A stretch of 33,075 bases of DNA, taken from Pseudomonadota bacterium (lineage in GTDB: Bacteria > Pseudomonadota > Gammaproteobacteria > Pseudomonadales > Moraxellaceae). Location of the stretch: assembly GCA_021804485.1 (NCBI GenBank), contig JAJZHM010000012.1, forward strand, positions 1-33,075, given 5' to 3'. Shown here piece after piece: positions 1-33,075 of the stretch (its first letter is position 1; each line of letters begins with the position of its first letter). Made by a program: the position numbers and the translations under genes. The notes under the pieces were generated by a model. The model was not told where the DNA came from. It was given only the letters and a program-made list of their open reading frames with translations, and searched no databases.

Positions 1-573
1 CAAAACGATGCAGTCTGTGAATTGGGAAACGATCAAACACCCTTGAAAAGTCTTCGCTTTGTCGTCGCCAGATTGCCCAATGGTTCCCAATATCACTTTG
101 TCACAAACCTCATGGACCCTGCCATCACACCAGCCATGCTGGCTGATTTGTACCACAGCAGATGGCGCATCGAAGAGGCATTCAAACAGCTTAAGGCTCG
201 CATGCAGGTTGAACACTGGTCCGGCATCCTGGAGCACACCATCAGACAGGACTATTATGCTGCGCTCATCCGCCACAACTTCGCCTCACTCCTGATCTTG
301 TGTTCCGCACCTTATAGTATGCAGGCAACCGGACGTGCCGGCATCACAAATGGTCCGTGGATCGCATTTATGAATCAAGCACTTGTTACCCGAAGTCTCA
401 AACACAAACTGCCCATCATGCTTCTAAAGCCTGACACTCTCGCAACTTTAAGCAACACCCTCTGCGAGCAATGCAGAACCTATGCAATGATCAGGAAATC
501 ACTCCATGCTCCTGCCACAAAACGTAAGCCAAGGCCAAAATTCACCCAACCCATGCACTACAAGGCGGCTTAA
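1..573 (+). CDS. IS4-family transposase, C-terminal part (5' end outside window)
   Basis: The reading frame is open from base 1, so the TTG at 22 in the ORF track is not a real start and the gene begins upstream of the window. The visible ~190 residues contain YHSRWRIEEAFKQLK. This fits the Y-x2-R-x3-E-x6-K signature of IS4-family DDE transposases exactly and supplies the catalytic glutamate. The tail is basic (KRKPRPKF), as is common in this group. The stop is 16 bases before the end of ybdD on the other strand, so the right end of the element must lie in or just after 574-590. No downstream inverted repeat can be verified because the left end is missing. Whether the copy is intact cannot be told, but the visible part has no frameshift. 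Confidence 0.9.
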   Translation, partial: QNDAVCELGNDQTPLKSLRFVVARLPNGSQYHFVTNLMDPAITPAMLADLYHSRWRIEEAFKQLKARMQVEHWSGILEHTIRQDYYAALIRHNFASLLILCSAPYSMQATGRAGITNGPWIAFMNQALVTRSLKHKLPIMLLKPDTLATLSNTLCEQCRTYAMIRKSLHAPATKRKPRPKFTQPMHYKAA

Positions 574-589
574 CTAAATGGTATTGGGT

Positions 590-775
590 TTAGCAGGGGC
601 AACGTGAAATTGACCTGGATTCATTTTTGCGTCGAAGAGCCATCTGAAAGAACTCTTTACGCGAAAGTGGCCGCAATTGCGGATGGGCGCATTGCATATG
701 TACGAGATAGGCTGGGTAATCCGGTGCGCCCAGAAGAGCCAAAACAAAGGTTCTGAACGGTTGTATCTTGGTCAT
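590..775 (-). CDS. ybdD: YbdD/YjiX family small protein (DUF466), CstA partner
   Basis: This 61-residue protein has the family pattern: a central GAPDYPAYLVHM (family form G-x-P-D-Y-x-x-Y-x-x-H), then PLSRKEFF, then an Arg/Ser-rich tail ending in RCPC. Family members normally end in a short cysteine-containing tail, so it appears complete. It starts 11 bases after the cstA stop with a good ribosome site (AAGGAG about 8 bases before ATG), so the two are co-transcribed. In E. coli the homologues YbdD and YjiX accompany CstA and BtsT, and they are reported to be needed for pyruvate uptake by these transporters. Its molecular role is not known. The IS4 element ends immediately downstream but does not seem to have truncated it. 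Confidence 0.85.
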   Translation of the reverse strand: MTKIQPFRTFVLALLGAPDYPAYLVHMQCAHPQLRPLSRKEFFQMALRRKNESRSISRCPC

Positions 776-786
776 CAGGATGCTCC

Positions 787-2877
787 TTAATCAATGCTAA
801 TTTCTGCCGGTGTTTCCTGTGCAGAAAATTCTTTTAGTGTCCAAAGACGGAAACAGAGCAGGAGCATCTGACCACACACGCCAAGTACGATGAGTGCAAA
901 AAGACTGCACAGACCCGTATCAATCCAGGCATTGTGAATCATTGCATGCATTTCAGGCAGCGATGACGCTGGAGGTAGTAAACGATGTGCTGCAAAGGCA
1001 TCCTGCAGTTTGTGTGCCTGTGCCAGAAAACCAATGTGGGGGTCGGGATCGGTGATTTTAAGCCAAGAGGCATAAAGGGTACTTGTCAGGACCCATACGG
1101 CTGGCAGGCCTGGTATCCAGACATAGCGCTGTCGCTGCATGCGAATCAGAATAACGCACCCTAACATCAGGGCCATACCTGCCAGCATCTGGTTGGCAAT
1201 ACCAAACAATGGCCAGAGGGTATGAATACCCCCGAGTGGATCGGCAATGCCGGTCAGCAGAAAATAGCCCCAGCCCGCGACAAAGAGCAAGGTGGCAAGA
1301 ATATTCCCTAACCAGGATCGTGTGTTACCGAGACGTGGAATACAAAGTCCAAGCAGATCCTGAATCAGGAATCGACCTACCCGCGTACCGGCATCGACCG
1401 TGGTCAGGATAAATAGAGCCTCAAAAAGCACGGCAAAGTGATACCAGAATGCCATGAGCGAAGGACCTGTCAACCTGGACATAATGGTTGCAAGACCATA
1501 TGCCAGCGTAGGAGCACCGCCAACCCGAGAAAGCAGACTTTGTTCACCGACCTGATGGGCTGCAATGGTCAGAGCTTCCGGGCTAATCTGGAATCCCCAG
1601 GAGTTAATGACCTGAGCTGCATGCTGAACGTCATGGCCGATAAGTCCTGCAGGGGAGTTCATGGCGAAATACAGTCCGGGAGCCAGCATACAAGCTGACA
1701 CAAGAGCCATCATGGCGACTGCGGATTCAGTGAGCATCGCCCCATAGCCGATGGGTGCAATATGTGACTCCCGTTCGATCATCCTTGGTGTCGTTCCCGA
1801 ACTGACCAGTGCATGAAATCCACTGACGGCGCCACAGGCAATGGTTATAAAGAGAAAGGGAAAAAGTTTGCCAGAAAAAACCGGACCAGTGCCGTCAATG
1901 AAGCGGGTGAGCATCGGCATCTGGAGATTGGGTTGTACCCAGAGAATACCTAATGCCAGGGTGATGATCGTGCCGATTTTCAGGAACGTACTGAGGTAGT
2001 CCCGGGGAGTGAGCAATAGCCATACCGGAAGTACGGATGCGGCGACTGCATAAACCATCAGGGCCCAGCCAAGTGTATGAGCATGAAAGGTAAAAGCCTG
2101 AGCCCAGTAGGGGTCATTGGCAATCCATCGTCCAGCGATAATGGCCATCAGAAGCAGGACAAGACCCGTCATGGAAATTGCGAGAATGTGGTCTGCGCTG
2201 ACATAACGTAAATAGAGGCCCATCAACAGGGCAATTGGCAGGGTCGCCAACAGGGTGAAACTGCTCCAGGGTGATATCGCCATGGCCTTCACCACGACGA
2301 GCGCCAGAACAGCCAACAGAATCAGTGTAATGGCCAGAATACCAAGACTGGCCAGAATGCCGGTCCGAAAACCAACCTCACTGCGGATCATTCCCCCAAG
2401 CGACAAGCCGTCTCTTCGTGTTGAAAAAAACAGAATCGTCATGTCCTGAACCGCCCCAGCCAGAATGACACCGGCGACGATCCATATGGAAGCTGGTAAA
2501 TAGCCCATCTGAGCGGCAAGAATGGGGCCGATCAGAGGCCCGGCACCGGCGATCGCTGCAAAGTGGTGTCCAAATAGAACGCCACGACGCGTAGGAACAT
2601 AATCCAGTCCGTCGTGATGCCGTATGGCGGGTGTTGCACGGTAATCATCAATGCCCAGAGCTCGTTGGGCTATCCAGCGACCATAAAACCGGTAGGCAAG
2701 CCAATAACAGCCGGATGCGCTGAGGACAAGCCATGCTGCACTGACGGTCTCATGGCGAAAGGCAGCAATTTCGTAAATGCCGAGCAGAGTCACCATCGCC
2801 AGAATAAGACTGGAAGATCTTGTCAGCAAGGAAATTCGTATCGGGGATTTGTTATTGTTGGCATGCATGTACGTCAT
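787..2877 (-). CDS. cstA: carbon starvation protein CstA (pyruvate/peptide transporter)
   Basis: A polytopic inner-membrane protein of about 696 residues, close to E. coli CstA (701). The diagnostic segment GHHFAAIAGAGPLIGPILAA is present near the N-terminus, followed by GAVQDM and many hydrophobic helices. Family members import pyruvate and have been linked to peptide uptake during carbon starvation. The ORF track opens at a TTG (2898). In-frame ATGs occur at 2877 and 2868, and none has a convincing ribosome site, so the start is uncertain by about 10 residues; 2877 is chosen as the first ATG. The small partner gene ybdD follows directly. The ~600-base upstream gap should contain the promoter, but I could not identify a clear CRP site there. 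Confidence 0.93.
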   Translation of the reverse strand: MTYMHANNNKSPIRISLLTRSSSLILAMVTLLGIYEIAAFRHETVSAAWLVLSASGCYWLAYRFYGRWIAQRALGIDDYRATPAIRHHDGLDYVPTRRGVLFGHHFAAIAGAGPLIGPILAAQMGYLPASIWIVAGVILAGAVQDMTILFFSTRRDGLSLGGMIRSEVGFRTGILASLGILAITLILLAVLALVVVKAMAISPWSSFTLLATLPIALLMGLYLRYVSADHILAISMTGLVLLLMAIIAGRWIANDPYWAQAFTFHAHTLGWALMVYAVAASVLPVWLLLTPRDYLSTFLKIGTIITLALGILWVQPNLQMPMLTRFIDGTGPVFSGKLFPFLFITIACGAVSGFHALVSSGTTPRMIERESHIAPIGYGAMLTESAVAMMALVSACMLAPGLYFAMNSPAGLIGHDVQHAAQVINSWGFQISPEALTIAAHQVGEQSLLSRVGGAPTLAYGLATIMSRLTGPSLMAFWYHFAVLFEALFILTTVDAGTRVGRFLIQDLLGLCIPRLGNTRSWLGNILATLLFVAGWGYFLLTGIADPLGGIHTLWPLFGIANQMLAGMALMLGCVILIRMQRQRYVWIPGLPAVWVLTSTLYASWLKITDPDPHIGFLAQAHKLQDAFAAHRLLPPASSLPEMHAMIHNAWIDTGLCSLFALIVLGVCGQMLLLCFRLWTLKEFSAQETPAEISID

Positions 2878-3481
2878 CCGTGGCCGAACAGTCCTCAAGA
2901 TGATAGCATTCTCTGTCGGTTCAGAATATGTATGGTCTTTTAAACCAGCAATTTTGGCTCAAGTTTCGGAGTTCCTTTTCTCAAAATTGCCGGCTCTAAG
3001 TCGCTTCAGACATGGCTTCCAAGCGTCGTGTGAAATGGTCCATTTGCATGACGTGCACAAAATAGTCTTTTACCTTTTGTCAATGAGTTCCAGAATTCGG
3101 GTCGTCGCCTCGCCATATTCATTTTTAAGTTTATTCATCGCTCCTAGGATCAACGATTGGAACACGATCCAAGGGCGCATCGGAACAGACTGTCGATGAG
3201 AATAAGGTGATCCTTCAGAAACTTTTGGGTCAAATCTGGTAATACAGGGGTCTATTTGCAAGATTCATGATGTGGCCTACAGAGGGTCTGGTTTTTTGTT
3301 CAGACAACAAAAGCCATATCACGTATATGATAATTATACAATAAATCAGAATATTACGTTTTTTTCAGAAATCAAGCCCAGAAACTTGAGCGCATAAATG
3401 CAAATCCGATAGTTACTAATATTTCAATTGGACGCAATAAAACATTTCAATTGGACGGCATATTGAGTTACACTTGGCCGC
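2878..3481. other. long intergenic region between cstA and the ATPase gene
   Basis: About 600 bases without a convincing gene. It becomes AT-rich from about 3300 (for example TATATGATAATTATACAATA near 3325), consistent with promoter DNA for the rightward ATPase gene. Short ORFs at 2777-3199 (+) and 3070-3261 (-) have no ribosome sites and no recognisable family. The minus one encodes a 63-residue peptide that opens at TTG and could be a decayed fragment. The last 60 bases hold the two direct repeats listed separately. Confidence 0.6.
3421..3457 (+). repeat. two 14-bp direct repeats upstream of the ATPase gene
   Basis: ATTTCAATTGGACG occurs at 3421-3434 and again at 3444-3457, a 23-bp period (about two helical turns). 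Each copy contains the palindrome CAATTG. The second copy ends 24 bases before the ATPase ATG. Spacing and position suggest a tandem protein-binding site (operator), but no regulator gene is adjacent and the promoter itself was not located. Confidence 0.6.
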
Positions 3482-4729
3482 ATGGCTGATCCAACTTTCC
3501 ATCCCCGTTTTGCGCTTTCTCACCTAACCGAGGCGCTTCAAGACACGCCCGTGGTACTGATTCATGGTCCACGCCAATGTGGCAAGACTACACTCGCCCG
3601 TGCGGTGGGTGATGCGGCAGGCTATGCCTATATCAGCTTCGACGATGATGTGTTGCGAGCATCTGTTCTAGCCGACTCGGTGGGGTTTGTGGCAGATTTG
3701 CCAGACAAGGTGATATTGGATGAGGTGCAACGGGTTCCAGAATTATTTACTGCGCTGAAAGTGGCGATAGATCATGACCGACGACCTGGACGGTTCATCT
3801 TGACGGGATCGGCCAACGTGCTATTGGTGCCAAAGTTGGGGGATTCGTTGGCAGGGCGTATGGAGATTTTGCGACTGCACCCGCTCGCGCAATCTGAGCT
3901 GGCAGCAAAGCAACCCAACTTTTTGGATGCGTTGTTTGGAGACGGTTTCAAGATAAATCAACAACCACGTTTGGGTAAGGATCTTGCTGAACGGATTGCC
4001 GCCGGTGGCTACCCTGCCGCGCTTGCTCGACCGTCGTCACGCAGGCGTGTGACTTGGTATCGTAATTATATCGAAACACTGGTGCAGCGTGATGTGCGAG
4101 ATATGGCACGCATCAGCTCTCTGGATGTTTTGCCACGTTTGCTTACACTGGCTGCTGGGCAGACGGCGAGGTTGCTCAATGTGGCCGATCTGTCATCGCC
4201 CTTTCAGTTGAGCCGCCCAACCATCCGCGATTATGTGACGTTACTAGCGCGCGTATTTTTGCTGGAAGAGTTGCCGCCCTGGCATAACAATCGATTAAGC
4301 AGGCTTATTAAAACCCCCAAGCTTCATTTGGGGGATACAGGGCTAGTTTGCGCTATGCTTGGTTTGGATGCGGCAGCGTTATGGGCGGATCGCACACTGT
4401 TAGGGCAGTTATTAGAAACGTTTATTTTCCAGGAACTTCGCCGCCATGCGAGTTGGCAGGATGCTCCGATTACTTTTTATCACTTCCGGGACAAAGACGG
4501 TGCAGAGGTCGACATCGTATTGGAAGGGAGTGATCAACGTGTGGTGGGTGTGGAAGTGAAAGCGGCTGCTACGGTAATGGCAAGCGATTTTCGCGGGTTG
4601 CGAAAACTGAAGGAAAGTGCTGGGAATTGCTTTGCTGGTGGTGTTGTTTTATATGACGGTGAAGTTACGACGGCATTTGGTGACAAGTTATTTGCTGTAC
4701 CAATACGCAGTTTATGGGAGGGCATCTGA
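3482..4729 (+). CDS. stand-alone AAA ATPase with DUF4143 C-terminal region
   Basis: A 415-residue protein. Residues 29-37 form a Walker A motif (GPRQCGKTT). Residues 77-84 form Walker B (VILDEVQR), and ILTGSAN about 35 residues later is the sensor-like strand typical of the AAA_14 group. The C-terminal third has the DUF4143 layout, with GAEVDIVLE then VVGVEVKAA, an arrangement resembling the PD-(D/E)xK nuclease fold. Whether it cuts DNA is unknown. These genes are patchily distributed, often isolated, and have no established function. The start is the ATG just after the direct repeats; its ribosome site is weak. The gene abuts an IS110 remnant on the opposite strand, so this segment looks acquired. 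Confidence 0.88.
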   Translation: MADPTFHPRFALSHLTEALQDTPVVLIHGPRQCGKTTLARAVGDAAGYAYISFDDDVLRASVLADSVGFVADLPDKVILDEVQRVPELFTALKVAIDHDRRPGRFILTGSANVLLVPKLGDSLAGRMEILRLHPLAQSELAAKQPNFLDALFGDGFKINQQPRLGKDLAERIAAGGYPAALARPSSRRRVTWYRNYIETLVQRDVRDMARISSLDVLPRLLTLAAGQTARLLNVADLSSPFQLSRPTIRDYVTLLARVFLLEELPPWHNNRLSRLIKTPKLHLGDTGLVCAMLGLDAAALWADRTLLGQLLETFIFQELRRHASWQDAPITFYHFRDKDGAEVDIVLEGSDQRVVGVEVKAAATVMASDFRGLRKLKESAGNCFAGGVVLYDGEVTTAFGDKLFAVPIRSLWEGI

Positions 4730-4736
4730 TGGACTT

Positions 4737-4998
4737 TCTCCGATAGCCTCGCCAAACTCTGCGCTTTCGTTGTTGCCCAGACAGATGCCTGTCCAAGAAG
4801 CCAGTCGATCTGCCGATCCGCAGACCTCATATCGACACCACCTTCTGCCAGCAATAATGCAGCACCATCCGCATCTACACCCAGTAAGGTCTGTAACAAC
4901 TGCAGCAAATTCACCCAAGGAACCAATTTACCAGCCAGCTACACAATTTGCTCATCAAGACGCTCGATATGCCCAAGGATGTCGTTCAGCAAGGAACT
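4737..4998 (-). pseudogene. IS110-family transposase remnant (IS116/IS110/IS902 domain)
   Basis: Reading the minus strand, one frame gives SLLNDILGHIERLDEQIV, an in-frame stop (TAG at 4941-4939), then LQTLLGVDADGAALLLAEGG. A shift into the next frame gives SADRLASWTGICLGNNESA. IS110-family C-terminal domains have the same order: L-DEQI, then IPG-G--TA--LLAE-G, then ASWAG-CPGNNESAGK. The copy therefore has at least one stop and one frameshift, and it is cut off at the ATPase stop codon. The same frame is open upstream to about 5090 with weaker resemblance to the linker region of the family (RYELQTNKDEG, then a stop). Non-functional. Confidence 0.75.
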
Positions 4999-5111
4999 GC
5001 CCACTCATCTCGCTCGCTCCAGGACTCCGCGCACAAGGCTTCCTTCATCCTTGTTGGTCTGTAACTCATAGCGGCTGGCATCCGCTCGGTCGCAGTAGCC
5101 CCAGCACCCAA

Positions 5112-5155
5112 ATATCCTGCTGTATCTGGCTGGTGATGACCCTGTAGCAGGATAT
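5112..5155. repeat. inverted repeat at the end of the efflux operon
   Basis: ATATCCTGCT (5112-5121) and AGCAGGATAT (5146-5155) are perfect 10-bp inverted arms around a 24-base loop, directly after the sensor-kinase stop codon. It could fold as an mRNA hairpin at the 3' end of the operon. There is no U-tract, so it is not a standard intrinsic terminator. It could also be the junction with the adjacent IS110 debris. Confidence 0.5.
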
Positions 5156-6511
5156 CTACTTTACTTGGTCGGGATACGTCATGGCCTTCTGAGTCTCGTT
5201 GTGTATGGCGGGATCGCGCACAGGATGTTTGTAAATCAACATAAGGCCGCCGTCGTGACGATTGGAAATTTCTACACTGCCCTGCATACCCCGGGCTGAT
5301 TCAGCGATGATGGTCAGGCCAAGACCTGTTCCATGAGCATCATGACCGGGAAGACGACAGAAGGGTTTCCAGACATTGACGAGTTGATCCTCGGGAATAC
5401 CAGGCCCCTGATCGAGGACAGTAAAATGGTAGTGCTGGTTTTCCAGATGTATGTTGAATCGAACTGAGCTTCCAGATCGGCTGTACCGGATGGCATTGTC
5501 CAAGGCGTTGCGCAGGAGCATTTCCAATGCAATCCGATCGGCAAACAGGGATGTCGGAATCGTTCCCTCGACACTCACTTCAACCTGTTGTTGCAGGCAT
5601 AAAGGGGTCAGAGTATCAATCAGCTGACCTATAAATAAGGGGAAGGGCAAGATTTCCCAATGTACAATCCGGTTGCGTTGTCGACTAAGCTGCAGCAGTT
5701 GTTCAGCACTGCGTCGGGTTCGCTCCAGTCCTTGCTGAAGTTTAAGCAGACGGTTTTTGAATTGATCCGGTGTGCTGGCATTTGCCAGATTTTCTGCCTG
5801 GAGACTTAGTGCAGTTAATGGACTGCGTAACTCATGGGCTGCTGCTGCCAGAAATTGTTGCTGAGACTGGCGTAGGGTATGTTCCCGCTCCATGAGATGC
5901 CTCAAGGACTGGAGAAAGGGTACTAATTCTCTTGGAGCAGGAACATTGGGCAACTCAGCTGGAATTCCTTCCTGGGCAGCCAGATGTTCGCCAAGTGAGC
6001 GTACAGGGCGTAATTCACTGCGAATAAGCCATGCAGCCATAAGACCGAGGGCGGGGAGCAGCAGCAAGAAAGGCGCCATAGCCTCTATAGCTGCCAGACG
6101 TGCTGCATGATCCCGAATGGAGGTGGGTTGGGCTATGGCGACCCGATAGCTCTTGCGGGTGCGTATATAAACCCTCCAGTAATTACCTTGAGCATCCCGG
6201 AGGGTATGCAGTCCTTCGCTCAGGGTAAACGGCAGCTCAATCGGTCCCTGATTAAGGGCAGGAAGACGAGTCGCAAAGATTTCGTCTTCAACGGGGCTAT
6301 CCCAGTGAATCTGGCCGCGAAGATTAAAGTCATCTTTATCAATCATGGCACTAATCAGATTGAGAAAATGATCCTGAATAGCCTCATTTCGGGCAAAGGT
6401 CTGCTGATAGGTGACAATGCCGGCAATCAGCCCGGTCAGGCCAACAATGAGCAGGAGCAGCCAGGTTAGTCGGGCCTGAAGGGAGTGGCCTAGTAATTGG
6501 CGATGAACCAT
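5156..6511 (-). CDS. sensor histidine kinase (OmpR-partner type)
   Basis: A 451-residue inner-membrane kinase. There are two membrane helices (about residues 15-35 and 145-165) flanking a periplasmic sensor region of about 110 residues. The HisKA H-box is AAAAHELRSPLTAL, with the phosphoacceptor histidine near residue 226. It is followed by the N-box LLRNALDNAIRYS, the G1 box VLDQGPGIP and the G2 box GTGLGLTI. The layout is like QseC/PmrB-type kinases. It overlaps the response-regulator gene by 22 bases and has AGGA 6 bases before its ATG, indicating translational coupling. The signal sensed cannot be read from sequence. Being last in an efflux operon, it probably controls that operon. Confidence 0.92.
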   Translation of the reverse strand: MVHRQLLGHSLQARLTWLLLLIVGLTGLIAGIVTYQQTFARNEAIQDHFLNLISAMIDKDDFNLRGQIHWDSPVEDEIFATRLPALNQGPIELPFTLSEGLHTLRDAQGNYWRVYIRTRKSYRVAIAQPTSIRDHAARLAAIEAMAPFLLLLPALGLMAAWLIRSELRPVRSLGEHLAAQEGIPAELPNVPAPRELVPFLQSLRHLMEREHTLRQSQQQFLAAAAHELRSPLTALSLQAENLANASTPDQFKNRLLKLQQGLERTRRSAEQLLQLSRQRNRIVHWEILPFPLFIGQLIDTLTPLCLQQQVEVSVEGTIPTSLFADRIALEMLLRNALDNAIRYSRSGSSVRFNIHLENQHYHFTVLDQGPGIPEDQLVNVWKPFCRLPGHDAHGTGLGLTIIAESARGMQGSVEISNRHDGGLMLIYKHPVRDPAIHNETQKAMTYPDQVK

Positions 6512-7152
6512 CCTGCCCCCCGCACATTACGGATGAGTTCTGCACCCAGCTTGCGTCGCAGGCCATGAATCAGCACATCGATCGTATTACTCTCAATTGG
6601 ATCTTCCGCCCCATAAATAGCCTCTTCCAGCTGACGTCGGTTATGCAGACGGCCTGGATGCAGCGCCAGAATACGCAACAAGGCAAATTCCCGATTACTC
6701 AGGGTCCAGTACGCTTGATCAGGACCATGAGCTTCATGGGTTTTCAGATTGATGCTCCAGGAACCCAGTTGCAGCAAATCCTGGGCGAGGCCTGATCTTC
6801 TCCGTTGTACCGCCCGGATTCGGGCCAGCAATTCCCGAATGGCAAAAGGCTTTTCAAGATAATCATCAGCGCCCAGGTCAAGTCCTGTAATACGTGCCTC
6901 AAGACCATCGCGTGCAGTCAGAATAATGACAGCAATATCAAATCGTCGTGCTCGCAAATCGCGCAAGGTTTCCAAGCCGTCGCCGTCGGGAAGATTGAGA
7001 TCCAGCAGGAGCAGATCATAGGTACACTTAAAAAGGAGCAGTGGTACCTGGGCGAGACGCTGTTCCCAATCCACGACATAGGCAGCGTCTTGTAGGGCAG
7101 TCACCACAGCCTCACCAATCATTCGATCATCTTCCACAAGCAGTAGTTGCAT
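6490..7152 (-). CDS. OmpR-family response regulator
   Basis: A 220-residue two-domain regulator. The receiver has acidic residues VEDD at 6-9, the phosphoacceptor Asp51 (LLLDLNLPDGDG), Thr79 and Lys101 (EKPF). The C-terminal winged helix has SNREFALLRIL and ends SNTIDVLIHGLRRKLG followed by IRNVRGAGW, typical of the OmpR/PhoB DNA-binding domain. The ORF track opens 25 codons earlier; the start at 7152 is preferred because MQLLLVEDD is the normal receiver N-terminus and GAGGA lies 5-6 bases before that ATG. Its start lies inside the last 26 bases of the RND gene and its end overlaps the kinase gene. It is the probable transcriptional regulator of the efflux operon. Confidence 0.94.
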   Translation of the reverse strand: MQLLLVEDDRMIGEAVVTALQDAAYVVDWEQRLAQVPLLLFKCTYDLLLLDLNLPDGDGLETLRDLRARRFDIAVIILTARDGLEARITGLDLGADDYLEKPFAIRELLARIRAVQRRRSGLAQDLLQLGSWSINLKTHEAHGPDQAYWTLSNREFALLRILALHPGRLHNRRQLEEAIYGAEDPIESNTIDVLIHGLRRKLGAELIRNVRGAGWFIANY

Positions 7153-10100
7153 GATGTCCTCGTTGCAACCAGAAATAGAGCGCTGGCATGACCCATAACG
7201 ACAATGGCAACTGTACGGCAAGTCCACTTATGATGGCAATGGCCAGAGGTTGCTGCATCCGGGCACCTTCACCAAGCGCCAGAGCCAAGGGCAAAAGCGT
7301 CAGGATTGCCGTTAGTGTTGTCATGAGGATGGGTCGCAGTCGTTCCAGACCGGCTTTGAGCAGAATCTGATCCAGTGGTATCGTTGAATTTGTACGGTCT
7401 ACGCCACTGAAGTAAAAGATGCCAACTTCAGTAACGATTCCTGCCACCATGGTCATCCCCATCATGGAGGATATATTTAGCGTAACATGCGTTAGCCAAA
7501 GACCGATGAAGACGGCGCTGATGGAGAGCAGGGGAATACAAAGAAGCGCCAAAGCGCGACCGAATTCCTCATAGAGAAAAAGAAGAAGCAGAAAGATGAG
7601 GGCGAGGCCAGCCAACATTACGATCAACAGCCCTTTGAAGGCCATTTGTTGCTGGGCATACAGGCCACCAATCCGAACATAGTAACCAGGAGGGAAAAGT
7701 CCGGGTTTCTTGAGCATGCTCTGTACGTGGGCGAGAACCCTGCCCATGTCGCCTTGATCAATCCGGGCGGTGACGGCAACCATCCGTTGGAGATCCTGGC
7801 GTGAGATTTCATTTTGTCCGGATACAGGTATGAGTCGGGCAATACGGTTTAGAGGAATGAAACTGCCCGAGGGTGTCTGGACGGGTAATTCCGAGAGCGA
7901 TTCAATCGACAGGCTGGCTTGATGATCCCACCAGATACGCAAGGAAATCATACGATGATTGGCATAGACGGGTGTTAGGGTGTCTCCCTGTATGGCCTGA
8001 TGCACCTGTTTCTGAACGTCTGCAATCGTAAGACCGAGGGTACTGGCACGCTCTGGGTCAATCTCGATTTGCAAAGCATCGCCTGCCGGATTAATGCCAT
8101 CCACTATGTCCACAACGTGAGGTATGAGGGTTAGTTGACGCGTTAGGGTATGGGCGAGATGTTCGAGTATGACGGGATTATCACCAAAGATCTTGAGCTC
8201 AATGGGCTGGGGAACAGCAGTCAGATCACCAATCAGGTCCTCCATGAGTTGGGACATTTCAATGCTTAAGCCAGGTACTTCGGACTGAATGCGGCTGCGA
8301 AGCTCATTCATGACAACTTCGACCGGGTCGGGATGATTGGGCTTCAATCTGATAAAAAGATCACCGGCATTCACTTCGGTCAGCCAGCCACCCAACTGTG
8401 CGCCGGTACGACGAGAGTAACTGGCAACATTGCGGTTATTCCGAATGATTTGTTCCATGATGCGTACGACCCGATCAGTTTCGGTCAGTGATGTGCCTGG
8501 TTGAGTGCGGTAGTCCAGAGTGAAGCCACCTTCGTCCATAGCAGGCATGAAACCGGAGTCAACATGCCGATAGGCCATGAATCCTGATATCAGTAATGGA
8601 ACCACGAGCAGAAGTGTGAGCCAGGGCCGCTGGATGCTGCTCAGGAACAGGTGTTCGTATCCCTGAATAAGGGCGCGTTCCCATACAGGCTGATGTTTCT
8701 GCGATTTGTGTTTTCCAATCAGCGCATCTGCCATCAGGGGAATTACAAGCCAACTGATCAGAAAAGAGACGACCAGACTGATACTCATTGAAATGGCGAG
8801 GGCCTTGAAAAAAGCGCCGGAAACACCGGACAGGAAGGCGAGAGGCAGAAAAATGATCAGGGTGGCTGCACTTGAACCTGCCAGAGGTTTAAGGAAATTA
8901 ACTGCAATCTCAACATCAGAATGCTTTTGACCACGATGCGTTGCCAGTTGTTCGATCACCACAATGGCATCATCCAGAATCAGCCCGACCGCCGCCGCAA
9001 TGCCACCCAGAGTCATGATATTCAGGCTCATGCCCAGAACATTCATGATCAGAAGGGTGCTGGCCAGTACACTGGGTACAACGAGGATGGCAATCAGTGT
9101 CATGCTGAGATTGCGGAGGAAGATCTGCAGGACAATCCCCGCTAAGACAATGCCGATCAGTACTGCGTCCCGAACACTGAGCAGCGATTGTTCAACCAGA
9201 TGACTTTGTTGATACCATGTGCCAATGGCCAGATCGGCGGGAAGGTCGGCTCGATGATCCTTGAGGGTCTGGTTGATGAGGTGGGTCATTTCAACACTGT
9301 TGGCATCAGGTTGTTGATAGACCAGCAAAAGAACAGCTTCTTTGCCATCGGCATTGATGCGTTGCCATCTCGGCACAGTTCCCATCTGAACCGTTGCCAC
9401 ATCGCCTAATCGGACAGGGAGGCCAGCATGGACGGCAATAATGATCTTTTTTAGATCTTCTTCAGAAGTTATGTCTTGATGGACCATGCTAAGGTAAAGT
9501 TTGTAGTGGTCTTCCAACCGTCCCGTAGTCTTGATGAGCCGATTGCTTTGCAGTGATTCGGCAATAGCCTGCGCGGAGAGACCGAAAGCTTGGCAACGAC
9601 CGGGATCAAGATTAACCTGAAACTCGGCCAGATCACCGCCTTGAATCCCGATATGGGCAACACCTGGTATGGCAGCTAAAAGGGGTAGAAGCCGGGTTTT
9701 GGCAATCCAGCGTTGTTCTGTCGTACTTAATTTCGTGGAGTTAAGACTGAATGCCAGAACGGGGAACCGGGTTGGATCCATTCGGTCGCTTTGCAGCTGA
9801 GTTCCTCCAGGCAGTTCAGGCAAGAGTTCGGCAAGGGTTGAACGCACATTCAGTTCGGCCAGACTCATGTCATGACCCCAGGCAAACTCTACGGAAATTT
9901 CAGCGCTACCCCGACTGGTCGTCGAACGCACGCCCTTTACCCCAGGAATACGTCGCAGTCGTTCCTCCAAGGGTTGGGTAACTTGCACAAGCATTTGTTC
10001 GGCTGATCGGTCCCCCAAGTCGACATTGACTGAAATCCGAGGGAAACTGACCATTGGAAATAAACTTACCCGCATACGTGAGTATGCGAAACACCCTCCC

Positions 10101-10162
10101 AGAACGACCATCATCATCAGAAAAATCAGGGAGCGGCGATGATGATTAATCCATTCAGCCAT
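7127..10162 (-). CDS. RND-family efflux pump, inner-membrane permease
   Basis: About 1011 residues, with the two-fold repeated RND plan: an N-terminal helix, a large periplasmic loop, six helices, a second periplasmic loop, then a final helix bundle. Proton-relay aspartates are present in TM4 (LILDDAIVVIE, about residues 395-405), as in the AcrB group. CzcA-type metal pumps have DGAVVIVEN at this position, so drug or organic-solute export is more likely than metal export. It forms a tripartite pump with the two genes upstream. The start at MAEWINHHRR (10162) is chosen because the TTG-opened extension reads as non-membrane sequence; the upstream ribosome site (AAGGAA) is rather far, so this start is provisional. 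The substrate is unknown. Confidence 0.93.
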   Translation of the reverse strand: MAEWINHHRRSLIFLMMMVVLGGCFAYSRMRVSLFPMVSFPRISVNVDLGDRSAEQMLVQVTQPLEERLRRIPGVKGVRSTTSRGSAEISVEFAWGHDMSLAELNVRSTLAELLPELPGGTQLQSDRMDPTRFPVLAFSLNSTKLSTTEQRWIAKTRLLPLLAAIPGVAHIGIQGGDLAEFQVNLDPGRCQAFGLSAQAIAESLQSNRLIKTTGRLEDHYKLYLSMVHQDITSEEDLKKIIIAVHAGLPVRLGDVATVQMGTVPRWQRINADGKEAVLLLVYQQPDANSVEMTHLINQTLKDHRADLPADLAIGTWYQQSHLVEQSLLSVRDAVLIGIVLAGIVLQIFLRNLSMTLIAILVVPSVLASTLLIMNVLGMSLNIMTLGGIAAAVGLILDDAIVVIEQLATHRGQKHSDVEIAVNFLKPLAGSSAATLIIFLPLAFLSGVSGAFFKALAISMSISLVVSFLISWLVIPLMADALIGKHKSQKHQPVWERALIQGYEHLFLSSIQRPWLTLLLVVPLLISGFMAYRHVDSGFMPAMDEGGFTLDYRTQPGTSLTETDRVVRIMEQIIRNNRNVASYSRRTGAQLGGWLTEVNAGDLFIRLKPNHPDPVEVVMNELRSRIQSEVPGLSIEMSQLMEDLIGDLTAVPQPIELKIFGDNPVILEHLAHTLTRQLTLIPHVVDIVDGINPAGDALQIEIDPERASTLGLTIADVQKQVHQAIQGDTLTPVYANHRMISLRIWWDHQASLSIESLSELPVQTPSGSFIPLNRIARLIPVSGQNEISRQDLQRMVAVTARIDQGDMGRVLAHVQSMLKKPGLFPPGYYVRIGGLYAQQQMAFKGLLIVMLAGLALIFLLLLFLYEEFGRALALLCIPLLSISAVFIGLWLTHVTLNISSMMGMTMVAGIVTEVGIFYFSGVDRTNSTIPLDQILLKAGLERLRPILMTTLTAILTLLPLALALGEGARMQQPLAIAIISGLAVQLPLSLWVMPALYFWLQRGHHATTACGR

Positions 10163-10246
10163 GTTCAAGACCGGTTCCTTGGTTGAGGTACAGGAACACA
10201 AAAGCACTGAGTAAGTGTGTAGCGATGGCTGTTGACACCGGAAAGA

Positions 10247-11263
10247 TCATGGCAGCAGTTCTTCCCGAACCGGCATACCATCCTGAAGCTCATAGTTGCC
10301 AAGTACAACAATATGCTGGCCAGCAACAAGATCGCCACTGACCGCCACCCAGCCGTTGTCCTCATGACCTGCATTAACAGGCACCCGGTGGGCGTGACCT
10401 GAAGAGATGCGATAGACAAAACTGCCTTCGTTGTCCTGAAGTACGGCTGCACGAGGGACCGCCAGAAGATTCTGGGTTGAGACCGTAATACGGGCGCGTA
10501 GTGCCATTCCTTCCAGTATGGGATTTTGTTTGACGCTGACAAGAATCTCGACTTTACGAGTCTGAGGATCAACGCTGTGTCCAATCATGCTGATCCGGCC
10601 TGAGCCATTTTGTACGGATGAGAAAACGTCCCCAAAACGTACATTCATGCCAGTGGCCAGGCGGGCAGCATCTTCAGGATCGACCTGTAGCACGGCATCC
10701 ATCTTGTGTTCTGCTCCAATACTGACGAGCATGGTATGTGCATCGACATGGTCACCCTCATGAACCATGATCTGGGACACAATGCCATTTTGGGGTGCGG
10801 TAAAGATCAGTTCAGCATGATCGGCCCCAAGACTCTTTAAGGTACGGATTGCCAGTTCAGCCGTACGAACGTTGTGCTCAGCTTGGGCTACATTGGCTTG
10901 GGTCCCTAGTTGAGCTTCGGCAAGTTGTTGTTGTTGGGCTAGGTCCTGACGGGCCAGAACCAGCTGATTCTGTGCCTGAACCCAGTTTTGTATGACCGTG
11001 GGGTCAAGGTGAAGCACCAGAAGTTTCTGACCTTTAACAACATGCGCGCCATTTTGTACAGTCAATTCAGTGATGGTGCCAGGTTCGGAAGATGTGAGGT
11101 GACTGATCGCTGTTGTTGGTGTACGCATGACACCAAAGCAATTAATGACTGTGGCAATAGGCCTTGCAGCCAGTATCTGGGCCTGTACGTCGGCTGTAGG
11201 TGTGTTGTCGGCAAGGCCAAAGGCCGAAAAAAAACAGAAAAGAAATAACCAGAATTTAGACAT
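10247..11263 (-). CDS. RND efflux membrane-fusion (periplasmic adaptor) protein
   Basis: About 338 residues. It begins with a Sec signal peptide (MSKFWLFLFCFFSAFGLA). Next come a biotinyl-lipoyl-like half (GTITELTVQNGAHVVKGQKL), a short coiled-coil hairpin rich in Gln/Ala, the second lipoyl half (APQNGIVSQIMVHEGDHV) and a beta-barrel region. This is the normal order for HlyD/AcrA-family adaptors. The start at 11263 is preferred to the ORF-track start (11296) because it gives a clean signal peptide; it overlaps the stop of the outer-membrane factor gene by 8 bases. It links the RND pump to the outer-membrane channel. Confidence 0.92.
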   Translation of the reverse strand: MSKFWLFLFCFFSAFGLADNTPTADVQAQILAARPIATVINCFGVMRTPTTAISHLTSSEPGTITELTVQNGAHVVKGQKLLVLHLDPTVIQNWVQAQNQLVLARQDLAQQQQLAEAQLGTQANVAQAEHNVRTAELAIRTLKSLGADHAELIFTAPQNGIVSQIMVHEGDHVDAHTMLVSIGAEHKMDAVLQVDPEDAARLATGMNVRFGDVFSSVQNGSGRISMIGHSVDPQTRKVEILVSVKQNPILEGMALRARITVSTQNLLAVPRAAVLQDNEGSFVYRISSGHAHRVPVNAGHEDNGWVAVSGDLVAGQHIVVLGNYELQDGMPVREELLP

Positions 11264-12587
11264 GTTGAATTCGTTCCCATTCTGGTACATAGCCACTCAG
11301 GGTCATGATATCCAGTTGAAGTTCATCGAGCTTGTGTTGCTCACGGATGAGATCCAGGTGTCTTTCCAGGCAGGAACGATTCTGGGGCCCAACCATCTCC
11401 AGCGTGATGGCTCCCTGGTCGAGCAGGTTTTGCCAATGCGCTGATGGAGCACAGATTATACGCCATGCAGTATCGGCTTGCTTGACCCGTGTCTTTTCAA
11501 AAACAACTTGTTCTGCAAGCCAGCGTAAGCGCCGATCCTCTTTGGCTAGTCGCAGGCGATAGACGGTTTCAGCTTCAGCACGACTGACTTCAGCAAGGCG
11601 GGCACGGGCCTGTCCTTGCCCCAGAAAGGACAGAGGCAACTGGATGGAAAACCCGAGTGTATGATTATCGGCTGTATCAAGGCCGTCATTCAGTCCGAGG
11701 GATAGATCGGGAAACTGCTGAATGATGGCCGTACGCAACTGCATATCGCTCGCTTGGGCAGCCCGTTTCAGGGCAAGCAGATCAGGGCGTTGATTCATCA
11801 AGGAAGGTTGAACCATTTCATTGTGAACAGGGGGCAGGGGTGCAAGTCTGAGCCTGGTTTCGGGATTAATGCCCAGTAACGTATGCAAGGCAAAAAGATC
11901 ATGGTCGCGTTGTTGTCTGACGTTATGAAGATCAGTCTCAATCGTCTGAAATTGTTGTAGCGTTTCGAGCAGCAAAGGTTTGGTCATCAACTCCTTGCTG
12001 ACCGCATTTTCTTCCCGGGTTTTCAGATTTGAAATCAGGGCTAATTCTTGCTGGAGCAGGTTCAGGGCTGCCGTGTCAAAAGATAACTGATAGCATACTG
12101 AACGTATCTGGCCCACAATCAGCCATTCCTGCCAGAGCAGATCCAAGTGAATAGATTCAGACTGGAAGTGATGGAATCGTTGCTGATCATGATGGGTGAT
12201 CAGTGAAGCAATATCAAAATTCAGGTTGTTATTCCATGCCGTAAAGTGATCGGGGCCACTGATCGGTCGATCGCGACCACCGCCATAAACCGGTTCAGGC
12301 AACATTCCTGCCACGACCAGTTCCAGTTCCTGTACATGCAGTTGGGCTCGCATTTCGACGAGATGAGGGTTATGGCTTACCGCCAGCAGTTCCAGGGTGC
12401 TAAGATCAAGTGGTTGGTCTTCATGGACTTCATGATCAGGAAGGGGTTGACCGGCAAGACTGGTTGCGGAGACCACAAGAGGCCCATAAATGGGCCTGTC
12501 CGGGGAGAAAGAGGGATGATAATGGACACAGGCTGCCATATTCAGGGCACACGCCAGTATAATTCCGGGCTTAAGCACGTTGTTCAT
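11256..12587 (-). CDS. TolC-family outer-membrane efflux lipoprotein
   Basis: A 443-residue protein with a signal sequence ending NMAAC, a plausible lipobox, so it is probably lipid-anchored as in OprM/NodT-type factors. The long helical segments rich in Gln, Leu and Glu, with two repeats (ELLAVSHNPHLVEMRAQL and the later RPDLLALKRAAQASDMQL), match the duplicated outer-membrane efflux protein domain. It is the first gene of the five-gene operon, an order (channel, adaptor, pump) seen in many RND systems of the heavy-metal and HAE-like groups. The operon promoter should lie in the 104 bases shared with the divergent amidotransferase gene. Confidence 0.9.
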   Translation of the reverse strand: MNNVLKPGIILACALNMAACVHYHPSFSPDRPIYGPLVVSATSLAGQPLPDHEVHEDQPLDLSTLELLAVSHNPHLVEMRAQLHVQELELVVAGMLPEPVYGGGRDRPISGPDHFTAWNNNLNFDIASLITHHDQQRFHHFQSESIHLDLLWQEWLIVGQIRSVCYQLSFDTAALNLLQQELALISNLKTREENAVSKELMTKPLLLETLQQFQTIETDLHNVRQQRDHDLFALHTLLGINPETRLRLAPLPPVHNEMVQPSLMNQRPDLLALKRAAQASDMQLRTAIIQQFPDLSLGLNDGLDTADNHTLGFSIQLPLSFLGQGQARARLAEVSRAEAETVYRLRLAKEDRRLRWLAEQVVFEKTRVKQADTAWRIICAPSAHWQNLLDQGAITLEMVGPQNRSCLERHLDLIREQHKLDELQLDIMTLSGYVPEWERIQHV

Positions 12588-12691
12588 GGGTGGGCAAAAT
12601 CATTTTTCTGGGACACAGTTGATGTTATCTTAACAGCAGATACTTAGGGACGGCTTATAGTCTGCGGTGTTTCAGAATGGAGATTAGAACC

Positions 12692-13393
12692 ATGCAGGCC
12701 TGCATTATCACGCATGTGGCATTTGAAACCGCCGGTGCTATCGAATCCTGTCTTTCCAAGGCAGGATGGACGCTGCGTTTCATTCAGGCAGCCCAGACAG
12801 ACTGGACTCAGATTGACCCCTGTTCGGATGATCTCTGGGTTGTCATGGGTGGTCCAATTGGTGTTTATGAAATTGAAGCCTATCCGTTCCTTAAGCATGA
12901 AATTGCCGCAATCCAACGGAGAATCCTCGCCAACCGACCGGTATTGGGTGTCTGCCTGGGTGCCCAGTTGTTGGCCAATGCCGCTGGCGGGGCCGTGGTG
13001 CCCGGAAACTCGGGCAAGGAGCTTGGCTGGTATCCCTTGAGACCCGGACGCGATCATGGCAAGTTTCCCTGGTTGCAGCCCTTGTTTCAGAACAGTCTTG
13101 CCCTGTTGCATTGGCATGGAGACACCATCGTATTACCTCCTCAGGCAATGCATCTGGCAGCGACCAGTCGTTATGGTGTTCAGGCATTCAGTCTGGGTTC
13201 ACGCTTTCTGGGTTTTCAGTTTCATGCGGAACCTTCGGTTGCTGATCTGGAGGCATGGTACGTTGGTCATGCCCTCGAAATTAGTCTGGAAGGCATTCAA
13301 ATACCCCAATTGCGTCAGCAGGCTGAGCTTTATACCCATAAAGCCCGTACAGCGCTTTGTCGCATTCTTGTGGACTGGATGCAGCAATGGTGA
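12692..13393 (+). CDS. class I glutamine amidotransferase (GATase1, GuaA-N like)
   Basis: A 233-residue single-domain protein. The catalytic triad can be read: the nucleophile Cys88 in GVCLGAQLLA, and His178 with Glu180 in FQFHAEP. The oxyanion strand is VVMGGPIGVYE. Stand-alone proteins of this type resemble the amidotransferase half of GMP synthase and include gamma-glutamyl-peptide hydrolases and YfeJ-like proteins. The substrate cannot be assigned. The ATG at 12692 is preferred over the one at 12677 because GGAG lies 9 bases upstream of it and overlaps the earlier ATG. It is divergent from the efflux operon and followed after 71 bases by the helicase gene. Confidence 0.88.
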   Translation: MQACIITHVAFETAGAIESCLSKAGWTLRFIQAAQTDWTQIDPCSDDLWVVMGGPIGVYEIEAYPFLKHEIAAIQRRILANRPVLGVCLGAQLLANAAGGAVVPGNSGKELGWYPLRPGRDHGKFPWLQPLFQNSLALLHWHGDTIVLPPQAMHLAATSRYGVQAFSLGSRFLGFQFHAEPSVADLEAWYVGHALEISLEGIQIPQLRQQAELYTHKARTALCRILVDWMQQW

Positions 13394-13464
13394 AAGGAGG
13401 ATCACTTCGCCCCGCTGACTTATTTTCTGTTAAGATTGCTGGATGATTCAGATGAGTTGGCCAC

Positions 13465-16400
13465 ATGTTCAGTTCCCAGGAATTAACATCACTGCTTACC
13501 CTTTATTCCCAGCAGAACAAGGCCACAGGCCTGAAAATGTTCCGGCTCAACGCGGTGCGTGTCCTGAAGGATGAAAACAGCCCGGATGAGGGTCGCCATT
13601 GGGTGGCGGAAATTAAAGGTTCCCGCTCGGGTACGGTGGTGGTTGATCTGAACCTGAGACGTACAGAAAAAAATATCCAGCTTCAATCCAGTTGCTCCTG
13701 TGGTGCTCAACCAACACGATGTATTCACACTGCTGCACTGATCTGGCGTCTTTTGTCGGATCAACGCGATGAAGAGAATTGGGAGCGCAAGCATGGGCTT
13801 GATGATCCTATGCTGGCACAGTCAGATGCGCACCAGGATCTCAATATACCTCCTGCGGTTCGTCAACTGCTTGGTTCCCTAGGTGGCGAGCACCAGCATG
13901 AACTTGCCTATCGTCTGATCCGTTCTCAGAATAATGATCTACTCCTCTGGCGGGTGCGTTATGCCGCTGAGTCGGATGCTTCAGGTACTGCGCTGGCCAT
14001 GCCGTTGAGCGAACTCGGTGACAGTGTTCACGTGTCAGCGCTCGATCAGCGTCTTGATGCCATGCTGCAATCATTGAGGCGCCACAACCGGGGATTTCTG
14101 CTTGAAGGGCCTTTGGTCGCTGATGTACTGCAGACAGCATTGTCCGGAGGACGATTATTCTGGGGGCTTGAAGGTCAATTCCTGCTGACTGAAGGAGAAG
14201 ATCGGTCTGCACAACTAGTGTGGGAGCAGCGACTTGAAAACTGGGGTTTCAGTATTGAACCCATGCATCCCCATGACCTGCTGATACGCAGTTCACCCCC
14301 GCTGCTTGTCGATGTTCTGGAGTATAAGGTTTATCGATTGATCCTGTCTCAACCCCAAGAGGTTGTGGCGGGATTGCTGCAGGCTCCGTTCCAGAATGAA
14401 CGTGATTTACTGGCCTCGATGTCAATTTTGCGGCAAAGGCTGGCACCGTGGGGACTTGATGTACCCCAGGCCTTGGCGCATACCCTCGAGGTACGGGGAG
14501 TTCGGCCAAATCCGGTACTTCGCCTGGCTTGTCAGAAAGTCAGGCTTGGAGCTCAGGAGATAGCCTATGCCTATGCCAGACTTGATTTTGTCTATGCGGA
14601 TTATTCTGTGTGTGCACTGCCACCAGAACAGACCACGGTCATAAAATTGAAAGATCATCGTGTATTGCTTGAACGGATGCGCGGTGTGGAACAAGCCTTT
14701 CTTGAAAAAATTATCCCCCTGCAGCCCTGTATCAAGGTTCTTGGCTGGCAATGTCCTGAAGCTCTAGAGCACTCCATGGGATTACGGCAGAGCCGACTGC
14801 AGGACTGGCTTCCTGTACTTAATTTTCTTCCCATCCTAGAGCAGCAGGGTTGGGTGATTGAACTGGATGCTTCTTTCCCTTGGGGTCGTCGTCACCTCGA
14901 AGTTGAGCATCTACGAGGACAAATCAATGAGACGAAAGGGGAGAATCTTTTTCGGATGACCCTCGAGGTTGATCTGGAGGGACAACGGGTATCCTTGATC
15001 CCGCTCTTGGCCGAGACCTTGTCGAGTCTGTCGCCGGAACACATTCAGAGGGTTCTTCATGATCAAACCCCCTCCCGGGAAATTTTTTCTGTGGTCCATG
15101 AAGGGCAACTGCTTTGTATGCCGGTTGAGCGAATACGTCCTTTACTGGCCATGCTGGTTGATCTGTTTAATCGCCAGAGTGATTTTGATCTTGACCCTCA
15201 GGGGCAATTGCGCCTGAGTCGGCTTGATGCCGCTGAATTTGTGGCGCGTTCCGGAACTTTGTGGGAGGGAGGAAAACATGTTCAGGAACTTGCAACACGC
15301 CTGAATGATTTCACCGGCCTTGAGCCCGTGCCGGTGCCCGCTACCTTGCAGGCTGAACTTCGAGGCTATCAGCAGGCAGGCTTGAACTGGCTGCAGTTTC
15401 TGGTTTCCTACCAACTAAGCGGTATTCTTGCCGATGATATGGGGCTGGGTAAAACGATCCAGACAATTGCCCATATCGCTGTTGAGAAAGAGAGAGGTCG
15501 TCTCAATCATCCAGCACTGATCATCAGCCCCAAAAGTGTGGTACCAAATTGGCTTCAGGAGTTACGTCGTTTTGCACCCTCTTTGCGTGTTCTTGAAGTT
15601 CAGGGGCTGAAAAGGGAAGATGTTTTTCCTTTGATGCCTTCGCATGATGTGGTCATTACCAGTTATTCCCTGCTAACCAGGGATATAGAGCACCTCAAGG
15701 GACAGCCCTGGAGCATGCTGGTCTGTGATGAAGCCCAGCAGCTTAAAAACCATAAAACTCTCTCCTCACGGGCGATCCGAAGTTTGAAAACTTCTCATAT
15801 CGTTGCCCTGACGGGTACGCCCATGGAAAACCATCTGGGCGAACTATGGTCAATTTTTGATCTTCTGATGCCGGGATTCCTCGGAAATGAGGCACACTTT
15901 CGTAGACTTGTGCGCTATCCCGTCGAAAAAAACGGTGATGTTTCGGTATCACAAAATCTGTCACGAAGAATCCGCCCATTGATGTTGCGCCGGACAAAAG
16001 AACAGGTAGCCCAGGAACTTCCTCCCAAAACTGAGATCATTCAGCGTGTTCAGATCAGGGATAGCCAACGTGATCTTTATGAAGTAGTCAGGGCGAGCAT
16101 GGATAACCGGGTTCGACACATCGTCGCTCAGAAAGGACTTGCCCGCTCGAATATTGAAATCATCGAAGCATTACTGAAGTTAAGACAGGTTTGCTGTGAT
16201 CCCCGGTTACTGAAGTCAAAAGGGAAACCGGTTCGACATGCCAGTTCGGCAAAACTGGAATATCTGCTGGAGGTATTGCCCTCATTGCTTGAAGACGGAC
16301 GCAAGGTGCTGATTTTTTCGCAGTTCACCTCCATGCTGGATTTGATCGGCCAAGAGCTGAAAAATTTGTCGCTCCCTTATGTTGAACTGACGGGCAGTAC

Positions 16401-16770
16401 GGTCGATCGGGAAAAACCGGTACGCCGGTTTCAGGAAGGTGAAGTTTCTCTTTTTCTCCTTAGCCTCAAAGCGGGAGGGGTTGGTTTGAATCTGACCGCA
16501 GCTGATACGGTCTTTATCTATGATCCTTGGTGGAATCCGGCTGCTGAATCTCAGGCTGCTGATCGGGCTTATCGAATCGGTCAGGATAAACCTGTTTTTG
16601 TGTATAAGCTGGTTTGTGAAGGAACGGTAGAAGAACACGTTCTGGCGATGCAGCAGCGCAAGGCTCAACTGGCCAAGGGAATATATGGTGAACAGGCGGA
16701 ACTGGAACGTGCCCTGACGGCTGAGGATCTGGAAGCCTTGTTTCATCCACTCAGCAAATTGGCAGAATAG
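13465..16770 (+). CDS. SNF2-family DEAD/DEAH-box helicase with SWIM zinc finger
   Basis: 1101 residues. Near residue 75 there is a SWIM zinc finger (CSCGAQPTRCIH). A long middle region follows with no motif I recognise. The SNF2 ATPase core comes next: motif I DDMGLGKTIQT (~656), motif II CDEAQQLKN (~754), motif III ALTGTPMEN, then the C-terminal lobe with IFSQFTSMLD and motif VI QAADRAYRIGQ (~1030). This architecture is the bacterial SNF2/HepA-like helicase group, about 1000-1150 residues. Such proteins are double-stranded DNA translocases. Their bacterial role is poorly defined; some sit in defence islands, but nothing around this one suggests that. It is convergent with tcdA, with only four bases between the two stops. 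Confidence 0.93.
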   Translation: MFSSQELTSLLTLYSQQNKATGLKMFRLNAVRVLKDENSPDEGRHWVAEIKGSRSGTVVVDLNLRRTEKNIQLQSSCSCGAQPTRCIHTAALIWRLLSDQRDEENWERKHGLDDPMLAQSDAHQDLNIPPAVRQLLGSLGGEHQHELAYRLIRSQNNDLLLWRVRYAAESDASGTALAMPLSELGDSVHVSALDQRLDAMLQSLRRHNRGFLLEGPLVADVLQTALSGGRLFWGLEGQFLLTEGEDRSAQLVWEQRLENWGFSIEPMHPHDLLIRSSPPLLVDVLEYKVYRLILSQPQEVVAGLLQAPFQNERDLLASMSILRQRLAPWGLDVPQALAHTLEVRGVRPNPVLRLACQKVRLGAQEIAYAYARLDFVYADYSVCALPPEQTTVIKLKDHRVLLERMRGVEQAFLEKIIPLQPCIKVLGWQCPEALEHSMGLRQSRLQDWLPVLNFLPILEQQGWVIELDASFPWGRRHLEVEHLRGQINETKGENLFRMTLEVDLEGQRVSLIPLLAETLSSLSPEHIQRVLHDQTPSREIFSVVHEGQLLCMPVERIRPLLAMLVDLFNRQSDFDLDPQGQLRLSRLDAAEFVARSGTLWEGGKHVQELATRLNDFTGLEPVPVPATLQAELRGYQQAGLNWLQFLVSYQLSGILADDMGLGKTIQTIAHIAVEKERGRLNHPALIISPKSVVPNWLQELRRFAPSLRVLEVQGLKREDVFPLMPSHDVVITSYSLLTRDIEHLKGQPWSMLVCDEAQQLKNHKTLSSRAIRSLKTSHIVALTGTPMENHLGELWSIFDLLMPGFLGNEAHFRRLVRYPVEKNGDVSVSQNLSRRIRPLMLRRTKEQVAQELPPKTEIIQRVQIRDSQRDLYEVVRASMDNRVRHIVAQKGLARSNIEIIEALLKLRQVCCDPRLLKSKGKPVRHASSAKLEYLLEVLPSLLEDGRKVLIFSQFTSMLDLIGQELKNLSLPYVELTGSTVDREKPVRRFQEGEVSLFLLSLKAGGVGLNLTAADTVFIYDPWWNPAAESQAADRAYRIGQDKPVFVYKLVCEGTVEEHVLAMQQRKAQLAKGIYGEQAELERALTAEDLEALFHPLSKLAE

Positions 16771-16794
16771 CGCATCAGCAGGCCTGCTGGCGCT
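16769..16794. terminator. palindromic hairpin at convergent gene ends
   Basis: CAGCAGGCCTGCTG (16776-16789) is a perfect 14-bp palindrome. It is flanked by AGCGC (16769-16773) and GCGCT (16790-16794), with a two-base bulge, and it covers both convergent stop codons. It can form the same strong GC stem in either transcript and may limit read-through both ways. No U-tract follows on either strand, so a standard intrinsic terminator is not established. Confidence 0.4.
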
Positions 16795-17548
16795 CAATCT
16801 TTAGTCGCATACGGCGAATCATATGCCGCAGTCCCTCCTGAACCATCAGAAGAGCCATACTGCAAGGTACCAGCATATTGGAGCCCATCCCGCTGCAGGA
16901 AAGATCAGCGCGATCGCACGCCGCTGGAATCTTCTGGCTCTCCCCTGAATAGACCACAGGTACACCCCATTTTTTGCCCGGTTCAGCGGATGCCTGATGA
17001 TGTCGCCGCAACTCCCGACGCAGTTTGGCAAGAAGAGGGTCGCGTTCAGTCAAGGCTAAATCGCTGATTTTTAACTCGGATGGGTTCGATTTACCGCCTG
17101 TGGCTCCGGCCAGTACCAGGGGAATGCGGCGACGGCGACACCAGAGTAACAGTATTTTTTTTGCCTGCAGGTCGTCACAGCAATCTAGAACCAGATCCGG
17201 CACCGGATCCATAAGTGCCTGCAGGGTGGATTCTTCCAGATAACAGTCATGGGTTCTGATGCTGAGCCGTGGATTAATCTCCAGACATCGTTGTGCAAGC
17301 GCATCTGACTTGTTCATACCAAAGGTGCTGCTCAGGGCAGCAACATGGCGATTGATGTTAGACTCGGTCAGCAGATCGACATCGACCAGATCGAGATGGC
17401 TGATTCCGGATCGCGCCAGTGCTTCAACTGCCCAGCAGCCGACCCCACCCAGACCAATAACAGTTACCCGGGCAGCCTGCATCAGTTCCCAGTCCTCTGA
17501 GCCATACAGTCGTTCAATGCCCCGAAATCTGCGTGCACCGGACTCCAT
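16775..17548 (-). CDS. tcdA: tRNA threonylcarbamoyladenosine dehydratase TcdA (CsdL)
   Basis: 257 residues, E1/ThiF/MoeB fold. The nucleotide-binding motif is RVTVIGLGGVGCWAVEALAR, followed by VDVDLLTESNINRH, both diagnostic of TcdA. The ending RLKIERQQAC is close to the usual C-terminus. TcdA uses ATP to cyclise t6A37 to ct6A37 in tRNAs that read ANN codons. The ATG at 17548 shares one base with the CoA-transferase stop (TGATG), so the ORF-track TTG at 17551 is not needed. No csdA/csdE genes are adjacent, although these often accompany tcdA in enterobacteria. Confidence 0.92.
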   Translation of the reverse strand: MESGARRFRGIERLYGSEDWELMQAARVTVIGLGGVGCWAVEALARSGISHLDLVDVDLLTESNINRHVAALSSTFGMNKSDALAQRCLEINPRLSIRTHDCYLEESTLQALMDPVPDLVLDCCDDLQAKKILLLWCRRRRIPLVLAGATGGKSNPSELKISDLALTERDPLLAKLRRELRRHHQASAEPGKKWGVPVVYSGESQKIPAACDRADLSCSGMGSNMLVPCSMALLMVQEGLRHMIRRMRLKIERQQAC

Positions 17549-18729
17549 CAAATGGCTCCCCGGACAGCCATTTCATCCATTTGGTCTTGTGAAAATCCAA
17601 GGCTGGACAGGACGGAACGGGTATGAGCACCCAATGCAGGTCCGGGCCATTTCATTTGTCCGGGGGTACGGTCCAGTTTTGGAACAATGCCGGGGACCGT
17701 CAGTGACGAGCCATCTTCAAGCTGGGTCGTGAGCAGCATCTTGCGGGCAAGAAAATGGGGATCCCTGAACATGTCCGCAACCGAGTACACCTTACTGGCA
17801 GGCACATCAGCCTGCTCAAGATTGCGAAGCAGGTCATCCGCATCATGCTGGGCAGCCCAGCGATCAAGCGTGGCATAGATTTCATCACGATGCTGATCCC
17901 GGCCGGCGTTATCGCGGAACTCGATTCGGGTGAGCCAGTCTTCGTGTCCGATGACTTTGCAAAGTCGTTGAAAAATCTCGTCCCCGTTACCGGCAATCAG
18001 GACTGGCTGCCCATCCTTGCTGAGATGGGTTGAAGATGGTGTGATGCCTGGCATGATGTTGCCACTACGCTCGCGAATGAACCCCTGATGGTCATACTCT
18101 GGAACCAGACTTTCCATCATTGCAAACACCGCCTCGTACAGTGCAACATCCACAACCTGTCCAAGGCCTGTGGCATCACGATGACGAAGTGCCATCAGGG
18201 CGCCAATTACGGCAAATAATGCCGCAAGTGAATCACCAATGGAGATACCTGTACGAACCGGTGGACGGTCGGCAAAACCGGTTACATAGCGGAGCCCCCC
18301 CATGGATTCACCGATGGCGCCAAAGCCTGGGCGTTGTGCATAAGGACCGGACTGGCCAAATCCGGAAAGCCTGACAATAACAAGTCGAGGGTTAAGGCGC
18401 TGAAGATCCTCAGGGCCAAGTCCAAGGCGTTCCAGAACTCCAGGACGAAAATTCTCGACAAGTATATCCGCACGCTGAAGCAGTCGACGTAAGGCATCAA
18501 GCGCATCAGAATCCTTGAGATTAAGGGTCACTGATTTTTTATTACGGGACTGTACGGCCCACCACAGGGATGTGTCCTTGTGAAGGCGGCGCCAGCGTCG
18601 CAAAGGGTCCCCCTTGCCGGGTGGTTCGATTTTGACGACATCGGCACCAAACTCTGCGAGCAAGCGCGTCGCAAATGGCCCGGCAATCAGCGAGCCAAGC
18701 TCAACCACGGTGATTCCGTTCAGGGGCAT
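17548..18729 (-). CDS. class III CoA-transferase (CaiB/BaiF family)
   Basis: 393 residues, the usual size. The N-terminus MPLNGITVVELGSLIAGPFA and the motifs GADVVKIEPP, RNKKSVTLNLK and LVENFRPGVLERLGLG are family hallmarks. The aspartate in GISIGDSLAALFA is at the position of the catalytic Asp that forms the acyl-aspartyl intermediate in formyl-CoA transferase. It moves CoA between carboxylic acids; the acid cannot be identified (succinyl-CoA, mesaconate or carnitine-type substrates are all possible). The ORF track opens at a TTG 17 codons earlier; the ATG at 18729 matches the family N-terminus. It is coupled to tcdA downstream. Confidence 0.9.
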   Translation of the reverse strand: MPLNGITVVELGSLIAGPFATRLLAEFGADVVKIEPPGKGDPLRRWRRLHKDTSLWWAVQSRNKKSVTLNLKDSDALDALRRLLQRADILVENFRPGVLERLGLGPEDLQRLNPRLVIVRLSGFGQSGPYAQRPGFGAIGESMGGLRYVTGFADRPPVRTGISIGDSLAALFAVIGALMALRHRDATGLGQVVDVALYEAVFAMMESLVPEYDHQGFIRERSGNIMPGITPSSTHLSKDGQPVLIAGNGDEIFQRLCKVIGHEDWLTRIEFRDNAGRDQHRDEIYATLDRWAAQHDADDLLRNLEQADVPASKVYSVADMFRDPHFLARKMLLTTQLEDGSSLTVPGIVPKLDRTPGQMKWPGPALGAHTRSVLSSLGFSQDQMDEMAVRGAI

Positions 18730-18785
18730 GCACGTACGCTCAATAGTTAATTTATCGGATTTTAGCACAGGAATACTCAAATTTA

Positions 18786-18814
18786 CTGGCAGTCACTACC
18801 CGATCAGATATACT
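18786..18814 (+). promoter_or_regulatory. predicted sigma70 promoter of sqr
   Basis: CTGGCA (18786-18791; four of six consensus -35 bases) and TATACT (18809-18814; a good -10) are 17 bases apart. Transcription would begin about 18821, and the sqr start codon follows at 18842. The -10 is embedded in the palindrome listed next. Confidence 0.45.
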
Positions 18815-18827
18815 CTAGGGGGTATAT
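18808..18827. promoter_or_regulatory. CsoR/CstR-like operator palindrome upstream of sqr
   Basis: ATATACTCTAGGGGGTATAT has matching outer arms ATATAC and GTATAT, a G-rich centre and a TAG core. It resembles the ATACCCC-TA-GGGGTAT operators of the CsoR/CstR/FrmR repressor family. CstR controls sulfide-oxidation genes, including sqr, in Staphylococcus. The site overlaps the predicted -10 and ends 2 bases before the ribosome site GAGGAA (18830-18835), a position suited to repression. The repressor gene is not in this window, so the assignment is by operator resemblance and context only. Confidence 0.5.
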
Positions 18828-18841
18828 ATGAGGAAACAGCA

Positions 18842-20128
18842 ATGGCTAAAATCATCGTGCTTGGTGGTGGAATCGGTGGGCTTGCAGGTGCTTATGAACT
18901 CAAGAAAGATCTGGGTTCGGCTCATGAAATCATGCTCGTTAATGAGAGGGAAGATTTCTGGTTTACTCCCTCCAATCCATGGGTCGCCGTAGGTTGGCGG
19001 GAAGCCCGCGAAATCAGTTTTCCAATCCGGCTCCATGCAGAAAAGAAGGGCATTCGTTTTATTGCCCAACGTGTTGATCATATTGATCCGGAACGCCGAA
19101 TTTTGACTTTTGCGGATGCAAGTACCCAGGATTATGATTATCTCGTGATTGTTACGGGCCCTAAGCTGGCATTTGATGATGTTCCGGGTGCGGGTCCGGA
19201 AGGATTTTCCCAATCGGTCTGCACTCTCGATCATGCACTCAAGACACGTCAGGAGGTCGAACAATTACTGAAGCAGCCGGGTTCGGTCATTGTTGGTGCC
19301 TTGCCTGGTGCCAGTTGCTTTGGCCCCGCATACGAATACCTGATGATTCTGGAAACAGTGTTGCGTCGTGCCAAAAAAAGACACAAGGTGCCGATGACCT
19401 ATGTAACCAGTGAACCCTATATTGGGCATTTGGGACTGGGTGGTGTTGGAGACTCCAAGGGGATGATGGAATCACTGCTGCGTGATCGTTCCATCAAATG
19501 GATCTGTAATGCCCGAACTACACGAATCGAACAGGGCCGAATGCATGTTGAAGAGTTGAATACCGAAGGCCAGGTTATCAAAACTCATGAACTGCCTTTT
19601 GTGCACAGCATGATGCTGCCCGCATTCAAAGGGGTTGATGCGGTGGCCCAGGTTCCTGGCTTGTGTAATCCACGCGGATTCGTGCTCATTGATGCGCAGC
19701 AACGAAGTACCCGTTATCCCAATATTTACGCGGCAGGAGTGTGTGTGGCGATCCCGCCGGTTGAGGTGACTCCTGTGCCAACCGGAGCACCCAAGACAGG
19801 GTATATGATTGAATCGATGATGACCACGATCGTCACCAATATCAAGGCTGTTCTGCAAGGGAAACCTGCCGCAGCTGAAGCCAGCTGGAATGCATTTTGT
19901 CTGGCAGACTTTGGCGACACGGGTGCCGCGTTTGTTGCTGTTCCTCAACTGCCTCCCCGTAATACCACCTGGTACAAAAAAGGCATTTGGGCACACTGGG
20001 CTAAGGTTGGGTTTGAAAAATATTTTTTGCTCAAGATGAAAAATGGAGTGCCCGAACCTTTATTTGAACGACTGGCGCTTAGAGCCATTGGGCTCAAGCG
20101 CATCGATCCGGACCTTTCTCGTCAATAA
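18842..20128 (+). CDS. sqr: sulfide:quinone oxidoreductase, type I-like
   Basis: About 428 residues, peripheral membrane flavoprotein. FAD binds at VLGGGIGGLAGAYEL (residues 6-20). Three cysteines match the conserved set of the Acidithiobacillus ferrooxidans enzyme: one in QSVCTLDHA, one in GASCFGPAYE and one in YAAGVCVAIPPVE. The segment EPYIGHLGLGGVGDSKGMME is also characteristic. It oxidises sulfide to sulfane sulfur or polysulfide and passes the electrons to quinone. The ATG at 18842 is chosen because GAGGAA lies 6 bases before it and the Rossmann motif starts at once; the ORF-track start (18614) lies inside the divergent CoA-transferase gene. trxC follows after 19 bases, suggesting an operon. 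Confidence 0.94.
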   Translation: MAKIIVLGGGIGGLAGAYELKKDLGSAHEIMLVNEREDFWFTPSNPWVAVGWREAREISFPIRLHAEKKGIRFIAQRVDHIDPERRILTFADASTQDYDYLVIVTGPKLAFDDVPGAGPEGFSQSVCTLDHALKTRQEVEQLLKQPGSVIVGALPGASCFGPAYEYLMILETVLRRAKKRHKVPMTYVTSEPYIGHLGLGGVGDSKGMMESLLRDRSIKWICNARTTRIEQGRMHVEELNTEGQVIKTHELPFVHSMMLPAFKGVDAVAQVPGLCNPRGFVLIDAQQRSTRYPNIYAAGVCVAIPPVEVTPVPTGAPKTGYMIESMMTTIVTNIKAVLQGKPAAAEASWNAFCLADFGDTGAAFVAVPQLPPRNTTWYKKGIWAHWAKVGFEKYFLLKMKNGVPEPLFERLALRAIGLKRIDPDLSRQ

Positions 20129-20147
20129 ACCGGAAGGAGATGAAAAA

Positions 20148-20567
20148 ATGCATGTTGTCTGCCCTGCCTGTATGGCCAAAAATCGCCTCCCTGAGCAAAG
20201 AAGACAGGAAAACCCCCAATGCGGTCAATGCCATCAGCCGCTTTTCCCGAGGGTGCCGATTGAACTGAATGATCAGAATCTAGCAACCTATTTATCGGGC
20301 AACGATCAGCCTGTGCTCATTGATTTCTGGGCGGCATGGTGTGGTCCATGCCGCATGATGGCACCCCATTTCAAAAGTATCGCTGAGCAGCGTTATGATG
20401 TGCATTGTGTCAAAGTGGATACCGATGCCAACCCGATATCCGCCCAGAAATTTGCCATTCGAAGCATTCCCACGCTGATCCTTTGCAAGGGAGGGCAGGA
20501 GAAGGCGCGTCAGTCAGGTGTGTTAAGTGCTCCCCAGCTATCCTCCTGGATTGACCAGAATCTTTGA
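20148..20567 (+). CDS. trxC: thioredoxin 2 (TrxC) with N-terminal zinc ribbon
   Basis: 139 residues. Two CxxC pairs at residues 5-8 (CPAC) and 25-28 (CGQC) bind zinc, as in E. coli TrxC, followed by a thioredoxin domain with the redox motif WCGPC at 64-68 and the cis-proline strand RSIPTL. The ATG at 20148 has a strong ribosome site (AAGGAG); the ORF-track start overlaps sqr. Its position directly behind sqr suggests that it reduces persulfides or polysulfides made by sulfide oxidation, in addition to general disulfide reduction (inference). Confidence 0.92.
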   Translation: MHVVCPACMAKNRLPEQRRQENPQCGQCHQPLFPRVPIELNDQNLATYLSGNDQPVLIDFWAAWCGPCRMMAPHFKSIAEQRYDVHCVKVDTDANPISAQKFAIRSIPTLILCKGGQEKARQSGVLSAPQLSSWIDQNL

Positions 20568-20654
20568 TTGTCCGAGACATATTGGCAGGCTGGCGTGGAT
20601 TCCTGTAGGACACGAGAGCAAGGAGTTCACCAGTTTTTCATCGGGAGAGGCAAT

Positions 20655-21797
20655 GTGCTGGAACGATTGACAAGGGAAGTACAACCGCCGCTTTCCATCT
20701 ACATACACTGGCCATGGTGTATCAGGAAGTGTCCGTATTGTGATTTCAATTCGCACGAACAGGGGATTGATGAACAGCGTTATCTTGCTGCACTGGAACG
20801 GGATCTTCAGACTCAGAGCGATTGGTTCGCCCAGAGTCGTATCGAATCCGTTTTCTTTGGTGGAGGAACTCCTTCCCTGATGTCCGTTGCGACGGTAGAA
20901 CGAATCCTGGCCAAGATTCAGGCCAGCATGAGGCTTGATTCCGATTGTGAGATCACCCTTGAAGCCAATCCAGGTGCTCTGGACTGCTCCCGACTGGCCG
21001 GCTATCGTCAGGCGGGTATTAATCGGATTTCCATAGGAGTCCAGAGTTTTTCTGAGCAGTCCTTGCAGGCACTTGGCCGGATTCATGGGCGACTGGATGC
21101 GGTGCGCGCTTATGATTGCGCTGTGGAGGCTGGGTTTCAGCGCATCAATCTCGATCTGATGTACGGTCTTCCCGGACAGAATCTGTTTCTGGCCTTGGCT
21201 GATCTGCGCTTGGCTATTGGGTTGGCTCCTGAACATATTTCCTGGTATCAGCTGACCATTGAACCCAATACGGTTTTTTATCGAGACCGCCCCGTACTTC
21301 CTGATGAAGAAATAATGGAGTGTATCGACGAAGAAGGGCGTCATCTTCTTGAAACTTCAGGATATCGGCAGTACGAGGTTTCTGCCTTCAGCCGTGCTCA
21401 TCCTTCCCGACACAATATGAACTACTGGCAGTTTGGCGATTATCTGGCATTAGGGGCGGGGGCCCACGGAAAACTCAGCCGTGAGGGTAGTGTTTTTCGC
21501 TATCAGCATACCCGTATGCCAGGTGATTATATGTCGGCAATGGAACAGGGCAGAATGCCACAACTTCAGGAAGTTGCACCGGATGAGCGCATTCGGGAAT
21601 TCTTCATGAATGTCCTGCGACTCAGGAATGGTGTGCCTCTTGAGTACTATCAACGCAGCCATATGCCATTGGAGCGGCTTCTGGCTGCAGTGGAATCGGT
21701 CCCCGAAGACCTGCTGATTAAACCAGAGCATAGTTGGTGTTGTACGCCACGGGGGTATTCATTGCTGAATCAGGTGCTGATGAACCTTTTTGCCTGA
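20655..21797 (+). CDS. hemW: HemW, radical-SAM heme chaperone
   Basis: 380 residues, nearly the same as E. coli HemW (378). The radical-SAM cluster motif is CIRKCPYC (residues 22-29) within SIYIHWPWC, followed by ESVFFGGGTPSLM and LDLMYGLPGQ. The aromatic CPYCDFNSH form is typical of HemW rather than coproporphyrinogen dehydrogenase HemN. HemW binds heme and delivers it to respiratory enzymes. The start is taken as GTG at 20655, behind GGGAGAGG. The ORF-track TTG at 20568 directly follows the trxC stop, and the extra 29 residues have no counterpart in the family. It may be expressed with sqr-trxC, but an 87-base gap leaves room for its own promoter. Confidence 0.9.
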   Translation: MLERLTREVQPPLSIYIHWPWCIRKCPYCDFNSHEQGIDEQRYLAALERDLQTQSDWFAQSRIESVFFGGGTPSLMSVATVERILAKIQASMRLDSDCEITLEANPGALDCSRLAGYRQAGINRISIGVQSFSEQSLQALGRIHGRLDAVRAYDCAVEAGFQRINLDLMYGLPGQNLFLALADLRLAIGLAPEHISWYQLTIEPNTVFYRDRPVLPDEEIMECIDEEGRHLLETSGYRQYEVSAFSRAHPSRHNMNYWQFGDYLALGAGAHGKLSREGSVFRYQHTRMPGDYMSAMEQGRMPQLQEVAPDERIREFFMNVLRLRNGVPLEYYQRSHMPLERLLAAVESVPEDLLIKPEHSWCCTPRGYSLLNQVLMNLFA

Positions 21798-21893
21798 AGA
21801 CTGTTAATTTGTCCCAAATGCGCTTTGCCAATGAAAATCAAGCACATAAGATTATAAGATACAGCCGGAAAAAGTATTTTACTGACGGTCTCT

Positions 21894-21920
21894 CCTGAAG
21901 TCTGGAGCTAAATCTTCAGG
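21894..21920. repeat. short inverted repeat at the convergent ends of hemW and the SDR gene
   Basis: CCTGAAG (21894-21900) and CTTCAGG (21914-21920) are perfect 7-bp arms with a 13-base loop, spanning the SDR stop codon. It could be a hairpin between convergent genes. There is no U-tract, so a terminator role is only possible. Confidence 0.3.
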
Positions 21921-22645
21921 CGGTGAAACACTATGCGGGGAAAGTGACGCAGGATCAGCATGATCCATCGCCAGCGGCGGGGCGTGTAGAGTACCCATGC
22001 CTTCTGGCGGATGGCGTCATTGATGTCCGCAGCAACCTGTTCAACCGGAGCCAGTCTCACGCCTGCTGTTTTCAGATGTGCGGTCATGGCCGTATCGGTT
22101 GGTCCTGGCTTAATCAGCGTGACATGAATCCTTGAGTTTGCAAACCGGTGTTGCAGTCCTTCACTGAGGCGATCAAGCAGCGCCTTTGAGGCGCCATAAA
22201 CATAATTTGACTGACGTCCCCGATCACCAGCAACAGATCCGAACAGAACCAGATGACCGTAGCCCTGTCTGAAAAAATAGTCGGCACTTTTCAATGCACA
22301 TAAAGCCGGGGCAACAGCGTTGCTCTCGAAGGCTGCGTGGGCTGCATCCAGATCCTGTTCACAGTCTTGCTGGTTAGAAAGAACACCCTGAGCGAGACAA
22401 ATCAGATCAATATGCGAACGTTCGTCCAGAAAACGGACAAATTGCGGCACATCATTCAGATCACAGACATGGACCTCATAGATGCTGGCAGGGCTACGAA
22501 TTTGCAGATCGGCTTGCATTTGCTGCAGGCGAACAATATTACGACCGACCAGACAAACATGTTTCGCCTGTGGCTCTGTAGCCCAGACACGCAGCAGTGC
22601 CTGCATAATGCCGGAAGTGGCAGCACAAACGACAATATGTTGCAT
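21908..22645 (-). CDS. DprE2-like SDR: polyprenyl-phosphoryl-2-ketoribose reductase
   Basis: 245 residues, short-chain dehydrogenase fold. Catalytic Tyr and Lys are in YVYGASKALLD, preceded by LFGSVAGDRG. The C-terminus WIMLILRHFPRIVFHRLKI closely follows the ending of mycobacterial DprE2 (MMVLRHIPRSIFRKLPI), as does the KPGPTDTAMTAHLK segment. DprE2 reduces the 2-keto intermediate with NADH, completing the change from ribose to arabinose on the lipid carrier. In the cofactor loop AATSGI, the first glycine of the usual GATSGI is alanine. The ATG at 22645 is chosen because GGAGAGG lies 5 bases before it. It is downstream of, and probably coupled to, the DprE1-like gene. Confidence 0.82.
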   Translation of the reverse strand: MQHIVVCAATSGIMQALLRVWATEPQAKHVCLVGRNIVRLQQMQADLQIRSPASIYEVHVCDLNDVPQFVRFLDERSHIDLICLAQGVLSNQQDCEQDLDAAHAAFESNAVAPALCALKSADYFFRQGYGHLVLFGSVAGDRGRQSNYVYGASKALLDRLSEGLQHRFANSRIHVTLIKPGPTDTAMTAHLKTAGVRLAPVEQVAADINDAIRQKAWVLYTPRRWRWIMLILRHFPRIVFHRLKI

Positions 22646-22665
22646 ATCAGCCTCTCCAGTTTGAC

Positions 22666-23958
22666 TCAGCATCCCAGAAGTCGCCGGGACAGGGCTGAAC
22701 TCAGGCCAGGATCACGATAGTCGAGAAAACGTTCCCAATCGGGATATCCAGTACGAAAAAGCGCTACCGGCATGCGTGCGTCCTTCGCCATGTAGATGCA
22801 TCCACCGGCTTCCTGGATAATGCGATCAAGCCGTTGGAACAGCCGCTCAGTCTGCATGGATTCGTTTGGGAAATCCAGTGCCAGTGTCGTTCCGGGTCGA
22901 GCAAAACTGAGCATACCCGGTGAGGTTCGTTGACCGAATGTTTTGAGAACAGCAAGAAATGAACCTCGTCCCGAACGGACAATGGTTTGCAGCAGGGCTT
23001 TGACAGCCTCTCTTTCGCTATGGGGCGGTACTAGACATTGGTACTGGTAGAAACCCTTTCGGCCATACATCCGGTTCCAGTTCTGTATGTGATCAAGGGG
23101 GTATAAAAAGGGTTGGTAGTGTACCAGCCTTGGCGAGGCTTTTAGTCGGTTGGTATGGTAGTACAACGGATTGAAAAGATGCAGGCTCAGCCTATTGACC
23201 AGAGAGAATGGCGGGCTCCATGGCATCCGTCGATGTTTCTCCTTAGGAATTTGATCGGCAAGCGGACTGTGTTTGCCGCGCATGAACAGTCCTCGGGGAG
23301 GATATCGGGTGCAGTCAAGCCAGGCGACGGTGTAGGGCCATTGAGGATCATGTTGATGAGCGAGTTGAAAATAGTCATCAACATGGTGAAAGGGCTGGAT
23401 TTCCTGCTCCATCCATGCACCAGGGACGCGCATCAGTTTAAGACGGGCGCTTTGGATCATTCCGGTCAATCCAAGTCCACCTAGTGTTGCCCTGAACAGT
23501 GGTGCGTCAGGATCAACCAGATTGAGCAACTGGCCATCGGTGCGAACAAGCCTCAAAGAGAGGACGTGATGTCCGAATGAACCTGCATCATCATGATTTT
23601 TACCATGCACATCGTTGGCAATGGCGCCACCAACCGTGACCCACTGTGTGCCCGGACTGACGGGCAGCATCCAGCCACGCACAATCATGAGGCGCTGAAT
23701 GGTACCGAGCAGCACGCCACTTTCACATTCCAGAATTCCTGAAATGGCGTCAAATGATATGAACTGATCAAGTCGTTCCGTCATGAGCAGACGACCGCCT
23801 GGATTCAGTGCGACATCTCCGTAACTTCGACCGGCACCATGGGCAATGATCTTGCCCGGTTCAGCCAATACATGGGGGAGCAGGTCGCGTTGCCATACAT
23901 ACTCCAGTTCATGGGGATCATGGGACAACCCGCCCCAGCAAAGCGAAGCAGAAATCAT
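22666..23958 (-). CDS. DprE1-like FAD oxidase: polyprenyl-phosphoribose 2'-epimerase subunit
   Basis: 430 residues, VAO/PCMH flavoprotein. The segments HGAGRSYGD (40-48), LPVSPGTQWVTVGGAIANDV and HGKNHDDAGSFGHHV match mycobacterial DprE1, including the FAD-binding histidine region. The lysine corresponding to Lys418 is in MAKDAR near the C-terminus. DprE1 oxidises decaprenyl-phosphoryl-ribose to the 2-keto form. The cysteine attacked by benzothiazinones (Cys387, context NICVDFP) is alanine here (LALDFP, Ala360). The start at 23958 overlaps the gtrA-like stop as ATGA and has AAGGAA upstream; the ORF-track start is 21 codons too early. Confidence 0.85.
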   Translation of the reverse strand: MISASLCWGGLSHDPHELEYVWQRDLLPHVLAEPGKIIAHGAGRSYGDVALNPGGRLLMTERLDQFISFDAISGILECESGVLLGTIQRLMIVRGWMLPVSPGTQWVTVGGAIANDVHGKNHDDAGSFGHHVLSLRLVRTDGQLLNLVDPDAPLFRATLGGLGLTGMIQSARLKLMRVPGAWMEQEIQPFHHVDDYFQLAHQHDPQWPYTVAWLDCTRYPPRGLFMRGKHSPLADQIPKEKHRRMPWSPPFSLVNRLSLHLFNPLYYHTNRLKASPRLVHYQPFLYPLDHIQNWNRMYGRKGFYQYQCLVPPHSEREAVKALLQTIVRSGRGSFLAVLKTFGQRTSPGMLSFARPGTTLALDFPNESMQTERLFQRLDRIIQEAGGCIYMAKDARMPVALFRTGYPDWERFLDYRDPGLSSALSRRLLGC

Positions 23959-24455
23959 AGGGATTCCTTGCGAAATACGTACTGGCGATCTAACTGGTAT
24001 TTGATGAAATACCCAAGGCAAAGACCCAATACGGCACCGACATAACGCATATCCGGGTTGCTGAAGAGAAGGCGAAAACCCAATTCACTCACCCAGAAAA
24101 TGACGGTCGTAACCACACCCATAAGACTGTATAGGATAAAGGTCGATCCGTCATGGCGCAGGTTTTGAGGAACAAAGGCAAAAATGAACCTACGGTCGAG
24201 CCAGTATTTCACCAGCAGTCCGGTCAGTGTTCCGGCAAGCATGGAGATGATAAGGACTGGTTCATAGACTGGTTTATAGATAAGAGTTTGGGTCGTTGCA
24301 TGCAAGGGAAAGAGAAGGCAGACAGCGTGTTGCGTTTCCAAGTTAACCAATGTCGAAATGGCTGCAAAAAAACTGTAGAGAAACAGAATTCGCACAATGA
24401 ATGTCATCTGAGGCTGTCTGGGGCCTATGCTATCATGCGTTCCAGTGCTTGTCAT
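23955..24455 (-). CDS. GtrA-family membrane protein (possible lipid-sugar flippase)
   Basis: 166 residues (150 if the ATG at 24407 is used), four predicted membrane helices. Two internal repeats end in the family motif: VKYWLDRRFIFAF and IKYQLDRQYVFRK. GtrA proteins are proposed to move polyprenyl-linked sugars across the inner membrane. The mycobacterial GtrA-like protein Rv3789 is encoded beside dprE1/dprE2 and was proposed to flip decaprenyl-phosphoryl-arabinose, although a role in recruiting arabinosyltransferases has also been suggested. The gene precedes dprE1 with an ATGA overlap. The first ATG is only 11 bases from the divergent start codon, so the internal start at 24407 (MTFIVRILFLY) may be the real one. 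Confidence 0.82.
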   Translation of the reverse strand: MTSTGTHDSIGPRQPQMTFIVRILFLYSFFAAISTLVNLETQHAVCLLFPLHATTQTLIYKPVYEPVLIISMLAGTLTGLLVKYWLDRRFIFAFVPQNLRHDGSTFILYSLMGVVTTVIFWVSELGFRLLFSNPDMRYVGAVLGLCLGYFIKYQLDRQYVFRKESL

Positions 24456-24466
24456 GGTAGCTTGTT

Positions 24467-25897
24467 ATGGTTGATTGTACCCCGACGGATGGAATTGTGC
24501 TTTGTGTCGACATGGATGGATCGTTGATTCGTTCCGATACCCTGCTGGAGAGTATGCTCCGTCTGATCAAGGTGAAACCATGGACTCTCTTTATGCTGCC
24601 GTTCGTGCTGCTGCAGGGGCGCCTGCACTTCAAACAGTGGATCAACAAACAGGTACAGATTGATCCGGCCAGTCTGCCCTATAACGAGCCGTTGTTGCAG
24701 TGGCTACGGCAGCAGAAAGCGAAGGGAAGGCGACTTGTGCTGGCGACCGCTTCGGTACAGTCGGTGGCTGATCGGGTTGCCCGGCATGTCGGGATCTTTG
24801 ATGAGGTGATTGGTTCCCAAACAATCAATCTCAAGGCATCCCAAAAGGCCAACGAGTTGGTTCAGCGTTTTGGTGAACAGGGTTTTGACTATGTCGGCAA
24901 CAGCCAGGACGATCTGGCGGTGTGGCAACATGCGCGGCAGGCCATTGCGGTACAGGCGCCCGCCCGAGTACTCCTTCAGCTTGCCAGTTCACATACTCTT
25001 GTCATCTTTAAGGATAACACTTCAAAAATCCAGTTGTTCTGGCGTGCCCTGCGCCCACATCAGTGGGCTAAGAATGGCTTGATCCTGGTGCCGGTTTTGC
25101 TGGCACATCGGTTTTTCCAGTTGGATGAATGGATTAAGTGTCTGTGGGCCTTCGGTTCGTTTTCATTGACCGCTTCAAGCGTTTATGTGCTTAATGATCT
25201 GCTTGATCTGGATGCTGATCGCATGCACGCCACTAAAATGGCACGGCCCTTTGCGAGTGCTCAGCTATCCCTTTCCATTGGGCTTGCCATGGTGCCACTC
25301 TTGTTGGTCGCCGCAGCCGTGTTGGCTGCATTCCTGCCACTGGGTTTTCTTGGTGTCCTTGCATTTTATTATTTTTGTACCCTGCTTTATTCTTTTTGGT
25401 TTAAAAGTCAGGTTCTTCTTGATGTACTGGCTCTGGCCTTACTGTATACCGTTCGTCTGCTGGCTGGAAAGGTCGCCTCTGATGTTCCGCTGTCGTTCTG
25501 GCTCTTAACTTTTTCGCTTTTCCTGTTCTTTAGTCTGGCATTGGTTAAGCGATACAGTGAACTTATGCAGAAAAGAAAAGATCATCAGATGAAGGCCTAT
25601 GGGCGAGGCTACCACATTGAAGACATGGTCATGCTGATGATCTTTGGGGTCACCAGTGCCATGACATCGGTGCTGGTTCTGGCTCTGTATATCAACAGTG
25701 CTCAGGTCAGGATAGGGTACCATCACCCGGAATGGCTTTGGCCCATGGTGCCGGTACTGCTTTACTGGGTCAGCCGGGTATGGGTCCTTGGGCACCGTGG
25801 CCTGATGCACGAAGACCCGGTTCTATTCGCCTTGCGCGATCGGGTAAGTTGGGGGGTCTTTGCAGTTCTGGCCTTGACCCTGCTGCTCGCCTTGTAG
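24467..25897 (+). CDS. HAD phosphatase-UbiA prenyltransferase fusion (phosphoribosyl-lipid synthase)
   Basis: 476 residues in two parts. Residues 10-190 are a HAD hydrolase: nucleophile motif VDMDGS (14-19), motif II LATAS, and the acidic motif GNSQDD. Residues 190-476 are a UbiA-type membrane prenyltransferase of about eight or nine helices, with the first Asp-rich motif NDLLDLDAD (243-251) followed by KMARPFASAQ and the second helix pair YSFWFK--LLDVLALALLYTVRLLAG. This resembles Rv3806c, which joins PRPP and decaprenyl phosphate. The HAD part would remove the 5-phosphate, a step assigned to Rv3807c in mycobacteria (inference). So one protein could make polyprenyl-phosphoryl-ribose for the divergent DprE1/DprE2 genes. 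The start cannot lie further in, as motif I follows at once. Confidence 0.85.
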   Translation: MVDCTPTDGIVLCVDMDGSLIRSDTLLESMLRLIKVKPWTLFMLPFVLLQGRLHFKQWINKQVQIDPASLPYNEPLLQWLRQQKAKGRRLVLATASVQSVADRVARHVGIFDEVIGSQTINLKASQKANELVQRFGEQGFDYVGNSQDDLAVWQHARQAIAVQAPARVLLQLASSHTLVIFKDNTSKIQLFWRALRPHQWAKNGLILVPVLLAHRFFQLDEWIKCLWAFGSFSLTASSVYVLNDLLDLDADRMHATKMARPFASAQLSLSIGLAMVPLLLVAAAVLAAFLPLGFLGVLAFYYFCTLLYSFWFKSQVLLDVLALALLYTVRLLAGKVASDVPLSFWLLTFSLFLFFSLALVKRYSELMQKRKDHQMKAYGRGYHIEDMVMLMIFGVTSAMTSVLVLALYINSAQVRIGYHHPEWLWPMVPVLLYWVSRVWVLGHRGLMHEDPVLFALRDRVSWGVFAVLALTLLLAL

Positions 25898-25997
25898 GCA
25901 CCATTACAGGGGTAAAATCAGTTCTCTGCAGTTGTCGACCCCTGGCATCGATCGTTACAGCGCAAGCAGTAGTCTTAGGCTGAGGGCGCGAAGGATG

Positions 25998-26558
25998 TCA
26001 TGGAAAATATTCCGCTGTCTTGAAAGCCACGCCAAGAACATCCTTGGGGGATAGTTGCGGAGAGGTTCCTTCCAATGGCCAAGCAATGGCAAGGTCAGCA
26101 TCATTCCAGCGGATACACCGCTCATGAGCCGGGCTGTAATAGTCGGTGGTTTTATAGAGAAAATCTGCCTGTTCCGTTAGAGTGAGAAATCCGTGGGCAA
26201 AACCAGGTGGTATCCAGAGCAGAGCTTTGTTTTCCGAACTCAGCGTCGCACCGACCCAGCGCCCAAAAGAGGGTGACCCCTTTCTCAGATCAACCGCCAC
26301 ATCAAACACCGCGCCTGCGACCACACGCACCAGCTTTCCCTGAGCATGGGGGGAAAGCTGATAATGCAGGCCCCGAAGCACCCCTTGAACCGAACGACTG
26401 TGATTATCCTGAACAAAACCCAAAGTACGCTGTTCAAGCGGCAGGTGTTCCATAAACTGGCGCTGATTAAAGCTTTCGAAAAAGAAGCCGCGTTCATCGC
26501 CAAAGATCCGGGGTTCAATCAGGAGTACTTCCGGAATATCAAGGGGAATGACGTTCAT
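25998..26558 (-). CDS. rfbC: dTDP-4-dehydrorhamnose 3,5-epimerase
   Basis: 186 residues, cupin-fold RmlC. The N-terminal [17 protein letters not shown], the GVLRGLHYQ strand with the catalytic histidine, [16 protein letters not shown] and the tyrosines of [11 protein letters not shown] are all family signatures. It performs the double epimerisation in dTDP-L-rhamnose synthesis, the third step of the pathway. It is the last gene of rfbBDAC and its start overlaps the end of rfbA by 4 bases. It is convergent with the HAD-UbiA gene, 100 bases away. Confidence 0.96.
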
Positions 26559-27433
26559 GAACTGGCTCCTACCAGATGACGAAGATACTGACCATAACCA
26601 TTTTTCAACATGGGTTTGGCCAGCTTCTCAAGCTGTTCAGCATCAATCCAGCCCTGGGTAAAGGCAATCTCTTCCGGACAAGCAACTTTAAGTCCCTGAC
26701 GTGTTTCCAGAGTTGCAATAAATTGACTGGCTTCAAGCAGTGAATCATGGGTTCCCGTGTCCAGCCATGCATAGCCACGTCCCATTATTTCAACAGATAG
26801 CTTACGGTCGCGCAGATAAAGCGCATTCAGATCCGTAATCTCTAGTTCGCCGCGTGCGGAGGGTTTGAGTTGCCTCGCGTATTCAACGACATTTTCATCG
26901 TAGAAATAAAGACCGGTAACCGCGTAGTTGGAGCGAGGGTTCTGGGGTTTTTCTTCCAGACTTAAAGCTCTTCCGGAGGCATCAAAATCGACGACACCAT
27001 AGCGCTCGGGATCTTTGACGTGGTAGGCAAAGACACTTGCCCCCTGTTCACGTTCATGAGCCGAGGCGAGGAGATTCGGAAGATCGTGACCATAAAATAT
27101 ATTATCTCCGAGAATCAGTGCAGAATGATACCCGCGTACAAAATCTTCACCAATCAGGAACGCTTGCGCAAGACCATCCGGGCTGGGCTGAATCGCATAA
27201 GTTAGTTCCAGTCCCCATGCATGGCCATTGCCGAGAAGTTGCTGAAAACGTGGGGTATCCTGGGGGGTTGAAATGATCAGGATTTCGCGCAGACCCGCCA
27301 GCATGAGGGTACTGAGCGGATAGTACACCATGGGTTTGTCATAGACAGGCAGAAGTTGTTTGGAAATCGCCAATGTGGCCGGATGGAGGCGTGTTCCTGA
27401 GCCACCAGCCAGAATAATGCCGCGTCGTTTCAT
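26555..27433 (-). CDS. rfbA: glucose-1-phosphate thymidylyltransferase
   Basis: 292 residues. The nucleotidyltransferase signature [11 protein letters not shown] (10-20) with [16 protein letters not shown], then [11 protein letters not shown] with the metal-binding aspartate, and YGVVDFD are typical RmlA. It makes dTDP-glucose from dTTP and glucose-1-phosphate, the first step to dTDP-L-rhamnose, and is normally feedback-inhibited by dTDP-rhamnose. ATGA overlap with rfbD upstream and a 4-base overlap with rfbC downstream show translational coupling. Confidence 0.96.
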
Positions 27434-28353
27434 GAAGGGGTTCCTTGCATCAGCATGAAGGTAAGATGATCAATGATCGGATTGATGTCCTGCTGCCAGT
27501 TGGGCATGGCAGGGACGCCAAGCAACGTGCATAGCTGGCTGGTGTCCAAACGGGAATTAAGTGGTCGAGGTGCTGGAACCGGATATTCAGAGGAAGGAAT
27601 CGGTTCAATATCTTCAGGGTTGAGTTGGGTTACTAGACCCAACTGACGCGCCCGACGAACAATATATTGAGCATAGTCGAACCATGTGGTGCTGCCTGAA
27701 GCCGTCAGATGGAAGATTCCTGATGTATACATGCTGTCCGGTTGTTCGAGAAACTGTACAGTTGTTCTGGCAATCAGTTCAGCGGCAGTCGGCGCACCCA
27801 TTTGATCGTCAATGACACGCAAATCAGAACGATTCTGCGACAGACGCAGTATGGTACGAATGAAATTATTCCCCTGCATGCCGGCCACCCAGGATGTCCT
27901 GAAAATCACATGGCGACAAGAGGACTTGAAAATTGCCTGTTCGCCTGCAAATTTGCTTTTGCCGTAAACAGAAAGCGGGCATGGCTCGTCTGTTTCGACG
28001 TAGGGGGCAGACTTTGTACCATCAAACACATAGTCCGTTGAGTAGTGTACAAACTGGGCATCATTGCGGGCGCACCAGCGAGCCATCAGACCTACGCTTT
28101 CAGCATTGACCCGAAAAGCCCGTTCAGGTTCGCTCTCAGCTTTGTCCACAGCGGTATAGGCGGCAGGATTAATCACCAGCGTGGGTTTAAAGGTGTTGAG
28201 AACTGACTCAATATGATCGGGTTCGTCAAGGTTGAGCTGATTTCGATCCAGACCAGTACAGTTGTTTTTGCCAAAAGCAATCAATAGGGCGGAACCCAGT
28301 TGACCCGATATGCCGGTAATAATGGTTTTCTGCTGCTGGAGATGATCAGGCAT
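27430..28353 (-). CDS. rfbD: dTDP-4-dehydrorhamnose reductase
   Basis: 307 residues, extended SDR fold. The NAD(P)-binding loop is GISGQLG (14-20), the catalytic serine-threonine strand [10 protein letters not shown], and the active-site YGKSK follows in [27 protein letters not shown] is a hallmark of RmlD. It reduces the 4-keto group to give dTDP-L-rhamnose, the last step of the pathway. It overlaps rfbB by 8 bases and rfbA by 4. Confidence 0.96.
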
Positions 28354-29407
28354 GATATTGGCTCGTCAACCATTGCCGATAACTGCCACTGGAGACTCCC
28401 TGAACCCAGTCCGTATGGTCAAGATACCAGGATACCGTTTTGCGTAGTCCGCTCGCAAAGGTTTCTGCAGGTCTCCAACCTAGTTCCTGTTCCAGTTTGC
28501 GCGCATCAATGGCATAGCGGCGATCATGTCCCGGTCGGTCACGAACAAAACGGATCTGATCTGCATAGGACTTTCCGTCGGAACGGGGTTTCAGTTCATC
28601 CAGCAAACCGCAGATCATGCGGACGACTTCGAGGTTGGCTTGCTCGTTCCAGCCACCGATGTTATAGGTTTCGCCGATTCGGCCGGCTTCAAGGACACGT
28701 CTCAGTGCACTGCAGTGATCCTTGACATAAAGCCAGTCCCTGACCTGTTGGCCATCACCATAGACGGGCAGATCTTTTCCTTCCAGAGCATGCAGAATCA
28801 CCAGAGGAATCAGTTTTTCTGGAAAATGATAAGGGCCATAATTATTACTGCAGTTGGTGGTCAGCACCGGAAATCCATAGGTATGGAACCATGCCCGAAC
28901 CAGATGATCACTTGCGGCCTTGCTTGCCGAATAGGGGCTGTTCGGCTGGTAGGGGTGGTCTTCCCGAAAGGCTGGGTCATTGGGTCCAAGACTGCCATAG
29001 ACTTCATCGGTCGAAACGTGCAGAAAACGAAAGCGATTACGTTCCTCTTCCGTGCATTCGAGCCAATAGGCCCGTACCGACTCCAGCAGGCGAAAGGTGC
29101 CAACAACATTGGTTTCTATAAAGGCACCAGGTCCATGAATTGAACGATCAACGTGGGATTCGGCCGCAAAGTTGATCACAGCCCTGGGTTTATGCTCAAG
29201 CAGTATACGGCTGACGAGCGCTGTGTCCCCGATATCACCTTGAACAAAATGATGGTGCTGATGATGGGCAATCGACTCCAGAGTCTGCAGATTTCCAGCA
29301 TAGGTAAGTTTGTCCAGATTGATCAGAAGCTCATCGTTATGTCCGATCCAGTCCAGTACAAAATTTCCACCAATAAATCCTGCACCACCTGTGACTAGAA
29401 TTGCCAT
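28346..29407 (-). CDS. rfbB: dTDP-glucose 4,6-dehydratase
   Basis: 353 residues. The NAD loop [10 protein letters not shown] (6-15), the catalytic triad strand [11 protein letters not shown] and the [11 protein letters not shown] motif (tyrosine near residue 158) define RmlB. It oxidises, dehydrates and reduces dTDP-glucose to the 4-keto-6-deoxy sugar. The ATG at 29407 has AAGGGA upstream; the ORF-track start is a TTG one codon earlier. It is the first gene of the rhamnose operon, and the promoter is predicted in the 154-base divergent region. Confidence 0.96.
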
Positions 29408-29441
29408 CAATATTTCCCTTTATGACAAGCTTTAAAGAATC

Positions 29442-29470
29442 ATTTTGACAGATTTGTCCCTCGATGCCAA
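29442..29470 (-). promoter_or_regulatory. candidate promoter of rfbBDAC
   Basis: On the minus strand TTGGCA (29470-29465; five of six -35 bases) and CAAAAT (29447-29442; four of six -10 bases) are 17 bases apart, 35 bases before the rfbB start codon. It is the best-scoring pair I can see in this gap. A plus-strand TTGACA at 29445-29450 overlaps it but has no good -10 partner. Confidence 0.35.
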
Positions 29471-29561
29471 TAAAACTGCTCGTAATCCTCCTGTTATCCT
29501 GATTCAATCTTTATGTCATACTTCTCGCAGAATTGAATTAGGGATTTTCGGGAGTATGGAC

Positions 29562-30932
29562 ATGGACATGATGAAGACAAAGCCGGTTGAGTTGAACCGA
29601 AGTGCGCTAGGAACCTCTGAAAGCCTCATCATGGGAATTGCAGGCACAGCTCCGGCATTTTCCCTGGCAGCTACGATTTCGACATTAATTGCCGCCGTGG
29701 GTGTGCTTTCACCAGCAAGTCTGCTTTACAGCAGTGTTGTCATTTTTGGGGTGACGCTGGCATTTGTGCATCTGACTCGTATTAATGCCAGTGCGGGCGG
29801 AGCTTTTACCTGGGTTGGCGATATTTTTCACCCGGCTTTGGGTTTCTTGTGTGGCTGGTCACTCCTGTTTTCTTCGGCCATTTTCATGGTTTCAGGTTCC
29901 ATGCCGGCAGCTACTGCAACCCTGGCACTTTTTGCACCGGACAAGGTTGCCAGTCCCGTCTGGGTCACTGCGCTTGCCGCACTCTGGCTTGTTTTTGTGG
30001 GTGCCATTGTCGTCAAAGGAATCAAGGCAACCAGTTATACTCAGATTATATTTACCGTGGTGGAGTTGGGCGCCCTGATTGCCATTCTGGTTGCAGGATG
30101 GTTCAAGCCTGGTCTGAACGTGCAACATCCCTTGACCTCGGCACAATTTTCACTTGCAGCATTCACCCCATCCGTCTTTGTCGCGGGCGCTTTGATTTCG
30201 CTGTTTTTTTTCTGGGGCTGGGATGTCGCCATCAATCTGAATGAAGAAACCCAGGATGCTGAATCGACTGCGCGCCCGGCACTGTTTGGCGCCATGCTGG
30301 TGACTCTGCTGCTGTATATGGGATTTACCATGACGACGCTGCATGTGCTCTCTGATCAGGAAATATCCGATGCAGGAACCAATGTGGTTTATGTTTTGGC
30401 CGAACACCTTTTTCCAAAGCCATGGTCCTATATGGCTCTTGTCGCTGTAACCCTGAGTACGGTTGGTAATCTTGAAACATCCATCCTGCAGTTTACCCGT
30501 ACACTTTTTGCTAAAAGCAGGAGTGGTGTTCTGCCTGTGTCCTTTGCCCGGTTACATCCACACTGGCAAACGCCCTGGGTTGCAACCCTGCTGATCGTGG
30601 TTCTGGGACTTGTATTCCTGTTTGCGGCATCCTTTTTTCCAACCGTCAAAATCATTGTGGCTGATTCGGTCAATGCGATCGGATTTATGGTGTGTTTTTA
30701 CTACAGTCTCGCGGCGTTGGCGTGTGTATGGTATTTCCGCAAGCAAATTAACTCATTTCGTGATCGTCTGGAATTACAGATCTGGCCGGGTGTTTCAGGA
30801 CTTTTTCTTGTCTTTATCGGAATTCGCAGTCTGCCGACGTTTGATACGATGACCTTGTCTCTGGCGCTTGGTGGGATGGCGGCAGGATGGTTGCTCTGGG
30901 TGTTGCGTCAGAGGTGGCTTGCAATCGACTGA
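29562..30932 (+). CDS. APC-superfamily amino-acid permease
   Basis: About 456 residues with roughly twelve hydrophobic helices. The first helix carries ESLIMGIAGTAPAFSLAATI, the glycine-containing unwound TM1 of the APC fold, and SAGGAFTWVGDIFHPALGFLCGW is typical of the family. It is probably a proton- or sodium-coupled importer of an amino acid or amine; the substrate is unknown. The start is uncertain among nearby ATGs at 29556, 29562 and 29571. GGGAG at 29550-29554 gives the best spacing (7 bases) for 29562. The ORF-track start at 29445 is rejected. Its last 25 bases overlap the end of the convergent tetR-type gene. Confidence 0.88.
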   Translation: MDMMKTKPVELNRSALGTSESLIMGIAGTAPAFSLAATISTLIAAVGVLSPASLLYSSVVIFGVTLAFVHLTRINASAGGAFTWVGDIFHPALGFLCGWSLLFSSAIFMVSGSMPAATATLALFAPDKVASPVWVTALAALWLVFVGAIVVKGIKATSYTQIIFTVVELGALIAILVAGWFKPGLNVQHPLTSAQFSLAAFTPSVFVAGALISLFFFWGWDVAINLNEETQDAESTARPALFGAMLVTLLLYMGFTMTTLHVLSDQEISDAGTNVVYVLAEHLFPKPWSYMALVAVTLSTVGNLETSILQFTRTLFAKSRSGVLPVSFARLHPHWQTPWVATLLIVVLGLVFLFAASFFPTVKIIVADSVNAIGFMVCFYYSLAALACVWYFRKQINSFRDRLELQIWPGVSGLFLVFIGIRSLPTFDTMTLSLALGGMAAGWLLWVLRQRWLAID

Positions 30933-31492
30933 ACCGCATACTCGGATATCTGGTAAAGATCATCCGAACTGAAGGAAAGGCCGTCATTATGCATGCGAAC
31001 CAAGCCATGCAGCGTAGCCCAGCTTGTTTGTGCAAGTCGCAATGGGTCGGGGGTATGGGGCAAAAGTCGGTTCAGTTGTTCCCCGTATTCCCTGAAAACC
31101 TGCCGGGCAGCGCGGCGAAAAGTATCATCACCGGGCTCGTGCCAAAGCACCCGTCCAAAAAGAAGTTCATAAAGCTCCGGTTCCTGCAAGGCAAATCTTA
31201 TATAGGCAAAGGCAAACCGTCTCCATGGCTCCGGCCAGGCACTGCCTGTTGCGCTCAGGTGCAGGGCAACCTCTTGCTGAAACCGGTCCAGTGTATCAAG
31301 TGCCATAGCAACCAGCAGGTCATGCTTGTTGCGAAAGTGGTGGTAGATTGCCGGAGCAGAAACACCGATTTGTTCGGCAATGCTGCGAAGACTCAGTTTC
31401 TGAACACCGTGGATTTTAAGTCGTCTGATCGCTTCTTCCTTGATGGCTGATCGAAGATCACCATGGTGGTATGCATCGCGTGTACTTGACAT
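30908..31492 (-). CDS. TetR/AcrR-family transcriptional regulator
   Basis: 194 residues. The N-terminal helix-turn-helix domain is complete, with LSLRSIAEQIGVSAPAIYHHFRNK (about 33-56) including the standard YxHFxNK end of the recognition helix. The C-terminal part (residues 70-194) is all-helical and would bind an unknown ligand. It is divergent from fadH with 71 bases between start codons, and a palindrome lies over the fadH -10, so it probably represses fadH and possibly itself. An acyl-CoA or fatty-acid ligand would fit (inference). The 3' end overlaps the permease gene tail to tail. Confidence 0.9.
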   Translation of the reverse strand: MSSTRDAYHHGDLRSAIKEEAIRRLKIHGVQKLSLRSIAEQIGVSAPAIYHHFRNKHDLLVAMALDTLDRFQQEVALHLSATGSAWPEPWRRFAFAYIRFALQEPELYELLFGRVLWHEPGDDTFRRAARQVFREYGEQLNRLLPHTPDPLRLAQTSWATLHGLVRMHNDGLSFSSDDLYQISEYAVQSIASHL

Positions 31493-31513
31493 TTGCTCAA
31501 ATCTGGTTATCTT
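31486..31513 (+). promoter_or_regulatory. predicted sigma70 promoter of fadH
   Basis: TTGACA (31486-31491, perfect -35) and TATCTT (31508-31513, four of six -10) are separated by 16 bases. Transcription would start about 31520, 44 bases before the fadH ATG. The -35 overlaps the start codon of the divergent tetR-type gene. Confidence 0.6.
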
Positions 31514-31525
31514 AACAGCGTTAAG
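31511..31525. promoter_or_regulatory. palindromic operator between tetR-type gene and fadH
   Basis: CTTAACAGCGTTAAG is a perfect inverted repeat (CTTAAC-3-GTTAAG). It overlaps the 3' half of the fadH -10 and the predicted start site. The size and symmetry suit a TetR dimer. Binding would block fadH transcription. Confidence 0.6.
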
Positions 31526-31545
31526 TTTACTGCATCTCTCAATAA

Positions 31546-33075
<1,530 letters not shown>

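Follow-up and report, generated by a model that had tools for sequence, protein, structure and literature searches.

The window spans 33,075 nucleotides, the full length of contig C7 in a draft genome of 2.44 Mb, and carries a four-gene cluster predicted from its sequence to make the arabinose donor polyprenyl-phosphoryl-beta-D-arabinofuranose, with a probability of roughly 0.8. A donor of D-arabinofuranose (D-Araf) is the best reading because the encoded proteins match solved structures, the oxidase falls in the DprE1 clade, characteristic motifs are kept and the linkage of the genes is conserved. The initial annotation had proposed such a lipid-linked D-Araf pathway, and the profiles, structure matches, tree, motifs and gene company support it well. 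Its naming of the four genes at 21908-25897, with the phosphatase as a HAD domain, also agrees with our assignments, in which this domain forms the N-terminal part of the UbiA protein, as does its placement of the cluster beside rfbBDAC. The cluster is not a chance assembly, given the profile scores and the recurrence of the same neighbours in distant taxa. D-arabinofuranose is best known as a sugar of the mycobacterial cell wall, and the cluster extends by one lineage the set of proteobacteria in which its synthesis is expected. The features are as follows.

21908-22645, minus strand: DprE2-like short-chain reductase, 245 aa (PDB DprE2 21gq_C; YGASK active-site motif)
22666-23958, minus strand: DprE1-like FAD oxidase, 430 aa (PDB 4aut; NCBIfam DprE1; tree; start codon)
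23955-24407, minus strand: GtrA-family membrane protein (NCBIfam gtrA_1; PF04138)
24408-24466, no strand: intergenic region between the divergent units (sequence)
24467-25897, plus strand: HAD-UbiA fusion (PF12710 and PF01040; NCBIfam PRK08238; PDB matches; motifs)
25998-26558, minus strand: rfbC, dTDP-4-dehydrorhamnose 3,5-epimerase (PF00908, 9.1e-71)
26555-27433, minus strand: rfbA, glucose-1-phosphate thymidylyltransferase (recognised from its translation, without a profile scan)
27430-28353, minus strand: rfbD, dTDP-4-dehydrorhamnose reductase (recognised from its translation, without a profile scan)
28346-29410, minus strand: rfbB, dTDP-glucose 4,6-dehydratase (PF16363, 1.5e-92)

The HAD-UbiA gene faces a minus-strand operon of the GtrA, DprE1-like and DprE2-like genes, and all reading frames are intact. 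The donor cluster is flanked by hemW and rfbC and has no GT-C gene attached. The start codon of DprE1 is the ATG at 23958, which overlaps the gtrA stop codon (ATGA) and is preceded by AAGGA inside the end of gtrA; a TTG at 24021 was dropped in favour of this start. For DprE2 the ATG at 22645, preceded by GGAGAGG, is the probable start, and GtrA probably begins at 24407, though its frame is open from 24455. That the region at 24408-24466 holds the promoters of both divergent units is presumed, and here we infer rather than observe, because promoter-like matches within it occur only at chance level. G+C content is flat along the window, without a compositional break, and so gives no sign of recent import. 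No Rfam or tRNA features were found in the window.

The HAD-UbiA fusion scores well above the cut-off of NCBIfam PRK08238 (612.8 bits, 3.9e-184; cut-off 351). Its UbiA part matches only decaprenyl-phosphate phosphoribosyltransferase in the PDB (8j8j, 4.1e-24; 8j8k), and this C-terminal domain keeps both the NDxxDxxxD motif (NDLLDLDAD from residue 243) and the KRYxE loop (KRYSE from residue 361). The N-terminal HAD domain, which alone retrieved no PDB sequence match, keeps the nucleophile motif DxDGSL (DMDGSL from residue 15). In ORF15 of Citrobacter, residues of the equivalent first UbiA motif are needed, and the aspartate of its HAD domain serves to take off the 5-phosphate (Kelly et al. 2024, PMC11127046). 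The C-terminal domain is accordingly named here as a predicted polyprenyl-phosphate phosphoribosyltransferase and the N-terminal domain as a predicted phosphoribose phosphatase. The first would transfer 5-phosphoribose from PRPP to polyprenyl phosphate, presumably undecaprenyl phosphate, and the second would take off the 5-phosphate of the lipid-linked phosphoribose.

The DprE1-like oxidase matches solved DprE1 (PDB 4aut) at 5e-62, the next different protein following at 1.6e-10. Against NCBIfam DprE1 it reaches 318 bits (about 1.2e-94 to 1.5e-94), below the equivalog cut-off of 500. A maximum-likelihood tree places it in one clade with Mycobacterium smegmatis DprE1 with 97/98 support, the M. 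smegmatis row being an aligned, long-branched fragment and the sequences outside the clade being 15 other FAD oxidases from related genomes. Grouping of the oxidase with unrelated sugar enzymes, the outcome set beforehand as speaking against the pathway, was not seen. The enzyme keeps the lysine of AKD, and HGKNH was also found among the motifs of the cluster. An alanine (in TLALDFP) is aligned with Cys387 of Mycobacterium tuberculosis DprE1, a residue dispensable for catalysis that is the covalent target of benzothiazinones. DprE1 and DprE2 are tuberculosis drug targets, and in the protein of the window the covalent-target cysteine of DprE1 is naturally an alanine.

The best PDB match of the DprE2-like reductase is DprE2 (21gq_C, 1.8e-23), 40 bits ahead of the next short-chain reductase (2.7e-11). 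It scores 141-142 bits against NCBIfam DprE2 (1.8e-41; equivalog cut-off 250) and 215 bits against NCBIfam PRK07102 (cut-off 267), below the cut-off in both cases. The YxxxK motif, YGASK here, is present in 88/88 aligned homologues. The glycine-rich motif is unusual, reading AATSGIM in this protein and in that of a congener (G002) and GATSAIA in most relatives. This altered cofactor-binding motif, together with the scores of both enzymes under their equivalog cut-offs, would fit a drift in oxidase and reductase specificity towards another pentofuranose lipid (ribo, xylo or a keto intermediate), and in Citrobacter a different epimerase gives xylofuranose (Xylf). We regard such a product as improbable, since the solved structures nearest to the two enzymes are, by a wide margin, DprE1 and DprE2, which occur as a pair, and since known D-Araf glycan loci carry DprE1/E2, whereas Xylf loci carry another epimerase type. 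On the D-Araf reading, the DprE1-like enzyme would oxidise the 2-hydroxyl and the DprE2-like enzyme would reduce the ketone to the arabino form.

The GtrA-family protein exceeds the cut-off of NCBIfam gtrA_1 (153.5 bits, 4e-45; cut-off 50). With PF04138, the window ORF falls slightly under the cut-off and passes it when the neighbouring frame is included. We presume from its family that this protein is the polyprenyl-phosphate-pentose flippase, which would bring the donor across the membrane to its periplasmic side.

A scan of named genomes yielded 80 DprE1 loci, mostly from Proteobacteria and a few from other phyla; adding the window and 14 stretches of relatives gave 95 loci, of which 94 could be scored. 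DprE2 was present in 89/94 and UbiA in 81/94. The phosphatase slot of these 94 loci is filled by a HAD domain like that of the window in 55, by a separate HAD protein in seven and, in eight where UbiA stands alone, by a divergent PAP2 protein (DUF212) next to it, the last type being absent from the window. In the flippase slot, a GtrA like that of the window was found in 21 loci and an LPG_synthase_TM protein in 27; the two occur together in a single locus where 6.0 are expected (Fisher 0.005, uncorrected for relatedness). GtrA is present in 16/19 divergent loci vs 4/62 co-directional loci. These counts describe rather than prove, because the loci are related and were picked by similarity to the window DprE1. 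They suggest that the core (synthase, DprE1 and DprE2) is kept while phosphatase, flippase and transferase are exchanged. The four genes of the cluster are 74-79% identical to those of a congener, adjacency to rfbBDAC also occurs in a congener (L033), and in a genome of genus g5 (G006) dprE2 likewise borders hemW. Phage records contained no DprE1 relative; plasmid records, mostly rhizobial, contained 60, all below 60% identity.

The cluster is not of a new kind, because Gram-negative pentofuranose systems with DprE1/E2 have already been described for O antigens (Kelly et al. 2024, PMC11127046), and D-arabinosylation of Pseudomonas pilin was known earlier, with donor genes PSPA7_6245-6251 in P. 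paraeruginosa (PMC12369383). What is distinct here is the other flippase family, GtrA, and the split, divergent layout. The Citrobacter youngae O1/O2 prototype (PMC11127046) has the same UbiA-type polyprenyl-phosphate phosphoribose synthase with a HAD phosphatase fused at its N terminus, and in the three-component systems of Kelly et al. auxiliary epimerase genes likewise set the pentose, with DprE1/E2 in the Araf variants. The prototype differs in having a MATE flippase instead of a GtrA-family protein, and the present cluster lacks a GT-C gene and has its donor genes in two divergent units. The transporters named by Kelly et al. are of the MATE and SMR types, and their main text makes no mention of an LPG_synthase_TM protein (PMC11127046). 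The mycobacterial pathway (Rv3806c, Rv3790 and Rv3791) runs the same reaction series with a homologous synthase, oxidase and reductase, and Rv3789 has been described as an exporter of the SMR type, similar to those in Gtr systems. It differs from ours in that its phosphatase is the separate, unrelated Rv3807c instead of a fused HAD domain, and in the cysteine at DprE1 position 387. In P. paraeruginosa, where the transferase is TfpW, the D-Araf donor genes are likewise proteobacterial and lie apart from the gene for the transferase; its phosphatase, unlike that of the window, is not fused to the synthase.

The acceptor would most likely be a rhamnose-containing surface glycan; the initial annotation had likewise put forward a surface polysaccharide or glycoprotein with D-Araf and rhamnose. 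This proposal is less firm than that of the donor pathway and is based on gene neighbourhood, including an exporter locus in a related genome. In this relative from another genus (G004), Wzm, Wzt with a Wzt_C domain, a methyltransferase and a GT4 are encoded between HAD-UbiA and rfbBDAC, an arrangement that points to an ABC-exported rhamnose polysaccharide in that organism. In the 94% complete draft analysed here, no Wzt_C protein was found and the Wzm of a relative retrieved no match; in the congener G002, a wzm/wzt-like pair lies at a different position. Transfer of D-Araf to type IV pilin by a TfpW-like transferase, as in P. paraeruginosa, would use donor genes of the same kind as PSPA7_6245-6251. 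We set pilin aside as acceptor and judge this route the most improbable of those considered, as no PF00114 pilin was detected in the genome (a model that fails to recognise many pilins, applied to an incomplete draft) and the surroundings of the cluster contain no pilin gene.

On the reading with a rhamnose-containing glycan as acceptor, a GT-C enzyme encoded elsewhere would add D-Araf to the glycan, most likely a rhamnose-containing polysaccharide. The initial annotation had stated that the arabinosyltransferase is absent from the window, and nothing there looks like a GT-C. Its further suggestion that transferase and acceptor could be new is narrowed by the systems of Kelly et al. (PMC11127046); our queries found no transferase in the genome. 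The draft is 94% complete and in 175 contigs, so absences from the genome are weak. A single protein matched PF13231 (PMT_2); it is ArnT-like (3.6e-33 against solved ArnT) and is encoded on contig C69 beside lptF, overlapping the lptF end. The DprE1-bearing genera g1, g3 and g5 retain a GT-C at their lptF loci. These observations would suit a pathway in which the proposed donor serves lipid A or the LPS core as acceptor and the ArnT-like protein, the only PMT_2 found, is the transferase, and its co-occurrence with DprE1 within the bacterial family made it our favoured candidate at first. It was dropped on account of its partners: in three relatives (G012, G014 and G017) its homologue adjoins GT2, GtrA and YdjC, and the genome itself has GT2 and YdjC homologues with GtrA on contig C18. 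This set resembles the system by which Francisella decorates its lipid A with an amino sugar; the ArnT-like protein therefore probably has another donor of its own, and its use as the D-Araf transferase is unlikely.

Other queries of the genome also gave no transferase. The Pfam-less GT-C families encoded near DprE2 elsewhere (A2 and that of L060) had no match, A3 and the single-protein queries likewise retrieved no transferase, and the stretches read of contig C41, which carries a Wzy_C (WaaL-like) gene, contained no GT-C of the expected kind. The AftB-like profile retrieved nothing from the 94% complete draft, a difference from the mycobacterial pathway that concerns the AftB type among its Aft and Emb families. 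With no transferase retrieved by these queries, and with the cluster lying between hemW and rfbC without a GT-C, as dprE2 also borders hemW in G006, the donor genes might be a remnant kept without a working transferase. We consider this highly improbable: the four genes are intact and similar to those of the congener, they remain tightly spaced, their starts overlapping or lying close, and the diversity of GT-C sequences is too great to demonstrate an absence. A more speculative possibility, less likely than not, is an undescribed family of GT-C D-Araf transferases that would be encoded off the cluster and act on a rhamnose-containing envelope glycan, AftB-type enzymes doing the same in related proteobacteria.

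AftB is a terminal beta-(1->2)-arabinofuranosyltransferase, and its relatives were detected in four DprE1-bearing genomes (G006, G008, G035 and G037). A fifth was found in G019, an 86% complete draft in which DprE1 was not found; its congener G004 has DprE1. This co-occurrence (hypergeometric 0.05) is weak alone. The GT-C of G006 matches AftB in the PDB (9dlf, 5.8e-7) and in NCBIfam (1.2e-9), and a profile built from nine AftB-like proteins matches AftB alone in the PDB (2.3e-40). All these relatives score far under the NCBIfam AftB cut-off. Members or weaker relatives of the family also occur in the DprE1 loci L067, L077, L081 and L039. Because AftB is a user of polyprenyl-phosphate-Araf, its family in these loci and in the DprE1-bearing genomes also speaks for the D-Araf donor. 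All 11 aligned proteins match Asp62, which is catalytic, and Arg221 of AftB, and they match Thr91 by Thr or Ser. Glu172 and Thr274 are matched in most of the 11, except in L067 and L081 (both residues) and L039 (Thr274); the roles of these residues, Asp62 as catalytic and others as donor contacts, are those given in PMC12041299. With the catalytic Asp and most donor contacts kept, AftB relatives in DprE1-bearing proteobacteria are concrete candidates for Gram-negative D-Araf transferases. The product of AftB-type enzymes in related proteobacteria may be beta-linked D-Araf, a linkage for which Kelly et al. (PMC11127046) report hardly any examples in side chains.

A second family, without a Pfam assignment, is encoded near DprE2 in many loci. 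It is predicted to combine a membrane part with a beta-rich C-terminal domain (pLDDT 89). The best PDB folds for its model are the GT-C enzymes AftA, AglB, ArnT and AftB, with low TM-scores (0.26-0.41). By description only, its modelled architecture resembles that of GT136.

Two steps of the DprE1-associated pathway appear to be served by different proteins among the loci compared (L numbers). LPG_synthase_TM (PF03706) proteins occur in 27 of the 94 DprE1 loci, at the place held elsewhere by GtrA, for example:

L083:9036-10007, LPG_synthase_TM protein
L045:14122-15081, LPG_synthase_TM protein

Since the two almost never co-occur in one of these 94 loci, LPG_synthase_TM is a candidate alternative polyprenyl-phosphate-pentose flippase. 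Likewise, a divergent PAP2 protein (DUF212) adjoins a standalone UbiA in L051, L052, L056, L059, L063, L067, L071 and L077; the layout is divergent, as in the window, and DUF212 is therefore a probable substitute for the HAD phosphatase.

AftB-like GT-C proteins were retrieved from proteobacteria with DprE1:

L169:1887-3461, AftB-like GT-C
L191:6956-10332, AftB-like GT-C
L192:4984-6624, AftB-like GT-C
L193:8135-9751, AftB-like GT-C
L067:11764-13395, AftB-like GT-C
L077:7914-9866, AftB-like GT-C
L081:5818-7434, AftB-like GT-C

Most retain the donor-contacting residues of AftB, and one such genome carries a tandem pair. The window's own genome encodes two separate sets:

L135:8289-11056 (contig C69), ArnT-like GT-C, with its gene and the end of lptF overlapping
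L047:13582-15804 (contig C18), GT2-GtrA-YdjC trio, flanked by dnaE and accA

All four genes are contiguous in the relatives G012, G014 and G017, and in the window's genome they resemble an amino-sugar system for lipid A that is split between two places.

A further module, comprising an amine-oxidase-like FAD protein and an NAD epimerase, is present in 23/94 DprE1 loci, for example:

L066:14197-19289, FAD protein/epimerase module
L041:11016-15180, FAD protein/epimerase module

It mostly includes GtrA and often adds a Pfam-less multi-TM protein with a predicted GT-C-like fold; possibly, it makes a second lipid-linked sugar.

The hemW-dprE2 interval is empty in the window, whereas PIG-L deacetylase-like and GT2 genes occupy it in genome G021 (L036:6443-9302). 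The window also encodes RND efflux proteins with a two-component regulator (5156-12587) and a sulfide:quinone reductase-like protein (18614-20128), whose gene adjoins those for a CaiB-type CoA-transferase and a thioredoxin-like protein. Genome G001 has a pair of RND pump genes separating the HAD-UbiA gene from rfbC.

Follow-up and report, generated by a model that had tools for sequence, protein, structure and literature searches.

A HAD-UbiA fusion protein predicted to make polyprenyl-phosphoribofuranose beside DprE1 and DprE2 homologues in a Moraxellaceae bacterium

A single gene in a Moraxellaceae genome (assembly GCA_021804485.1) very probably encodes a bifunctional polyprenyl-phosphoribofuranose synthase, whose product would be converted by DprE1 and DprE2 homologues to a D-arabinofuranose lipid and then flipped by a GtrA-family protein. 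This reading draws on sequence comparison, structural modelling and analogy with a homologue of established activity. The locus resides on contig JAJZHM010000012.1, of which positions 1 to 33,075 were analysed (33,075 nucleotides, hereafter ‘the window’). The domain architecture, conserved residues, fold and gene neighbourhood that form its basis are established below.

In the proposed mechanism, the UbiA-fold domain, working at the cytoplasmic face of the membrane, would transfer 5-phosphoribose from PRPP to a polyprenyl phosphate carrier that is probably undecaprenyl phosphate. The fused HAD domain would then remove the 5-phosphate via a phospho-aspartate intermediate at Asp15. Inversion of C2 by the DprE1-like oxidase and the DprE2-like reductase is predicted to yield polyprenyl-phospho-D-arabinofuranose, which the GtrA protein probably flips outward for use by a GT-C transferase and its presumed acceptor. 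Under such an assignment, a further Gram-negative lineage would possess the donor pathway for D-arabinofuranose, which is known chiefly as a drug target in tuberculosis. The assignment also indicates that in this lineage the 5-phosphatase step may fall to a HAD domain fused to the transferase, and not to an Rv3807c-like protein.

A full-length fusion of a known family

An earlier, sequence-only reading of this DNA had described a HAD phosphatase joined to the N-terminus of a UbiA-family phosphoribosyltransferase, and had suggested structure prediction and domain searches as checks. The relevant features are as follows.

24467..25897, + strand: HAD-UbiA fusion ORF (476 aa, ATG start)
24467..25015, + strand: putative HAD phosphoribose-phosphatase domain, residues ~1-183, core ~10-183 (Pfam PF12710, NF006088, conservation, AlphaFold, Foldseek)
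24509..24517, + strand: codons of HAD motif I, D15-M16-D17
25025..25894, + strand: predicted UbiA-fold polyprenyl-phosphate phosphoribosyltransferase domain, residues ~187-476 (PF01040; PDB 8j8j/8j8k by sequence and fold)
25193..25219, + strand: Mg/PRPP motif N243-D244-x2-D247-x3-D251, equivalent to Rv3806c N73/D77 and the ORF15 N247/D248/D251/D255 pattern (invariant, 54/54)
25547..25561, + strand: cytoplasmic-loop motif K361-R362-x2-E365, equivalent to the ORF15 R366/E369 pattern (invariant, 54/54)

The fusion is real. Pfam identifies both PF12710 (HAD, 2.1e-07) and PF01040 (UbiA, 5e-16) in the same chain, and the NCBIfam model NF006088 (PRK08238), which represents the entire HAD-UbiA fusion at full length, matches residues 10-475 with 612.8 bits (3.9e-184; curated cut-off 351). 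Two genomes of the same genus (G001 and G002) likewise have this fusion next to the same GtrA and DprE1 genes, which excludes an assembly artefact. The protein is an unexceptional representative of a known family that is widespread in Gram-negative bacteria. In an AlphaFold model based on an alignment of 54 sequences (pLDDT 94, pTM 0.90), the HAD part folds as a Rossmann-type core with a small helical cap (residues ~25-85), and the UbiA part forms a multi-helix bundle that matches Rv3806c.

A predicted PRPP site in the membrane domain

By both sequence and fold, the best match in the PDB is Mycobacterium tuberculosis Rv3806c, for which a structure with bound donor is available. Foldseek ranks the Rv3806c entries 8j8j and 8j8k at the top (TMt 0.83), whereas other UbiA structures reach at most 0.72. 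The PRPP site was mapped by phmmer alignment onto the PRPP-bound Rv3806c structure (PMC10994848). Rv3806c residues R22, K28, Y70, N73, D77, K87, R90, Y138 and K143 align with identical residues in the fusion protein, and K208 corresponds to R380, a Lys-to-Arg change. The same offset, rather than direct alignment, pairs Y157 with Y327 and Q135 with a Thr residue. Altogether, 11 of the 12 PRPP-site residues are identical or conservatively replaced. Residues N243, D244, D247, D251, K257, R260, Y308, K313, K361, R362, E365 and R380 of the UbiA part are invariant among the 54 aligned sequences.

The phosphoribose-binding sites of Rv3806c are reported not to be conserved in other UbiA enzymes (PMC10994848), and their retention here therefore favours PRPP as the donor. 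This conservation argues for the proposal that the domain acts on PRPP and not on a different soluble substrate. With 133.5 bits, the protein scores below the cut-offs (207 and 234) of the NCBIfam decaprenyl-phosphate phosphoribosyltransferase equivalogs, and thus its UbiA domain represents a sister family rather than that equivalog itself.

A fused phosphatase with intact catalytic motifs

The intact nucleophile motif (DMDGS) recognized in the sequence-only reading is confirmed. Within residues 14-VDMDGS-19, the nucleophile D15 and the acid/base D17 are each present in all 54 aligned sequences. Motifs II-IV are also complete, with T94 in 52 of 54 sequences and both K127 and D149 in 54 of 54. 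At position 145, motif IV has Asn in 41 sequences, including the fusion protein, and Asp in the other 13. The fusion protein itself thus carries D15, D17, T94, K127 and N145/D149. Searching PDB sequences with a HAD-domain profile gave no convincing relative; resemblance to SerB-like HAD phosphatases was revealed by fold search (Foldseek) only.

Functional evidence comes from ORF15 of Citrobacter youngae O1, a HAD-UbiA fusion that makes farnesyl-phospho-ribose from PRPP (PMC11127046). Its HAD nucleophile mutant D18A accumulates farnesyl-phospho-ribose-5-phosphate, although some dephosphorylated product persists (PMC11127046), and therefore ORF15 does not depend strictly on the HAD step. This experiment is equivalent to the nucleophile-mutant assay that had been proposed for the Moraxellaceae protein. 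Because ORF15 has the identical architecture and carries out both steps, its established activities support, by analogy, the claim that one membrane protein could perform both reactions here. A further claim, that a non-homologous phosphatase is used instead of Rv3807c, held in part. The genome has a single PAP2-family match, a protein of 597 aa whose long N-terminal part lies outside the PAP2 region and which does not resemble Rv3807c. This agrees with the claim; the word ‘replacing’ is to be taken only as an analogy.

The gene neighbourhood points to arabinofuranose

The genes that flank the fusion are listed below.

21908..22672, - strand: DprE2-like SDR reductase (NF053786, 1.8e-41; PDB 21gq_C, DprE2, 1.8e-23)
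22666..24021, - strand: DprE1-like FAD oxidase, start uncertain, ORF overlapping the GtrA gene (NF053785, 1.5e-94; PDB DprE1, 5e-62)
23955..24455, - strand: GtrA-family membrane protein, probable lipid-sugar flippase (NF037976, 4e-45; syntenic in relatives), real start likely near 24407
25998..29410, - strand: rmlC, rmlA, rmlD and rmlB dTDP-rhamnose genes (neighbours of the fusion conserved in close relatives)

The GtrA, DprE1-like and DprE2-like genes adjoin the fusion divergently, which makes polyprenyl-phospho-D-arabinofuranose the most likely end product, and the rmlBDAC genes occupy the opposite flank. Both DprE homologues score below their equivalog cut-offs (317.8 versus 500 bits for NF053785, and 142.5 versus 250 for NF053786), but homology is strong nonetheless. 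The entire rml-fusion-GtrA-DprE arrangement is kept in G002. It is likewise kept in G001, where two extra genes lie between rmlC and the fusion and the stretch compared ends after DprE1. A GT-C arabinosyltransferase was also sought in the genome: there was no match to the GT-C protein from a relative’s operon, and the search gave one PMT_2 protein on contig 69.

Two other observations were made in the window. In alignment, the DprE1-like protein (22666-24021, - strand) carries Ala at a position where the mycobacterial sequence reads VCVDFP; the Cys of this motif we take to be Cys387, the benzothiazinone target. A transposase-like fragment, as judged from sequence, is located at the contig start (22-573, + strand).

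Distribution among relatives

A scan of GTDB genomes, from which the best 80 loci were kept, recovered fused HAD-UbiA genes in 80 of 80, a figure biased towards fused genes because a HAD peptide served as one of the two patterns searched with. These loci span Proteobacteria, Acidobacteria, Verrucomicrobia, KSB1, Kapabacteria and Myxococcota. Within 6 kb of the fused genes, DprE1 was present at 57 loci, DprE1 together with DprE2 at 51, and neither at 23, some of these last on short contigs. The adjacency of both DprE genes here and near 51 of the best 80 fused relatives was counted in favour of the whole pathway. In a less biased sample, 62 of 274 genomes of the class gave a match at 1e-35; about 25 of the 62, besides the genome under study, carry full-length fusions, and the remainder are mostly UbiA-only.

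Individual loci display further associations. One (L027, 464-6698, - strand) has a type IV pilin-like gene near the DPA genes, which is suggestive of pilin arabinosylation as in Pseudomonas paraeruginosa, where a related pathway operates (PMC12369383). In Erwinia typographi (L119, 5989-9343), genes for a small membrane protein and for a probable GT-C protein of 535 aa come after the HAD-UbiA gene, DprE genes are absent, and the locus looks like a three-component ribosylation system.

Split, duplicated and degenerate forms

In a FastTree phylogeny, the fused clade is monophyletic (support 0.96). Parsimony places six HAD-state changes inside it, where many inner nodes are weak, a pattern consistent with repeated HAD loss. 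As read from the raw assemblies of one genus (g153), the DprE-operon copy lacks the HAD domain in one genome (G287, L130) and has a HAD domain without motifs III-IV in another (G172, L133). Each genome also harbours a second copy (L139 and L140) with an intact HAD domain and a truncated UbiA part, which in L140 is degenerate at the catalytic motif. The two DprE-operon copies do not group in the tree, and therefore they may represent two independent events or transfers. Four other fused-clade genomes have the UbiA part alone and no related HAD (L131, L132, L134 and L149), indicating that the HAD domain is replaceable. HAD-only homologues of the fused domain also occur (L136, 5164-5712, and L137, 5074-5619); no UbiA partner was detected in either genome. 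One candidate natural split (G026; L032, 7839-9288 region) was rejected: a frameshift within the HAD part interrupts what is a single gene, reflecting either an assembly error or decay.

A separate UbiA clade (support 0.98) includes operons in which an unfused TIGR01490 HAD (HAD-IB-hyp1) lies beside DprE1, DprE2 and a standalone UbiA gene (L033-L035, L144, L145 and L147). These operons often also contain a TIGR00374 flippase and a GT-C protein. The reciprocal loss of HAD and UbiA parts, together with separate HAD genes in DprE operons, fits a pathway that requires both activities. We offer tentatively, at a little under an even chance, that the fusion arose once and was repeatedly dismantled, with duplicates dividing the UbiA and HAD functions in G287 and G172 and other lineages dropping or swapping the phosphatase. 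If so, the HAD domain could act in trans on a membrane-bound product, and obligatory channelling between the two sites would be unneeded. Duplicated and split copies could serve as natural mutants for asking whether both activities must stay tethered.

Alternative readings

The fusion might make polyprenyl-phospho-ribose for a pathway that ends in ribose or another pentose, with the DprE homologues acting elsewhere. ORF15 systems without DprE1/E2 indeed add ribofuranose or xylofuranose (PMC11127046), and the 23 DprE-free flanks among the best 80 relatives, such as that of E. typographi, fit this alternative. However, it is unlikely here, given that both homologues are adjacent, are kept in same-genus relatives and have solved DprE1 and DprE2 structures as their best matches. 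We regard it as very unlikely that the HAD domain survives only as a remnant with a structural or regulatory role while another cellular phosphatase removes the 5-phosphate. Several clade members without a fused HAD, the product remaining in ORF15 D18A (PMC11127046) and the further HAD proteins of this genome would suit a remnant, whereas the conservation of all catalytic residues across 54 sequences, the intact HAD retained by one copy in duplicated cases and the phospho-lipid accumulated by the ORF15 mutant (PMC11127046) argue for a working phosphatase.

The Pfam label, which names only a UbiA prenyltransferase, would also accommodate an ordinary enzyme that joins a prenyl diphosphate to an aromatic or other acceptor. 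The closer fold match to Rv3806c and the presence of phosphoribose-binding residues that other UbiA enzymes do not conserve (PMC10994848) render this extremely improbable, as does a typical UbiA encoded separately on contig 120. The bifunctional synthase acting ahead of DprE1 and DprE2 remains the preferred reading.

Comparison with known systems

No difference was found between the protein and NF006088, whose name (‘UbiA family prenyltransferase’) is silent on function. Rv3806c, the DPPR synthase of M. tuberculosis, resembles the UbiA-fold domain in its fold and PRPP-site residues, but it lacks a HAD domain, and the assigned mycobacterial phosphatase Rv3807c is a separate and unrelated protein. 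ORF15 shares the N-terminal HAD domain and the C-terminal UbiA fold with NDxxDxxxD and RxxE motifs, a likeness judged by architecture and published motif pattern. Its cluster differs in having a MATE transporter and a GT136 enzyme for ribose or xylose side chains, whereas GtrA and DprE1/DprE2 homologues adjoin the fusion here. DprE1/E2 homologues are present in arabinose-containing systems (Kelly et al. 2024, PMC11127046). The same authors place the phosphatase of the P. syringae fusion at the C-terminus (PMC11127046); unlike in that text, it is N-terminal at two P. viridiflava-group loci (L083 and L115).

Related solutions occur elsewhere. Rhizobial noeN has been proposed to supply this phosphatase for the arabinosylation of Nod factors, and its deletion causes a partial loss (PMC5080398). 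The Haemophilus influenzae b Bcs3 CriT-CrpP enzyme and related glycan PRT-PRP enzymes likewise combine, within a single protein, PRPP-dependent ribose-5-phosphate transfer with a subsequent HAD phosphatase step, but they employ a soluble PRTase fold and a glycan acceptor, in contrast to the membrane UbiA fold and predicted lipid acceptor of the fusion (PMC10299916). The HAD-IB-hyp1 operons, with their DPPR-synthase-type UbiA, are predicted to encode this pathway too, again including a HAD phosphatase, and differ in their separate genes, their HAD subfamily and their UbiA clade. The two-step mechanism in one protein is already published for ORF15 and is not new, and the combination of HAD-UbiA with DprE1/E2 also falls within the description by Kelly et al. 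Two by-products of the analysis look less familiar, namely the reciprocal loss of domains after duplication and the unfused HAD-IB-hyp1 phosphatase in a separate clade.
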